From NCBI GenBank assembly GCA_022841365.1, contig JALHRP010000012.1, positions 33,967 through 90,178 of the forward strand: a DNA stretch of 56,212 nt, in the 5' to 3' direction. Source of the stretch: Chitinophagaceae bacterium (lineage in GTDB: Bacteria; Bacteroidota; Bacteroidia; Chitinophagales; Chitinophagaceae). A program made the position numbers and the translations under genes. Of this stretch, positions 1 through 56,212 are shown in pieces. The notes below the pieces were generated by a model. The model was not told the origin of the DNA. It made no database searches and worked only from the letters and a program-made list of their open reading frames with translations. The first letter of the stretch is position 1, and each line of letters begins with the position of its first letter.

Positions 1-71
1 ATCCTGCCATCATGCCCAAAGATATTCAACCCGGACTAAAAGCTCCCTCAAAAGGCTATAAGAAATTGTAA
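1..71 (+). CDS. C-terminal tail of a protein, possibly a molybdopterin-binding xanthine dehydrogenase subunit
   Basis: The open frame in phase 3 runs from the window edge to a TAA at 69-71 and encodes about 22 residues ending in LKAPSKGYKKL. The tail alone does not identify a family. The assignment rests on context: XdhC follows only 37 bases downstream, and in Bacteroidota XdhC usually sits beside the large molybdenum subunit of a xanthine/aldehyde-type hydroxylase. A small inverted repeat, AATTTGT/ACAAATT at 77-94, followed by CTTTTC, lies in the gap and could be a weak terminator. The fragment is certainly partial because the window begins inside it. Confidence 0.4.
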   Translation, partial: PAIMPKDIQPGLKAPSKGYKKL

Positions 72-108
72 TGAGTAATTTGTAAACACAAATTCTTTTC
101 ATTATTGC

Positions 109-1266
109 ATGACGAAAGAGATCAATGAAATAATTGCAGCATACAAAAATGCAATCCAGAAAGGAATCAAAACTGCATTGGCTACTGTTGTGTATGTGGA
201 AGGTTCTTCTTACCGGAGACCCGGAGCCCGTATGCTGGTGGAAGAAGATGGACGGATGACCGGTGCTATCAGTGGCGGATGTCTGGAAGGTGATGCATTA
301 CGGAAAGCCTTGCTGGCTATTCATCAAAACCAAAACAAACTGGTTACCTACAATTCAATGGATGAAGAGGATGTTGAGTTTGGTGTGCAGTTAGGTTGTA
401 ATGGCATTGTGCATATTTTATTTGAGCCGATAAATGTGGAAGATGAGAATAATCCCATTGTATTACTGGAACGTTCGCAGTTATACAGAAAGGAAACGGT
501 TTTAGTCACCTTGTTTTCTTTAAGTAATTTTCATGGCCATCAACCAGGCACTTGTTTTTTTCTTGATAAGGAAACAACGTACAGTACCATTGATGATGAT
601 GCTTTAAAGACGATTGTACAGGATGATGCCGTATCTGCTCTTGCAACAGGATCGTCTGTAATAAAAGAATACGAATCATTTGAATTAACTGCCTTTGTTG
701 AATTGTTGCAGCCATCCGTTTCGTTGATCATTGTTGGTGCAGGTAATGATGCATTTCCATTGGTCAACATGGCGGGTTTGCTGGGTTGGCAGATAACGGT
801 TGCAGATGGAAGACCAACACATACAAACATTCAACGCTATCCCCATGTTCATCATTTAATTGCAGGTAAACCTGCAGAGGTTTTGCAGCAAATTGTAATT
901 GACGAATGGACGGTATTTGTATTAATGACTCATAATTACAAGTATGATCTTGCAATGATGAAACTGTTGTTAAAGATCAACTGCAGATATATTGGCACAC
1001 TGGGGCCAAAGAAACGTTTGGAGCGTATGTTGGATGAATTAACAGAAGAAGGGATTACAGTAACAGACGAACAACGTGCAATGATCCATGGGCCGATTGG
1101 TCTGGACATCGGCGCTGAAGCTGCAGAAGAAATTGCATTGTCTGTATTGGCAGAAATTAAAGCGGTATTTGCAGGGCGTTCAGGAAGTTTTTTGAAAGAT
1201 CGTACAGACAGTATTCATATTCGCAAGGAGTTGGAGTTACAGAAATTAAGCAGTGATGGCAGATGA
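109..1266 (+). CDS. xdhC: XdhC/CoxF family molybdenum-cofactor insertion and sulfuration chaperone
   Basis: A 385-residue cytoplasmic protein with the two-part XdhC layout. The N-terminal XdhC/CoxI domain (about residues 10-95) contains SSYRRPGARMLV and GAISGGCLEGD, including the family's conserved Cys. A Rossmann-like domain (about 205-345) has LIIVGAGNDAFPLV, then MTHNYKYD, YIGTLGPKKR and HGPIGLDIGAEAAEEIA. Known members bind molybdenum cofactor, help its sulfuration and load it into xanthine dehydrogenase-type enzymes. The ATG at 109 places the conserved domain at the usual distance. The last codons overlap the next gene, which suggests one transcript. Family assignment is sure; the client enzyme is inferred from the fragment just upstream. 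Confidence 0.92.
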   Translation: MTKEINEIIAAYKNAIQKGIKTALATVVYVEGSSYRRPGARMLVEEDGRMTGAISGGCLEGDALRKALLAIHQNQNKLVTYNSMDEEDVEFGVQLGCNGIVHILFEPINVEDENNPIVLLERSQLYRKETVLVTLFSLSNFHGHQPGTCFFLDKETTYSTIDDDALKTIVQDDAVSALATGSSVIKEYESFELTAFVELLQPSVSLIIVGAGNDAFPLVNMAGLLGWQITVADGRPTHTNIQRYPHVHHLIAGKPAEVLQQIVIDEWTVFVLMTHNYKYDLAMMKLLLKINCRYIGTLGPKKRLERMLDELTEEGITVTDEQRAMIHGPIGLDIGAEAAEEIALSVLAEIKAVFAGRSGSFLKDRTDSIHIRKELELQKLSSDGR

Positions 1267-1876
1267 GCAGACAAATAATACAGGTGTGATCATACTCGCT
1301 GCAGGCGAATCATCCCGTTTAGGTTCTCCCAAACAATTATTGGATTATGCCGGTGTTACATTATTGCAACATTCAATTGATGCAGCACAGATTGCTGATG
1401 CGTCTTCTGCGGTAGTTGTTTTGGGCGCAAATGCAGATCTGATCAAACGTCATTTGAAAGATACAACTGTTGAAATAGTTGTAAACGATTCATGGAAAGA
1501 GGGAATGGCTTCAACAATGCGTGTTGGACTGCAAACATTGTTGAAATTGAAACCTGAAGTTGAAGCTGTAATATTTATGGTGGCCGATCAGCCGTTTGTT
1601 ACAGCAGACTTATTAAATAAGTTGATGGAGTTGAATAAAAAAGAACAGTGCAGTATTGTTGCAAGTAAATATGCTGATACATTTGGTACGCCGGTTTTAT
1701 TTGCCAAACACTTTTTTCCTGCATTGCTTGAATTAACAGGTGATACAGGAGCAAAAAGTTTAGTTCGAAAGTATATGAGCGAAGCCGCATTTGTTTCTTT
1801 TCCGCAAGGAGAGATAGATATTGATACGGTGGAGGACTATAAGAAATTGAAAGATGTAAAAGAAGGTGGAGGGTAG
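1256..1876 (+). CDS. MocA/MobA-like NTP transferase (molybdenum cofactor nucleotidyltransferase)
   Basis: About 206 residues of the MobA-like NTP-transferase fold. The nucleotide-binding signature VIILAAGESSRLGSPKQLL lies at about residues 11-30, followed by NDSWKEGMASTMRVGL, FMVADQPFV and DTFGTPVLF. MocA enzymes convert Mo-molybdopterin to the cytosine dinucleotide form; MobA uses GTP. The motif pattern and XdhC neighbour fit the MocA-like branch, but CTP versus GTP use cannot be read from sequence. A GTG at 1253 precedes the ATG at 1256; I prefer the ATG. The start overlaps the end of xdhC by 11 bases, implying translational coupling. About 150 bases of non-coding sequence follow before moeA. 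Confidence 0.85.
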   Translation: MADEQTNNTGVIILAAGESSRLGSPKQLLDYAGVTLLQHSIDAAQIADASSAVVVLGANADLIKRHLKDTTVEIVVNDSWKEGMASTMRVGLQTLLKLKPEVEAVIFMVADQPFVTADLLNKLMELNKKEQCSIVASKYADTFGTPVLFAKHFFPALLELTGDTGAKSLVRKYMSEAAFVSFPQGEIDIDTVEDYKKLKDVKEGGG

Positions 1877-1914
1877 ATGGTATAAGCTGTAAGGTAGATA
1901 AACGCCACGTCAGA

Positions 1915-1996
1915 CGTCCTCCTCGGACGGGAAAAGTTTAGTCTTTTACACTTCATGGAAAAAAATATTGGCCGCAGATTACGCAGATAACACAGA
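1915..1996. repeat. Intergenic palindrome and CGCAGA-word repeat before moeA
   Basis: The 153-base gap after the MocA-like gene holds a hairpin with arms CGTCC (1915-1919) and GGACG (1925-1929) and a 5-base loop. Further on, at 1973-1990, is the direct repeat CGCAGATTACGCAGATAA followed by CACAGA. Tandem GCAGA words recur at 46167-46242. Short dispersed intergenic repeats of this look are familiar to me from Bacteroidota genomes; no transposase is nearby. Confidence 0.5.
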
Positions 1997-2029
1997 AAGG
2001 GAATAAAAAATCGAAAAATCATTATCAAG

Positions 2030-3208
2030 TTGGTTTCAGTAGCAGAAGCAAAACATATTATTTCAACAAACGTAACAGCTTTAAATCCTGTTACTCTTTT
2101 ATTATTACAGGCAAGAGGAAAAGTATTGGCTGCAGATGTATTTGCAACGGTTGATATTCCTGCTTTTCCGCAATCATCCATGGATGGTTACGCATTTGCA
2201 TTTGATGATCTGCAAAAAGAATTGATCATTGAAGGAGAGATGGCTGCAGGAAGTTCTTCAGCTGTTGAAGTAGCAGCTGGTAAGGCCATCCGCATATTTA
2301 CAGGCGCACCTGTGCCTGCAGGAACTGATACAGTGGTGATGCAGGAGAAAGTAAAAACAGCGAACGGACGATTAATTATTGAAGATGAACAACTGCAACG
2401 CAACAGCAATGTTCGTCCGATAGGTTCAGAAATAAAAGCAGGTGAACTGGCTTTACCCAAAGGAAGTTTACTCACTGCAGCTGCCATTGGGTTTTTAGCA
2501 GGGATTGGTATTACAGAAGTATCAGTGATTCCTGATCCGGTGATCAGCATTATTCTTACCGGCAACGAATTGCAGGAGCCGGGCAAAACTTTATCATATG
2601 GACAAGTGTATGAATCCAATTCTTTTGGTTTAACAGCTGCATTGGAATCCTTACATCTGCGGGTTCATAAAATTTATAAAGCAGAAGATGATCTTCAAGA
2701 GCTGATTGCAGTCCTGCAACAGGCATTAAATGAAAGTGATCTTGTATTATTAACAGGTGGTGTGAGTGTAGGTGATTATGATTTCGTATTGCAGGCCGCA
2801 AATACATGTGGCGTTGTGCAACAGTTTCATAAAATAAAACAACGGCCGGGCAAACCTTTATACTTTGGAACAAAGAACGAAAAAATAATATTTGGTTTAC
2901 CTGGTAATCCATCATCAGTGCTTACTTGTTTTTATGAATATGTAACAGAAGCATTGTCGCTGCAAACAAAGCGTCCCTTGCAATTAAAGACTATGCAAAC
3001 TGTTTTAGCAGCAGCTTGTAAAAAAGCACCGGGGCTTACACATTTTCAGAAAGCATATTACAACGGAGAAACAGTTTTGCCTTTAGCTGCACAGGAATCG
3101 TACAAATTAAATTCATTTGCAACTGCTAATTGTTTGTTGATGCTTGATGGCGAGAAAGAAAAGTATGAAGCAAACGATCCTGTCACTATTCATCTTTTAC
3201 CTGAATAA
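2030..3208 (+). CDS. moeA: Molybdopterin molybdenumtransferase MoeA
   Basis: A 392-residue MoeA that inserts molybdate into adenylylated molybdopterin. It shows the MoeA N-terminal motif SSMDGYAFAFDD (about residues 47-58), FTGAPVPAGTDTVVMQEKV, and the MogA-like domain (about 170-315) with ILTGNELQEPG, LTGGVSVGDYDFV and FGLPGNPSSVLTCFYEYV, then a C-terminal beta domain. The length is normal. The start is TTG at 2030: it gives MVSVAEAKHII, which matches the usual family N-terminus, and no ATG lies between it and the upstream in-frame stop at 1988. Only 5 bases separate its stop from the permease gene, so the two are probably co-transcribed. Confidence 0.95.
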   Translation: MVSVAEAKHIISTNVTALNPVTLLLLQARGKVLAADVFATVDIPAFPQSSMDGYAFAFDDLQKELIIEGEMAAGSSSAVEVAAGKAIRIFTGAPVPAGTDTVVMQEKVKTANGRLIIEDEQLQRNSNVRPIGSEIKAGELALPKGSLLTAAAIGFLAGIGITEVSVIPDPVISIILTGNELQEPGKTLSYGQVYESNSFGLTAALESLHLRVHKIYKAEDDLQELIAVLQQALNESDLVLLTGGVSVGDYDFVLQAANTCGVVQQFHKIKQRPGKPLYFGTKNEKIIFGLPGNPSSVLTCFYEYVTEALSLQTKRPLQLKTMQTVLAAACKKAPGLTHFQKAYYNGETVLPLAAQESYKLNSFATANCLLMLDGEKEKYEANDPVTIHLLPE

Positions 3209-3213
3209 CCGCA

Positions 3214-3945
3214 ATGGATTTTATCTATCTTTTTTATCTTCTTTTATTCCTTGTTGCATTTTTATATGCATCAGTCGGGCATGGTGGTGCAAGTGGTTAT
3301 CTGGCATTGATGGCCATCTTCAGCATTGCACCCGATGTAATGAAGCCGACAGCATTGTTGCTGAATTTATTTGTGTCGCTTACTTCGTTTATTCAGTTTT
3401 ACAGAGGAGGATATTTCAGATTGAAATTGTTTCTGCCGTTTGCGATTGCTTCTGTTCCATTTGCATTTATCGGCGGATTGATTTCTGTTGATGCTTCTGT
3501 TTACAAACAGATATTGGGTTGGCTGCTGTTACTCCCGGTGATCCGTTTCTTTTTCTTCAGCAACATCAGGGAAAAAGAACAAAAGCATCCTTCCTTACTT
3601 CTTGCCGTTGCAATTGGTGCAGTAATCGGTTTTCTTTCAGGGTTGATCGGTATTGGAGGCGGCATTATTTTGTCGCCGGTGCTGTTGTTACTCCGTTGGG
3701 CCGATATGAAACAAACAGCTGCCATCAGTGCATTATTTATTTTCGTCAACTCGCTTTCAGGTTTGGCAGGACAACTCACAAAGGGCATTCAGTTTACAAC
3801 GGATATGTATCTCTATGTAGTGATTGCTTTTGCCGGCGGATTGGCGGGTGCTTATTTCGGATCTGTAAAATTAAAACAGGGTCTGTTGAAATATTTGCTG
3901 GCGACGGTACTATTAATTGCCGCCGTAAAACTATTGGTAACCTGA
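3214..3945 (+). CDS. TSUP (TauE/SafE) family membrane permease
   Basis: A 243-residue inner-membrane protein with about eight hydrophobic segments. It has the internal two-fold pattern of the family: VGHGGASGYLALMAI near residue 22 and GFLSGLIGIGGGIILSPVLLLL near residue 135. Family members move small sulfur or organic anions such as sulfite, thiosulfate and sulfoacetate, usually outward. It sits 5 bases after moeA and just before moaD. Linked transport of a sulfur species or an oxyanion during cofactor synthesis is plausible, but nothing in the protein fixes the substrate. Confidence 0.85.
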   Translation: MDFIYLFYLLLFLVAFLYASVGHGGASGYLALMAIFSIAPDVMKPTALLLNLFVSLTSFIQFYRGGYFRLKLFLPFAIASVPFAFIGGLISVDASVYKQILGWLLLLPVIRFFFFSNIREKEQKHPSLLLAVAIGAVIGFLSGLIGIGGGIILSPVLLLLRWADMKQTAAISALFIFVNSLSGLAGQLTKGIQFTTDMYLYVVIAFAGGLAGAYFGSVKLKQGLLKYLLATVLLIAAVKLLVT

Positions 3946-3960
3946 GTTGGGTTATTTTTG
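3934..3960 (+). promoter_or_regulatory. Candidate promoter for moaD-moeB-moaE
   Basis: An exact match to the Bacteroidota -7 box TAnnTTTG (TATTTTTG at 3953-3960) has a TTG 16 bases upstream (3934-3936). It overlaps the end of the permease gene and ends 15 bases before the moaD ATG. It would allow the molybdopterin-synthase genes to be expressed apart from moeA and the permease. Confidence 0.45.
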
Positions 3961-3975
3961 CTGCTTAATACTACA

Positions 3976-4209
3976 ATGATGCGTGTGGAGGTTTTGTTTT
4001 TTGGAAAACTGGTTGACATTGCAGGTGCTTCACTTCAAATGAACAATGTAAGATCAACGGATGAATTGCTGGAGCAGCTTCGTCTGCAGTACCCGGCGCT
4101 GGCTGCTGAAAAATTTATGATAGCGGTAGATAAGAAAACGATCTCAACAAATACTTCTTTAACTGAGAATTGCACCGTTGCCTTATTGCCACCATTCTCA
4201 GGAGGATAA
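3976..4209 (+). CDS. moaD: Molybdopterin synthase sulfur-carrier subunit MoaD
   Basis: A 77-residue ubiquitin-fold protein ending in the diagnostic LLPPFSGG. Its terminal Gly-Gly is adenylylated and thiocarboxylated by MoeB and then donates sulfur to precursor Z within MoaD-MoaE. The frame is open further upstream (TTG at 3958), but that codon lies inside the -7 box, so the ATG at 3976 (or 3979) is the better start and gives the usual MoaD length. The stop codon abuts the ATG of the MoeB-like gene at 4210. Order and partners make the role clear. Confidence 0.93.
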   Translation: MMRVEVLFFGKLVDIAGASLQMNNVRSTDELLEQLRLQYPALAAEKFMIAVDKKTISTNTSLTENCTVALLPPFSGG

Positions 4210-5334
4210 ATGAACAACGATCAACTATATGAACGTTACCAACGGCAACTGATCCTGAAAGGGTTTGGTGCAGAAGCGCAACAGAAATTATTGTCTGCTT
4301 CTGTATTAGTCATTGGTGCAGGCGGCTTGGGTTGTCCGCTGTTACAATATCTAGTTGCGGCAGGTGTTGGTAGTATTGGAATTGTAGATGATGATGTAGT
4401 AGCGCTTTCAAACCTTCATCGGCAGGTATTGTACAATGTGCAAATGATCGGCAGACCGAAAGTTGATTGCGCAGTTGAAGTATTGAAGCAATTGAATCCG
4501 CAAGTAAGATTTACAGTTTATAACGAACGACTGACAAATAAAAATGCAGTAAGTATTCTTTCTGCATTTGATATAATAGTGGATGGCTCTGATAATTTTG
4601 CTACTCGTTATTTAGTCAACGATGCCTGTGTGCTGCTGAACAAACCGCTTGTGTACGGAGCTATTTCGCAATACGAAGGACAGTTAGCTGTGTTCAATGT
4701 TTTACTGAATCATGAACGTTCAACAAATTACCGTGATCTGTTTCCGCATCCTCCAAAAGAGGGTGAAGTATTAAACTGTGCTGAGGCAGGTGTGTTGGGT
4801 GTATTACCCGGAATCATCGGTAGTATGATGGCAAATGAAACGATTAAACTGATTACCGGAACTGGGACGTTGCTTGCGAATCGTTTACTCACTTATAATA
4901 CATTGAATAATCAAACCTACGAGTTGGAAATTACGGCAATCGCCGACACTCGTTTACTGATACCAGCAACCGAAGCGGTATTGCAACAAACAGATTATGA
5001 AATGTTGTGCAGTTCAACAACTGTCATGAACGAAATCAACACAACTCAATTTAATTCGATGATTGCAGATGGTTCAGTAGCGATTGTTGACGTACGGGAA
5101 AAAGATGAATTACCTGTCATAACCGCATTCAGTCATCTGCAAATACCGCTGAACAGTTTACAGCAACATACTGCTTGGTTAACAGAAGATACCATTGTGT
5201 TATTTTGTTTATCAGGCAAGCGAAGTGCAGCAGCTGCAAAACAGTTGAACGAATTATTCGGCACTTCAAAAAAGATCTATAGTTTAAAAGGCGGCATACA
5301 GCAATGGATGCAGCAGCAAAAACAAACGGTGTAA
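4210..5334 (+). CDS. moeB: MoeB/ThiF-type E1 enzyme fused to a rhodanese domain
   Basis: A 374-residue two-domain enzyme. Residues about 1-245 form the E1-like adenylylating domain, with VIGAGGLGCPLLQYL, DDDVVALSNLHRQVLY, DGSDNFATRYLVND and the conserved Cys190 in NCAEAGVLGVLPGIIG. Residues about 275-370 form a rhodanese domain with IVDVREKDELP and active-site Cys333 in FCLSGKRS. The first domain would adenylylate the MoaD C-terminus; the second would supply persulfide sulfur, as in eukaryotic MOCS3/Uba4. No CxxC pair occurs anywhere in the protein, whereas E. coli MoeB has two pairs that hold zinc, and the usual YRC is YRD here. Service to ThiS as well is possible. Confidence 0.92.
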   Translation: MNNDQLYERYQRQLILKGFGAEAQQKLLSASVLVIGAGGLGCPLLQYLVAAGVGSIGIVDDDVVALSNLHRQVLYNVQMIGRPKVDCAVEVLKQLNPQVRFTVYNERLTNKNAVSILSAFDIIVDGSDNFATRYLVNDACVLLNKPLVYGAISQYEGQLAVFNVLLNHERSTNYRDLFPHPPKEGEVLNCAEAGVLGVLPGIIGSMMANETIKLITGTGTLLANRLLTYNTLNNQTYELEITAIADTRLLIPATEAVLQQTDYEMLCSSTTVMNEINTTQFNSMIADGSVAIVDVREKDELPVITAFSHLQIPLNSLQQHTAWLTEDTIVLFCLSGKRSAAAAKQLNELFGTSKKIYSLKGGIQQWMQQQKQTV

Positions 5335-5774
5335 TGGAACATAAACCAAAGAATATATTTACTCAAGGTGCTATTGCTGCAACATTTATTGCAGACAGTA
5401 TTGCAAAACACAGCTCAAAAACAAACATTGGAGGACATAGCATTTTTCTGGGACAGGTAAGGGCCGATGTGATCAATGAAAAGAAAGTTGCAGCTATTGA
5501 ATACACAGCCTATGAAGAATTGGCATTAAAAAAAATGCATGTGATTCGTGAAGAGACATTCGCCAAATACGATCTTACCTGTATGCATGTTCATCATAGT
5601 CTTGGTACAGTGCCAGCTGGCGAAATCTGTTTGTTTGTCTTTACTTCATCAGCACATCGTCGTGCAGCCATTGATGCCTGCAATGAAGTGGTAGAACGGA
5701 TTAAAACAGAATTACCAATCTGGGGCAAGGAATTATTCGAAGACGAAACGCATCAATGGAAAGTAAATCAATAA
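5334..5774 (+). CDS. moaE: Molybdopterin synthase catalytic subunit MoaE
   Basis: 146 residues. MoaE joins two sulfurs to cyclic pyranopterin monophosphate with MoaD as donor. Visible motifs are GGHSIFLGQVRAD, AIEYTAYEELALKKM, HHSLGTVPAGE, SSAHRRAAIDACNEVVERIK and the catalytic-lysine segment KTELPIWGKE. The ATG at 5334 shares its first base with the TAA of the MoeB-like gene, a stop-start overlap typical of coupled translation. The frame is open 30 bases earlier, but that would run inside the upstream gene without conserved sequence. Assignment is secure. Confidence 0.95.
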   Translation: MEHKPKNIFTQGAIAATFIADSIAKHSSKTNIGGHSIFLGQVRADVINEKKVAAIEYTAYEELALKKMHVIREETFAKYDLTCMHVHHSLGTVPAGEICLFVFTSSAHRRAAIDACNEVVERIKTELPIWGKELFEDETHQWKVNQ

Positions 5775-5783
5775 TTAAAGTAA

Positions 5784-5943
5784 CCCCATCGGGGTGTTAT
5801 GTTAGTAGCAGTTAAAGATAAGTTTGGTGTAGTAAGCTCCGTAGGAGCGATATGTTTCCTGATGCTTATAGAAAATATGTCGCCCCGCTGGGGCTTCCCC
5901 TTCATTTGTAACTTCTTTTACTGACATTTCGCCTCTCTGAGGC
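5784..5943. repeat. Array of four 3-base-loop hairpins (REP-like)
   Basis: Four small perfect hairpins, each with a 3-base loop, are spaced about 46-53 bases apart in the moaE-moaC gap: CCCC-ATC-GGGG at 5784-5794, GCTCC-GTA-GGAGC at 5836-5848, GCCCC-GCT-GGGGC at 5882-5894 and GCCTC-TCT-GAGGC at 5931-5943. Two have ATATGT nearby. The form resembles REP-type elements mobilised by RAYT transposases in Bacteroidota; no such transposase lies in the window. No gene was found in this stretch. Confidence 0.6.
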
Positions 5944-5995
5944 TATACGTACATTTCATATTTTACATTATCGAACTCTAACAAATCAATAAGCA

Positions 5996-6910
5996 ATGGT
6001 CAACATCACACATAAGTCAACAACACTGCGCAAGGCAATCGCCACTGCATTGCTCACTGTTTCGAAACCTGAAACAATTGCAGCCATTCAAAACAAAACT
6101 GTTCCCAAAGGCGATGCGTTTGAATTTTCACGTGCTGCTGGTTTACTCGCCATCAAGAAAACAAGTGATGTGATTCCCGATTGTCATCCGTTGCCTGTTG
6201 AGTTTGCTTCCATCAAACATACCATTGATGGATTAAGTATTTTAATTTCTGTTGAAGTACATACCATTTATAAAACAGGAGTGGAAGTTGAAGCTATGCA
6301 TGGCGCCGCCATTACTGCATTAACGATGTATGATATGTTGAAGCCGTTGGATAAAGGCGTTCAGATTTCTTCCATCAAACTGGAAAGCAAGAAAGGCGGA
6401 AAAACAGATTTTAAAGATGAACTGAAAGAAAGCATCCGCACTGCAGTGATCGTTTGTTCCGATACTGTTGCTGCAGGAACAAAAGAAGATATTAGCGGCA
6501 AAACAATCATCGAAAAACTGCAGACGCATCAACTAACAGCGTCTGTGTACGAAATTATTCCGGATGAATTTGAAGTGATTCAATCAAAAGCAAAACAATA
6601 CAGCGAAGAAGGATATAATTTAATTCTCTTCACAGGCGGAACAGGACTTTCACCAAGAGATGTTACTCCCGATGCCATTCAACCTTTGCTTGATCGGGAA
6701 ATTCCCGGTATGATGGAAGCTGCACGTAACTACGGTCAGCAACGTACACCGTATGCCATGCTGTCGAGAGGTGTTGCAGGTTTCATAGGTAACTCACTCG
6801 TCATTACATTGCCCGGATCAACCAAAGGAGCAGAAGAAACCATGGATGCATTGTTTCCTTACGTGCTGCATCTGTTTCGTGTGGCAAAGGGAATGCGGCA
6901 TGAAATTTAA
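5996..6910 (+). CDS. moaCB: MoaC-MoaB/MogA fusion (bifunctional Moco biosynthesis protein)
   Basis: 304 residues in two domains. Residues about 1-140 are MoaC, cyclic pyranopterin monophosphate synthase, with [37 protein letters not shown] and the KLESKKGG end. Residues about 147-300 are a MoaB/MogA domain with [44 protein letters not shown] and [11 protein letters not shown], which adenylylates molybdopterin before MoeA acts. The fused order is known in other Bacteroidota. It lies 221 bases after moaE behind the hairpin array, so it may have its own promoter. MoaA, the radical-SAM partner acting before MoaC, is not in the window. Confidence 0.95.
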
Positions 6911-7000
6911 GTTAACTTCATATCAAACTAATCCTGTTTTCCTACCTTTCACGCAGAATTTAATTGTTTACCTGTTCAAAAGAGCTGAAAAAAATCAATT

Positions 7001-9490
7001 ATGCGTGTACTACATTTTGTTTTCGCTTTTTTCTTTTGCATTCAGTCATTGATTGCACAACAGTCAACTGCAGTAATAAAAAATAAGTTAGATAAAAGCC
7101 GTGTGTTGCTTCCAAATGGATGGCGGCTTTCTCCGGCGGGCCGTATGTTGCCATTAGGCGACCTCCCTTTAAACATTGCGTTATCAAAATCAAAAAAACT
7201 GATGGCTGTTACCAACAACGGTCAAAGTACACAAAGCATTCAGCTTATTAACCCTGTAACAGAAAAAGAACTGGATCGTGTGATTGTTCCTGCAGCATGG
7301 TATGGACTTAAGTTCAGCGCCGATGAAAAGTATTTATATGCCGGTGGCGGAAATGATAACCGGATTTTGAAATACGCCATCATCAATAACCGTCTGCGTT
7401 TAAAAGACTCCATTCTGCTTGGTAACAAATGGCCCGAAAAAATTTCACCTGCAGGAATTGAAGTAGATGATGCAGCAGGTTTAATGTATGTGGTTACGAA
7501 AGAAAACAATTCGCTTTACATCATTCAATTATCAAACAAAAAAATTATTCACACACAATCATTGGGAGCAGAAGCATACAGTTGTTTATTATCAAACAAT
7601 AAAAAAACGTTGTTCATTTCCTTATGGGGTGGAGATCAGGTGTTGGTTTTTGATGTGCAGCAAAAAAAAGTAAAAGCTGCAATTAATGTGGGTGATAATC
7701 CCAATGAATTGCTGTTGAATAAAGCAGGCACTGTTCTGTTTGTTGCCAATGCAAATGATAACAGCGTGTCGGTAATTGATGTGCGTAAAAATAAAGTGAT
7801 CGAAGTGTTGAATGCTGCATTGTATCCCAATGCACCTGTTGGAAGTGCCAGCAATGGATTGGCACTAAGTTCCAATGAAAAAACGCTTTACATTGCCAAT
7901 GCAGATAATAATTGTCTGGCGGTGTTTGATGTATCTGTGCCCGGTTTCAGTAAATCAAAAGGATTTATTCCTGTTGGATGGTATCCGACCAATGTAAAAG
8001 TGGCAGGTAAAAAAATTATAGTGAGTAATGGAAAAGGGTTTGAGTCATTTGCAAATCCCAATGGACCCAATCCGGTGAGTACAGAGCAAAATGTAGCTTA
8101 TCAGAAAGGAGATACGGCTACCTTATCTTCTATCCAATATATCGGCGGGTTAATGAAAGGAACGATGAGTATTATTGATGAACCCAATGATGCGTTGCTG
8201 CAGGTATATTCAAAAGCGGTGTATGAAAATACGCCTTACTCAAAAACAAAAGAATTACAGGCACAGGGTGAAAAAGGAAATCCGGTGCCGATGAAAGTAG
8301 GAGATCCATCACCAATAAAATATGTGTTCTACATCATTAAAGAAAACAGAACCTATGATCAGGTGCTGGGTGATGTACCCGGTGGTAACGGTGATACAAG
8401 TCTGGTTTTATTTGGGAAAAAGATTACACCCAATCAACATAAACTGGTGAATGAATTTGTATTGCTGGATAATTTTTATGTTGATGGAGAGGTTAGTGCT
8501 GATGGGCATAACTGGAGTCTCGCTGCCAATGCAAATGATTATCTTGAAAAAACCTGGCCCACTTCTTACGGAGGCAGAGGCGGAAATTATGATGCAGAGG
8601 GAAACAGAAGTATTGCCAATCCAAAACTTGGTTTTATTTGGGATTACTGCAAACGTGCAGGTATCAGCTACAGAACCTATGGTGAGTTTGCGGATGATTA
8701 CAAAGCAAACATTCCCGTGTTGGAAAATCATTTCTGCCCATATTATACCAGTTGGGATGAACGTGTAAGAGATACCACACGTGTAAACCAGTGGAAACGT
8801 GATTTCGATTCCATGGTAGCCATTAACGCTGTGCCACGATTAAGCACACTCCGTTTCATCAATGATCATACAGAAGGGTTAAGTATTGGCCGGCCAACAC
8901 CATTTGCTCATGTAGCAGATAATGATTGGGCTGTGGGATTATTTTTAGAACATCTCAGCAACAGTCCGGTGTGGAAAGAAAGCGTTGTGTTTATTGTGGA
9001 AGATGATGCGCAAAACGGACCTGATCATGTGGATGCACACCGCACCACCGCTTATGTTGCAGGGCCCTATGTAAAACGGAACTTCATTGATCATACCATG
9101 TATTCAACAAGTGGAATGCTGCGCACCATTGAATTAATTCTGGGGTTACCACCCATGAGTCAGTATGATGCGGCTGCTGTTCCTATGTGGCGTTGTTTTA
9201 CACCTGTTCCTGATTATACGCCGTTTACATCTGTACCTGCACAGGTTGATCTCAATGCGGTGAATAAAGAACATACTGCAAGTGCAAAACTGAGTGCAAC
9301 ATTTGATTTCAGTAAAGAAGATCGTATTCCTGATTTATTATTCAGCCAGGTGATTTGGAAAGCAGTAAAAGGCGAAGCAAGTGAAATGCCTGCGCCACGA
9401 CGGAGTGCTTTTGTAAAAATTGTTGAATCAGAAGAAGAGGAAGAAGAAGAAAAAAACAGACCATCAAAAAAGAAAACAGGAAAACAATAA
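7001..9490 (+). CDS. Secreted YncE-like beta-propeller fused to a phosphoesterase domain
   Basis: 829 residues with a signal peptide (MRVLHFVFAFFFCIQSLIAQ). Residues about 45-350 are a YVTN/YncE-type propeller with repeated blades such as TLFVANANDNSVSVIDVRKNKV and TLYIANADNNCLAVFDV segments (shown here shortened). Residues about 430-720 are an alkaline-phosphatase-fold phosphoesterase with FYIIKENRTYDQVLGD, DNFYVDGEVSADGHNWS, AHVADNDWAVG and VEDDAQNGPDHVDAHRT. The enzyme probably hydrolyses a phosphate ester in the periplasm or on the surface; the substrate is unknown. The C-terminus is an unusual run of acidic residues followed by a lysine-rich end. It lies 51 bases before a TonB-dependent receptor gene, suggesting joint use of one nutrient. 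Confidence 0.85.
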   Translation: MRVLHFVFAFFFCIQSLIAQQSTAVIKNKLDKSRVLLPNGWRLSPAGRMLPLGDLPLNIALSKSKKLMAVTNNGQSTQSIQLINPVTEKELDRVIVPAAWYGLKFSADEKYLYAGGGNDNRILKYAIINNRLRLKDSILLGNKWPEKISPAGIEVDDAAGLMYVVTKENNSLYIIQLSNKKIIHTQSLGAEAYSCLLSNNKKTLFISLWGGDQVLVFDVQQKKVKAAINVGDNPNELLLNKAGTVLFVANANDNSVSVIDVRKNKVIEVLNAALYPNAPVGSASNGLALSSNEKTLYIANADNNCLAVFDVSVPGFSKSKGFIPVGWYPTNVKVAGKKIIVSNGKGFESFANPNGPNPVSTEQNVAYQKGDTATLSSIQYIGGLMKGTMSIIDEPNDALLQVYSKAVYENTPYSKTKELQAQGEKGNPVPMKVGDPSPIKYVFYIIKENRTYDQVLGDVPGGNGDTSLVLFGKKITPNQHKLVNEFVLLDNFYVDGEVSADGHNWSLAANANDYLEKTWPTSYGGRGGNYDAEGNRSIANPKLGFIWDYCKRAGISYRTYGEFADDYKANIPVLENHFCPYYTSWDERVRDTTRVNQWKRDFDSMVAINAVPRLSTLRFINDHTEGLSIGRPTPFAHVADNDWAVGLFLEHLSNSPVWKESVVFIVEDDAQNGPDHVDAHRTTAYVAGPYVKRNFIDHTMYSTSGMLRTIELILGLPPMSQYDAAAVPMWRCFTPVPDYTPFTSVPAQVDLNAVNKEHTASAKLSATFDFSKEDRIPDLLFSQVIWKAVKGEASEMPAPRRSAFVKIVESEEEEEEEKNRPSKKKTGKQ

Positions 9491-9541
9491 CAGGTTAACA
9501 GGATGACTGCATTTTTATATTTGAGCAGAATCAATAATTGT

Positions 9542-11572
9542 ATGAAAGGGTTACAAAAATTCAGTGTTGTATGTTTGTTGTTGACGGTATTACAGGCAAA
9601 GGCACAAACAGATACTACAGCTAAACCATTGGAAGAAGTGATTGTTACTGCCAATCGTACCAAAACACCTGAAGCAACTGCAGGATATGCAACTTCAGTT
9701 ATATCAAAAAAACAACTGGAACAGTTTGCTCCACGTACAACACCTGAAGCATTGATGGGATTGAACGGAGTTTTTCTGCAGAAAACAAATCATGGTGGCG
9801 GTTCTGCTTTTGTTAGAGGATTAACCGGTAACCAGACATTGATTCTGATAGATGGTATCCGGTTAAACAATGCAACTTTTCGTTACGGGCCCAATCAATA
9901 TCTCAACAGTATTGATCCGTTTAATATTGAACAGATAGAAGTGCTGCGTGGAGCAGGTTCTGTGCAATATGGATCAGATGCCATTGGAGGCGTTGTACAT
10001 GTGTTTACAAAAGATCCTGTTTTTCAATCTGCAGCTGCAAAACGTACAGGTGGAACAGTGCTTGCTAAATTCATGTCGGGCAATATGGAACAAACAGCAA
10101 GGGCAGAGTTACAATACAGCCGTGATAAGTTTGCTGCCATTGCGGGAGTAACGGTAAGAAATTTTGGAGATCTTATTGCTGGCGATACAACGGGAAGGCA
10201 AAGTCCCAGTGGTTACAACGAGATGGCCTACAACATTAAACTGAAATTCAAATTAAACAACAGGGTGCTGCTTACAACTGCACAACAGTTTTTAATTCAG
10301 GATCAGGTACCCGTGTATCATAAAATCCGTTTAGAGAATTTTAAGGTGAATGAAATGGATCCGCAGCAACGCATGCTGAGTTATCTGAAACTTTCGGTTG
10401 CCAATCACAATCGGTTGTTTAAATCCATTGATCTTGTTGTCTCTCATCAGCAAATGCAGGAGGGCCGCAACAGTCAAAAAAATAATCAGCTTATTTCAGT
10501 ACGTGAAAAAGATAACGTCAACAGCTTTGCTGTTACACTCGATATTGCCTCGGTTGTAAACAGTAACTGGACAGCCCGTTCAGGTGTTGATTTATATTAC
10601 GATCATGTACAAAGCTCAAGAACAACGACTGACCTCCAATTGAACAGCAGCAGAACTGCACGGGGATTGTATCCTAATGGTTCGGGATATGGAAATTATT
10701 CGTTGTTCTCTCTGCATCATTTTCAGTTTCAGCGGTTGAAAGCAGATGCAGGATTGCGGTATAATTTTTTTGGAATCCGTATTAAAGACAGTGCACTCGG
10801 CAATGTATACCTGCAGCCATCAGCATTGGTAGGTCATGTTGCCCTTTCGTATGAAATGTATAAAGGACATTATTTATTCACTTCATTCAACAGTGGCTAT
10901 CGTGCACCCAATATTGATGATATGGGAACGCTTGGTCTGGTTGATTTCAGATATGAAATTCCTGCTGCAGACTTATTGCCTGAACGATCAGTGAATTATG
11001 AAGCGGGTTATAAATTCAGAAGCAGGAATTTCCGGTTTACTTCAAGTTTTTTTTATCTGCAGTTAAAACAACTGATCACAAGAGAGAAGATTGAAAACGA
11101 ACAGATCAGTGGTTACAATGTGTACAAAAAAGAAAATACAGGTCGTGCTTTTATCCGTGGTACAGAAACGGAAGCAGAAATTCTGCTGCTGAAAAACTGG
11201 CGTGTAAATGCAGGTATTGCTTATTTGTATGGAGCCAATACAAGTGATGATGAACCGTTGCGTCGTATACCTCCTTTCAATGGAAGGATTCGAACAACCT
11301 ATCAACGCAACCATTGGTTTGCTGCGGCCGAATGCTGGTTTGCAGATAAACAAGAACGGCTGGCCCGTGGCGACAGAGAAGATAACCGGATCCCTGCAGG
11401 TGGTACTCCTGGTTTTACTGTATTGAATCTATATGCAGGGTATGCATACAAACAAACATTTAAAATCAACACCGGGTTACAGAATTTATTCAATCAGGAT
11501 TATCGCACACATGGCAGCGGCATCAACGGGTATGGAAGAAGTATATGGTTGTCTCTGCAGTACATGTTTTAA
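9542..11572 (+). CDS. TonB-dependent outer-membrane receptor
   Basis: 676 residues from the preferred ATG at 9542, which starts a clear signal peptide (MKGLQKFSVVCLLLTVLQAKAQ); an in-frame ATG at 9503 would add 13 residues before it. The TonB box region EEVIVTANRTKTP is followed by the plug domain with FVRGLTGNQTLILIDGIRLN and EVLRGAGSVQYGSDAIGGVV, then a barrel ending in the aromatic SLQYMF. There is no N-terminal carboxypeptidase-like domain, so it is of the BtuB/CirA/FepA type rather than SusC. The ligand could be a metal chelate or cobalamin; the adjacent phosphoesterase hints at a phosphorylated or chelated nutrient. Confidence 0.88.
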   Translation: MKGLQKFSVVCLLLTVLQAKAQTDTTAKPLEEVIVTANRTKTPEATAGYATSVISKKQLEQFAPRTTPEALMGLNGVFLQKTNHGGGSAFVRGLTGNQTLILIDGIRLNNATFRYGPNQYLNSIDPFNIEQIEVLRGAGSVQYGSDAIGGVVHVFTKDPVFQSAAAKRTGGTVLAKFMSGNMEQTARAELQYSRDKFAAIAGVTVRNFGDLIAGDTTGRQSPSGYNEMAYNIKLKFKLNNRVLLTTAQQFLIQDQVPVYHKIRLENFKVNEMDPQQRMLSYLKLSVANHNRLFKSIDLVVSHQQMQEGRNSQKNNQLISVREKDNVNSFAVTLDIASVVNSNWTARSGVDLYYDHVQSSRTTTDLQLNSSRTARGLYPNGSGYGNYSLFSLHHFQFQRLKADAGLRYNFFGIRIKDSALGNVYLQPSALVGHVALSYEMYKGHYLFTSFNSGYRAPNIDDMGTLGLVDFRYEIPAADLLPERSVNYEAGYKFRSRNFRFTSSFFYLQLKQLITREKIENEQISGYNVYKKENTGRAFIRGTETEAEILLLKNWRVNAGIAYLYGANTSDDEPLRRIPPFNGRIRTTYQRNHWFAAAECWFADKQERLARGDREDNRIPAGGTPGFTVLNLYAGYAYKQTFKINTGLQNLFNQDYRTHGSGINGYGRSIWLSLQYMF

Positions 11573-11612
11573 TTCTTTTGTTAACAGATGGCTGACTATT
11601 TGTTTTCAAACA

Positions 11613-11969
11613 TTACACCGCTTCACCAAAAGTAAGAAGGTTGTTATCAGGATCTAACAACGAAAATTCTTTTTGCCCCCACGGTTGTATTTGTAATGAT
11701 CCGTTGGGGTGTATTGCTACATTTCTGTCCAGCAATGATTGATAAAGCGTATCAATCGCATTGGTTCTGATATAGACCTGTCCGTAATTTTCTTTCGGAT
11801 CAAGTGTTTTAAATTCAAAAAAATGCAGTTGAACCTGATCTTTCTGAACCATCAGATAACCCTCGTAATCTGCACTTCCATATTCTTCAAACCCCAGTTG
11901 CTGAAGATAATAATCTCTGGTGACTTTTTTATCACGCATGGGTAATTTGGGGTTGATGTCTGTGAGCAT
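11613..11969 (-). CDS. VOC (glyoxalase/bleomycin-resistance fold) protein
   Basis: 118 residues of the VOC fold with two beta-alpha-beta-beta-beta halves: NPKLPMRDKKVTRDYYLQ and GYLMVQKDQVQLHFFEF, then YIRTNAIDTLYQSLLDRN and KEFSLLDPDNNLLTFGEA. Members of this subgroup bind drugs such as bleomycin or carry unassigned roles. The frame is open to a TTG at 11975, but the ATG at 11969 is preferred. It converges on the TonB receptor and diverges from the rhamnose-locus operon. Function beyond the fold cannot be assigned. Confidence 0.8.
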   Translation of the reverse strand: MLTDINPKLPMRDKKVTRDYYLQQLGFEEYGSADYEGYLMVQKDQVQLHFFEFKTLDPKENYGQVYIRTNAIDTLYQSLLDRNVAIHPNGSLQIQPWGQKEFSLLDPDNNLLTFGEAV

Positions 11970-12089
11970 ATGCAATCAGGTTTAGTAATTATTTATTTTA
12001 CCCGGTCAGGAAGCAATGAAATGTGAATGTAAAAAAATAAAAGAGCCGCTTGTCATATTTTTCACTCGTTTATAAAGTTTGGCCTGTAT

Positions 12090-12109
12090 CTAAAGACAGT
12101 ACAGGATAG
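12090..12109 (-). promoter_or_regulatory. Candidate GntR operator, copy 1 (tandem 10-bp words)
   Basis: Read on the minus strand the site is CTATCCTGTA CTGTCTTTAG, two adjacent copies of a 10-bp word. Near-identical pairs occur at 21441-21460 and 22487-22506, next to a GntR-type regulator gene. The site ends 18 bases before the TATTTTTG -7 box, so it covers the place of the -33 element for the isomerase/GH43/sulfatase operon. Assignment to the neighbouring regulator is inference. Confidence 0.5.
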
Positions 12110-12127
12110 TTAAAGATGCCTGATTAA

Positions 12128-12135
12128 TATTTTTG
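12128..12135 (+). promoter_or_regulatory. -7 promoter box of the isomerase-GH43-sulfatase operon
   Basis: TATTTTTG is an exact TAnnTTTG match, 68 bases before the ATG at 12204. No TTG box stands at the normal -33 distance; instead the tandem-repeat operator lies there, suggesting regulated use. Confidence 0.45.
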
Positions 12136-12203
12136 AAAGGGTATCTTTCGGGATATCAACTTTTCATTTTCGCTTATTTTTAGAAAAGCTTATTCTACCG
12201 CAA

Positions 12204-13628
12204 ATGAAAAAAACAGTAACGATTGGCTTGTACGGCATTGGCTTAGATACTTACTGGCCTCAGTTTGATGGCTTACTGCAAAAGCTGCAGGGGTATCAGC
12301 AAACCGTGTTTGAAAAATTATCGGCCATGGATGCAAAGGTGATCAATGCCGGTATTGTTGATCATCCGCAAAAAGCAAATGAAACGGCCGCCCTGTTTCA
12401 ACAGGAGGAGGTAGATCTTATTTTTCTTTCCATCAGTACATACGCCCTTTCACACAATGTATTACCGGTGGTACAAAAATTAAAAGTGCCGGTGATAATT
12501 CTTAATCTGCAACCGGAGAAAGCAATCAATTATCAAACCTTTAATGCCATTGGTGATCGTGGAAAAATGACGGGCGAATGGCTGGCTTATTGCCAGAGTT
12601 GTGTTGCTCCCGAACTGGCAAGTGTATTTAACCGTTCACATATTTCGTATCAGTTGATCAGCGGGTATCTTCACGAAGAGTACGTGTGGCAGCAGGCCTC
12701 AGCTTACGTGCAGGCAGCAGGTATAAAAAAAGCAATGGCGCATAACCGTGTGGGTTTATTGGGACATTATTATAATGGCATGCTGGATGTGTATAGTGAT
12801 GTAACACAACAGGCGGCTGTATTTGGCAATCATTTTGAATTGTTGGAAATGGGTATGCTCAAACAGTTGAGAGATGTAGTTACAGAGCAGGAGATCAACA
12901 GCAAGATCAATGATTTCAAAACTGCATTTGATGTATCTGCAGAATGTGAAACAGCCGAATTGCAACGTGCAGCTAAAACCTCAGTTGCACTGGAGAAGCT
13001 GGTTCATCAACATCAGCTGGGTTCATTGGCTTATTATTATGAAGGAGTGGGAGATGATGCTTATCTGGATATTGTTACCTCACTTATACCCGGGCTTACA
13101 TTGTTAACCGGCCGGAATATTCCTGTTGCAGGTGAGTATGAAGTAAAAAATGTACAGGCCATGAAGCTGATGGATTTGCTGGGATGCGGTGGTTCTTTCT
13201 CTGAATTTTATGCTTTGGACTTTAATGATAATATCATTCTGTTAGGTCATGATGGCCCGGCACATTTTTCAATTGCAGATGGTAAAGTGGGATTAGTTCC
13301 CTTGCCGGTGTACCATGGTAAACCGGGTAAAGGATTGTCTATTCAAATGAAAGTAAAGAGCGGGCCGGTAACTTTATTAAGTGTTTGCCAGGGTGGCGAT
13401 GGCAAGGTTTTTTTATTGGTTGCTGAAGGAATGAGTGAAGATGGAGAAACCTTGCAGATTGGAAATACCAACAGCCGCTACCGTTTTAATATGCCTGTCC
13501 GTGATTTTATTGATGCATGGAGCAAGGCAGGCCCCTCGCATCATTGCGCCATTGGAACAGGACATACGGCAACTGTATTTCATAAACTGGCCTGGATGAT
13601 GGGAATAGAATGTAAACAAATCTGTTAA
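12204..13628 (+). CDS. L-arabinose/L-fucose isomerase family-like protein
   Basis: A 474-residue cytoplasmic protein whose look fits the L-fucose/L-arabinose isomerase superfamily: an N-terminal Rossmann-like half (TIGLYGIGLDTYWPQFDGLL, DLIFLSISTYALSHNVLPVV, VPVIILNLQP), a middle domain with NRVGLLGHYYNGMLDVYSD, and a C-terminal half with YYYEGVGDDAYL and the end motif HHCAIGTGHTATVFHKLA. The family interconverts aldoses and ketoses with a divalent metal. The substrate is unknown, and a separate L-rhamnose isomerase exists in the same locus, so this one likely serves another sugar of the glycan, or has drifted in function. It is first in an operon with a GH43-type enzyme (26-base gap) and a sulfatase. 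Confidence 0.75.
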   Translation: MKKTVTIGLYGIGLDTYWPQFDGLLQKLQGYQQTVFEKLSAMDAKVINAGIVDHPQKANETAALFQQEEVDLIFLSISTYALSHNVLPVVQKLKVPVIILNLQPEKAINYQTFNAIGDRGKMTGEWLAYCQSCVAPELASVFNRSHISYQLISGYLHEEYVWQQASAYVQAAGIKKAMAHNRVGLLGHYYNGMLDVYSDVTQQAAVFGNHFELLEMGMLKQLRDVVTEQEINSKINDFKTAFDVSAECETAELQRAAKTSVALEKLVHQHQLGSLAYYYEGVGDDAYLDIVTSLIPGLTLLTGRNIPVAGEYEVKNVQAMKLMDLLGCGGSFSEFYALDFNDNIILLGHDGPAHFSIADGKVGLVPLPVYHGKPGKGLSIQMKVKSGPVTLLSVCQGGDGKVFLLVAEGMSEDGETLQIGNTNSRYRFNMPVRDFIDAWSKAGPSHHCAIGTGHTATVFHKLAWMMGIECKQIC

Positions 13629-13654
13629 GCTTTGTTGATGTTACACCTGAATAA

Positions 13655-15118
13655 ATGAATTGTATGACAAAATGCATAAATAAAAAGTGGTTGGTTGTTT
13701 TGATGACAGTCGTTTGTTGTTTTATGGTTACCGTAAATGGTGCCGCTCAACAAACGGTTGTTATAAATAATGCACAGCCACGAACAGATGTTAAAGGAAA
13801 GATTGTTGATGCACACGACGGTCGCATTATTCAGTTTGGAAAAATGTTTTACTGGTATGGCACAAAGTATGGCGCAACCAATGGCTTTACAACAGCGAAT
13901 GAATACGTTTGTTATTCTTCATCTGATTTAATAAAATGGAACTATGAAGGACCGCTGTTAAAAGACAAACCGGGTGGAGTGTATTATCGTCCGCATGTGG
14001 TGTACAATGCCCGTACAAAAAAATATGTGCTATGGTATAACTGGTATCCCAAATTATGGAACGGTCAGTTTGGCGTGGCTATAAGCGATTTGCCCACAGG
14101 GCCTTTTACAATTATAAACGATCATGTAACTGTAAAGCAAAATGCATTAGGTGTAGGTGATCTGGGTGTGTTTACAGATGATGATGGCAAAGCGTATCTC
14201 AGTTATAATACCATCAGCAATCATAAAGTATCTGTTGAATTGCTGAATGAAGATTATACAGCCAGCACGTTGCAGGGCAGTGATTTTATTGCAGAACATT
14301 GTGAAGCCGGCAGTATGTTTAAACGGAATGGTTTGTATTATCTGCTCACAGACTATACCTGTTGTTTTTGCACACAGGGTAGTGGTGCACAGGTATTCAC
14401 CGCAAAGAATCCGTTGGGGCCATATACCTGGCGACAGAACATCAACCGGTATCCCGGCGAATTATCGGCGGTGATCAATGATGGTTTTGCCAATGATAAT
14501 TTATTTGAAACACTGGATCCAAAGCAGCAGCAAGGCATTGAAATCTGGTTAAATAAATCTGCACCTGTTTCTTCCATCACCATTCAACAGTTCACCGGCA
14601 ACCGCAGCGGACAATGTGGCGAAGTGGATAATCCCGTGCTTCATCAACCCATTATTCAACATCAGTTTAAGATTAGCAGTTTGCAAAATGGAGAATGGAA
14701 AGAGCTGAAATTACAACCCGCTGCTGTTACACATTCATCTATGCAAACAACCTATGCATTGAAATTTTCCGCAGTTGTTACAGACCGTATCAGAATTCAA
14801 CCGTTGTACAACGATTCAGTTCAGCCAATTTTTGTAAGTGAAGTTTCTGTATCCGGCGGTCAAAAAAATCTGCGTATGTTTAAAACAGGAAAGCAACCGG
14901 GAAAACCGGTGATACCTGCACAGCAAACTTTTGTAATGCCGGTACAAACAAACAACGGCACACAATATATCTGGATGGGCGATCTCTGGGGCTCTGCAAC
15001 AGACGGCATCAAAGGCCACGATTACCAGTTCTGGAGTAAGCCGTTTGAATTTTACAGCAACGGTTTAATTAAACCCCTTGAATGGATTCATCAATACCGG
15101 TTAACAATTAAGAAATGA
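13655..15118 (+). CDS. Secreted GH43-type glycoside hydrolase with inserted beta-sandwich
   Basis: 487 residues with a signal peptide ending near VNGAAQQ (start ATG at 13655 or 13664). The five-blade propeller signs of clan GH-F are present: candidate base Asp in IVDAHDGRIIQFG, modulating Asp region LGVFTDDDGKAYLSYN, and candidate acid Glu in EHCEAGSMFKRNGLYYLL. After GAQVFTAKNPLGPY the propeller is interrupted by about 130 residues (roughly 275-400) that look like a discoidin/F5-8-type sandwich (ISSLQNGEWKELKL, DRIRIQPLYND), and then the last blade resumes (YIWMGDLWGS, GHDYQFWSKPF). Related proteins cleave arabinose, xylose or galactose links; specificity is not readable. Its last 4 bases overlap the sulfatase start (ATGA). 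Confidence 0.8.
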   Translation: MNCMTKCINKKWLVVLMTVVCCFMVTVNGAAQQTVVINNAQPRTDVKGKIVDAHDGRIIQFGKMFYWYGTKYGATNGFTTANEYVCYSSSDLIKWNYEGPLLKDKPGGVYYRPHVVYNARTKKYVLWYNWYPKLWNGQFGVAISDLPTGPFTIINDHVTVKQNALGVGDLGVFTDDDGKAYLSYNTISNHKVSVELLNEDYTASTLQGSDFIAEHCEAGSMFKRNGLYYLLTDYTCCFCTQGSGAQVFTAKNPLGPYTWRQNINRYPGELSAVINDGFANDNLFETLDPKQQQGIEIWLNKSAPVSSITIQQFTGNRSGQCGEVDNPVLHQPIIQHQFKISSLQNGEWKELKLQPAAVTHSSMQTTYALKFSAVVTDRIRIQPLYNDSVQPIFVSEVSVSGGQKNLRMFKTGKQPGKPVIPAQQTFVMPVQTNNGTQYIWMGDLWGSATDGIKGHDYQFWSKPFEFYSNGLIKPLEWIHQYRLTIKK

Positions 15119-16539
15119 GAAAACTTTTTTTTTATACAGTCTTGTTTTTTCTTGGATGTAATACTTCAAAGAAAGTACAAACAGGTACAGCAATTACTGA
15201 ACGCAAAAACATCATCATCATACTTGCAGATGATTTAGGCAGAAATGATCTGGCCTGTTATGGTAACCGGTTTATAGAAACGCCTAATCTGGATGCAATG
15301 GCCGGTGATGGAATGCAGTTTATGCATGCTTATTCAGCAGCACCACTGTGCAGCCCCACCAGAGCAAGTATTATCACAGGAAATAATCCTGCACGTATAA
15401 ATCTTACCGAGCATTTGCATGGCTACAGTCCGGCAGGACCCAAACAAAAATTAATTACGCCAAAAATTGAAACAGGATTGCCGGTACAACTAACAACAAT
15501 CCCTGAAGCGTTAAAACCGGCAGGTTATGCTACTGCTCATTTTGGTAAATGGCATTTGGGCGGAGGTGCTTCATCTCCGGCTGCACAGGGTTTCAGTACA
15601 GTATATGGAGGTGGAGTAGAAGGATTGCCCAAATCATTTTTCTATCCGTTCTTTCATGGCACACCTTATAAAGATTTACTGGCCGATACCAAAGAAGGAG
15701 ATTATTTAGATGATGCGTTAACATCAAAAGCCATTCAATACATCAGCAGTAAAAAAGACAGCAGCTTTTTTATTGAGTTAAATTTTTATGCACCGCATGT
15801 GCCTATTGAAGGAAAGCCGGCACTGGTAAATAAATACAAACAAAAACGCCAAGAAAAAAATTACAAAGGCCTGCCCGAAGATGAGTATGCCGCCATGGTG
15901 GAAAATATTGATTACAATGTTGGGCGCTTAATCAATTATTTAAAAGAAAACGGATTAGATAAAAATACCGTTGTATTGTTTGTGAGTGATAACGGTGGTT
16001 TAGATGTGCAGGAAGTGCCTGCCTTTGCAAAGTATACACCACCCACAACAAATACACCATTACGTGGAGGCAAAGGATATATTTACGAGGGCGGTATCAG
16101 AGCACCATGGATTGTTTGGGCACCGTCGGTTATTACAAAAAATAAACAGCAACATGCGCTTGTTACAACAGATGATGTATTTAATACCTGTATGCAGCTG
16201 GCAAATGTAAATGCGAATAGCCCTGATGGACTGAGCATTGTCCCCCTGTTGCAAGGTAAGAAGATGGCCGATAGAAATTATTATTTGCACTTTCCGCATT
16301 ACAGTCCGCAACATGGTAAACCCGGAGCAGTAGTACGCAGCGGCAATTATAAGTTGATTGAATGGTACGAAGATGGAAAATTAGAATTGTATAACTTAAG
16401 CAATGATGAAGGCGAGAAGAAAAATATTGCTGAGTCAAATCCTGAAATCGTACAACGGTTAAAAACTGATCTGGAGACGTGGAGGAAAAATATTGGTGCA
16501 AAAATGACTCAACCTAATCCCGGATACAGGCAAGATTAA
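15115..16539 (+). CDS. Lipoprotein type I sulfatase (formylglycine-dependent)
   Basis: 474 residues. The N-terminus carries a lipobox (FFLGC, Cys15), so it is probably a lipoprotein of the periplasm or outer membrane. The sulfatase fold is shown by IIIILADDLGRNDLACYGN (metal ligands), the sulfatase signature CSPTRAS with Cys79 as the residue matured to formylglycine, HFGKWHLGG, FYAPHVPIEG, VSDNGG and LRGGKGYIYEGGIRAPWIVWAP. It would remove sulfate esters from a carbohydrate. A separate formylglycine-generating enzyme or anSME is required and is not in the window. Its stop overlaps tail-to-tail by 4 bases with the kinase gene on the other strand. Confidence 0.93.
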   Translation: MRKLFFYTVLFFLGCNTSKKVQTGTAITERKNIIIILADDLGRNDLACYGNRFIETPNLDAMAGDGMQFMHAYSAAPLCSPTRASIITGNNPARINLTEHLHGYSPAGPKQKLITPKIETGLPVQLTTIPEALKPAGYATAHFGKWHLGGGASSPAAQGFSTVYGGGVEGLPKSFFYPFFHGTPYKDLLADTKEGDYLDDALTSKAIQYISSKKDSSFFIELNFYAPHVPIEGKPALVNKYKQKRQEKNYKGLPEDEYAAMVENIDYNVGRLINYLKENGLDKNTVVLFVSDNGGLDVQEVPAFAKYTPPTTNTPLRGGKGYIYEGGIRAPWIVWAPSVITKNKQQHALVTTDDVFNTCMQLANVNANSPDGLSIVPLLQGKKMADRNYYLHFPHYSPQHGKPGAVVRSGNYKLIEWYEDGKLELYNLSNDEGEKKNIAESNPEIVQRLKTDLETWRKNIGAKMTQPNPGYRQD

Positions 16540-17840
16540 GTTAAAGATTCAGCAGATTTAATATTTAAATAAGCACCCAGTGCTGTTGCCTGAGGAAATT
16601 CAACTGTTGCAATATTTATGTGCGGATAATTCTTCTGCAGATAATATTTAAAAAGACGGTTGGCCGCAAAACCTCCATCAATAAAAAAATCAGTCACTTC
16701 ATTTGTATTCACCAGGTCAATGGATTGCTTTAGTAAATCGGTAAGACCTTTTAGTAAAGCGGTATATGCTTCCTGTTCATTGCTGAAAACGGAGAGATTC
16801 CATTCTGTTTGTTGTTGTTGAGGCTTTGGGCCACTTCCCTCCATGCAAGCTGGAATAAATTCTGCTACATGAATAGTTGCAGGGTGCTCAATGGATTTAT
16901 AAAAATCTTCCTGCACATGGAAATGTGCTGCAATCCGTTTGGTTTGATATTCATGTTCTTTTCCTAAAAATATCCGGGATGCTTTTACAGGTTGTGCGTT
17001 TGCCTGCAGATAACACAAACTGTCTTTTTGTAATTGTTCCTGTGTGAGTGCTGTTGCATTAAACGGATTCAGGTTAATGCACCAGGTACCTGTGCTGATC
17101 AATAAAAAGGGTGCTTTGTATTTTTTTAAGTACGGTATCAGTGCAGATGAGCTGTCATGCAATCCTGTGCCGATCAGTATTCCATCTTTTTCACCTGCAA
17201 CAGGAACAGCAGTAAGCACCGGTATTTTTTGATCAATCCCTTCTGCCAATACCCATGAATGATAGGTTTGTTTTGTAACATCCCACAGCCCGGTATGGCA
17301 ACCAACTGATGTATAATCGCTCAACAGTTTACCTGTAAATAAATAACTTAAATATTGGGGGAGGTGTAAACTGTATTGAATAGTTTTCCAAACTTCCGGC
17401 TGTTTATGTTTCAGCCAGTACAATTGCAATCCGCTGTTAAGCATGCCCATAAACGGGCTGGCTGTTTCAAGTGCAAATTCATCGGCGTTGTGATTAAAAT
17501 ACTTTGATAAAAAATCTTTTTTAAGTTGTTCCGGAAAAGGTTTTAAATAATTGTACAGTGGAGTTAAAGGATTGCCATGTTCATCAATGTGTACAAAACT
17601 TGCTCCGTATGTTGCAAAGTTGATGGCTTTGATTTTATACGCCTCTTTTTTTGAGAGTAAATTATATTGGCCCAGTACCCATTCTTTCAGTTTAAGAATG
17701 TCTTCACAGGGAAAACCATCTTCATCTGTTGTTTCTGCAAACTGTTCACTGTATTCATCCACCACTTTTCCATCATGAGAAAAAACAAGGCATTTTTTAT
17801 TTGTTTTTCCAATATCGTATATCAGGTACACTTCTTCCAT
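16536..17840 (-). CDS. rhaB: Rhamnulokinase-like FGGY carbohydrate kinase
   Basis: 434 residues from the ATG at 17840, whose A is also the first base of the upstream gene's stop (TAATG overlap). The FGGY fold is seen in YLIYDIGKTNKKCLVF (phosphate-1 loop), ATYGASFVHIDEHGNPLTPLYNY, SPFMGMLNSGLQLYWLK, DYTSVGCHTGLWDV, GTGLHDSSSALIPY and the C-terminal DFFIDGGFAANRLFKYYLQ. It probably phosphorylates L-rhamnulose at C1. This follows from its position after L-rhamnose isomerase and before no other kinase in the locus; FGGY members for other ketoses look alike. The frame is open another 51 codons upstream but there it overlaps the isomerase without conserved sequence. Confidence 0.88.
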   Translation of the reverse strand: MEEVYLIYDIGKTNKKCLVFSHDGKVVDEYSEQFAETTDEDGFPCEDILKLKEWVLGQYNLLSKKEAYKIKAINFATYGASFVHIDEHGNPLTPLYNYLKPFPEQLKKDFLSKYFNHNADEFALETASPFMGMLNSGLQLYWLKHKQPEVWKTIQYSLHLPQYLSYLFTGKLLSDYTSVGCHTGLWDVTKQTYHSWVLAEGIDQKIPVLTAVPVAGEKDGILIGTGLHDSSSALIPYLKKYKAPFLLISTGTWCINLNPFNATALTQEQLQKDSLCYLQANAQPVKASRIFLGKEHEYQTKRIAAHFHVQEDFYKSIEHPATIHVAEFIPACMEGSGPKPQQQQTEWNLSVFSNEQEAYTALLKGLTDLLKQSIDLVNTNEVTDFFIDGGFAANRLFKYYLQKNYPHINIATVEFPQATALGAYLNIKSAESLT

Positions 17841-19114
17841 TACAGTCCGGTAGCGGTGGCGTTTGCACCTCTTGTTTTTATACGTTCTTCTCTGAATCCG
17901 TTTGCTGTAAAGCATTGCAATGGATTGATTGCATAGCCGTTTCTGTGTCTTGCTTCGGCTACAATGCTTCTTACATCTGTAAGGAATGCACACTGTAAAA
18001 TCTGCTCTGCAGTTACTACATCATTTGTTTGCTGTGCGGCATGTAATCGTTTTCTGTCTACAAGTAATGCTTTGGCATAAGCAATTGAAATATTTTCGAG
18101 TGATTGCAGTAAATCAGCAACAGGGTCTTTAGTGTTATGACTTGCATCAATCATGTAAGCAATCGTCTGTGCGGTCAGTTGTTCATCCTGTGCTGCATCA
18201 ACCAATTCATTAAAAATTAAAAACAACTGAAAGGGTTTTATGCTGCCGGTACTTAAATCATCATCGCCATACATGCTGCCGTTAAAATGAAAACCGCCAA
18301 GTGCATTAAAATGCATCAGTCTTGCAACAATCTGTTCAATATTGGTATTGGGTAAATGATGGCCCAGATCTACCAATACTTTTGCCTGCGAACCCAAACT
18401 GTCGCACAGTGATTTACTTGTTCCCCAATCAGGAATAATCATGCTGTAAAAGTTGGGCTCGTAAGGTTTATATTCAACCAGCATTGTCCAGTCGGCCGGT
18501 AATGCCTGATAAATTTTTTGAAGTGAGTCCAGTGTACGTTGATAGGCTTTCCTGAAATGATGCTGGCCTGGAAAATTACTTCCATCTGCAAGCCATACCG
18601 TAAGCACTTTACTGTTCAGTTGTTTGCCATGCTCAATCACTTCGATGTTGTGTTCAACTGCCTGTTGTCTTACCGCATCCTGAGTATGACAGAGCGATCC
18701 GAATTTATAAGAATGCTTTTGTCCGGCCTGATCCTGAAATGTATTAGAGTTGACTGAATCAATGAGTAAACCATGTTGCTGCAACTGTTGTTGAACAGCA
18801 GTGATATCTGTTGGAATATCCCATGGTATATGAAGAGAGATGGAATTGGTAGCACCGCTTAAACTTCTGATCAATCCAACATCCTCAATTTTTTCTTCTA
18901 AATTTCTGGGCTCGCCGCCACCTGCAAATCTTCCAAACCTTGTGCCGCCAGTACCCAAGGCCCAGGAGGGGATAGCGATCTGCAGCTGCTGCAGCTTTGA
19001 AATGATATTGTTTATATCAACTCCTTTTGCAGTAAGCATGGATGCTGTTGCCTGAAAGAATGGGAGGTGATGTTGTTGTTCCTGATTATGTTGTGCAATG
19101 CGATCCTGAATCAT
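17840..19114 (-). CDS. rhaI: L-rhamnose isomerase, RhaI type
   Basis: 424 residues of the xylose-isomerase-like TIM-barrel family that includes Pseudomonas-type L-rhamnose isomerase, unrelated in length and detail to E. coli RhaA. Landmarks are PSWALGTGGTRFGRF, SLHIPWD, LTVWLADGSNFPGQ, the ligand segment LVEYKPYEPNFYSMIIPDWG, VLVDLGHHLPNTNIEQIVA and GGFHFNGSMYGDDDL. It converts L-rhamnose to L-rhamnulose. It is followed directly by the kinase (1-base overlap) and preceded by the aldolase/dehydrogenase gene with a 92-base gap in which I see only a small hairpin (GCATG/CATGC). Confidence 0.92.
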   Translation of the reverse strand: MIQDRIAQHNQEQQHHLPFFQATASMLTAKGVDINNIISKLQQLQIAIPSWALGTGGTRFGRFAGGGEPRNLEEKIEDVGLIRSLSGATNSISLHIPWDIPTDITAVQQQLQQHGLLIDSVNSNTFQDQAGQKHSYKFGSLCHTQDAVRQQAVEHNIEVIEHGKQLNSKVLTVWLADGSNFPGQHHFRKAYQRTLDSLQKIYQALPADWTMLVEYKPYEPNFYSMIIPDWGTSKSLCDSLGSQAKVLVDLGHHLPNTNIEQIVARLMHFNALGGFHFNGSMYGDDDLSTGSIKPFQLFLIFNELVDAAQDEQLTAQTIAYMIDASHNTKDPVADLLQSLENISIAYAKALLVDRKRLHAAQQTNDVVTAEQILQCAFLTDVRSIVAEARHRNGYAINPLQCFTANGFREERIKTRGANATATGL

Positions 19115-19206
19115 ACAGCAAGCAAAATTATAAAATGAAGATAGTAAAGTCTTAAAAACAGCACTGCATGGACATGCAACGCTTTATGATTGATTATGAC
19201 TGAAAT

Positions 19207-21312
19207 TTATCGTAAGAAACTTCCTGCAAAACCGCCATCCACGTTAATAATATTTCCGGTTGATTTTTTCAGAGAGCCATCTGTTAAAGCAAGTACCGCT
19301 TTGGCAATATCTTCCGGCAATATCTCTTCGTTCAGCAAAGTGCGTTTTGCATAGTAAGCCGGTAGTTCTTCTACACTTACACCATATGCTTTTGCCCGGC
19401 CTTCGGCCCAGCCGTTTTCCCAAATCTTACTGCCACGAACAACCGCATCGGGGTTTACTACATTCACTCTTATTTTATCTTTACCAAGTTCTGCAGCAAG
19501 TAAACGACTCATATGTATTTGTGCTCCTTTTGCGGTTCCGTACGCCACATTGTTTGGGCCGGCATACAATCCGTTTTTGCTGGCAATATTTACAATATCT
19601 GCATCTGTTTTTTGTTGACGGATAATTTCTGTGAATTGCTGAGACAAAATAAATTGTGCTTTCACCAGAATATCTTCCAGCAAATTCCAGTCTGCAAGTG
19701 TGGTTTGTTCCAATGGTTTTGAAATGGATATGCCTGCACAGTTCACCAGTATATCAATGCCCCCAAACTGCAGAATCATTTCTTCAAAACTATGTTGCAG
19801 TTCTGTTTGTTTTGTTACATCGGCTTTTACACCGGTGCAAAAGTCTTTACCGTATTTCTGTTGCAGTTCAGTTGCAGCAATATCTGCATTGTCTCTGTCG
19901 CTTAATACTACACAGGCACCGTTTTGCAGAAACAGTTCACAAATGGCATTGCCAATTCCGCCTGAAGCACCTGTTACATAAGCAATTTTTCCTGCCAGTG
20001 ATTTTGGTTTGGGCATGCGTTGCAGTTTGGCTTCTTCAAGCAACCAGTATTCAATGTTAAAGGCTTCCTGTTCACTTAAGCCGCTGTATTCGCTGATGGC
20101 TTCTGCACCCTTCATAACGTTGATGGCGTTGATGTAAAACTCTGCCGCTACTCTTGCTGTAAATTTATCTTTGGCAAACGTAAACATTCCCACACCCGGA
20201 TAAAGAAATACAACAGGATTGTTATCTCTTAATGCAGGGCTGTTGCTGTGTTTGCATCGTTCATAATAGGCAGTATAATCGTTACGGTAATCCTGTACCT
20301 GTTGCTGAATGATGCTGATAGTTTCTGCTGTATGGATGGCTGCATCAGCAGGGATTTGTAAAATTAACGGACGGATTTTAGTGCGTAAAAAATGATCGGG
20401 ACAACTGGTGCCTTTTGGACCTAACACAGCAAGATCATTGCTGTTGATGAATTCCAGCACACGTGCATCATCTGTAAAATGGCCAATCATTCGTACCTGC
20501 GATGAAACCAAACCACGCAGCACCGGTGCAAGTGCAACCGCCTGTTGTTTGCGTTGATCTGCAGGTAATGCATTTATTTTTTCTCCGCCAAATACCGGTT
20601 TCTTTTTTCCGTATTGTGTTTCTAAGTAAGCCGCTGCTTTCTCAATCGTTTCTAAGGTATTGATATAACATTCGTACGAATCTTCAGCCCAGGTAAACAA
20701 ACCGTGTCCGCCGAGAACAACACCTTTTAATGCCGGATTATTTTTTACCGCCGCTTCTAATTGTAAACCCAGATCAAATCCCGGTTTTTGCCAGGGAATC
20801 CAGCCAATGGTTCCGTTAAATAAATCGGCAGTAATCTGTTCGCCGTCTTTTGCTGCCGCAATGGCAATAATAGCATCGGGGTGTAAATGATCAATGTGTT
20901 TAAATGGTAATAAACCATGGAGAGGTGTATCAATGGAAGGTGCTGCACTTTTTAAATCGTGCAGACAATAATTAAACAGATCCACCATCTCATCTTCAAA
21001 AGCCAAACCTCTGTAACGCTTTTTGAGTTCATGCAGTTTTTGTGTGTACAATACAGCGCAACCTTTTTTAGTAAGTGTGCCAATATCGCCACCGCTTCCT
21101 TTTACCCACATTACTTCTTCTGTGTTTCCGGTAACGGGATTAACAGCCGTTGTTTTGCAGCTTGTGTTACCACCGGCATAATTGGTAATGCGCAGATCGG
21201 CACCAAGTAAATTAGAGCGGTAAATAAATGAATCTACTTCGTTGTTAATTGATGCTGCATGGGCGTCGTCCCATAAATACTGTACGTATTTGAATGCAAT
21301 CGTATTGGGCAT
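19207..21312 (-). CDS. rhaEW: Bifunctional rhamnulose-1-phosphate aldolase / L-lactaldehyde dehydrogenase
   Basis: 701 residues in two domains. Residues about 1-400 are a class II aldolase/adducin domain (ITNYAGGNTSCKTT, VMWVKGSGGDIGTL, TPLHGLLPFKHIDHLHPDAI, GVVLGGHGLFTWAED) with His ligands for zinc. Residues about 435-700 are a short-chain dehydrogenase (AYVTGASGGIGNAICELF, LVNCAGIS, NIASKNGLYAGPNNVAYGTAKGA with the YxxxK pair, GNIINVDGGFAGSFLR). Characterised RhaEW proteins split rhamnulose 1-phosphate to DHAP and L-lactaldehyde and oxidise the latter to L-lactate. It is first in the minus-strand operon, divergent from the GntR gene, with a tandem-repeat element between them. Confidence 0.94.
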   Translation of the reverse strand: MPNTIAFKYVQYLWDDAHAASINNEVDSFIYRSNLLGADLRITNYAGGNTSCKTTAVNPVTGNTEEVMWVKGSGGDIGTLTKKGCAVLYTQKLHELKKRYRGLAFEDEMVDLFNYCLHDLKSAAPSIDTPLHGLLPFKHIDHLHPDAIIAIAAAKDGEQITADLFNGTIGWIPWQKPGFDLGLQLEAAVKNNPALKGVVLGGHGLFTWAEDSYECYINTLETIEKAAAYLETQYGKKKPVFGGEKINALPADQRKQQAVALAPVLRGLVSSQVRMIGHFTDDARVLEFINSNDLAVLGPKGTSCPDHFLRTKIRPLILQIPADAAIHTAETISIIQQQVQDYRNDYTAYYERCKHSNSPALRDNNPVVFLYPGVGMFTFAKDKFTARVAAEFYINAINVMKGAEAISEYSGLSEQEAFNIEYWLLEEAKLQRMPKPKSLAGKIAYVTGASGGIGNAICELFLQNGACVVLSDRDNADIAATELQQKYGKDFCTGVKADVTKQTELQHSFEEMILQFGGIDILVNCAGISISKPLEQTTLADWNLLEDILVKAQFILSQQFTEIIRQQKTDADIVNIASKNGLYAGPNNVAYGTAKGAQIHMSRLLAAELGKDKIRVNVVNPDAVVRGSKIWENGWAEGRAKAYGVSVEELPAYYAKRTLLNEEILPEDIAKAVLALTDGSLKKSTGNIINVDGGFAGSFLR

Positions 21313-21440
21313 ATGGTTGATAATAAAATTGGTTCTTTAAAATACTGCAGTCAATGGGTTATGCCGGTAACTGCAATGTCAATTAATTGAATCTTCTGTT
21401 CGCAAAATTTACACTAATTTGGCAAAGTTTCCATTCTTAT

Positions 21441-21460
21441 CTGTCCTGAACTATCCTGTT
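21441..21460 (+). promoter_or_regulatory. Candidate GntR operator, copy 2
   Basis: CTGTCCTGAA CTATCCTGTT is a perfect tandem of two 10-bp words, differing from each other at 3 positions. It ends one base before the ATG of the GntR-type gene, so binding would block or autoregulate that gene, and it stands 128 bases before the aldolase start on the other strand. Relative to the aldolase operon its orientation is the same as that of copies 1 and 3 to their operons. Confidence 0.55.
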
Positions 21461-21461
21461 T

Positions 21462-22478
21462 ATGTGGAAGTTTCAAACTGAATTAAATAACAAGCAACCG
21501 AAGTACCGGCAAATTATCAATGCCATTATCAATGATATTGAGAAGGGTATTCTTAAAAAAGATGATACTCTTCCTTCTATCAATGAGCTTAGTTTTGAGT
21601 ACGATATTGCCCGTGATACGGTGGAGAAAGCATACAAAGAGCTGAAAGAAAAAGGCATCATCACTTCCGTAAGAGGCAAAGGTTTTTTTGTAAATGGTTT
21701 AAAAGGCAGTAAGCTGCGCATCCTGCTGGTGCTGAATAAACTCAGCGCCTACAAAAAATTTATTTATTATTCCTTTATTAATACCCTTGGTACAAAAGCA
21801 ACGGTAGACCTGCAGGTGCACCATTACAATGCGGTTCTGCTTAAGAACATACTGGAAGAAAGCAGAGGTAAGTATCATTATTATGTAATCATGCCGCACT
21901 TTTATGAAGGGCTTGAAACGGTGAATATTATTGAAGAGCTGGAAAAAATTTCTAAAGATGAACTGGTGATACTGGATAAACACCTGCCGGAGTTAAAAGG
22001 GAATTATTTAAGCGTATACCAGGATTTTGAAAATGATATTTATGAGGCACTTGAAAGTGGGGATGATGTATTGAGTAAATACAAAGAGTTGTGTCTGGTA
22101 TTTCCTGAGAATGATAATTATCCGTTTGAAATTGTAAAAGGATTCCGAAAGTATTGCAGTCATTACAACAAGAAGCATTCCGTAATACAAAGTACTGAAA
22201 CCGTAAAGCTGCAGAAAGGCGTGTTGTTTATTGTTATTGAAGAAGCCGATTTAGTGGATATTGTAAAAAAGGCAATGGAAAAAGGGTACGAGTTGGGGAA
22301 ACACATCGGCATCATCTCATTTAATGAAACTACATTAAAAGAAATACTCGCTGGCGGCATCGCTACTATCTCTACACATTTTGAAGCAATGGGCTCTACT
22401 GCTGCCACTTTAATTTTGGAAAAACAAAGTATAAAAATCAAAAATCCGTTCTCGCTGATCCGCCGCCCATCACTTTGA
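21462..22478 (+). CDS. GntR-type transcriptional regulator with sugar-binding-like domain
   Basis: 338 residues. Residues about 1-75 are a GntR winged helix (PKYRQIINAIINDIEKGIL, LPSINELSFEYDIARDTVEK, GIITSVRGKGFFVNG). Residues about 85-335 resemble a LacI/periplasmic-binding effector domain (LRILLVLNKLSAYKKFIYYSF, LCLVFPENDNYPFEIVKGF, GVLFIVIEEADLVDIVKKA, IGIISFNETTLKEIL). Such chimeras control sugar catabolism in Bacteroidota. Its place between the rhamnose operon and SusC, and the tandem repeats beside it, make it the likely local regulator, with L-rhamnose or a pathway intermediate as effector (inference). Whether it represses or activates is open. Confidence 0.9.
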   Translation: MWKFQTELNNKQPKYRQIINAIINDIEKGILKKDDTLPSINELSFEYDIARDTVEKAYKELKEKGIITSVRGKGFFVNGLKGSKLRILLVLNKLSAYKKFIYYSFINTLGTKATVDLQVHHYNAVLLKNILEESRGKYHYYVIMPHFYEGLETVNIIEELEKISKDELVILDKHLPELKGNYLSVYQDFENDIYEALESGDDVLSKYKELCLVFPENDNYPFEIVKGFRKYCSHYNKKHSVIQSTETVKLQKGVLFIVIEEADLVDIVKKAMEKGYELGKHIGIISFNETTLKEILAGGIATISTHFEAMGSTAATLILEKQSIKIKNPFSLIRRPSL

Positions 22479-22486
22479 TGTTTTTT

Positions 22487-22506
22487 CACAGGAAAGTACA
22501 GGACAG
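22487..22506 (-). promoter_or_regulatory. Candidate GntR operator, copy 3
   Basis: Read on the minus strand, CTGTCCTGTA CTTTCCTGTG is again a tandem of the 10-bp word. It lies in the 101-base gap between the regulator and susC-like genes. A degenerate -7 box, TAATTTAG at 22526-22533, follows after 19 bases, matching the 18-base gap at copy 1. Confidence 0.55.
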
Positions 22507-22579
22507 CCAACATTTCAATCTCAGTTAATTTAGTTCTGTCAGAAAGTTTATTTCTGTTTTAAACTGCTTAATTACTTAA

Positions 22580-25500
22580 ATGATTGCTATGCAAAAAAAG
22601 TTCCGGCTCAACAGCCTTTTATGTATGAGTATACTACTCTGCAGTCTGTTTACCTTTTTTTCAGTAGAGACATTTGCACAGGAAGACAGGGTTACTTTAA
22701 CAGGAACTGTTACAGGCCCCGATGGAAAACCTGTTGAAAAAGCATCTGTTACAACTGCCGATAAAAAATTTGGTACAGCCACCAATGAACTGGGAAAATT
22801 TAGTTTAAATGTACCCCGTTCTTCAAGCCGTACCCTTGTTTTTAGTAGTGTAGGTTTTAAGACTGTTGAAATTAAAACCGGAACAACAACTGTTTTTTCA
22901 GTTTCACTGGAAGAACGCAATAACGAACTGCAGGATGTAGTGGTGGTTGGATACGGTACCAGAAAAAAAGAAGATGTTAGTGGTGCTGTAACACAGGTAA
23001 ACAGTGATATGATTACTAAGCAACCAATTACCTCCATTGATCAGGGATTGGCAGGTATGGTACCCGGTGTTACATTAAGAGAAGGTTCAGGTGCACCCGG
23101 CAGTGGCCCCGAAATTTTAATCCGTGGTATCAATACTTTTCGCAGTAATAAACCGCTCATTGTAATTGATGATATTATTTATGAAGACGGAAATGATCAG
23201 AACAACAACCCGCTTGCACTGATTAATCCCGATGATATTGAAAGTGTAACAGTATTAAAAGATGCCGCAACAAAAGCAATCTACGGTTCAAGAGCAACTG
23301 CAGGTGTAATTGTTGTAAAAACAAAAAGAGGAAAATCGGGCAAGCCGAAAATTACGTTTTCCACCAGTCTCGGATTTTCAAACATCATGGCGTTTGATGT
23401 ACCCGATGTATTGAATGCATCAGAGCTGGCTCAGTTCAGAAAAGAAAAAGCAATTGATGATATCAGAGCAACGAACAATGCAAGCTTTTCAATTTACAGA
23501 GATCCTAAAATTCCTGTTTCCGATACAGCGATCTTACGTTTTTTACCTGCTGCTTCTGCATATATTAACCCATCACAATTTGGAACCGGTACAAACTGGT
23601 TTGATGTAATTACACGCCAGGCTATTACACAAAACAGCAGCATTAGTGTAAGCGGCGGTAATGCAAACACCCGTTTCTTCATCAGTGGTAATTATCTCAA
23701 CCAGGAAGGCGTAATCATCAACAACGATATCAAACGTTATTCATTCCGTTCAAATCTTGATTTGAAATTATCAGAGAAACTTCGTTTTGGTTTAAATATC
23801 AATCCTTCACGTACAGAACAAAATCGCCCTGCAGATGATCCCGGCGCAGGACAGTTCAGTGCATACGGTACCATCACCAGCACGTACTGGATTGATCCAA
23901 GTGTATCAGTGTATAAACCAAACGGAGAATTTAATTATACAACTCAGGGACCGCTTACCAGTAACTACACAGCCAACCCGTTGTATCAGATATTAAAAGA
24001 ACGTGAGGTAAGACGTTCTACACAATTGTTAACAGGAACATTCCTTGAGTTTGAACCGGTGAAAAATCTGTTCTTCAAAACAAATTTATCCTGGAACTAT
24101 ACACAGTCCCGCTCTCAAAACTTTAAGCCGGCTAATCTGGTAGGCGATGGAAGTTTAACTCCGCAGTTTCCAAATATTGATAGTGCAAGAGCTGTACTGT
24201 TTAACCAATCCATCAACAACATCATCAGCGATAACACTGTTCGCTACCGCATTGAATTTAAACAGCACAATGCAGAAATCCTTGGCGGTTATCTGGTGCA
24301 GCAGCAAACAGGAGAAAACTCAACCATGAGTGCCAAACGCATTATTGATGAGAATTTTTATCTGCCCGATTTCAATAACGTATCACAGGCTACTGTCGGA
24401 AACTTTACCGGAAGTGAAGAGTTCTCCAGATTCAGACTGGTATCTCTCATCGGTCGGGTGAATTATTCGTATGCCAATAAATATCTTGCAAACTTTTCTA
24501 TCAGAAGAGATGGGTCATCCCGTTTTGGAAGAGATGTGCAGTATGGTGTATTCCCTGCAGGTTCTGTTGCATGGCGTGTAACTGAAGAAAAATTCATGAA
24601 CCGTGTAAAAGGGAACTGGCTCGATGAATTAAGACTTGAAGTTGGTTATGGCATTACCGGTAATAACAACGGCGCTTCTGCTTATGGCTTTCTTGGTTCA
24701 GTAGGTAATTCATCTTATATGTTCGGTAATACGTTTACACTTGGTAATACGTTAACCGGTTTGCCCAATCCTTTAATTACATGGGAAGAGAGCAAGCAGT
24801 TTGATGTGGGATTGAATGCAACTTTATGGCGAAAGCGGATCAACCTCGCCTTTAACTATTATCAGCAGATTACCGGTGGATTGCTTGCAGATATTCCTTA
24901 TTCATGGATCAGTGGTTTTGGTTCGGTGTTAGGTAATCAGCAAAGCCGTGTACAAAACCGTGGTTTTGAAGTACAGGTAGATGTAGCAGTTGTGCGTAAC
25001 CGTAATGTTACATGGACAACCAGCATCAACGCATCAAAATATGTAAATAAAATTCTTGACTATTATTTACCCGGCGGTTTCTTAAGTGGCTTTGCAGGAA
25101 ATGGAACAGCGGTTGCTATTTCACAACCGGGCGAGCCAATTGGTATGTTTCGTGGTTTAAAAGTGTTGGGTCTTTATACTGCAGCAGATATTGCAGATCC
25201 TTCTGTTCCCAAATATGCAGGTGCACGTGAAGGCAGTTTAAAATATTTAGATGGCAACGGTAACGGTGTGCTGGAAAATAACTTTGAACAGGATTATGTG
25301 ATCCTTGGCAATCCGCATCCGGATTTAATGTTTGGCTGGAACAACCAGGTACGTTGGAAAAAATTAAACTTCCGTACCATTTTTGCCGGACAGTTAGGTG
25401 GATTGATTTATGACCTGCGTCGTGAAATCATGTGGAATGTAGATGGTAATTTTAATATTGATCGTCAGATGCTCGACAGATGGCGCCCGGGCGATGATCC

Positions 25501-25837
25501 AACAACAAAAACATTTCCGGGTACAGCATCACCATCCGGTTCTACAACAAGGTTTGTTCGTTTTCCTGCAAGTAATAAAATTTATGATGGTTCCTATATC
25601 GGGTTAAAGAATTTAACCATCGGATATACATTGCAGGGGCCAACCAGAAATAACAAACGATTACTTGAAACCTGTGAGTTTTATATCAGCGCCAGAAATG
25701 TATTCTATCTGTCTGCTTATAAATATGGTAATCCGGAAGTGCGTCGTTCAAATGATGGATCTGCTTTACGCAGCATCAACTACGGCAGCTATCCTGTTTC
25801 AAGAACCGTTACTGTAGGATTTTCAATCACATTCTAA
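22580..25837 (+). CDS. SusC/RagA-type TonB-linked outer-membrane transporter
   Basis: 1085 residues. A signal peptide (about 1-34, ending TFAQ) is followed by a carboxypeptidase-regulatory-like domain (VTLTGTVTGPDGKPVEKASV to VFSVSLEER), the TonB-box region LQDVVVVGYGTRKKEDVSGAV, the plug (RGINTFRSNKPLIVIDDIIYE, VLKDAATKAIYGSRATAGVI) and a long barrel that ends in TVTVGFSITF. It imports oligosaccharides across the outer membrane with its SusD partner, whose gene begins 11 bases after its stop. Either ATG 22580 or 22589 may be used. The ligand is inferred to be a rhamnose-containing oligosaccharide from the enzymes around it. Confidence 0.96.
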   Translation: MIAMQKKFRLNSLLCMSILLCSLFTFFSVETFAQEDRVTLTGTVTGPDGKPVEKASVTTADKKFGTATNELGKFSLNVPRSSSRTLVFSSVGFKTVEIKTGTTTVFSVSLEERNNELQDVVVVGYGTRKKEDVSGAVTQVNSDMITKQPITSIDQGLAGMVPGVTLREGSGAPGSGPEILIRGINTFRSNKPLIVIDDIIYEDGNDQNNNPLALINPDDIESVTVLKDAATKAIYGSRATAGVIVVKTKRGKSGKPKITFSTSLGFSNIMAFDVPDVLNASELAQFRKEKAIDDIRATNNASFSIYRDPKIPVSDTAILRFLPAASAYINPSQFGTGTNWFDVITRQAITQNSSISVSGGNANTRFFISGNYLNQEGVIINNDIKRYSFRSNLDLKLSEKLRFGLNINPSRTEQNRPADDPGAGQFSAYGTITSTYWIDPSVSVYKPNGEFNYTTQGPLTSNYTANPLYQILKEREVRRSTQLLTGTFLEFEPVKNLFFKTNLSWNYTQSRSQNFKPANLVGDGSLTPQFPNIDSARAVLFNQSINNIISDNTVRYRIEFKQHNAEILGGYLVQQQTGENSTMSAKRIIDENFYLPDFNNVSQATVGNFTGSEEFSRFRLVSLIGRVNYSYANKYLANFSIRRDGSSRFGRDVQYGVFPAGSVAWRVTEEKFMNRVKGNWLDELRLEVGYGITGNNNGASAYGFLGSVGNSSYMFGNTFTLGNTLTGLPNPLITWEESKQFDVGLNATLWRKRINLAFNYYQQITGGLLADIPYSWISGFGSVLGNQQSRVQNRGFEVQVDVAVVRNRNVTWTTSINASKYVNKILDYYLPGGFLSGFAGNGTAVAISQPGEPIGMFRGLKVLGLYTAADIADPSVPKYAGAREGSLKYLDGNGNGVLENNFEQDYVILGNPHPDLMFGWNNQVRWKKLNFRTIFAGQLGGLIYDLRREIMWNVDGNFNIDRQMLDRWRPGDDPTTKTFPGTASPSGSTTRFVRFPASNKIYDGSYIGLKNLTIGYTLQGPTRNNKRLLETCEFYISARNVFYLSAYKYGNPEVRRSNDGSALRSINYGSYPVSRTVTVGFSITF

Positions 25838-25848
25838 ACTTGTTTGTC

Positions 25849-27339
25849 ATGCGTCATATATCTGTTATCTCTTTTTGCCTGATACTGTTGTTGAGTGCAG
25901 GATGTAAAAAAGATTTTTTAACTCTTGATCCGGTGGATCGTTACAGCTATTATAATTTTCCGCAGAATGAAAGTCAGGTTGATCAGGCTGTTGTGGCCTG
26001 TTACCGTAAACTTTATCCCATCTACAACAATCACATGTGGATATGGGGTGATATGCTGAGTGATAATACATCTTTCCGCTATAATCCCAACGACAGAGGT
26101 GGACTTGCAACTGAACAGCTCGATGAATTTGTTGCTGCTGCTAATGAAGGAAACATTGCCGGCATGTACCGTGAAAGTTATGAAGCCATTGAACGTTCCA
26201 ATTATGTACTGCAAAGTATTGCAGATATTCCGTTCACTTCCGATTCGCTCAAAGCCATCCGTGAAGGTGAAGCATTGTTCTTCCGTGCGTTTCATTATTT
26301 TAATCTGGTGCAGTTGTATGGCGATGTTCCCATAGTAACCAAAGTGTTAATTGAACCTGATCCGAATGCAGCCATCAACTATCCACGTAAACCGGCAGCA
26401 CAGGTTTACACTGATGTGATTATTCCTGATGCAACATCTGCTATCAATAAACTTCCTGCAACAGTACCGCTTGCACAAAAAGGCCGGTTGACTAAAGATG
26501 CTGCAAGAATATTGCTGGCAAAAGTGTACATGGTGCAAAGACGTTTTGCAGATGCATTGCCTTTGCTGAATGCAGTAACTGGTTATTCATTACATGCGCA
26601 GTATGTCAATAATTTTAATCCTGCTACAAAAAACGGTGTTGAATCTATTTTTGAAATTCAAACATTCCCCGTACCATCACCAACAGCTTATTCGTTTACA
26701 TTCATGGGTTCATGGACTCCCTGGGGCACAGGTACAACCATCTGGCCCGGTGGCAGTAACAGCCGTGGTGGTTTAAATCAGCCAACAGCAGATTTAAATA
26801 ATGCATACGAAGCCAATGACAACAGAAAGGCAGTAACAATCGGAAGCACAGGCACCGGACCGAATACCATTTTATTTTTACGCAAGTTTTTATATTGGGA
26901 TGCAGCAACCAGATTAAACCCATGTCAGTGGCCCATTTACCGTTATGCTGATGTGTTGCTGATGCAGGCAGAATGTTTAAATGAAGCCGGCTTCCCTAAT
27001 GCACAAGCCTTCACCAATTTAAATTTAGTTCGTACAAGAGCAGGCTTGCCTAACAAAACGCAGGGGAACGTACTACCTGCACTGGCAGTGAATTCGCAAG
27101 ATGAATTCAGACTTGCGATTGAAAGAGAACGTAGAGTTGAATTTGCGGGTGAAGCACACCGCTGGTTTGATTTGGTAAGAACCGGCAGAGCTGCTGCTGT
27201 TATGCAGGCACATGGCACTGCAGAGAAAGCAATCAAAACAACGCTTGATATAAATGCGTATACAAATATTAAACTGGTCTTAGGTATTCCGTTTCGTGAA
27301 ATACAGCAGTTTGGCTATCCGCAAAACAGCGGCTGGTAA
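25849..27339 (+). CDS. SusD/RagB-type glycan-binding lipoprotein
   Basis: 496 residues from the ATG at 25849 (a TTG at 25840 would add three). The signal peptide ends in a lipobox LLSAGC, so the protein is lipid-anchored and, as for other SusD proteins, caps the SusC channel at the cell surface. SusD features are KKDFLTLDPVDRYS, EALFFRAFHYFNLVQLYGDVPIV, TKDAARILLAKVYMVQ, the Trp/Gly-rich ligand area around SWTPWGTGTTIWPGG, YRYADVLLMQAECLNEAG and the C-terminal ERRVEFAGEAHRWFDLVRTG. It directly follows the SusC-type gene, and a terminator hairpin follows it. Confidence 0.95.
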   Translation: MRHISVISFCLILLLSAGCKKDFLTLDPVDRYSYYNFPQNESQVDQAVVACYRKLYPIYNNHMWIWGDMLSDNTSFRYNPNDRGGLATEQLDEFVAAANEGNIAGMYRESYEAIERSNYVLQSIADIPFTSDSLKAIREGEALFFRAFHYFNLVQLYGDVPIVTKVLIEPDPNAAINYPRKPAAQVYTDVIIPDATSAINKLPATVPLAQKGRLTKDAARILLAKVYMVQRRFADALPLLNAVTGYSLHAQYVNNFNPATKNGVESIFEIQTFPVPSPTAYSFTFMGSWTPWGTGTTIWPGGSNSRGGLNQPTADLNNAYEANDNRKAVTIGSTGTGPNTILFLRKFLYWDAATRLNPCQWPIYRYADVLLMQAECLNEAGFPNAQAFTNLNLVRTRAGLPNKTQGNVLPALAVNSQDEFRLAIERERRVEFAGEAHRWFDLVRTGRAAAVMQAHGTAEKAIKTTLDINAYTNIKLVLGIPFREIQQFGYPQNSGW

Positions 27340-27375
27340 TATTTTCAGATCTATGGCAAGCAATCGTTACAGCCG

Positions 27376-27404
27376 AAGGCCGGATTCGTTCCGGCTTTCT
27401 TTTT
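27376..27404 (+). terminator. Rho-independent terminator after susD-like gene
   Basis: Stem GCCGGA / TCCGGC with a 5-base loop, followed by TTTCTTTTT. It sits 37 bases after the SusD stop and before the GH78 gene, so much transcription may end here and the downstream genes would be at lower dose. Confidence 0.75.
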
Positions 27405-27422
27405 AAAAGATTATTTTTAAGA

Positions 27423-29750
27423 ATGATGTACAACGTTGGTCATATTTGCAAACAGAAGAATAAAAAAGTGAAAAGGATCAGTGTGTATCAACTGCTGTTC
27501 TTTTGTGCAGGATGTTTATTTTTTCTGCCTTCCTCTGCTCAACCTGTTATTAAAACCAACTGGCAGGCAAAATGGATAGGAGAAGATTCTCCATCTGTTC
27601 CCAATACGTTTTATAAATTCAGAAACAAGGTTTCATTACAAGCCAAACCTGCAAAAGCGATTGCTTCTATTTCATGCGATTCAAAATACTGGCTGTACAT
27701 TAACGGAACATTGGTGGTGTTTGAAGGACAATTGAAACGTGGCCCCACACCACATGATACGTATTTTGATGAAGTTGATCTTACTCCCTATTTACAAACA
27801 GGAGAGAATAGTATTGCAGTATTGGTTTGGTATTGGGGTAAAGATGGCTTCAGTCATAAAAGCAGCGGTAAAGCAGGGTTGTTGTTTGAGTTGAACACAG
27901 ACGGGAAAAATAGTTTGAATGAGAATGCTTGGAAGATGGCACATCATCTCAGCTATCAAAACAGTTTGCCGCCCCAACCTAATTTTCGTTTATCAGAACA
28001 CAATATAAGGTACGATGCACGCCTGGATAATGAAGACTGGATTCAGCCAAACTATAACGACAGTGAATGGAAAAAAACAGTTGTACTTGGGTATGCAGGC
28101 ACTGCACCGTGGAATAAACTCTGGAAACGGCCTGTTCCTTTATGGCACAACAGTGGCCTGATAAATTATGCTGTGAAGCCTGTTGTAAAAGGCAATCAAT
28201 ACATGGTTGATCTTGTAAAGAACATTACCGTTACTCCTTATTTTAAAATTGAAGCACCTGCCGGTTTACTCATTGATATACGAACCGATAATTATGAAGG
28301 AGGCAGTGCACCCAATGTACGCACAGAGTATATTACCAAAGAAGGTGTGCAGGAATTTGAAACACCTGCGTATATGAACGGACATCAGGTGATCTATACG
28401 TTTCCAAAAGAAGTAAAAGTGTTTGAGCTGAAATACCGTGAAACAAAATTCGACACGAAGTATGTTGGCTTTTTTAACAGCAATGATGCGTTCTTAAACA
28501 CACTCTGGACAAAAAGCACCACAACGCTCAATGTAAATATGCGGGATGGTATTTTTGATTCACCCGACCGAGAACGGGCACAATGGTGGGGTGATATAGT
28601 GATTGTACTGGAAGAAATTTTTTACAGTTGCGACAGCAATGGGTTAACATCCATCAAAAAAGCCATCAGCAATTTACTGGAGTGGCAGAAACCGGATGGG
28701 GCTTTGTTTTCGCCTGTTCCTGCAGGTAACTGGGATAAAGAACTGCCTGCGCAGATGCTGGCTGCCATCAGCAAGTACGGCATCTGGAAATATGTTGAAC
28801 ACAGTGGCGATACAGCGATGATCCGTTATGCCTATCCGTTTATTAAAAAGTACATGAGCTTGTGGAAGCTGAATGAAAATGGATTGGTACAACACCGCAC
28901 TGGTGGTTGGGACTGGCACGATTGGGGGGATAAAGTGGATGTACCTTTATTGGATAATGCCTGGTATTATATGGCTTTGGAAAGTACATTGAACATGGCC
29001 ATACATTTACAATTGAAAAATGATGCAGCCATTTATCAGCAGCAAATGCAAAGTATACAAACCAATTTTCAAAAGCAGTTTTGGAAAGGCAATCGTTTTG
29101 CAAGTGATGAATACAAATTTTTTGCTGATGACCGTGGCAATGGGTTAGCGGTTTGTGCAGGTTTGGTAAAACCGGATCAATGGAAAAAATTAAAACCAAT
29201 ACTTGATACCACACTGCATGCAGGCCCGTATCTTGAAAAGTATATTCTGGAAAGTTATTTTATTATGCAGGATGCAGCCGCAGGTTTGCAACGCATGAAA
29301 AACCGTTACAGGCAAATGATTGAAAGTCCGCTCACTACTTTATGGGAAGGCTGGGAAATAGGAAGTGCAACATACGGCGGCGGTACGTATAATCATGGCT
29401 GGACGGGCGGACCATTGAGTTTAATGAGCGGTTATGTAGCAGGTATTCGTCCAACTGCAAACGGTTATGCATCTTACACAATACAACCGCAATTAGGTGG
29501 ATTGAATTTTGTATCAGCAAGAACACTTACTGCAAAAGGATTTATTGGCATCACTATTTCTGCAAAAGACGGCAGAATGAAAATGAATGTAGAAACCATT
29601 GATGCGAAGGGTTTGATTGCTGTACCAAAGCTCAGCAATAAAATGAAGCTGTCCATTAATAAAAAAGTATTTCGTTTTATAAAAGAAGACGCAGGTTATT
29701 GGTATTACGAATGCACTGAGAAAGGGCAGTGGATAATTGAAACAAAATAA
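27423..29750 (+). CDS. Secreted GH78-type alpha-L-rhamnosidase
   Basis: 775 residues with an N-terminal hydrophobic signal region ending near PSSAQ. The frame has ATGs at 27423 and 27426. Beta-sandwich domains (TNWQAKWIGEDSPSV, KYWLYINGTLVVFEG, NSIAVLVWYWGKDGFSHKSSG) precede an (alpha/alpha)6 barrel with the GH78-like segment DGIFDSPDRERAQWWGD, whose acidic residues align with the catalytic RDERLGW-type motif, then TGGWDWHDWGDKVDVPLLDN and WEGWEIGSATYGGGTYNHGW, and a C-terminal sandwich. It would release L-rhamnose from glycan side chains. Placement beside RhaT and the rhamnose pathway supports this. Its motif departs from the common one, so a related sugar cannot be excluded. Confidence 0.85.
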   Translation: MMYNVGHICKQKNKKVKRISVYQLLFFCAGCLFFLPSSAQPVIKTNWQAKWIGEDSPSVPNTFYKFRNKVSLQAKPAKAIASISCDSKYWLYINGTLVVFEGQLKRGPTPHDTYFDEVDLTPYLQTGENSIAVLVWYWGKDGFSHKSSGKAGLLFELNTDGKNSLNENAWKMAHHLSYQNSLPPQPNFRLSEHNIRYDARLDNEDWIQPNYNDSEWKKTVVLGYAGTAPWNKLWKRPVPLWHNSGLINYAVKPVVKGNQYMVDLVKNITVTPYFKIEAPAGLLIDIRTDNYEGGSAPNVRTEYITKEGVQEFETPAYMNGHQVIYTFPKEVKVFELKYRETKFDTKYVGFFNSNDAFLNTLWTKSTTTLNVNMRDGIFDSPDRERAQWWGDIVIVLEEIFYSCDSNGLTSIKKAISNLLEWQKPDGALFSPVPAGNWDKELPAQMLAAISKYGIWKYVEHSGDTAMIRYAYPFIKKYMSLWKLNENGLVQHRTGGWDWHDWGDKVDVPLLDNAWYYMALESTLNMAIHLQLKNDAAIYQQQMQSIQTNFQKQFWKGNRFASDEYKFFADDRGNGLAVCAGLVKPDQWKKLKPILDTTLHAGPYLEKYILESYFIMQDAAAGLQRMKNRYRQMIESPLTTLWEGWEIGSATYGGGTYNHGWTGGPLSLMSGYVAGIRPTANGYASYTIQPQLGGLNFVSARTLTAKGFIGITISAKDGRMKMNVETIDAKGLIAVPKLSNKMKLSINKKVFRFIKEDAGYWYYECTEKGQWIIETK

Positions 29751-29815
29751 CAAACTATAATTCGGCATTTAAAAGTATTACCAATTCTTCATTATTAATT
29801 ATTAATTCTTCATTC

Positions 29816-33996
<4,181 letters not shown>

Positions 33997-34031
33997 TTTT
34001 TTAAGTGGCCATAAACAATAAAAATGAACAC

Positions 34032-35198
34032 ATGAAGTGGGAGTACAACAGCGCATATCCGTCAACAGATGATTTACGAAATAAGGCAAAGAAAAAAATT
34101 CCCGGTTTTGCATTTGAATATTTAGATGGCGGTTGTAATGAAGATGTAAACCTGTATAAAAATACTAGCGAGTTGAGAGAGGTTGAATTAAAACCTTTGT
34201 ATTTAACCAAACATACAGGCAGCAGTTTGCAAACAGAGCTGTTTGGTCATGTGTACGATGCGCCTTTTGGTATTGCTCCCGTGGGGTTGCAGGGATTAAT
34301 GTGGCCGGGAGCTCCTGAAATTTTAGCAAGAGCTGCAACAGCTCATAACATTCCTTTTATACTCAGTACGGTTACCACTGTTTCCATTGAAACAATTGCA
34401 AACATAACCGAAGGACGGGCATGGTATCAGTTGTATCATCCTGCAGATACTGCATTGAGAGATGATATATTGGACAGATGTGCAGCCACAGGATATGATG
34501 TATTGGTATTGTTATGTGATGTGCCGAGTTTTGGTTACAGGCCAAGAGATATCCGCAATGGGTTGGCCATGCCGCCACGAATGACATTGAAAAACATGTT
34601 GCAGATTATGACCAGGCCGGAGTGGGCTATTAAAACATTAATACATGGTCAGCCCGAATTTGCAACCATGAAAAAATACATGCCCAAGGGGTTGAACATG
34701 AAACAACTGGGGCAGTACATGAATCAAACTTTTTCAGGCAGGTTAAATGAAGAACGCATCAAACCAATCCGTGATAAATGGAAAGGAAAAATTGTATTGA
34801 AAGGTGTTGCAAGTAGAGAAGATGCAGAGATGGCTGTTCGTTTGGGTTTAGATGGAATCATTGTTTCTAATCACGGCGGGCGTCAATTAGATGCAGGCGA
34901 GTCATCCATACATTCACTTCAATCTATTGCAGCAACGTACAATCATCAACTAAAAGTGATGATGGATAGTGGTATCCGTTCAGGTGTTGATGTGGCAAGA
35001 GCCATGGCATCCGGTGCAGCGTTTACATTTATGGGCCGCACATTTATGTATGGCGTTTCCGCATTGGGCAAAGAAGGCGGTAATCATACCATTTCGATAT
35101 TAAAAACACAATTACAGCAAGTGATGGAGCAGTTATGTTGCGAGCAGACCGGCAATATGCACGAACATTTAATCAGAAAGGAACAGCAAAGTTGTTAA
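34032..35198 (+). CDS. lldD: FMN-dependent L-lactate dehydrogenase (alpha-hydroxy acid oxidase family)
   Basis: 388 residues from the ATG at 34032; a GTG at 34005 would add nine. FMN-binding TIM-barrel features are IPGFAFEYLDGGCNEDVNL, PFGIAPVGLQGLMWPGAPEILARAA (shown in part), WYQLYHPAD, the catalytic-histidine segment IIVSNHGGRQLDAGESS, and MMDSGIRSGVDVARAMASGA. It oxidises L-lactate to pyruvate and passes electrons to quinone or oxygen. It starts 35 bases after the GH2 gene and closes the locus. Since the aldolase/dehydrogenase fusion yields L-lactate from rhamnose, this enzyme completes the route to pyruvate. Confidence 0.92.
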   Translation: MKWEYNSAYPSTDDLRNKAKKKIPGFAFEYLDGGCNEDVNLYKNTSELREVELKPLYLTKHTGSSLQTELFGHVYDAPFGIAPVGLQGLMWPGAPEILARAATAHNIPFILSTVTTVSIETIANITEGRAWYQLYHPADTALRDDILDRCAATGYDVLVLLCDVPSFGYRPRDIRNGLAMPPRMTLKNMLQIMTRPEWAIKTLIHGQPEFATMKKYMPKGLNMKQLGQYMNQTFSGRLNEERIKPIRDKWKGKIVLKGVASREDAEMAVRLGLDGIIVSNHGGRQLDAGESSIHSLQSIAATYNHQLKVMMDSGIRSGVDVARAMASGAAFTFMGRTFMYGVSALGKEGGNHTISILKTQLQQVMEQLCCEQTGNMHEHLIRKEQQSC

Positions 35199-35275
35199 AT
35201 GAATCGGTTAGCTGAAATATTGTTCTGACTTTTTTTGCCGTAAAATAATTATAAAGCAAGAAATGAACTTGTATA

Positions 35276-35318
35276 AAAGAAAAAGGATAAACCGAAACTA
35301 TTTTCGATTTATCCTTTC
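35276..35318 (-). terminator. Terminator of the tRNA-Leu gene
   Basis: On the minus strand, stem AAAGGATAAA-TCGAAA pairs with TTTCGG-TTTATCCTTT around a 4-base loop and is followed by TTCTTTT. It begins 3 bases after the tRNA 3' end. Confidence 0.8.
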
Positions 35319-35320
35319 AG

Positions 35321-35404
35321 TGCCCAAGACTGGATTCGAACCAGCACATCCTTGCGAACGCTGCGACCTGAACACAGTGCGTCTACCAATTTCGCCACTT
35401 GGGC
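35321..35404 (-). tRNA. tRNA-Leu (anticodon CAG)
   Basis: 84 bases on the minus strand. The 7-bp acceptor stem is GCCCAAG/CTTGGGC with discriminator A, the D arm contains GGTAGACGC, the anticodon stem CTGTG/CGCAG encloses loop TTCAGGT (anticodon CAG, reads CUG), there is a class II long variable arm, and the T arm contains GGTTCGAATCC. CCA is not encoded, in line with the CCA-adding enzyme at 38970. A promoter and terminator frame it as a single-gene unit. Confidence 0.97.
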
Positions 35405-35433
35405 AGGCATGTCCCGATTTATTCGGGAGGGTG

Positions 35434-35463
35434 CAAATATAGCTGAATTTTGATTATTGCCAA
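35434..35463 (-). promoter_or_regulatory. Promoter of tRNA-Leu
   Basis: On the minus strand TTG (35463-35461), a 19-base spacer, and TATATTTG (35441-35434) match the Bacteroidota sigma-ABfr consensus exactly. The mature tRNA begins 29 bases downstream of the -7 box; the leader holds the palindrome CCCGA/TCGGG. Confidence 0.75.
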
Positions 35464-35479
35464 CAACGATACGGCACGT

Positions 35480-36397
35480 TTATTTTGCTTTTTCCTGTTT
35501 TAATCCAATCAACAGAATACCTGTTATTACCAGCACAGTGCCTGCAACCTGTGCTGCTGTAATCTTTTCCCCCAAAATAAAATGTGCCTGAATAATTGTT
35601 GATACAGGGCCAATACTGGAAATGATTGCTACGTTATTGGAGCCGATCCGTTTTACACCAGCCGACGTAAGGAATGTAGGCAACACTGTTGCAACCACTG
35701 CCAGTAGTAATCCATACTCCCAATAATCTTCAACAGCCTGTACAGAAAAATGAAAATTATTTTGGATCATGTAATGCAACAGAATACCGCCAATGGCACT
35801 TAACATGGCATATACGGTAAACCGTGTAGCACCCAACACCGGAATCATTTTGCCGCTGCCAACAATGTATACAGCAAACGTAATGGCACACAGAAATACC
35901 AGAAATGCACCCAACAAATGTCCTTCCTGTAAATTGTTCCAGTCAAACTCGCCAACATACGCCAGCATGATTCCTGAATAGGTAAGTGCCAGCGCAAATT
36001 TTTGTATGCGGTTAAGCGATTGCTTAAACACAAAAAAGTTGATCAGTACAACAAACGTGGGGTAGAGGTATAGGATCAATCGTTCCAGGCCCGCAGAAAT
36101 ATATTGCAATCCTTCAAAATCAAGATAGCTGCTCAGGTAATAACCCATCAAACCCAAACCGATTAATTGAAGCCATTGTTTTCTTGTCAGCGAAACCTGT
36201 CGTTCATCTTTCGTCCAAACTGCAACAGCTACATAAAACGGAAGTGCAAACAACATCCGCAGCATCAGTAAGGTCAACGCATCAATGTGGATATCATGAA
36301 ACGCTTTTTTTACAATCACAGCTTTGGTCGAAAACAAAACTGCTCCTGCAAACGTCAGCAGAATACCCGATGTAGTTAAATGTCGTTTTTCGTTCAT
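35480..36397 (-). CDS. EamA/DMT family transporter
   Basis: 305 residues with about ten hydrophobic helices in two EamA repeats (GILLTFAGAVLFSTKAVIVKK early; LGAFLVFLCAITFAVYIVGSG in the middle; GTVLVITGILLIGLK at the end). DMT carriers export amino acids or other metabolites or import nucleotide-like solutes; nothing here fixes the substrate. It lies between the tRNA promoter and dapD on the same strand as dapD, but a strong terminator separates them, so it is probably transcribed alone. Confidence 0.88.
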   Translation of the reverse strand: MNEKRHLTTSGILLTFAGAVLFSTKAVIVKKAFHDIHIDALTLLMLRMLFALPFYVAVAVWTKDERQVSLTRKQWLQLIGLGLMGYYLSSYLDFEGLQYISAGLERLILYLYPTFVVLINFFVFKQSLNRIQKFALALTYSGIMLAYVGEFDWNNLQEGHLLGAFLVFLCAITFAVYIVGSGKMIPVLGATRFTVYAMLSAIGGILLHYMIQNNFHFSVQAVEDYWEYGLLLAVVATVLPTFLTSAGVKRIGSNNVAIISSIGPVSTIIQAHFILGEKITAAQVAGTVLVITGILLIGLKQEKAK

Positions 36398-36417
36398 GCA
36401 GATAGTGATCTGAAAAA

Positions 36418-36447
36418 AATAATCCCGGCAGTTACACCGGGATTATT
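36418..36447 (-). terminator. Terminator after dapD
   Basis: A perfect 11-bp stem, AATAATCCCGG/CCGGGATTATT, with an 8-base loop. On the minus strand it runs into seven T residues, right after the dapD stop and before the EamA gene start. Confidence 0.85.
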
Positions 36448-36463
36448 TTATTGTACGATGTTT

Positions 36464-37270
36464 TTAAACACTCACATTAAAATCTCTGAGCGCATCATTC
36501 AAACTTGTTTTTAAATCGGTGCTTGGTTTGCGTTGACCAATAATCAAAGCACAACCAACGCCAAATTCACCGGCAGGGAATTTCTTGGTATAAGAGCCTG
36601 GAATTACTACACTTCGTGCAGGAACACGGCCTTTCATTTCAACGGGTTCAACGCCACTTACATCAATAATTTTTGTTGATTGCGTTAATACTACGTTAGC
36701 ACCCAACACCGCTTCTTTTTCCACACGCACACCTTCCACCACAATACAACGACTGCCCACAAACACACCATCCTCAATAATTACAGGGCTTGCCTGCAAT
36801 GGTTCCAGCACACCACCAATACCAACACCACCACTCAGGTGTACAGCTTTGCCGATCTGTGCACAACTGCCAACCGTTGCCCAGGTATCAACCATTGTGC
36901 CTTCATCTACATACGCACCAATGTTTACATAACTCGGCATTAACACCACATTCTTTGCGAGGTAAGCACCATAGCGTGCAACTGCATGCGGCACGGCACG
37001 TACACCCAACTCTTTATAATTTTTCTTCAACAACATTTTATCATAAAACTCAAATGGCTCCACATCCCATGTCTGCATTTGTTGTATACCAAAATACATC
37101 AGGATCGCCTGTTTCACCCATTCGTTCACTTGCCATCCATCACTAACAGGCTCGGCCGTACGCAAACGGCCTTTATCTACTTCTTCAATAACAGCACGCA
37201 CAGCATCACTGTACTTATTTTCTTTCAACAGTTCACGGTTGCTCCATGCTTCCAGAATCAAATCTTTCAT
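36464..37270 (-). CDS. dapD: Tetrahydrodipicolinate N-succinyltransferase DapD
   Basis: 268 residues. The N-terminal helical domain (LILEAWSNRELLKENKY, GWQVNEWVKQAILMYFGIQ) precedes a left-handed beta-helix of hexapeptide repeats (YVNIGAYVDEGTMVDTWATVG, HLSGGVGIGGVLEP, VIIEDGVFVGSRCIVVEGV shown in part). It transfers succinyl from succinyl-CoA to tetrahydrodipicolinate in lysine and diaminopimelate synthesis. It is a single gene with its own terminator. Length and motifs are standard. Confidence 0.96.
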   Translation of the reverse strand: MKDLILEAWSNRELLKENKYSDAVRAVIEEVDKGRLRTAEPVSDGWQVNEWVKQAILMYFGIQQMQTWDVEPFEFYDKMLLKKNYKELGVRAVPHAVARYGAYLAKNVVLMPSYVNIGAYVDEGTMVDTWATVGSCAQIGKAVHLSGGVGIGGVLEPLQASPVIIEDGVFVGSRCIVVEGVRVEKEAVLGANVVLTQSTKIIDVSGVEPVEMKGRVPARSVVIPGSYTKKFPAGEFGVGCALIIGQRKPSTDLKTSLNDALRDFNVSV

Positions 37271-37378
37271 CGTTGTTCAAATTTGCTGCGAAAATAATTC
37301 TTAATAGAATACCAGCTGCAGTTTTTCATGGTATCGGTTGTTGCCACGCAAGCTCTTGTACGTTCTGTAATTCTGTTA

Positions 37379-37455
37379 TCCTGAGCGAAGCCGAAGGAAC
37401 CACCCCTTTCGGTTTCTACTATGTGGAAGACTCTACTTCCCCCTCCAAGGAGGGG
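37379..37455. repeat. Intergenic palindromes in the dapD-glycosyltransferase gap
   Basis: The gap of 296 bases (37271-37566) between two divergent genes holds no gene I can support. It contains the word CCTGAGCGAAGCCGAAGGA at 37379-37397, whose CCGAA can pair with TTTCGG further on, and a perfect hairpin CCCCTCC-AA-GGAGGGG at 37440-37455. Both resemble dispersed intergenic repeats of Bacteroidota. The glycosyltransferase -7 box candidate CACCTTTG is at 37554-37561. Confidence 0.55.
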
Positions 37456-37566
37456 ATAATCAGTTTGCTATTCATCGCACTCATTTAAACTTCATAATCT
37501 TATTGCGTATTGTCAATTGCCTATTCACCATTCACCATTAATAAATTATTCCGCACCTTTGCTCAC

Positions 37567-38718
37567 ATGAACATTGGCTTCGATGCAAAAAGAGCTTTTC
37601 ACAATCAAACCGGACTGGGGCATTACAGCCGTACATTGATTCATTCATTGGCCGCTTGTTTTCCACAGCACGAATATTTCCTGTTTAATCCTAAGGCATC
37701 AACTTCGTTTCAATTCAATGAGCAAAATGTACACGAAGTGTTGCCCGGTTCTTTTTTGTCGAAGAAATTATCAGCAGCCTGGAGAAGTAATTGGGTGAAA
37801 AAAGACTTGAAGCGTTTGCACATTGATTTGTACCACGGACTGAGTCATGAATTACCTGTCAACATCAATCAAACCGGAATTAAATCGGTGGTAACCATTC
37901 ATGATTTAATTCATGAACGTTACCTGGAACAATACAAACTGATTGACCGGAAGATCTATACTAAGAAATTCAGTTATGCCTGTGCACATGCCGATAAAAT
38001 CATCGCCATCAGCAATCAAACCAAACAGGACATCATTGATTTTTATCAAACAGCAGCAGAGAAAATTGAAGTGTGTTACCAGAGTTGTAATCCTGCGTTT
38101 GGCGAACGCATTACAGACGATGTAAAACAACGTGTAAAAGCACATTACAAGTTGCCTGATCAATATTTTTTGTACGTCGGTTCAATCATTGAACGAAAAA
38201 ATCTCTTGAATCTTTGCACAGCAATGAATCTGCTGCGAAATGAAACAGATATTCCATTGGTAGTTATTGGTAACGGCGGAGAATACAAACAAAAAGTAAA
38301 AGACTACATTACAAAAAATCAATTAGACGATCGTATTATTTTTCTTTCCGATCAGCCCACGGCAAAATTCTCACCTACGTTTCAATCGGCCGAAGATTTT
38401 CCGGCCATTTACCAACAGGCCATTGCCATGATTTATCCATCGGTTTTTGAAGGTTTTGGTATTCCGGTATTGGAAGCATTATGGAGCCGCATTCCGGTGA
38501 TTACTTCCAACGTTTCCTGTTTGCCCGAAGCTGGAGGAGAAGGTGCGTTTTATGTTGATCCAACCAAACCCGAAGAAATTGCACTACAGATAAAACGCAT
38601 TCTCAATGATGATGCATTTGTTCAGCAACAAATCGAAAAAGGCTGGCAACATGCACAACATTTCAGCAATGCAAACACTGCTGCTAAAGTGATGGGAGTG
38701 TATGAGCAAATTGTCTGA
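37567..38718 (+). CDS. GT-B glycosyltransferase, family 4-like
   Basis: 383 residues from the ATG at 37567, which begins MNIGFDAKRAFHNQTGLGHY, the normal N-terminal strand and Gly loop of GT-B enzymes; upstream codons are not conserved. The donor domain shows YFLYVGSIIERKNLLNLCTA, VIGNGGEYKQKVKDYI and the EX7E-like segment YPSVFEGFGIPVLEALWSRIPVITSN. It uses a nucleotide-sugar to build a surface glycan or glycolipid; donor and acceptor are unknown. It is not in a polysaccharide operon. Confidence 0.88.
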   Translation: MNIGFDAKRAFHNQTGLGHYSRTLIHSLAACFPQHEYFLFNPKASTSFQFNEQNVHEVLPGSFLSKKLSAAWRSNWVKKDLKRLHIDLYHGLSHELPVNINQTGIKSVVTIHDLIHERYLEQYKLIDRKIYTKKFSYACAHADKIIAISNQTKQDIIDFYQTAAEKIEVCYQSCNPAFGERITDDVKQRVKAHYKLPDQYFLYVGSIIERKNLLNLCTAMNLLRNETDIPLVVIGNGGEYKQKVKDYITKNQLDDRIIFLSDQPTAKFSPTFQSAEDFPAIYQQAIAMIYPSVFEGFGIPVLEALWSRIPVITSNVSCLPEAGGEGAFYVDPTKPEEIALQIKRILNDDAFVQQQIEKGWQHAQHFSNANTAAKVMGVYEQIV

Positions 38719-38807
38719 ACTGGGATTTTAGGATTCATGAGATTCATGGGATGAACCTTGCAAAAACTATCAGCATTCCGTAATGTCATGCGATCACTTT
38801 GTTAATC

Positions 38808-38915
38808 CCCTCACTGGAGGCCTGCTCCGCTTTACGGAGGCCGTAAAGAGTTACACATAGTTCAAATAAACAGGGGTGCCTGCCCGACTGAGTCATTCAG
38901 GCGGCGGTTTTCTTA
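38808..38915. repeat. Intergenic palindrome cluster before cca
   Basis: The 251-base gap has the perfect hairpin CTTTACGG-AGG-CCGTAAAG at 38830-38848 and a second imperfect one with arms GCCTG/CAGGC near 38878-38909. The flanking words CCCCTC and GGAGG recall the repeats at 37440 and 54632. No gene is seen. Confidence 0.5.
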
Positions 38916-38954
38916 CTTCATACATCCTGCATCAGACATCAGAAATCGTTTTCG

Positions 38955-38962
38955 TATTTTTG
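38955..38962 (+). promoter_or_regulatory. -7 box of cca, close to the start codon
   Basis: TATTTTTG, an exact TAnnTTTG, ends only 7 bases before the ATG at 38970. Transcription would begin at or next to the start codon, giving a leaderless or nearly leaderless mRNA. No TTG is seen at the -33 distance. Confidence 0.5.
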
Positions 38963-38969
38963 CCCACGT

Positions 38970-40391
38970 ATGATGATTGACTGTACAGCAAAAGAATTAG
39001 AACTGCTAAAGATCATAGGTGATTGTGCTCAGCGTTTAAATGTACCCTGTTATCTGGTTGGTGGTTTTGTGCGTGATAAATTATTACAACGTAACTGTAA
39101 GGATCTTGATTTTGTTTGTGTTGGCGATGGTATCGTATTGGCAGAGGAAGTAGCCAGACAATTCAAACCACAACCGCAGGTTTCAGTATTCAAAACATTT
39201 GGTACAGCAAATATTAAGCATGGTGATTTCGAGATTGAATTTGTGGGTGCACGTAAAGAAAGTTATGCTGCACATTCACGTAAGCCCGAAGTAGAACCCG
39301 GTACATTAGAAGATGATCAGAAACGACGGGACTTTACCATCAATGCACTCGCTATCAGTTTAAATAAAGACGATTTTGGTCAACTGCTTGATCCGTTTAA
39401 CGGAGTAGAGGATTTAAAATTAAAAATCATCCGTACACCATTAGAGCCCGGCACTACATTCAGTGACGATCCGTTGCGGATGATGCGTGCCATTCGTTTT
39501 GCATCGCAACTTGATTTTACAATATTGCCTGAAACATGGCTGGGTATTATTGAAAACGCTGATCGTATTCACATTATTTCAAAAGAACGTATTGCTGATG
39601 AACTCAATAAAATTGTGTTGAGCAAAAAACCATCGGTTGGTTTTGATCTCCTGTATAAAAGTGGTTTGCTGAAATTATTCTTTCCGCAAATGGTTGCACT
39701 TGCCGGCGCAGAATACATTGATGGAAAGGGACATAAAGATAATTTCTATCATACACTGCAGGTACTCGATAATATTTCAGAAAACACAGATGATCTCTGG
39801 TTACGTTGGGCTGCAATTCTTCATGATATTGCAAAGCCCGCCACCAAACGTTTTGAAGAAGGGCATGGCTGGACATTTCACGGGCACGAAGTAGTTGGCG
39901 GACGAATGGTGCCCAAAATCTTTGCACAGCTTAAGCTTCCGGCAAATGAAAAAATGAAATTTGTGCGTAAGCTGGTTGAGTTGCATTTAAGACCCATCAG
40001 CCTTACAAAAGAAAATATAACGGACAGTGCTATCCGCCGATTGTTGTTTGATGCAGGGGAAGATTTTGATGCATTGATGATGTTGTGTAATGCAGACATC
40101 ACTTCAAAAAATCAACAAAAAGTACAACGGTACCTGCAGAATTTTGAAATGGTACGCCAACGTTGTAAGGAAGTGGAGGAAAAAGATCATATCCGCAACT
40201 GGCAGCCACCCATTACCGGAGAGTTGATTATGCAAACCTTTAATGTACCTCCTTCAAAAATTGTGGGCGATCTGAAAACGGCTATTAAAGATGCCATTTT
40301 AGATGGTGCTATTGAAAACAATTATGATGCAGCATTTGCATTTTTGCTGCAAAAAGCAAAGGAAGTTAATCTTGTTCCTGTGACTGAATAA
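38970..40391 (+). CDS. cca: CCA-adding tRNA nucleotidyltransferase with HD domain
   Basis: 473 residues. The class II nucleotidyltransferase head has [13 protein letters not shown] and the metal-binding DLDFV, then [23 protein letters not shown] and [16 protein letters not shown]. An HD domain follows (about residues 250-370) with [16 protein letters not shown] and [10 protein letters not shown]. It adds or repairs the 3' CCA of tRNAs; the tRNA-Leu in this window lacks an encoded CCA. Poly(A) polymerase members are related, but the motif set and the phylum fit the CCA role. ATG 38970 or 38973 may be used. Confidence 0.93.
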
Positions 40392-40402
40392 TTTTACATT
40401 TG
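40372..40402 (+). promoter_or_regulatory. Promoter of the pRiA4b ORF-3-like gene
   Basis: TTG (40372-40374), a 20-base spacer and TACATTTG (40395-40402) match the Bacteroidota consensus. The elements overlap the 3' end of cca; the leader to the ATG at 40477 is about 70 bases and AT-rich. Confidence 0.55.
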
Positions 40403-40476
40403 TATGTGAATGCTTGACAAGGAATCAACTGTATTCCATTTTCAAATTTTCAATTTTTTCATTTTCAAATTGCTTT

Positions 40477-41061
40477 ATGGCCATTTTACGTTTCAGGGTT
40501 TATTGGGAAGAAGATGATGCGGTTTACCGGGATGTTGCAATCAGACATACACAGAATTTTAAAGATCTGCATGAAACAATCTTAAAGGCGTATGAGTTTG
40601 ATAATAAACACAAAGCTACTTTTCATCGCAGCAATGATCACTGGCAAAGAGGAAGAGAAATTTCTTTAGAGAAATATGAAAAGGACTATAAAGCTGAGCC
40701 GTTGATAATGGAAGAAACAACAGTGGGCTCAGAAATTCGTGAACCCAACCAGAAGTTTACCTATGTGTATGATTTCAATAAGAACTGGACTTTCCTGGTT
40801 GAACTGATCAATGTAAGCAAGGAAGAAAACCCAAAGATGACGTATCCTGCTGTAGTACGTACAGAAGGCATTGCTCCCAGTCAATATGGTACAAAAGGTT
40901 TAGTAGGTGATAAGCTGGCAGAAATGGAAGAGAAATATGATCTCACTGCAGGAGCCGAAGGCTATGGAACGGAAGGAGATGAGGATGCAGATAACCTGAA
41001 TGATGAAGGAGGTGAAGATGAAGAAACAGCACAAACAGAAGACGACGGAGCTGCGTTTTAA
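40477..41061 (+). CDS. Plasmid pRiA4b ORF-3-like domain protein with acidic tail
   Basis: 194 residues from the ATG at 40477; the frame is open from a TTG at 40414, but the first 21 residues would be Phe/Ser-rich and unlike the family. Residues about 1-130 fit the pRiA4b ORF-3-like fold: LRFRVYWEEDDAVYRDVAI, FKDLHETILKAYEFDN, KFTYVYDFNKNWTFLVELI. The last 45 residues are strongly acidic (EGDEDADNLNDEGGEDEE). The function of the family is unknown. It stands alone between cca and miaA, two tRNA-related genes. Confidence 0.82.
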   Translation: MAILRFRVYWEEDDAVYRDVAIRHTQNFKDLHETILKAYEFDNKHKATFHRSNDHWQRGREISLEKYEKDYKAEPLIMEETTVGSEIREPNQKFTYVYDFNKNWTFLVELINVSKEENPKMTYPAVVRTEGIAPSQYGTKGLVGDKLAEMEEKYDLTAGAEGYGTEGDEDADNLNDEGGEDEETAQTEDDGAAF

Positions 41062-41155
41062 TTCGATAGTATAAAATCCTTTTTTGATTTAATGTAAATA
41101 AGTTCTTCATCGTCAGAAGATGTTTGTTGAGTTCTCTACAAACTCATCATACAAT

Positions 41156-42073
41156 ATGCATAAAACAGTTCTCTTAGTTGCAGGGCCAACTGCTGTTGGC
41201 AAAACAAATGTATCGCTTCAACTGGCAAAACATTTCGGTACAGAAATTATTTCTGCCGACTCCCGTCAATGTTATAAAGAAATTACAATTGGTGTTGCAA
41301 AACCTTCAGTCCCGGAATTGCAGCAGGTGCAACATCATTTCATCAACTCTCATTCAATTCATGATTCACTGAATGCTGCTTCCTTTGAACAGTATGCGCT
41401 GGATCATGTAACTGCACTATTTCAGCAGCATGACTTTGCTGTAATGGTGGGTGGTACGGGTTTATACATCAAAGCCTTTTGCGAAGGCATGGATGATATA
41501 CCGGCTATTGATGAAACAATTCGCTTTAAAATACAGGAAGAGTATCAGCAAAAAGGAATCGAATGGCTGCAGCAACAAATACAAACACATGATCCATTGT
41601 TTGCTGTTGAAGGAGAAATGCAAAATCCGCAACGGATGATGAGGGCTCTGGAAGTTGTGTTATCAACCGGGCAATCTGTTCTCCGGTTCAGAAAAGGAGA
41701 GAAGCAGGAACGACCTTTCAACATCATTAAAATCGGTTTAGAACTGCCAAGAGAAGAATTGTATCAACGGATTAATCATCGTGTAGATGTAATGATGAAA
41801 GATGGATTGTTAGAAGAGGCAGGAACTGTTTATCCGTTAAGACAACTCAATGCCTTGCAAACAGTAGGCTACAAAGAATTGTTTGATTACTTTGATGGAA
41901 CGGTGAGTTTAGAAACTGCTGTTGACAAGATCAAACAACATTCCCGCCAGTACGCCAAGCGGCAACTAACCTGGTTTAAACGGGATGTAGAAATGAAATG
42001 GTTTCTGCCAACACAACTAAATGAAATAATTCAATACGTTGAACACAAAATAAAAAAGCCGGAACATAAATGA
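41156..42073 (+). CDS. miaA: tRNA dimethylallyltransferase MiaA
   Basis: 305 residues from the ATG at 41156 (MHKTVLLVAGPTAVGKTN); a frame-open ATG at 41120 would add 12 residues before the P-loop. Other motifs are ADSRQCYKEITIGVAKPS, VMVGGTGLYIKAFCEG, NPQRMMRALEVVLSTG and QTVGYKELFDYFDG. It adds a dimethylallyl group to A37 of tRNAs reading UNN codons. The stop codon lies inside the loop of the terminator at 42055-42083. Confidence 0.96.
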   Translation: MHKTVLLVAGPTAVGKTNVSLQLAKHFGTEIISADSRQCYKEITIGVAKPSVPELQQVQHHFINSHSIHDSLNAASFEQYALDHVTALFQQHDFAVMVGGTGLYIKAFCEGMDDIPAIDETIRFKIQEEYQQKGIEWLQQQIQTHDPLFAVEGEMQNPQRMMRALEVVLSTGQSVLRFRKGEKQERPFNIIKIGLELPREELYQRINHRVDVMMKDGLLEEAGTVYPLRQLNALQTVGYKELFDYFDGTVSLETAVDKIKQHSRQYAKRQLTWFKRDVEMKWFLPTQLNEIIQYVEHKIKKPEHK

Positions 42074-42083
42074 TTCCGGCTTT
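42055..42083. terminator. Bidirectional terminator between miaA and FadL-like gene
   Basis: A perfect stem AAAGCCGGAA/TTCCGGCTTT with a 9-base loop that contains the miaA TGA. T runs exist on both sides (TTTCGGTTTATTT to the right, TTTTTTA on the minus strand), so it can serve both converging genes. Confidence 0.8.
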
Positions 42084-42102
42084 CGGTTTATTTACAGTAC
42101 AG

Positions 42103-43677
42103 TTAAAACTTAAATCCAACTGTACCTACAATCTGTCCGTTGTTAAAATTATTTCTTGCTAGCGGATAGCGACTGTCTAACAACAGGTAAGGCACATGAA
42201 TATCTTTACCAATGGTGTGAGCATAAGCCAGATCAACAAAAAAGCCTTTATCTCTGTAACCTACGCCCAGACTGGGTGTGAGGCGATGACCTTTTGCACC
42301 TTCGGGCAATACATCTTTCGCATAAGGGCTCCCCTGATAATTAAATCCTGCACGTACCATAAATACTTTGAATTTTAATTCGCCGCCAATTTTTGCATTC
42401 ACCGCCATCTTATACAAATCATCAATGGATTGATTCACGCTTTCGAAATAAGCTTTGTCGCCTGAAGCAGGATCGGCTTCATTGCTTCTGTAAGAGGAAG
42501 CTTTGTAATTCACCAGTTCTACATCAGCCGTAATAAATGCTTTCTGTTTGGTAACATCTTTTATTTCACGAAATACATATGAAGCACTTGCGCCTAAACG
42601 CCAGGGAGTAATGAGTTGATACTGGTAGCTGTAATCATTTCCGTTTGTAAATTCCTTGGTTGAATAGGTATAAGATGAAGGCTTGCTGTTATCGTTATTG
42701 ATTCTGCGGGAATAGTTTTCAATATTACTTACCACTGTTGCATCTGTACGGTCGGTAAGTGTAAGAACAGTAGGACTGTGAAAAGTGAGTCCAAGTCTGA
42801 AATATTCAACTGGTTTAAACAGTACACCCAGCTTGGCGTTCAGTCCGCTTCCTTTGGTAGAAAAGGTTTCAGTAAACGTAAAACTCTGGAAATCGTTATC
42901 TGTATTTCCGCTTCCGTCCGCTTCCGTTACCGTTGTGCGGCGTGTATAGTTTAAAAACGGAACACCGATTGTAATACCATACAGCAATTTTTCTTTGTTG
43001 TTCCATGCCATAGAGAAAGCTGCTTCCTGCATGCCGCCTCTGGTTTGGTAAGTAAAGGACTGATCAAGTGGCATTTTTGTAATGTCTGCATTGGTGCGGT
43101 AGCCGGTAAAATTCTGTAATGTATCTATCAGGTAACCCTGCAATGCAAGACTGGCACCATTGGGATAGTTGTTTAATGCATTATCAAAATTCTGCTCATT
43201 GCTGTACACCAGTTCTTCCAGCCACTTTTCAGAAAAAGAACTGAAATTATTTCTGCCCCGATATGAAAAATTAGAATTGAAATTCGCCATTTGGTTTACA
43301 GCAAATGCAACAGTTGTATTACGCACATTGCTGCTTTTAAAACGACTGCCGAAACTCAGGATTAATCCGTTTGCTCCGGTATTCAATACACTTCGTTTGC
43401 CTTTGAATGCACTGTCGTTGTAGTTTAATTTGGCGCTGTTCATAAAAAAACCGGGACTCAGTACAAACTCGTTGGTTTTAAACTGAGCTAAACCGGCAGG
43501 GTTAAGAAAAGCAGAACTGATGTCGCCTCCCAGCGAAATATTAGCACCGCCAATTGCCTGGGTACGTGCCGATCCGGTGGGAGTGAGGTAGGAGTATCGC
43601 AGAGCATCCAGTGCATCCTGAGCAAAACTTTGCTGCAGCAGAAACATAGCAAGCCCGCCTATGAAAATTTTTTTCAT
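42103..43677 (-). CDS. OmpP1/FadL family outer-membrane protein
   Basis: 524 residues with a signal peptide (MKKIFIGGLAMFLLQQSFAQ). The N-terminal ALRYSYLTPTGSARTQAIGGANISLGGDISSAFLNPAG segment (given here by its ends: residues about 27-65) carries the NPAG motif of FadL-type barrels. Many alternating strands follow, and the C-terminus is GQIVGTVGFKF. Such proteins pass hydrophobic compounds through the outer membrane. The substrate is unknown. The lipoprotein gene 38 bases upstream on the same strand may share its transcript. Confidence 0.82.
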   Translation of the reverse strand: MKKIFIGGLAMFLLQQSFAQDALDALRYSYLTPTGSARTQAIGGANISLGGDISSAFLNPAGLAQFKTNEFVLSPGFFMNSAKLNYNDSAFKGKRSVLNTGANGLILSFGSRFKSSNVRNTTVAFAVNQMANFNSNFSYRGRNNFSSFSEKWLEELVYSNEQNFDNALNNYPNGASLALQGYLIDTLQNFTGYRTNADITKMPLDQSFTYQTRGGMQEAAFSMAWNNKEKLLYGITIGVPFLNYTRRTTVTEADGSGNTDNDFQSFTFTETFSTKGSGLNAKLGVLFKPVEYFRLGLTFHSPTVLTLTDRTDATVVSNIENYSRRINNDNSKPSSYTYSTKEFTNGNDYSYQYQLITPWRLGASASYVFREIKDVTKQKAFITADVELVNYKASSYRSNEADPASGDKAYFESVNQSIDDLYKMAVNAKIGGELKFKVFMVRAGFNYQGSPYAKDVLPEGAKGHRLTPSLGVGYRDKGFFVDLAYAHTIGKDIHVPYLLLDSRYPLARNNFNNGQIVGTVGFKF

Positions 43678-43715
43678 TGTGTTTACAATTTGGGAAATTG
43701 AAAATGGGACAGCAA

Positions 43716-44516
43716 TTAATTACGGCGGCCGCTGCTGGTTTTAGTACCTCCGCTGTTGCCTGAGCTGCTTGAACCACCGCTGTTGCTGAAGGTTCGGCTG
43801 CTTCCGCCACTGTTAGAGGAAGAATTGCTGCTGTTACCAAACGTTCTGTTACCGCTTGAGCTGTTACCCTGGTTCCAGTTACCTGAATTGGTATTGCCAC
43901 CACCAAAGAAACCGGTACGGCGTGTACCGTTGTTTGAATTGGTTGTTCCAAAATAACGGCTGCTGTTACCTCCCGAATTCTTACCCGTGTTGTAGTTGGT
44001 GCCGGAGTTAACAAAACGCTGTATGGGCGATGAATAACGGATACCCGAACTGTTTTTTGGTGCACCCGGACCTGAGATGATAATTAAATTATTGCCGCCG
44101 GGAATACAGATATAGTTTGGATTGTAATAGTTGTTAAATCCCCAGTAGTTGTTGTTGAAACCATGGTTCCAGCCCCAACCGTAATTCATACCATAGTTAT
44201 TATTCCAGCCCCATGTATTATAAGGATTGTTCCAGGTGTTCCAGCCCCAGCTGTTGTAACGTGGGCTGTTCCAGTAAATATCATCATCAAAATTTCTGAA
44301 ACGGGAGTCACGGATCTGCTGGCGCAAACGACGATCTTCCAGATTCCGCTCGTTGTAGGTTAAACGGTCATCTTCATCACGGTCAACCTGCACATAAGAA
44401 GCGCCTTCCTTTGCGGGTGAATAATACACATCGTCGGGTGTTTGACCTGTGCGATAGGTAGCGCAGGATGTAAGTCCTGCAATCATCAAACCAAAAAGTA
44501 AAATTCGTGGTGCCAT
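43716..44516 (-). CDS. Low-complexity Trp/Asn/Gly/Ser-rich lipoprotein
   Basis: 266 residues, no recognised domain. The signal peptide ends in the lipobox GLTSC. A charged stretch (about 35-75, rich in Asp and Arg) is followed by an aromatic/Asn region (about 78-135) of loose repeats such as NTWGWNNNYGMNYGWGWN, a short hydrophobic piece (NNLIIISGPGAP), and a long Ser/Gly/Asn tail (about 165-266) ending in RRN. This is a likely surface or periplasmic structural lipoprotein, or a substrate for cell-envelope assembly. Base use in the gene is repetitive, which creates long open antisense frames that I regard as shadows. Confidence 0.75.
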   Translation of the reverse strand: MAPRILLFGLMIAGLTSCATYRTGQTPDDVYYSPAKEGASYVQVDRDEDDRLTYNERNLEDRRLRQQIRDSRFRNFDDDIYWNSPRYNSWGWNTWNNPYNTWGWNNNYGMNYGWGWNHGFNNNYWGFNNYYNPNYICIPGGNNLIIISGPGAPKNSSGIRYSSPIQRFVNSGTNYNTGKNSGGNSSRYFGTTNSNNGTRRTGFFGGGNTNSGNWNQGNSSSGNRTFGNSSNSSSNSGGSSRTFSNSGGSSSSGNSGGTKTSSGRRN

Positions 44517-44527
44517 GATGTTTTGAA

Positions 44528-44560
44528 TTTGAAGTTTGTAATGTGAAGTTACTACTTTTG
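44528..44560 (+). promoter_or_regulatory. Candidate promoter of proS
   Basis: TTTG (44528-44531), a 21-base spacer and TACTTTTG (44553-44560). The leader to the proS ATG is about 105 bases and includes the small hairpin AGCC-ATG-GGCT followed by CTTTTT at 44601-44616. The rest of the 157-base gap shows nothing more. Confidence 0.45.
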
Positions 44561-44673
44561 CAACTTCGTGAAATAAACTATTTTATATCAACAAATAACA
44601 AGCCATGGGCTCTTTTTGATGCATGGATGGCTGTTAAATTAATTCTAACATTTAATAAAAAGGAAAGGCAATA

Positions 44674-46149
44674 ATGGCAGCGGCAATTACAACAAGGGAG
44701 CAGGATTATTCTCAATGGTATAATGATCTTATTTTAAGAGGCGGATTGGCCGATTATTCAGCCGTTCGGGGTTGTATGGTAATTAAACCTTATGGCTTTG
44801 CATTATGGGAAAATATGCGGGATCAGTTAGACAAAATGTTTAAAGATACCGGACATGTAAATGCCTACTTTCCGTTGTTTATACCCAAGAGCTTTTTAAG
44901 CAAAGAAGCTGCCCATGTTGAGGGCTTTGCAAAAGAATGTGCAGTGGTTACACATTACCGTTTAAAGAATGATCCCAACGGAAATGGAATTGTGGTTGAT
45001 CCTGAAGCAAAACTGGAAGAAGAATTGATTGTCCGTCCAACTTCCGAAACCATTATCTGGAATACCTACAAAGACTGGATTCAATCTTACCGTGATCTTC
45101 CTTTACTCATTAATCAGTGGGCCAATGTGGTGCGTTGGGAAATGCGTACACGTTTGTTTTTGCGTACAACCGAGTTTTTGTGGCAGGAAGGTCATACTGC
45201 ACATGCAACTGCAGAAGAAGCTATCATTGAAACAAGAAAAATGCTTGATGTGTATGCACAGTTTGCAGAAGAATGGATGGCTGTGCCGGTGATCAAAGGT
45301 GTAAAAACCCCCAATGAACGTTTTGCAGGTGCAGAAGATACGTATTGCATTGAAGCATTGATGCAGGATGGTAAAGCATTGCAGGCAGGTACTTCACATT
45401 TTCTGGGACAGAATTTTGCCAAAGCATTTGATGTAAAATTCAGCGATAAGGAAAATAAACTGGAATATGTTTGGGCAACGAGCTGGGGTTCCAGTACACG
45501 TTTAATTGGTGGATTGGTAATGACACATAGTGATGATCAGGGCTTAGTTCTGCCTCCAAAAATTGCTCCATTGCAGGTGGTGATTGTTCCAATTTATAAA
45601 GGAGATGATCAATTGAAAGCCATCAGTGAAAAAGTGAACGTGCTCATGACTGAATTAAAAGCCTTGGGCATTCGTGTGAAGTTTGATGACAGCGATAATG
45701 CAAGACCGGGCTGGAAATTTGCTGAGCATGAATTAAAAGGCGTGCCTGTTCGTATTGCTATTGGCGGACGGGATATTGAAAACAATACAGCCGAAGTTGC
45801 ACGCAGAGATGAAAAAACAAAAGCAACCGTAAGCATGGATGGATTGGCCAATCATTTGAAACAATTGCTCGACGACATTCAGCAAAATATGTTCAACAAA
45901 GCCAAGGCATATCGGGACAGTCATATTACCAAAGCAGATACATGGGAGGAGTTTGTTGAGATACTGGAAAAGAAAGCTGGGTTTGTATCGGCACATTGGG
46001 ATGGCACTGCAGCAACAGAAGAAGAGATCAAGAATAAAACAAAAGCAACCATCCGTTGTATTCCGTTGAATAATGAACAGGAAGAAGGGAAGTGCATCTT
46101 AACAGGGAAGCCTTCTAAAGAGAGGGTGTTGTTTGCGTTGGCGTATTGA
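44674..46149 (+). CDS. proS: Prolyl-tRNA synthetase, archaeal/eukaryote-like type
   Basis: 491 residues, the short class II ProRS form without the bacterial INS editing insertion. Motifs are [36 protein letters not shown], the motif-2 stretch [24 protein letters not shown] (about residues 150-173), motif 3 at [15 protein letters not shown], then an anticodon-binding domain ([16 protein letters not shown]) and a C-terminal zinc-like domain ending [18 protein letters not shown]. It charges tRNA-Pro. This type is frequent in Bacteroidota. A complex inverted repeat follows it. Confidence 0.96.
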
Positions 46150-46166
46150 TCTTTCGGGAAAACGTC

Positions 46167-46242
46167 TGGCGCAGAGAATGAAGAAGCAAAGTTAACGCAG
46201 AGTTTCTCTGCGTTAACTCTATAACTCTTGTTCTCTGCGCCA
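46167..46242. repeat. Nested double inverted repeat with GCAGAG words
   Basis: Outer arms TGGCGCAGAGAA (46167-46178) and TTCTCTGCGCCA (46231-46242) enclose inner arms AGTTAACGCAGAG (46190-46202) and CTCTGCGTTAACT (46206-46218) with a TTT loop. Both pairs are perfect. AAAAAAA follows on the plus strand. It occupies the proS-DUF2752 gap and shares its GCAGA words with 1973-1996. It could act as a terminator for proS, but the nesting is unusual for that. Confidence 0.7.
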
Positions 46243-46326
46243 AAAAAAACAAAACGGGAAGCATGGCTGAAATGGTCATGCTTTTTTTGATTTGAAAATG
46301 CAAGCTGTGCTTTGTATGTTTGAAAC

Positions 46327-46665
46327 ATGCAGGAATTTCTTTTAACCGGTTTTTATTCTAAAGTTGTATTATGGCTGGAGAAAAATATGTTCATGTGTCC
46401 CAGCAAAAAATTCCTGCATATGGATTGCCCGGGCTGTGGATTGCAGCGTAGCTATGTTGCTTTGTTGAAGGGAGATTTTGCAACAAGTTTCCATTTATAT
46501 CCAGCAGCCATCCCTATTTTGATGATGGTGACCTACTTATTGCTGCACCTGATCTTTAAATTTAAGCATGGGGCAACCATTCTCACAGCGCTGTATATTT
46601 TTTGTGCAATGATTATTCTGGTACATTATATTTACAGAATTGTAACTCACCAAAACTTAACTTAA
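46327..46665 (+). CDS. DUF2752 membrane protein
   Basis: 112 residues. The DUF2752 mark is FLHMDCPGCGLQRSYVALLKGDF, a CPxCGxxR-type motif followed by two hydrophobic helices (FHLYPAAIPILMMVTYLLLH and ALYIFCAMIILVHYIYRIV). Its function is unknown. The stop TAA shares its last base with the ATG of the next gene, so the two are translationally coupled. It begins a small membrane-protein cassette of three genes. Confidence 0.85.
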   Translation: MQEFLLTGFYSKVVLWLEKNMFMCPSKKFLHMDCPGCGLQRSYVALLKGDFATSFHLYPAAIPILMMVTYLLLHLIFKFKHGATILTALYIFCAMIILVHYIYRIVTHQNLT

Positions 46666-47009
46666 TGGAACAAAATCAGCAACAGGATTACTTATCACAA
46701 TCGAATCAGACAGTGTTGCCAGTTCTACCAAACGCAACCGTATCTTTAGTTTTAGGCATTTTATCAATTGTTATTTGTGGTCTTGGTTTTGTATTAGGTA
46801 TAATTGGAGTTGTATTAGCAAATAAAGATTTGGCTCTCTATAGAAATAGTCCAGGTATGTATAGTGAAGGGTCTTATAATAACACGAAAACCGGTAGAAT
46901 ATGTTCTATTATCGGAATCATTCTTAATTCTCTTCTTGTTCTGTTTTACGTTGTCTGGATTTTTATTATCATCGGTCTTGCTACATCAGCCGGTAGTAAT
47001 TGGAAATAA
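46665..47009 (+). CDS. CCC-motif/DUF4190-like small membrane protein
   Basis: 114 residues. A Gln/Asn-rich polar start is followed by LPNATVSLVLGILSIVICGLGFVLGIIGVVLANKDLALY (about 25-62) and a second hydrophobic span GRICSIIGIILNSLLVLFYVVWIF. The pattern is that of two-helix proteins called CCC-motif membrane proteins in Bacteroidota, although only one Cys remains in the first helix. Role unknown. It is followed after 27 bases by a paralogue. Confidence 0.75.
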   Translation: MEQNQQQDYLSQSNQTVLPVLPNATVSLVLGILSIVICGLGFVLGIIGVVLANKDLALYRNSPGMYSEGSYNNTKTGRICSIIGIILNSLLVLFYVVWIFIIIGLATSAGSNWK

Positions 47010-47036
47010 TTTTTACATTTAATCAAACCAACTCAC

Positions 47037-47393
47037 ATGGATCAATTAAACAATCCTTTACAGCAACGTCCGCTACCCAACTCAACTGCAGTTCTGGTGC
47101 TGGGCATTTTATCTATTGTTACCTGTTTTTGTTATGGTATACTCGGGTTAATCCTGGGGATCATTGCCATGGTGCTTGCAGGTAAGGATAAATCACTTTA
47201 TGCTTCATTGCCTGATGAGTTTACACAAGGCAGTTTTAAAAATCTAAATGCCGGTCGTATTTGTGCCATTATTGGAATTATTCTTTCTCTGTTGTAGCTG
47301 GTAATGATCATTGCATTTATTGCCATGCTTGGTTTTGATGCACTTGGCAATCCTGATGAAATGATGAGAAGAATGCAGGAGCTTCAGAAATAA
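47037..47393 (+). pseudogene. Second CCC-motif membrane protein, interrupted by an in-frame TAG
   Basis: The first 86 codons (47037-47294) give LPNSTAVLVLGILSIVTCFCYGILGLILGIIAMVLAGKDKSLY and GRICAIIGIILSLL, clearly a paralogue of the preceding gene. A TAG at 47295-47297 then stops the frame. The same frame continues without other stops for 31 codons, LVMIIAFIAMLGFDALGNPDE onwards, to TAA at 47393, and this restores the missing second half of the last helix and a charged tail. A single-base change of Tyr (TAC/TAT) to TAG, a sequencing error, or readthrough would each explain it. A terminator lies 17 bases downstream. Confidence 0.7.
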
Positions 47394-47410
47394 ATGCTTC
47401 TTTATAAACA

Positions 47411-47436
47411 AAGCCGCTCATGCAAATGAGCGGCTT
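47411..47436. terminator. Bidirectional terminator between CCC-motif and RDD genes
   Basis: Perfect 11-bp stem AAGCCGCTCAT/ATGAGCGGCTT with a GCAA tetraloop, followed by ATTTATTTTC on the plus strand. It separates converging genes. Confidence 0.82.
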
Positions 47437-47461
47437 ATTTATTTTCAATTTTTTGTGGTGG

Positions 47462-48244
47462 TTATTCTTTTGTTGCCAGATAATTATAATCAGCAATCAA
47501 ACGCTCCAGGAACATATCCACTTCCATATCGGTTGTTACCTGCAACACATGCTGAATTCTGGCAGCAATCCGGTGAGCCGTATCATACTTGCCGCTTTTG
47601 TACGATTGATTTAAAACCGTTTTAATGGTGTTGATGTCACGGTCGCTCAGTTTTAGTACCTGTGGAAATTTTACTTCATAATCTTTTTGAGTGATTTCCA
47701 TAAACACTGTATCATGAATGGAACTGTTGATGCGTGTGTTTACAATGGCTGTGTTGGCAGCCAGATCTCCCAACCGCTGATTCTTTGCAGTAACGGCAAT
47801 AATCACCACTACAATAATGCCCAGCATTCCTACAGTGATCAGTTGAAAGAGAATATAAAAGCCAGGATATACAAATGAAAAAATCAACGGCCATTCCCAT
47901 ACTCTGAAAAACCAACGCAGCAAATACTGACTCACTGCAGGATCGCCGCCATCAATACTCATTACACGGATGCCCATGGCTTTTTTACCCAGACTTTGTC
48001 CGTGAAAAAGAATTTCACAAATAAGATGATAAAATAAAAGTGGAAGTGAAACCACCAGAATATCGAGCCCTAAAACAAATTCGCCATCCAGTTCCAGTCC
48101 ATCGTACAAAAACTTTCGCATAAAGACTGCGTACAAAACCATGATTGTGAGATCAAGAAAATAAGCAATCAGCCGTTTGTAAAATGCAGCAATTTCAAAC
48201 TCCAGCGAAATATTAAAGGGGGTGCTGATCTGTACGTTGGACAT
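47462..48244 (-). CDS. RDD family membrane protein
   Basis: 260 residues. The RDD mark is FYKRLIAYFLDLTIMVLYAVF near residue 22, followed by helices (LDILVVSLPLLFYHLICEILF, WPLIFSFVYPGFYILFQL) and GQSLGKKAMGIRVMSIDGGDP. The C-terminal 90 residues are soluble. RDD proteins are often transport- or envelope-linked without a fixed role. Here it is divergent from the SpoIIM-DUF4129-DUF4350-MoxR-DUF58 genes, an arrangement that recurs in many Bacteroidota. Confidence 0.88.
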   Translation of the reverse strand: MSNVQISTPFNISLEFEIAAFYKRLIAYFLDLTIMVLYAVFMRKFLYDGLELDGEFVLGLDILVVSLPLLFYHLICEILFHGQSLGKKAMGIRVMSIDGGDPAVSQYLLRWFFRVWEWPLIFSFVYPGFYILFQLITVGMLGIIVVVIIAVTAKNQRLGDLAANTAIVNTRINSSIHDTVFMEITQKDYEVKFPQVLKLSDRDINTIKTVLNQSYKSGKYDTAHRIAARIQHVLQVTTDMEVDMFLERLIADYNYLATKE

Positions 48245-48338
48245 AAGCGTTATTCTGCCTGTAAATTAAAGGAATAATTTCTTCAACAGATGATTGGAAT
48301 TAAAAATTACTTGTTATTTTCAATTATTCTGATTCACT

Positions 48339-49346
48339 ATGAGAGAAGCACTATTCATTAAAAAAAATGCGCAGAAATGGAATGAGTACCAGTATCTGCA
48401 AACTGAAGATCCGGATCAAATGGCCGATCGGTTTATAACCCTTCTCGACGATCTGTCTTATTCCAAAACATTTTATCCGCACAGCAAGGTTACAAAATGG
48501 ATCAACAGCCTTGCGGTAAGTATTTATCAAACCATTTATCAAAATAAAAAGCAACGCTTTTCACGGCTGCTAACATTCTGGCAATACGAACTGCCGCTCA
48601 TGTTCAGGAAACATCATCGCATGTTGCTGTATACATTTCTCATCTTTCTGGCTTTTTGTTCCATGGCTGTTCTTTCTTCTATGAAAGATGATGAGTTTGT
48701 AAAAGGTGTATTAGGCGAGCAGTATGTATCCATGACGGAAGAAAATATTGAAAAGGGCGATCCCTTTGGTGTGTACCGTGATGAAAGCCGTTTCTCTATG
48801 TTTGTACGCATTGCGTTCAATAATATTAAGGTTGGTTTTTTAATTGTGGCAAGCGGTATCTTTTTTGGCATCGGTACCATGCTCTTCTTTTTTCAAAACT
48901 GTATGATGCTGGGAAGTTTTCAATACATGTTTTTTGCAAAGGGATTGGGCTGGGAGAGTGTGCTGGTGATCTGGGTGCATGGCACACTGGAAATTTCAGG
49001 AATGATCATTGAAGCCTGTGCAGGTTTTATGCTGGCAAAAAGTATTTTATTTCCGGGTACCTTTTCCAGATGGCACTCCTTTAAAAAAGGTGTAAAAGAT
49101 GCTATGAAAATTTGTGTAAGTCTCATACCGATTACAATTGTTGCTGCATTTCTTGAAAGCTATATTACCTACCTCAGCTCCAATGCATACGATAAAACCA
49201 CCAATTTTTCACTCTCAACAGGAGTAAGTTTGAGTATTCTTATTTTTTCGTTCCTCTTTATTGTGTGGTATTTTATTCTTTATCCCATTCGTTTGGAAAA
49301 ACGCATGCAAAAAAATCCTGAGTGGGCAGCAAAGATCAACACATGA
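48339..49346 (+). CDS. SpoIIM-like (stage II sporulation protein M family) membrane protein
   Basis: 335 residues. A soluble N-terminal third (MREALFIKKNAQKWNEYQYL) precedes the SpoIIM domain with LLYTFLIFLAFCSMAVLSSM, IAFNNIKVGFLIVASGIFFG, WVHGTLEISGMIIEACAGFM and a final helix ILIFSFLFIVWYFILYP. Despite the name the family is widespread in non-sporulating bacteria; its role is unclear. The stop overlaps the next gene by 4 bases (ATGA). Confidence 0.88.
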   Translation: MREALFIKKNAQKWNEYQYLQTEDPDQMADRFITLLDDLSYSKTFYPHSKVTKWINSLAVSIYQTIYQNKKQRFSRLLTFWQYELPLMFRKHHRMLLYTFLIFLAFCSMAVLSSMKDDEFVKGVLGEQYVSMTEENIEKGDPFGVYRDESRFSMFVRIAFNNIKVGFLIVASGIFFGIGTMLFFFQNCMMLGSFQYMFFAKGLGWESVLVIWVHGTLEISGMIIEACAGFMLAKSILFPGTFSRWHSFKKGVKDAMKICVSLIPITIVAAFLESYITYLSSNAYDKTTNFSLSTGVSLSILIFSFLFIVWYFILYPIRLEKRMQKNPEWAAKINT

Positions 49347-50149
49347 GCAGAATAAGAAATGTACAATACCTGTTAATGATCCTTATTGGTATGTGCTGCA
49401 GTGCAGGAAATATCTATGCGCAGGAAACCGATACGGTTGAAATTGTTGCACCGCCTGTTGAAGACACTGCCTATACAGATGATGAAGAAGAAGAAACAAC
49501 AGTGGAAGTAGAACAGCCGGTTGATACAATGCTGGTGATGAACAGCTGGATGTATCCTTCAGACAGTTTGCGAAAAATAAAACAGCAGAAAGAATTCAGC
49601 TACATCAAAAACTTAGACAGTTTATTAAAAGCACGACAGGAGGCCTATCTCAAAAATAAAAAAGAAATGGAGGAGGAGGAAACCGTGCAGCCTCCCGATA
49701 TGTTGCCTGCTATTCGTTTTTTTCTGTGGGCCATTGCCATAGCAGTTGTGTTATTTATTATTTACCGTTTATTCTTATCGGAACGTGGTTTTTTTGCTGC
49801 ACCAACAAAAAATAAGAAAACAGAAATAGAAGAAGAGGAAGTAGTAAGTGAAGAATATCTCAGCCTGCAGTTAAAGGAAGCCATCAGGAACAAAAATTAC
49901 CGCCCTGCCATCCGGTATCTTTATCTGCAATCACTTTCTAAAATGGCAGATAAAGGATGGCTCATCCTTTCGCCCGATAAAACCAATGAGCAATATGTTC
50001 GTGAATTAAATAAAGCACAACATAAAAATGAATTTGCCCGTGTTACGCTGTATTATGAATATGCGTGGTATGGTGATTTTGTAATTGCTGATGAAGTTTT
50101 CACATCTGTACAAAAAGAAATTGAACTGTTTCAGCAAAAAATTAAATGA
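49343..50149 (+). CDS. DUF4129-type membrane protein with signal peptide
   Basis: 268 residues from the ATG at 49343 (a GTG at 49322 is also in frame). An N-terminal signal (about 1-28) is followed by a very acidic stretch (DTAYTDDEEEETTVEVEQPV), a transmembrane helix (AIRFFLWAIAIAVVLFIIYR) and a cytosolic domain with the DUF4129 pattern (LSLQLKEAIRNKNYRPAIRY, LSPDKTNEQYVRELN, YYEYAWYGDFVIADEVF). Function unknown. It overlaps both neighbours by 4 bases. Confidence 0.82.
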   Translation: MSRIRNVQYLLMILIGMCCSAGNIYAQETDTVEIVAPPVEDTAYTDDEEEETTVEVEQPVDTMLVMNSWMYPSDSLRKIKQQKEFSYIKNLDSLLKARQEAYLKNKKEMEEEETVQPPDMLPAIRFFLWAIAIAVVLFIIYRLFLSERGFFAAPTKNKKTEIEEEEVVSEEYLSLQLKEAIRNKNYRPAIRYLYLQSLSKMADKGWLILSPDKTNEQYVRELNKAQHKNEFARVTLYYEYAWYGDFVIADEVFTSVQKEIELFQQKIK

Positions 50150-51369
50150 AATTGAGCAGACTACTATTATATAGTTTTCTTTTGGTGCTTCTTGCAGGTA
50201 TTGCATCCTGCAAACAGCGTAAAAGTGCCGGTGAGCTGCCGGATTTAACCCGCAGTTATTCCAAACGAAGCAAAAAACCGTTCGGAACGTTTACAGCGTT
50301 TCAAATGTTGAAAGAAAAGTATAAGACAGTTGAGGTTGAAACGGTAACAAAGAGTTTTGATTACAACACAACACATCAATACGTTGGTGTAAAGGGCTTG
50401 TATGTGATCATCAGTAAATTTATTTTACTGAGCGAAAAAGATAAGTATGCCATGCTGGGTTATGTAGAACGTGGCAATCAGGTATTTATTTCAGCCGAAT
50501 ACATTGATGAATCTCTGCTGGAAGAATTGCAAATTGATGCACAGTATGCATCTGTCAGCAGTCTGTTTCAACGAAAAAAAGGAGCTGCCGGCCCCATGCA
50601 GTATTCAACCGTTTCCATGAGCGACAGCAGCTTGTTTTTTAAAAAGCAGTTTGGTTATTTTTATTATCCGTTTGTATCTAACTTTATCAATACAGACAGC
50701 ACAGCTGCTGCAAGGCTCGGCTTAAATGAAAACGGAGATCCCAATTATATTTCGATCGTTCATGGAAAGGGACGTTTCTTTTTACACCTGCATCCGCAGG
50801 CTTTCAGTAATTATTTTCTGTTAACAAAAAACAACAAAGAATATTTTGAACAGGTGTTCAGTTATACATCTCCCGACCGTTATACGGTTTACTGGGATGA
50901 TTTTTACAGAACGGGTCAGCGGTCGGGCGAAAGTTTTTCTGTGTTCGATGTGTTTCTGAAATACCCCATGCTCACATGGGCACTCATACTCGCCATTGCA
51001 TTGATGTTGCTCTATGTTGCGTTTGCAAGCAAGCGCCGTCAGCGGCCTGTTCCTGTAAAACCTTTGAACAGCAATGCCAGTATTTCTTTTGTTGAAACCA
51101 TCGGACGCTTATATCTTCAGAAAAAAGACAACAATAACATTGCACATAAAATGATTACTTATTTTATGGAGCAGATAAGAACCAATTATTATCTAAATAC
51201 ATCGCATATCAATGCTGAATTTATTTCATCGCTTGCCCGTAAAAGCGGAGTGGATGAAGCAGCAACAAAAAACTTTTTTGAATTCATCAGTCAAATAGAA
51301 GAATCACATGCTGTAACAGATGTTCAGCTATTGGAATTAAATAACCGCATGCAAACTTTTTTTAACTAA
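50146..51369 (+). CDS. DUF4350-type lipoprotein
   Basis: 407 residues. Signal peptide with lipobox GIASC. The DUF4350-like region (about 40-215) includes KKPFGTFTAFQMLKEKY, GLYVIISKFILLSEKDKYAM and FLHLHPQAFSNYFLLTKNN; a transmembrane helix follows (PMLTWALILAIALMLLYVAF), then a soluble C-terminus of about 110 residues. It is found regularly between DUF4129 and MoxR genes. Function unknown; the fold resembles a substrate-sensing GATase-like domain in related proteins (inference). Confidence 0.8.
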   Translation: MKLSRLLLYSFLLVLLAGIASCKQRKSAGELPDLTRSYSKRSKKPFGTFTAFQMLKEKYKTVEVETVTKSFDYNTTHQYVGVKGLYVIISKFILLSEKDKYAMLGYVERGNQVFISAEYIDESLLEELQIDAQYASVSSLFQRKKGAAGPMQYSTVSMSDSSLFFKKQFGYFYYPFVSNFINTDSTAAARLGLNENGDPNYISIVHGKGRFFLHLHPQAFSNYFLLTKNNKEYFEQVFSYTSPDRYTVYWDDFYRTGQRSGESFSVFDVFLKYPMLTWALILAIALMLLYVAFASKRRQRPVPVKPLNSNASISFVETIGRLYLQKKDNNNIAHKMITYFMEQIRTNYYLNTSHINAEFISSLARKSGVDEAATKNFFEFISQIEESHAVTDVQLLELNNRMQTFFN

Positions 51370-51374
51370 TCAAC

Positions 51375-52352
51375 ATGGAGAATCAATTTTTTGAACAACG
51401 CACCGATCTTTCACAACTCAATCAGGCCATCAGCAATATTCGTGTAGCTGTTGGAAAAGTGATTGTAGGACAAGAACAGATGGTAGAACTTATGATCGCC
51501 GGCATTCTTGCCGATGGACATATTTTAATTGAAGGTGTTCCCGGTGTTGCAAAAACATTATCGGCCAAGCTCATGGCAAAACTCATTGATGCTGAGTTTT
51601 CACGCATTCAGTTTACTCCTGATCTGATGCCGAGTGATGTGCTGGGTACATCTGTCTTCAACCCAAAAGAAGCCAGCTTTCAATTTAAACAGGGTCCGTT
51701 GTTCAGCAATATTGTATTGATTGATGAGATCAACCGTGCACCGGCAAAAACACAATCGGCTTTGTTTGAAGTAATGGAAGAACGACAGATCACTGTTGAT
51801 GGTACAACCTATCCCATGAACGTTCCGTTTATGGTGCTGGCAACACAAAACCCCATTGATCAGGAAGGAACCTATCGTTTACCCGAAGCACAACTGGATC
51901 GTTTCTTATTTAAAATTGAAGTGGGTTATCCAACTTTGGCAGAAGAAGTAGTCATCCTTACCAATCAGCACCAGGCCGATAACAGGCATTTGCTGAATGA
52001 AGTGATCAAAATTCTTTCATCGGCCGATATTGCTTTGTATCGTGAAACCATTCGTCAGATTGTGGTTGAACCGAAACTGCTGGAGTTTATTGCTAAGATT
52101 GTGCATGAAACAAGAAATAACCCATCCTTGTTTTTAGGAGCATCTCCAAGAGCATCGCTGGCCATTGTAAAAGCAGCAAAAGCATTTGCGGCTATGCGTG
52201 GCCGGGATTTTATTACGCCGGTTGATATTATAGAAGTGGCGCCGCATGTATTGCGTCACCGCATTATTCTTACACCGGAGAAAGAAATGGAAGGGATCAC
52301 AGCTGATGAACTGATTGATCGTATCATTAAATCATTAGAAGTACCGAGATAA
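51375..52352 (+). CDS. MoxR-family AAA+ ATPase
   Basis: 325 residues. Walker A is EGVPGVAKTLSAKLMAKLI, Walker B NIVLIDEINRAPAKTQSALF, sensor 1 VLATQNPIDQEGTYRLPEAQ, and the lid has SPRASLAIVKAAKAFAAMRG. MoxR proteins are chaperone-like ATPases that act with VWA or DUF58 partners in envelope processes. Its gene starts 5 bases after the DUF4350 gene, and the DUF58 partner follows. Confidence 0.93.
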   Translation: MENQFFEQRTDLSQLNQAISNIRVAVGKVIVGQEQMVELMIAGILADGHILIEGVPGVAKTLSAKLMAKLIDAEFSRIQFTPDLMPSDVLGTSVFNPKEASFQFKQGPLFSNIVLIDEINRAPAKTQSALFEVMEERQITVDGTTYPMNVPFMVLATQNPIDQEGTYRLPEAQLDRFLFKIEVGYPTLAEEVVILTNQHQADNRHLLNEVIKILSSADIALYRETIRQIVVEPKLLEFIAKIVHETRNNPSLFLGASPRASLAIVKAAKAFAAMRGRDFITPVDIIEVAPHVLRHRIILTPEKEMEGITADELIDRIIKSLEVPR

Positions 52353-52370
52353 TACCATCTTGATTTGCAA

Positions 52371-52389
52371 AATAGTCCATCGGACTATT
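52371..52389. repeat. Short palindrome in MoxR-DUF58 gap
   Basis: AATAGTCC-ATC-GGACTATT, an 8-bp perfect stem with the loop ATC, the same loop as at 5784-5794. It has no T run and is in the 106-base gap inside the operon, where it may change the mRNA level of the DUF58 gene. Confidence 0.5.
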
Positions 52390-52458
52390 GGGAAATCTTA
52401 GAGGGTATTATGCCGACAAGATAAACTTCGAATTAAACTATTTTCATTTCGGTATAAT

Positions 52459-53838
52459 ATGTTTTGGATCATCTTACTCAGCGGTGGTTTAGTGTATGTG
52501 CTTGCACAGTTTGTGCTGAAAAAGCTCTACATCAGCAATCGGTTTTTTGTATTGCTGGGTATTTGTGTCTTGTTGTTTTTAACCGCTTTCTTTTTTCCCG
52601 TTTTAGAAACAGTAGCGAAAGCCGTTTTTTTTGTGTTGATGGCTGCATTGGCAGCTGATCTTTTCTTTCTATTTGCATTCAACCGAAAACCGATCATTGA
52701 ACGTTCACTGCCCGAAAGGTTGAGTAATGGTGATGAAAATTCCGTAACTATTACGGTGCGTAATCTGTATCCGTTTTCTGTAAAGGCAGAGATCATTGAT
52801 GAACTGCCGCCACAGTTTCAGCAACGGAATTTTTCCATTACACAGCAGTTTAAACCGGGCGAAGAAAAAGTAGTGCAGTATTCACTACGGCCCATTGAAC
52901 GTGGTGAATATCATTTTGGTACAGTGCAGTTGTATCTGCAATCATTGCTTGGTTTGGTGGAACGCAGGTTTACAGGTGCAGAAGCAATCATGGTGCCCGT
53001 ATATCCATCGTTTATTAAACTGCGGAAATATCAACTGCATGCAGAAGCGGCACAAACAAAAGATGCCGGCAACAGAAGGTTACGTAAGATCGGCCACAGT
53101 ATGGAGTTTGAGCAGGTGAAGGAATATGTGCAGGGCGATGATGTACGCAAACTCAACTGGAAAGCCACTGCCCGGAAAGGTTCGCTCATGATCAATTCTT
53201 ATACCGACGAGAAAAGTCAGCAGGTGTATTGCGTGATTGATAAAGGACGGTTAATGAAAATGCCTTTTAACGATTTAACCCTGCTCGATCATGCAGTGAA
53301 TGCAAGCCTCGTGATGTGCAATGTGGCGCTGTACAGGCAGGATAAATTCGGTTTACTCACCTTTAGTAATAAGATGGGTTCTATGCTGGCAGCAGATCGT
53401 AAACCTGTACAACTGGAAAAAGTGTTACAGACTTTGTATAATCAGCAAACTGCTTTTCTTGAATCTGATTTTGAATTGCTGTACACCAGAATAAGAGCAA
53501 GCATTAAACAACGCAGTTTGATTATCCTGTTCACCAACTTTGAATCTTTGGCAGGTATGCAACGGCAGATGACCTATTTAAAACGGATTGCAAAATATCA
53601 CTTGCTCTTACTGGTGTTTTTTGAAAACACCGAATTAAAACAGGTGACTATCCAGGATGTAAACGATATTGAAGACCTCTATGTTAAAACCATTGCAGGT
53701 AAATATGCTCACGAAAAAAGACTCATTGTAAAAGAACTGCAGAATGCCGGCATCTTAAGTATTCTCTCAGCACCTGAAAATGTAACGGTGAATACAATTA
53801 ATAAATACATTGAAATAAAGACAAGGCAGGCGATATAA
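52459..53838 (+). CDS. DUF58 domain protein (MoxR partner)
   Basis: 459 residues. Two N-terminal helices (FVLLGICVLLFLTAFFFPVL, AVFFVLMAALAADLFFLFAF) are followed by an immunoglobulin-like section and the DUF58 core, EFEQVKEYVQGDDVRKLNWKATARKGSLM (residues about 215-245), and then a VWA-like domain (VYCVIDKGRLMKMPFNDLTL, LLTFSNKMGSML). DUF58 proteins pair with MoxR ATPases. Start at ATG 52459. No close downstream partner follows; truB has its own promoter. Confidence 0.92.
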   Translation: MFWIILLSGGLVYVLAQFVLKKLYISNRFFVLLGICVLLFLTAFFFPVLETVAKAVFFVLMAALAADLFFLFAFNRKPIIERSLPERLSNGDENSVTITVRNLYPFSVKAEIIDELPPQFQQRNFSITQQFKPGEEKVVQYSLRPIERGEYHFGTVQLYLQSLLGLVERRFTGAEAIMVPVYPSFIKLRKYQLHAEAAQTKDAGNRRLRKIGHSMEFEQVKEYVQGDDVRKLNWKATARKGSLMINSYTDEKSQQVYCVIDKGRLMKMPFNDLTLLDHAVNASLVMCNVALYRQDKFGLLTFSNKMGSMLAADRKPVQLEKVLQTLYNQQTAFLESDFELLYTRIRASIKQRSLIILFTNFESLAGMQRQMTYLKRIAKYHLLLLVFFENTELKQVTIQDVNDIEDLYVKTIAGKYAHEKRLIVKELQNAGILSILSAPENVTVNTINKYIEIKTRQAI

Positions 53839-53845
53839 ACGGATG

Positions 53846-53911
53846 AACTTTGGCAAAGTTTTGTCATACAGCTTTAATTATTCATCATGAACTTAAAACA
53901 TTGCCAAAGTT
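53846..53911. repeat. AACTTTGGCAA inverted repeats before truB
   Basis: AACTTTGGCAAAGTT (53846-53860) is itself a palindrome with a 1-base centre. Its first 11 bases also pair perfectly with TTGCCAAAGTT at 53901-53911. The second copy covers the -33 region of the truB promoter. A related TTTGGCAAAGTTT stands at 21418-21430 in the rhamnose regulatory region. Confidence 0.6.
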
Positions 53912-53927
53912 GTACTCCCTACCTTTG
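53901..53927 (+). promoter_or_regulatory. Promoter of truB
   Basis: TTG (53901-53903), a 16-base spacer and TACCTTTG (53920-53927). The -7 box ends 8 bases before the ATG at 53936, so the mRNA has almost no leader, as at cca. Confidence 0.6.
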
Positions 53928-53935
53928 CCCTTTAT

Positions 53936-54628
53936 ATGAAAGAACAAATTCAAACAATCTTTACAGAAGGACAGGTGTTATTAGTTGATAAACCATTGGA
54001 GTGGACATCCTTTGATGTAGTGGCCAAAGTGCGGAATACCATCAAAATAAAAAAAGTTGGACATGCAGGAACGCTTGATCCATTGGCAACAGAATTACTG
54101 ATTCTCTGCACCGGAAAGTTTACAAAAAAGATCAATGAATACCAGGCAAGAGAAAAAGAGTATACCGGCACATTTACATTGGGTGCTGTAACGCCCACTT
54201 ATGATCTGGAAAGTGAACCGGAGCAGTTTGCAGATTTTTCTTTTGTTACAGAAGAACTGATTCAGCAAACCTTACAGCAATTCATTGGTGAAATACAACA
54301 GGTGCCGCCCACACATTCGGCCATTAAGCAAAACGGAAAACCTGTTTACCTTCTTGCAAGAAAAGGTGTGGATGTAGTTTTGGAGCCACGAACAATTACC
54401 ATCAAAGAATTTGAGATCACAAAAATAGAGATGCCCGTATTGCATTTCCGGGTGGTTTGTTCAACAGGAACCTATATCCGCAGTCTTGCACATGATTTTG
54501 GAAAAGCATTGGGTTGTGGTGCATACCTCAGCAAACTTTGCCGTACAAGAATAGGGGAGTTTACACTCAATGAAGCAAGAAGTCTGGAACAAACACTGGA
54601 ATGGATCAAGGAACAGACCCACCCCTAA
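53936..54628 (+). CDS. truB: tRNA pseudouridine-55 synthase TruB
   Basis: 230 residues. The signature VGHAGTLDPLATELLILCTG holds the catalytic Asp48; also present are LVDKPLEWTSFDVVAKVRN, QVPPTHSAIKQNGKPVYLLARKG (residues about 122-144) and VVCSTGTYIRSLAHDFGKAL. It makes pseudouridine at position 55 of tRNAs. The short form without a C-terminal PUA domain is normal in this phylum. A REP-like repeat follows. Confidence 0.96.
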   Translation: MKEQIQTIFTEGQVLLVDKPLEWTSFDVVAKVRNTIKIKKVGHAGTLDPLATELLILCTGKFTKKINEYQAREKEYTGTFTLGAVTPTYDLESEPEQFADFSFVTEELIQQTLQQFIGEIQQVPPTHSAIKQNGKPVYLLARKGVDVVLEPRTITIKEFEITKIEMPVLHFRVVCSTGTYIRSLAHDFGKALGCGAYLSKLCRTRIGEFTLNEARSLEQTLEWIKEQTHP

Positions 54629-54631
54629 ACT

Positions 54632-54662
54632 CCCGCTGAAGCGGGACAGGCTCTCCCGGGAG
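54632..54662. repeat. Palindrome pair between truB and BamA/TamA-like gene
   Basis: Hairpin CCCGCT-GA-AGCGGG at 54632-54645 and the perfect palindrome CTCCCGGGAG at 54653-54662, within words like CCCCTAAAC and GGGAGGGG. They lie between converging genes. Confidence 0.5.
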
Positions 54663-54670
54663 GGGAAGCA

Positions 54671-56212
54671 TCAGAAGGGATAACCAATACCTAACGAGAA
54701 ATTGAAATTTTCATAGCGCCAGTTTCGATCCAGTTCTCTTCGTCCATACAAATTCTGAAAACTTGTTTTGGGAATACGCCATCCGTTATTTGTTTCAACA
54801 AACGGATAAGAAGGATTCTTGATCCGCAATCCAAAATCAAAACGGATGAGGAACAGGCCCACAAAATCCAGCCGAAATCCGGTACCTGCACTTACACTTA
54901 AATCACGGTACAGATTGTTAAAACGAAACACAACGGTGTCGTTTCCTGCATTGCTTTTATTCCGGAAGTTCCACACATTACCTGCATCAAGAAAGAGTGC
55001 ACCTCTTAAGATTAAGGTGTTGGGCCAGATGGATAAAATATTATACCTGTATTCTGCATTTGCTTCAAGCACCATATCTCCGCTGCGGCTGAAGAATTGA
55101 TTTCGTCCGCTTCGTTTTTCTAACGGACTTGCACCGGGACCAATACTTCTTAACGGCCATGCTCGCATGCTGTTGGGGCCACCACCTGTGAATTGTTTAA
55201 AGAACGGCATGTTCGATGTATCTACATCATACAAATACCCTGCACCAAGTAAACCTCTAAACACCCAACGGTGTGCTTTAAAGCGTTGAATTTCGTATTT
55301 GTATTCTGCATCAAATCGTACATATTCATACAGTGGCTCATCAAAGAGTTTGATTGCATTTTTCAACCGGCCGAATATGGCTCCTGATTCTTCAAAATTA
55401 ATTCTGTAAGAAACCACATGTCTGTAAACAGGATAGTCACGTATAATCTTTGCAGGTTTAGAATAACTGCCATTGAAAACCCCCAATACAAAACCTTCAT
55501 TAAACGAATTACGCAACAGGGCCGATGCTGCAAGCTGTTCACGAAATGCAACAGACTCATTATCCAGATTTACAAATTCAATATTTAACGGACGAATACT
55601 CCAGATGGCGTCCCGTTTGGTTTGAAACTGCCAGCCAAGTGTTGCTCCAACATTTATTAAACTGAAAAAACGGATCCTGTTTATTGCAGAAATGGATGTT
55701 GTAACAAATGTTTTTTTATTGACCCAGTCTTTACTCCATTTTGGTTTAAAAACAGCAGCAGGAATTTTGGGAATAGTAAAACTGTTGCTGTAAGTGAGTT
55801 CGGTTGATTGAATACCGTTGTTAATTTGGCCTACTCCAAACTCAATACCACCGCGGATGGTATGCAGCACCTGTATTCCCTGCCGGTCGAAATTACGGTT
55901 CCTGTAACCGAGATTTAAACCAAAGCCAACAAGGTTACCTGCAGTTTGGGTTGAGATGATTCCGTTTTGATTCACGGCATTAAACACCGACTCCAGATCA
56001 ACTGTAAAACTCCGCTTGGGCGATGGAATTAATAAAATCCGGTAGTCAATTTTAGAAGAGTCGTCCTTTGCCCGCAGCGGTTCAATTTTAATGATGCTCC
56101 AGGTGTTCAGTTTATTCAGTTCATCTGCTGTTCTTGAAAGATCATTTGCCCGGTAAATACTGTCGGGTTTTAAAAACAAATGCTGACGGATGAAGAAAGG
56201 TTTAAACTTTTG
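54671..56212 (-). CDS. BamA/TamA-family outer-membrane protein (TamL-like), C-terminal part
   Basis: About 513 residues are visible; the gene runs off the right edge of the window. The visible start (FFIRQHLFLKPDSIYRANDL) looks like the end of a POTRA-type domain, then an omp85-type barrel with YLYDVDTSNMPFFKQFTGGG, the lid-lock-like segment PNSMRAWPLRSIGPG, LEANAEYRYNILSIWPNTL, FLDAGNVWNFRN and ending FNFSLGIGYPF with the terminal aromatic. Omp85 proteins insert outer-membrane proteins; TamL is a lipoprotein form in Bacteroidota, but the N-terminus that would show a lipobox is missing. Confidence 0.85.
   Translation of the reverse strand, partial: QKFKPFFIRQHLFLKPDSIYRANDLSRTADELNKLNTWSIIKIEPLRAKDDSSKIDYRILLIPSPKRSFTVDLESVFNAVNQNGIISTQTAGNLVGFGLNLGYRNRNFDRQGIQVLHTIRGGIEFGVGQINNGIQSTELTYSNSFTIPKIPAAVFKPKWSKDWVNKKTFVTTSISAINRIRFFSLINVGATLGWQFQTKRDAIWSIRPLNIEFVNLDNESVAFREQLAASALLRNSFNEGFVLGVFNGSYSKPAKIIRDYPVYRHVVSYRINFEESGAIFGRLKNAIKLFDEPLYEYVRFDAEYKYEIQRFKAHRWVFRGLLGAGYLYDVDTSNMPFFKQFTGGGPNSMRAWPLRSIGPGASPLEKRSGRNQFFSRSGDMVLEANAEYRYNILSIWPNTLILRGALFLDAGNVWNFRNKSNAGNDTVVFRFNNLYRDLSVSAGTGFRLDFVGLFLIRFDFGLRIKNPSYPFVETNNGWRIPKTSFQNLYGRRELDRNWRYENFNFSLGIGYPF

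Follow-up and report, generated by a model that had tools for sequence, protein, structure and literature searches.

Three 20-base sites in a rhamnose locus of a Chitinophagaceae bacterium are probably the direct-repeat operator of the regulator encoded at 21462–22478, a protein with a GntR winged helix. We give this reading a probability of about 70%, on the basis of sequence comparison. The sites share a tandem structure, one orientation to their operons and a narrow spacing to the promoter. They precede rhamnose genes, and the motif co-occurs with the regulator across Bacteroidota genomes. From this pattern we infer binding by the GntR protein, its stoichiometry, the effector and the sign of regulation. 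Site and protein together would form an operator code and regulator for the use of rhamnose and rhamnose-containing polysaccharides in many Bacteroidota.

Sites and genes of the rhamnose locus

The analysed stretch of DNA (the window) has a length of 56,212 nucleotides. Each operator has 20 bases, as two head-to-tail words of 10 bases:

12090–12109, minus strand: operator 1, words CTATCCTGTA CTGTCTTTAG, before the isomerase/GH43/sulfatase operon
21441–21460, plus strand: operator 2, words CTGTCCTGAA CTATCCTGTT, between the divergent rhaEW (minus) and gntR (plus)
22487–22506, minus strand: operator 3, words CTGTCCTGTA CTTTCCTGTG, before susC

Scanning the window with the consensus (≤3 mismatches) returned exactly these three. 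The original prediction had given their sequences, coordinates and strands correctly, had seen no other pair of words in the window, and had rightly placed each before a different unit of the locus (isomerase/GH43/sulfatase, regulator with divergent rhaEW, and susC). Operators 2 and 3 match the consensus exactly, and operator 1 has 3 mismatches, all in its weak second word CTGTCTTTAG. Operator 2 ends 1 nt before the ATG of gntR. The whole genome (4.56 Mb) gave 7 matches at ≤3 mismatches, and the reversed control pattern gave 0. The four matches outside the locus (L003, L004, L006, L007) lie inside open reading frames and were rejected as operators; L003 is near the start of its frame. At this threshold, the three window sites are the only promoter sites in the genome. 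A motif frequent at unrelated places, which the original prediction had named as evidence against itself, was not found.

The following genes were recognized:

12204–13628, plus strand: isomerase, a distant relative of L-arabinose and sulfoquinovose isomerases (low scores)
13655–15118, plus strand: GH43 glycoside hydrolase
15115–16539, plus strand: sulfatase
16536–17993, minus strand: FGGY sugar kinase, probable rhamnulokinase by domain match and position
17840–19114, minus strand: L-rhamnose isomerase, RhaI type (TIGR02629, 496.8 bits, under the cut-off of 646.75)
19207–21312, minus strand: RhaEW, rhamnulose-1-phosphate aldolase/lactaldehyde dehydrogenase, 701 aa (score over the cut-off of both NCBIfam models, NF006189 and TIGR02632)
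21462–22478, plus strand: regulator, GntR winged helix followed by a C-terminal domain of the LacI/periplasmic-binding-protein type, 338 aa, the candidate binder of the operators
22580–25837, plus strand: SusC-type TonB-linked outer membrane protein
25840–27339, plus strand: SusD-type lipoprotein
27423–29750, plus strand: alpha-L-rhamnosidase (Bac_rhamnosid6H)
29816–30880, plus strand: RhaT rhamnose-proton symporter
30781–33996, plus strand: GH2 family glycoside hydrolase
34005–35198, plus strand: FMN-dependent (lactate) dehydrogenase, LldD-like

The kinase frame overlaps that of the isomerase, so translation of the kinase probably begins downstream of the GTG given as its start. Homologues of the LldD-like dehydrogenase also adjoin rha genes in relatives.

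The N-terminal winged helix of the regulator was recognized by Pfam GntR (1.1e-14, residues 14–77), and its C-terminal domain matched Peripla_BP_3 at 2.1e-4, below the gathering score of that profile. The AlphaFold model (pLDDT 88.7) gave fold matches to CcpA, LacI, PurR and AraR (3tb6), and the PDB sequence matches included the AraR DNA-binding domain (4egy). Judged from the model, the C-terminal domain is homologous to LacI/GalR, and the whole protein has the architecture of the AraR subfamily. The genome holds one regulator of this type (sole match at E 1e-8). As a one-component factor with a LacI-type sugar-binding domain, it would act at the three operators, with rhamnose or a catabolite as the presumed effector. 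Because each operator repeats a 10-bp word in the same direction, two winged helices would be expected to sit on one face of the DNA in head-to-tail order, separated by one helical turn.

Promoter geometry and sign of regulation

Putative -7 boxes were found next to all three operators:

12128–12135, plus strand: TATTTTTG, 18 nt from operator 1, 6/6 consensus letters
21414–21421, minus strand: CAAATTAG, weak -7-like, 19 nt from operator 2 toward rhaEW, 4/6 consensus letters
22526–22533, plus strand: TAATTTAG, 19 nt from operator 3, 5/6 consensus letters

The spacing of 18–19 bases predicted for two cases is that of operators 1 and 3. The third case, the rhaEW promoter, has a degenerate box, again at 19 nt, and is the sole one of 79 promoters (paired rhaEW|gntR and rhaT|gntR regions) without TAnnTT at 18–20 nt. 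Of the 79, 71 had TAnnTT at a distance of exactly 19 nt and 78 at 18–20 nt. The constant orientation relative to the operons, claimed originally for the three window sites, was seen there and in 79/79 promoters. Among the other operators in the fetched loci, 80 of 103 clusters had a -7 box at 18–20 nt on the operon side and 7 on the wrong side; the reversed-pattern control gave 11 clusters, 0 with a -7 box at 18–20 nt.

In a flavobacterium, the sigmaA -7 box spans -12 to -5, according to the available part of the source (PMC9723704). With the transcription start inferred from the position of the -7 box, the operator covers the -33 region, with its centre near -41.5. In class II activator promoters, too, the site lies near -41.5, and its distance and orientation relative to the -7/-10 box are constant. 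From this rigid geometry (orientation and spacing) we infer class II type activation, in which the bound regulator would take over the role of a -33 element in contacting RNA polymerase. Given a direct-repeat operator of this regulator, activation appears about twice as likely as repression. TTG stood at the -33 place in 0/78 operator promoters; it was rare in control promoters too (18 occurrences in 152), so this argument is weak, and the missing -33 was dropped as proof of activation.

The best-surviving alternative keeps the same regulator and operator and differs in sign alone, GntR acting as a classical repressor that covers the -33 region and keeps RNA polymerase out, to be released by rhamnose or a catabolite. 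Both AraR and NanR repress, as described in the accessible parts of the articles cited below. The position of the sites over the -33 region would suit a repressor, and the window site next to the gntR start codon might let the regulator repress its own gene. However, a steric block needs neither one orientation nor a one-sided spacing kept within ~1 bp across promoters, and the distance from operator to gntR start is not fixed, ranging from 1 to 552 nt across loci. We consider a purely repressing regulator rather unlikely.

Direct repeats versus palindromes

A GntR-type regulator is expected to prefer a mirror-symmetric site. The operator could be an AraR-like palindrome (TGTAC-N-GTACR) with a secondary tandem look, and the rhaEW operators, which read TCCTGTAC-T-GTACCGTA, are near the tGTaCGTAca consensus of AraR. 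These operators alone form an imperfect palindrome about GTAC-T-GTAC (identity 0.60–0.64 over 8 pairs). The direct repeat, however, beat the palindrome in all other classes: the lag-10 repeat and the best palindrome scored 0.76 and 0.48 in rhaT operators, 0.69 and 0.41 in other operators, and 0.67 and 0.41 in the three of the window. The site-calling pattern favours the tandem form; the rhaT|gntR motif, however, was found de novo.

Arrays of 3–4 words were present in L020, L023, L033, L043, L046, L051 and L057, all words running one way; they would extend regulator binding away from the promoter. The two words also tend to switch their core together. Their core letter agreed in 85% of 130 distinct sites versus 56% when permuted (reached by 0/500 permutations) and in 77% versus 64% (1/500) of the 71 sites classed as other, both figures being inflated by the relatedness of the sites. 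The rhaEW operators showed two periods, 5 and 10. Reading the site as CTGTM four times was rejected, with lag 5 at 0.66 in rhaEW sites but 0.35 in rhaT sites; since the latter is weak against 0.76 at lag 10, we take 10 bp as the basic unit. The palindrome reading failed outside the rhaEW sites, which are ambiguous, and we regard it as improbable. The regulator is not filed as AraR-type, because it shares the architecture of AraR and not the type of operator.

Conservation and association with the regulator

De novo expectation maximization (EM) on 52 rhaEW|gntR intergenic regions (51 of the 80 fetched loci plus the window) recovered TcTATCCTGTACTGTACcGt, with a score of 906 versus 64–66 for shuffles. 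A separate set of 28 rhaT|gntR regions, from the window's own family, gave CCgTCATGtACTgTCATG (378 versus 71), in which both words were mostly changed together from CCTG to CATG. The general form is SYRTC[C/A]TGYA CYRTM[C/A]YG. A second conserved "motif" upstream of gntR, AACTTTCCCAGGCCCAGCCT, was read as rhaT coding sequence and not as an operator, because in the loci inspected its position is past the rhaT|gntR gap, where rhaT runs on the other strand.

RhaEW was encoded in 61 of the 80 fetched loci, and the regulator gene adjoins rhamnose genes in many Bacteroidota. The 73 genes behind other operators included 14 with GH78 rhamnosidase domains, 15 SusC-type proteins, 12 sulfatases, at least 5 RhaT and at least 5 RhaEW. 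Overall, most target genes serve rhamnose use. The rhamnose regulon originally proposed is borne out by these targets for uptake and catabolism, by the adjacent regulator gene and by the co-occurrence of motif and regulator. Within the family, 38 of 40 genomes bearing the exact motif had the regulator, versus 71/147 overall (p 6e-13). Phylum-wide, with a looser pattern and at most 5 candidates scored per genome, the regulator was found in 25/45 motif-bearing genomes versus 51/395 (p 8e-14), and was not found in the other 20 of the 45.

The expectation that the motif recurs in orthologous loci held for many of them and not for every regulator homologue. Outside the 79 pairs, no tandem site turned up at 2 mismatches within 700 bp of 71 of 88 homologues; among the 31 of the 88 with a rhaEW, rhaI or rhaT homologue in the locus, 28 were without one. 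EM on 46 other regulators of the family without a rhaT match gave no tandem word motif.

The sites might belong to another factor, such as a response regulator or an AraC protein, with the GntR gene a mere neighbour. Tandem words that cover a -35-like region are a typical feature of PhoB boxes and AraC sites, which speaks for this reading, as does one (G016) of the two motif-bearing family genomes lacking the regulator, which has a well-formed site. The rhamnose regulators of Rodionov 2013 are also AraC, DeoR or LacI proteins in the accessible text (PMC3870299). Against it stand the co-occurrence of motif and GntR gene, their adjacency in 79 divergent regions, and the lack of a second regulator besides gntR among the 11 genes examined at 12204–30880. 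A partial link of recognition-helix residue 54 with the word core points the same way: in 79 pairs, Val/Ile went with C in word 1 in 54/54 and Ala with A in 25/25, and word 2 agreed in 52/54 and 23/25. As a specificity switch this is only a hint, with 3 changes on the tree, 1 well-supported independent pair, and three exceptions of the Ala type with CCTG sites (L179, L182, L183). We judge another factor highly improbable.

Chance similarity, for which there are three sites only, one with a poor second word, is practically negligible, given 0.02 matches expected in the shuffled window (≤3 mismatches; partly circular, as the consensus was built from these same sites) and conservation in many genera.

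Comparison with known systems

The pho box of PhoB is likewise a tandem direct repeat; it stands where the -35 element would be, at a constant distance from the -10 box. It has an 11-bp period and the opposite orientation to the promoter, and is bound by a response regulator. Head-to-tail GntR words had originally been called atypical. They have precedents in NanR, FarR, NagQ and MocR proteins; for AraR-type proteins, we found no report of a direct-repeat operator in the literature.

The following comparisons draw on the available parts of the cited articles. NanR of E. coli (FadR type) binds tandem direct repeats, (GGTATA)3, as GntR dimers with cooperative assembly; according to the published description, it represses from a position downstream of the RNA polymerase site (PMC8012715). 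Its words and C-terminal domain differ from the 10-bp period, LacI-type domain and site over -33 found here. MocR-type GntR regulators (GabR, TauR, PdxR) have direct-repeat operators with helical-turn spacings, and some activate (PMC5320631). They carry an aminotransferase-like domain, and their repeat number, orientation and spacing are more variable than here.

The RhaR regulators serve the same pathway, including RhaEW, and the DeoR-type RhaR motifs are also direct repeats, with a 10–11 bp period (PMC3870299). The regulator studied here has a GntR winged helix and so differs in type from the AraC, DeoR and LacI proteins described for this pathway in the articles cited; "gntr" had 0 occurrences in the available text of that article. 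FucR (BT1272) and ManR (BT2103) of Bacteroides are GntR-family regulators of other monosaccharides (PMC3878776), likened to ours by family alone.

AraR of Bacillus subtilis is closest in architecture, as both proteins join a LacI-type sugar domain to a GntR winged helix, and the AraR half-site TGTAC resembles the CCTGTAC word junction. Its consensus At(T/A)tGTaCGTAcaa(A/T)T is a palindrome, on which it represses (PMC4218819); this counts against our reading. The operators here repeat their words in one direction and keep a constant orientation and distance to the -7 box. A symmetric dimeric protein architecture would thus be joined to an asymmetric, oriented operator, which opens a second subfamily, of different structure, to tests of how GntR dimers read direct repeats. 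We tentatively suggest, at slightly less than even odds, a widespread Bacteroidota class of GntR/LacI-type regulators with extendable head-to-tail arrays at -41.5 and class II activation, in which two-fold symmetry would have been given up while regulator and words co-evolved. AraR, the characterised member of this protein type, represses; the rigid geometry at -41.5 predicts an activator.

Probable operator sites in the window and its genome

Judging from sequence comparison, we consider it very probable (roughly 0.7) that the three 20-bp sites of the original prediction are copies of a conserved, oriented direct-repeat operator, that of the GntR/LacI-type rhamnose regulator. The sites, each of two 10-bp words, were confirmed, and lie as follows:

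12090-12109 (-), operator 1, before the isomerase/GH43/sulfatase operon
21441-21460 (+), operator 2, before RhaEW-RhaI-kinase
22487-22506 (-), operator 3, before SusC-SusD-rhamnosidase-RhaT-GH2-lactate dehydrogenase
21462-22478 (+), gntR, the regulator gene

They alone matched in the window at up to three mismatches (0.02 expected). The motif was predicted not to recur often at unrelated places, and the whole genome (4.56 Mb) had four further matches, each within open reading frames; a reversed control pattern had none. The regulator gave a single match in this genome at E 1e-8.

The isomerase (12204-13628), operon-mate of the GH43 and the sulfatase, was weakly similar to L-arabinose isomerase and sulfoquinovose isomerase. 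An LldD-like lactate dehydrogenase gene adjoined the rha genes in the window (34005-35198) and in relatives, which fits lactate as the RhaEW product.

Conservation in related loci

The motif was also expected in orthologous loci, where it was found before rhaEW and rhaT in many cases, not beside every homologue. From a genome-contig search we kept the best 80 of 324 relatives; a RhaEW homologue was present in 61 of these 80 loci. Divergent rhaEW|gntR pairs lying 20 to 1200 bp apart came from 51 loci plus the window (52 regions; five longer-gap loci were excluded). De novo EM with random starts recovered TcTATCCTGTACTGTACcGt from these, with a score of 906 vs 64-66 in shuffled regions.

Within the window's own family, the regulator was present in 71/147 genomes at E 1e-60, and 80 of its 87 places outside the window were examined. 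rhaT was divergent to gntR in 28 of these loci, and all except L192 had a tandem site (27/28). A separate de novo search of the 28 regions yielded CCgTCATGtACTgTCATG (score 378 vs 71 shuffled). Of the 27 rhaT-type sites, 23 had the core letter of CATG in each of their two words; L173 and L185 had C in both, and L178 and L191 were mixed.

The closest regulators among the best 80 of 324 relatives, from Emticicia (L008-L010, 54-57% identity), had no consensus operator in their loci. Read by eye, diverged tandem words, TACAGGAGAG TACATGARGA on the operon strand, preceded rhaEW there in the same orientation (L008 7473, L009 7616, L010 7591), and a -7-like box lay 18 nt away.

Promoter geometry

The words pointed away from the regulated operon in all 79 rhaEW and rhaT promoters. 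Counted from the site, the -7 box (searched as TAnnTT) began at exactly 19 nt in 71 of these promoters. All but one (78) had it within 18-20 nt, the single exception being the window's own rhaEW promoter. Of a further 103 site clusters, from the window and sampled loci of which some were chosen for motif presence and none for geometry, 80 had TAnnTT on the operon side at a spacing of 18-20 nt and seven had it on the other side; reversed-pattern clusters had it in 0/11. The distance from operator to gntR varied from 1 to 552 nt, unlike the fixed -7 spacing. A TTG at -33 occurred in none of 78 operator promoters, but was also uncommon in control promoters (18 occurrences in 152).

The sigmaA -7 box TAnnTTTG of a flavobacterium is reported to span -12 to -5 (PMC9723704, available text). 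With the start site placed from this box, the operator would occupy -51 to -32, with its centre at -41.5. This is the classical position of a class II activator. The rigid spacing suggests that the bound regulator contacts RNA polymerase and hence activates, a reading we favour by about two to one over repression from the same operator. The combined reading, in which a GntR/LacI-type regulator class widespread in Bacteroidota would bind such direct repeats and activate from this position, is a tentative proposal, to which we give slightly less than an even chance.

Tandem form of the probable operator

A palindrome as the basic form was rejected: lag-10 identity exceeded best-palindrome identity in the rhaT sites (0.76 vs 0.48; 26 distinct sites), other sites with a -7 box (0.69 vs 0.41; 71) and the window (0.67 vs 0.41; 3), and was nearly equal to it in the rhaEW sites (0.62 vs 0.60; 33). 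The pattern that called the "other" sites favours the tandem form, so the de novo motifs, word arrays and core-letter agreement weigh more. Read by eye, four words ran in one direction at 10-bp steps in L020, L023, L043, L046, L051 and L057, and three in L033; in the arrays for which a -7 box could be located, namely L023, L033, L043 and L057, the box belonged to the promoter-proximal pair. The core letter, which the site pattern let vary independently in each word, agreed between words in 85% of 130 distinct sites vs 56% expected (reached in 0/500 permutations), and in 77% vs 64% of the 71 other sites (1/500), a test inflated by kinship of the sites.

Two tandem operators 22 bp apart, unlike the 10-bp arrays, were seen near gntR in L179 (2371-2412) and L183 (4865-4906).

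Co-occurrence of motif and regulator

A strict pattern, which misses the window's own sites, matched in 40/147 family genomes (68 sites listed; control pattern 0). The regulator was present in 38 of these 40 (p 6e-13) and, phylum-wide with a looser pattern, in 25/45 motif genomes vs 51/395 (p 8e-14), p values that are too small, the genomes being related. The control pattern matched in nine genomes phylum-wide. The other two motif-bearing family genomes gave no match to the regulator at E 1e-15: the G016 site (G016:C2:92070, L216) was well formed, with a -7 box and gene start, and the G031 match lay inside a reading frame.

Outside the 79 pairs, 71 of 88 regulator homologues had no site within 700 bp at two mismatches, including 28 of the 31 with a rhaEW, rhaI or rhaT homologue in the locus. 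Some may use other words; in L118 and L120, operator sites were farther than 700 bp away.

Probable regulon content

For the other operators that had a -7 box, we scanned the 73 genes behind them against Pfam. Among the leading families listed were SusC-type plugs (at least 15 genes), GH78 rhamnosidase domains (at least 14), sulfatases (at least 12), RhaT and RhaEW aldolase domains (at least five each, some sharing their promoter type with the 79), KduI (at least three), FBPase (at least two), and GH106, GH28 and rhamnogalacturonan lyases (at least one each). In L198, an operator-like site (1499-1518) preceded a sigma factor gene (Sigma70_r2, ECF match), not a sugar gene.

Regulator and comparison with known systems

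The GntR winged helix was matched at residues 14-77 (Pfam), and the C-terminal part matched Peripla_BP_3, weakly at sequence level. An AlphaFold model (mean pLDDT 88.7) matched CcpA, LacI, PurR and the AraR effector domain (3tb6). By model and domain match, the regulator has the domain composition reported for AraR-subfamily proteins, a GntR winged helix plus a LacI-type domain (PMC4494728, available text). The recognition helix could be linked to the word core only partially. Two adjacent gntR paralogues stood beside rha genes in L066, L069, L081, L082 and L087, from Hyunsoonleella and Algibacter genomes.

The rhamnose regulators in the available text of Rodionov 2013 belong to the AraC, DeoR and LacI families, and "gntr" occurs there 0 times (PMC3870299). 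Our search of open-access literature found no report, in the text available, of a GntR-type rhamnose regulator or of a tandem operator for an AraR-type protein. The head-to-tail arrangement, originally called atypical for GntR factors, is atypical but not unprecedented: direct-repeat operators are reported for NanR, FarR, NagQ, GabR, TauR and PdxR (PMC4494728, PMC5320631, PMC8012715, available text). AraR itself is described as a repressor with palindromic operators (PMC4218819, available text), whereas the window's regulator has a putative direct-repeat operator.
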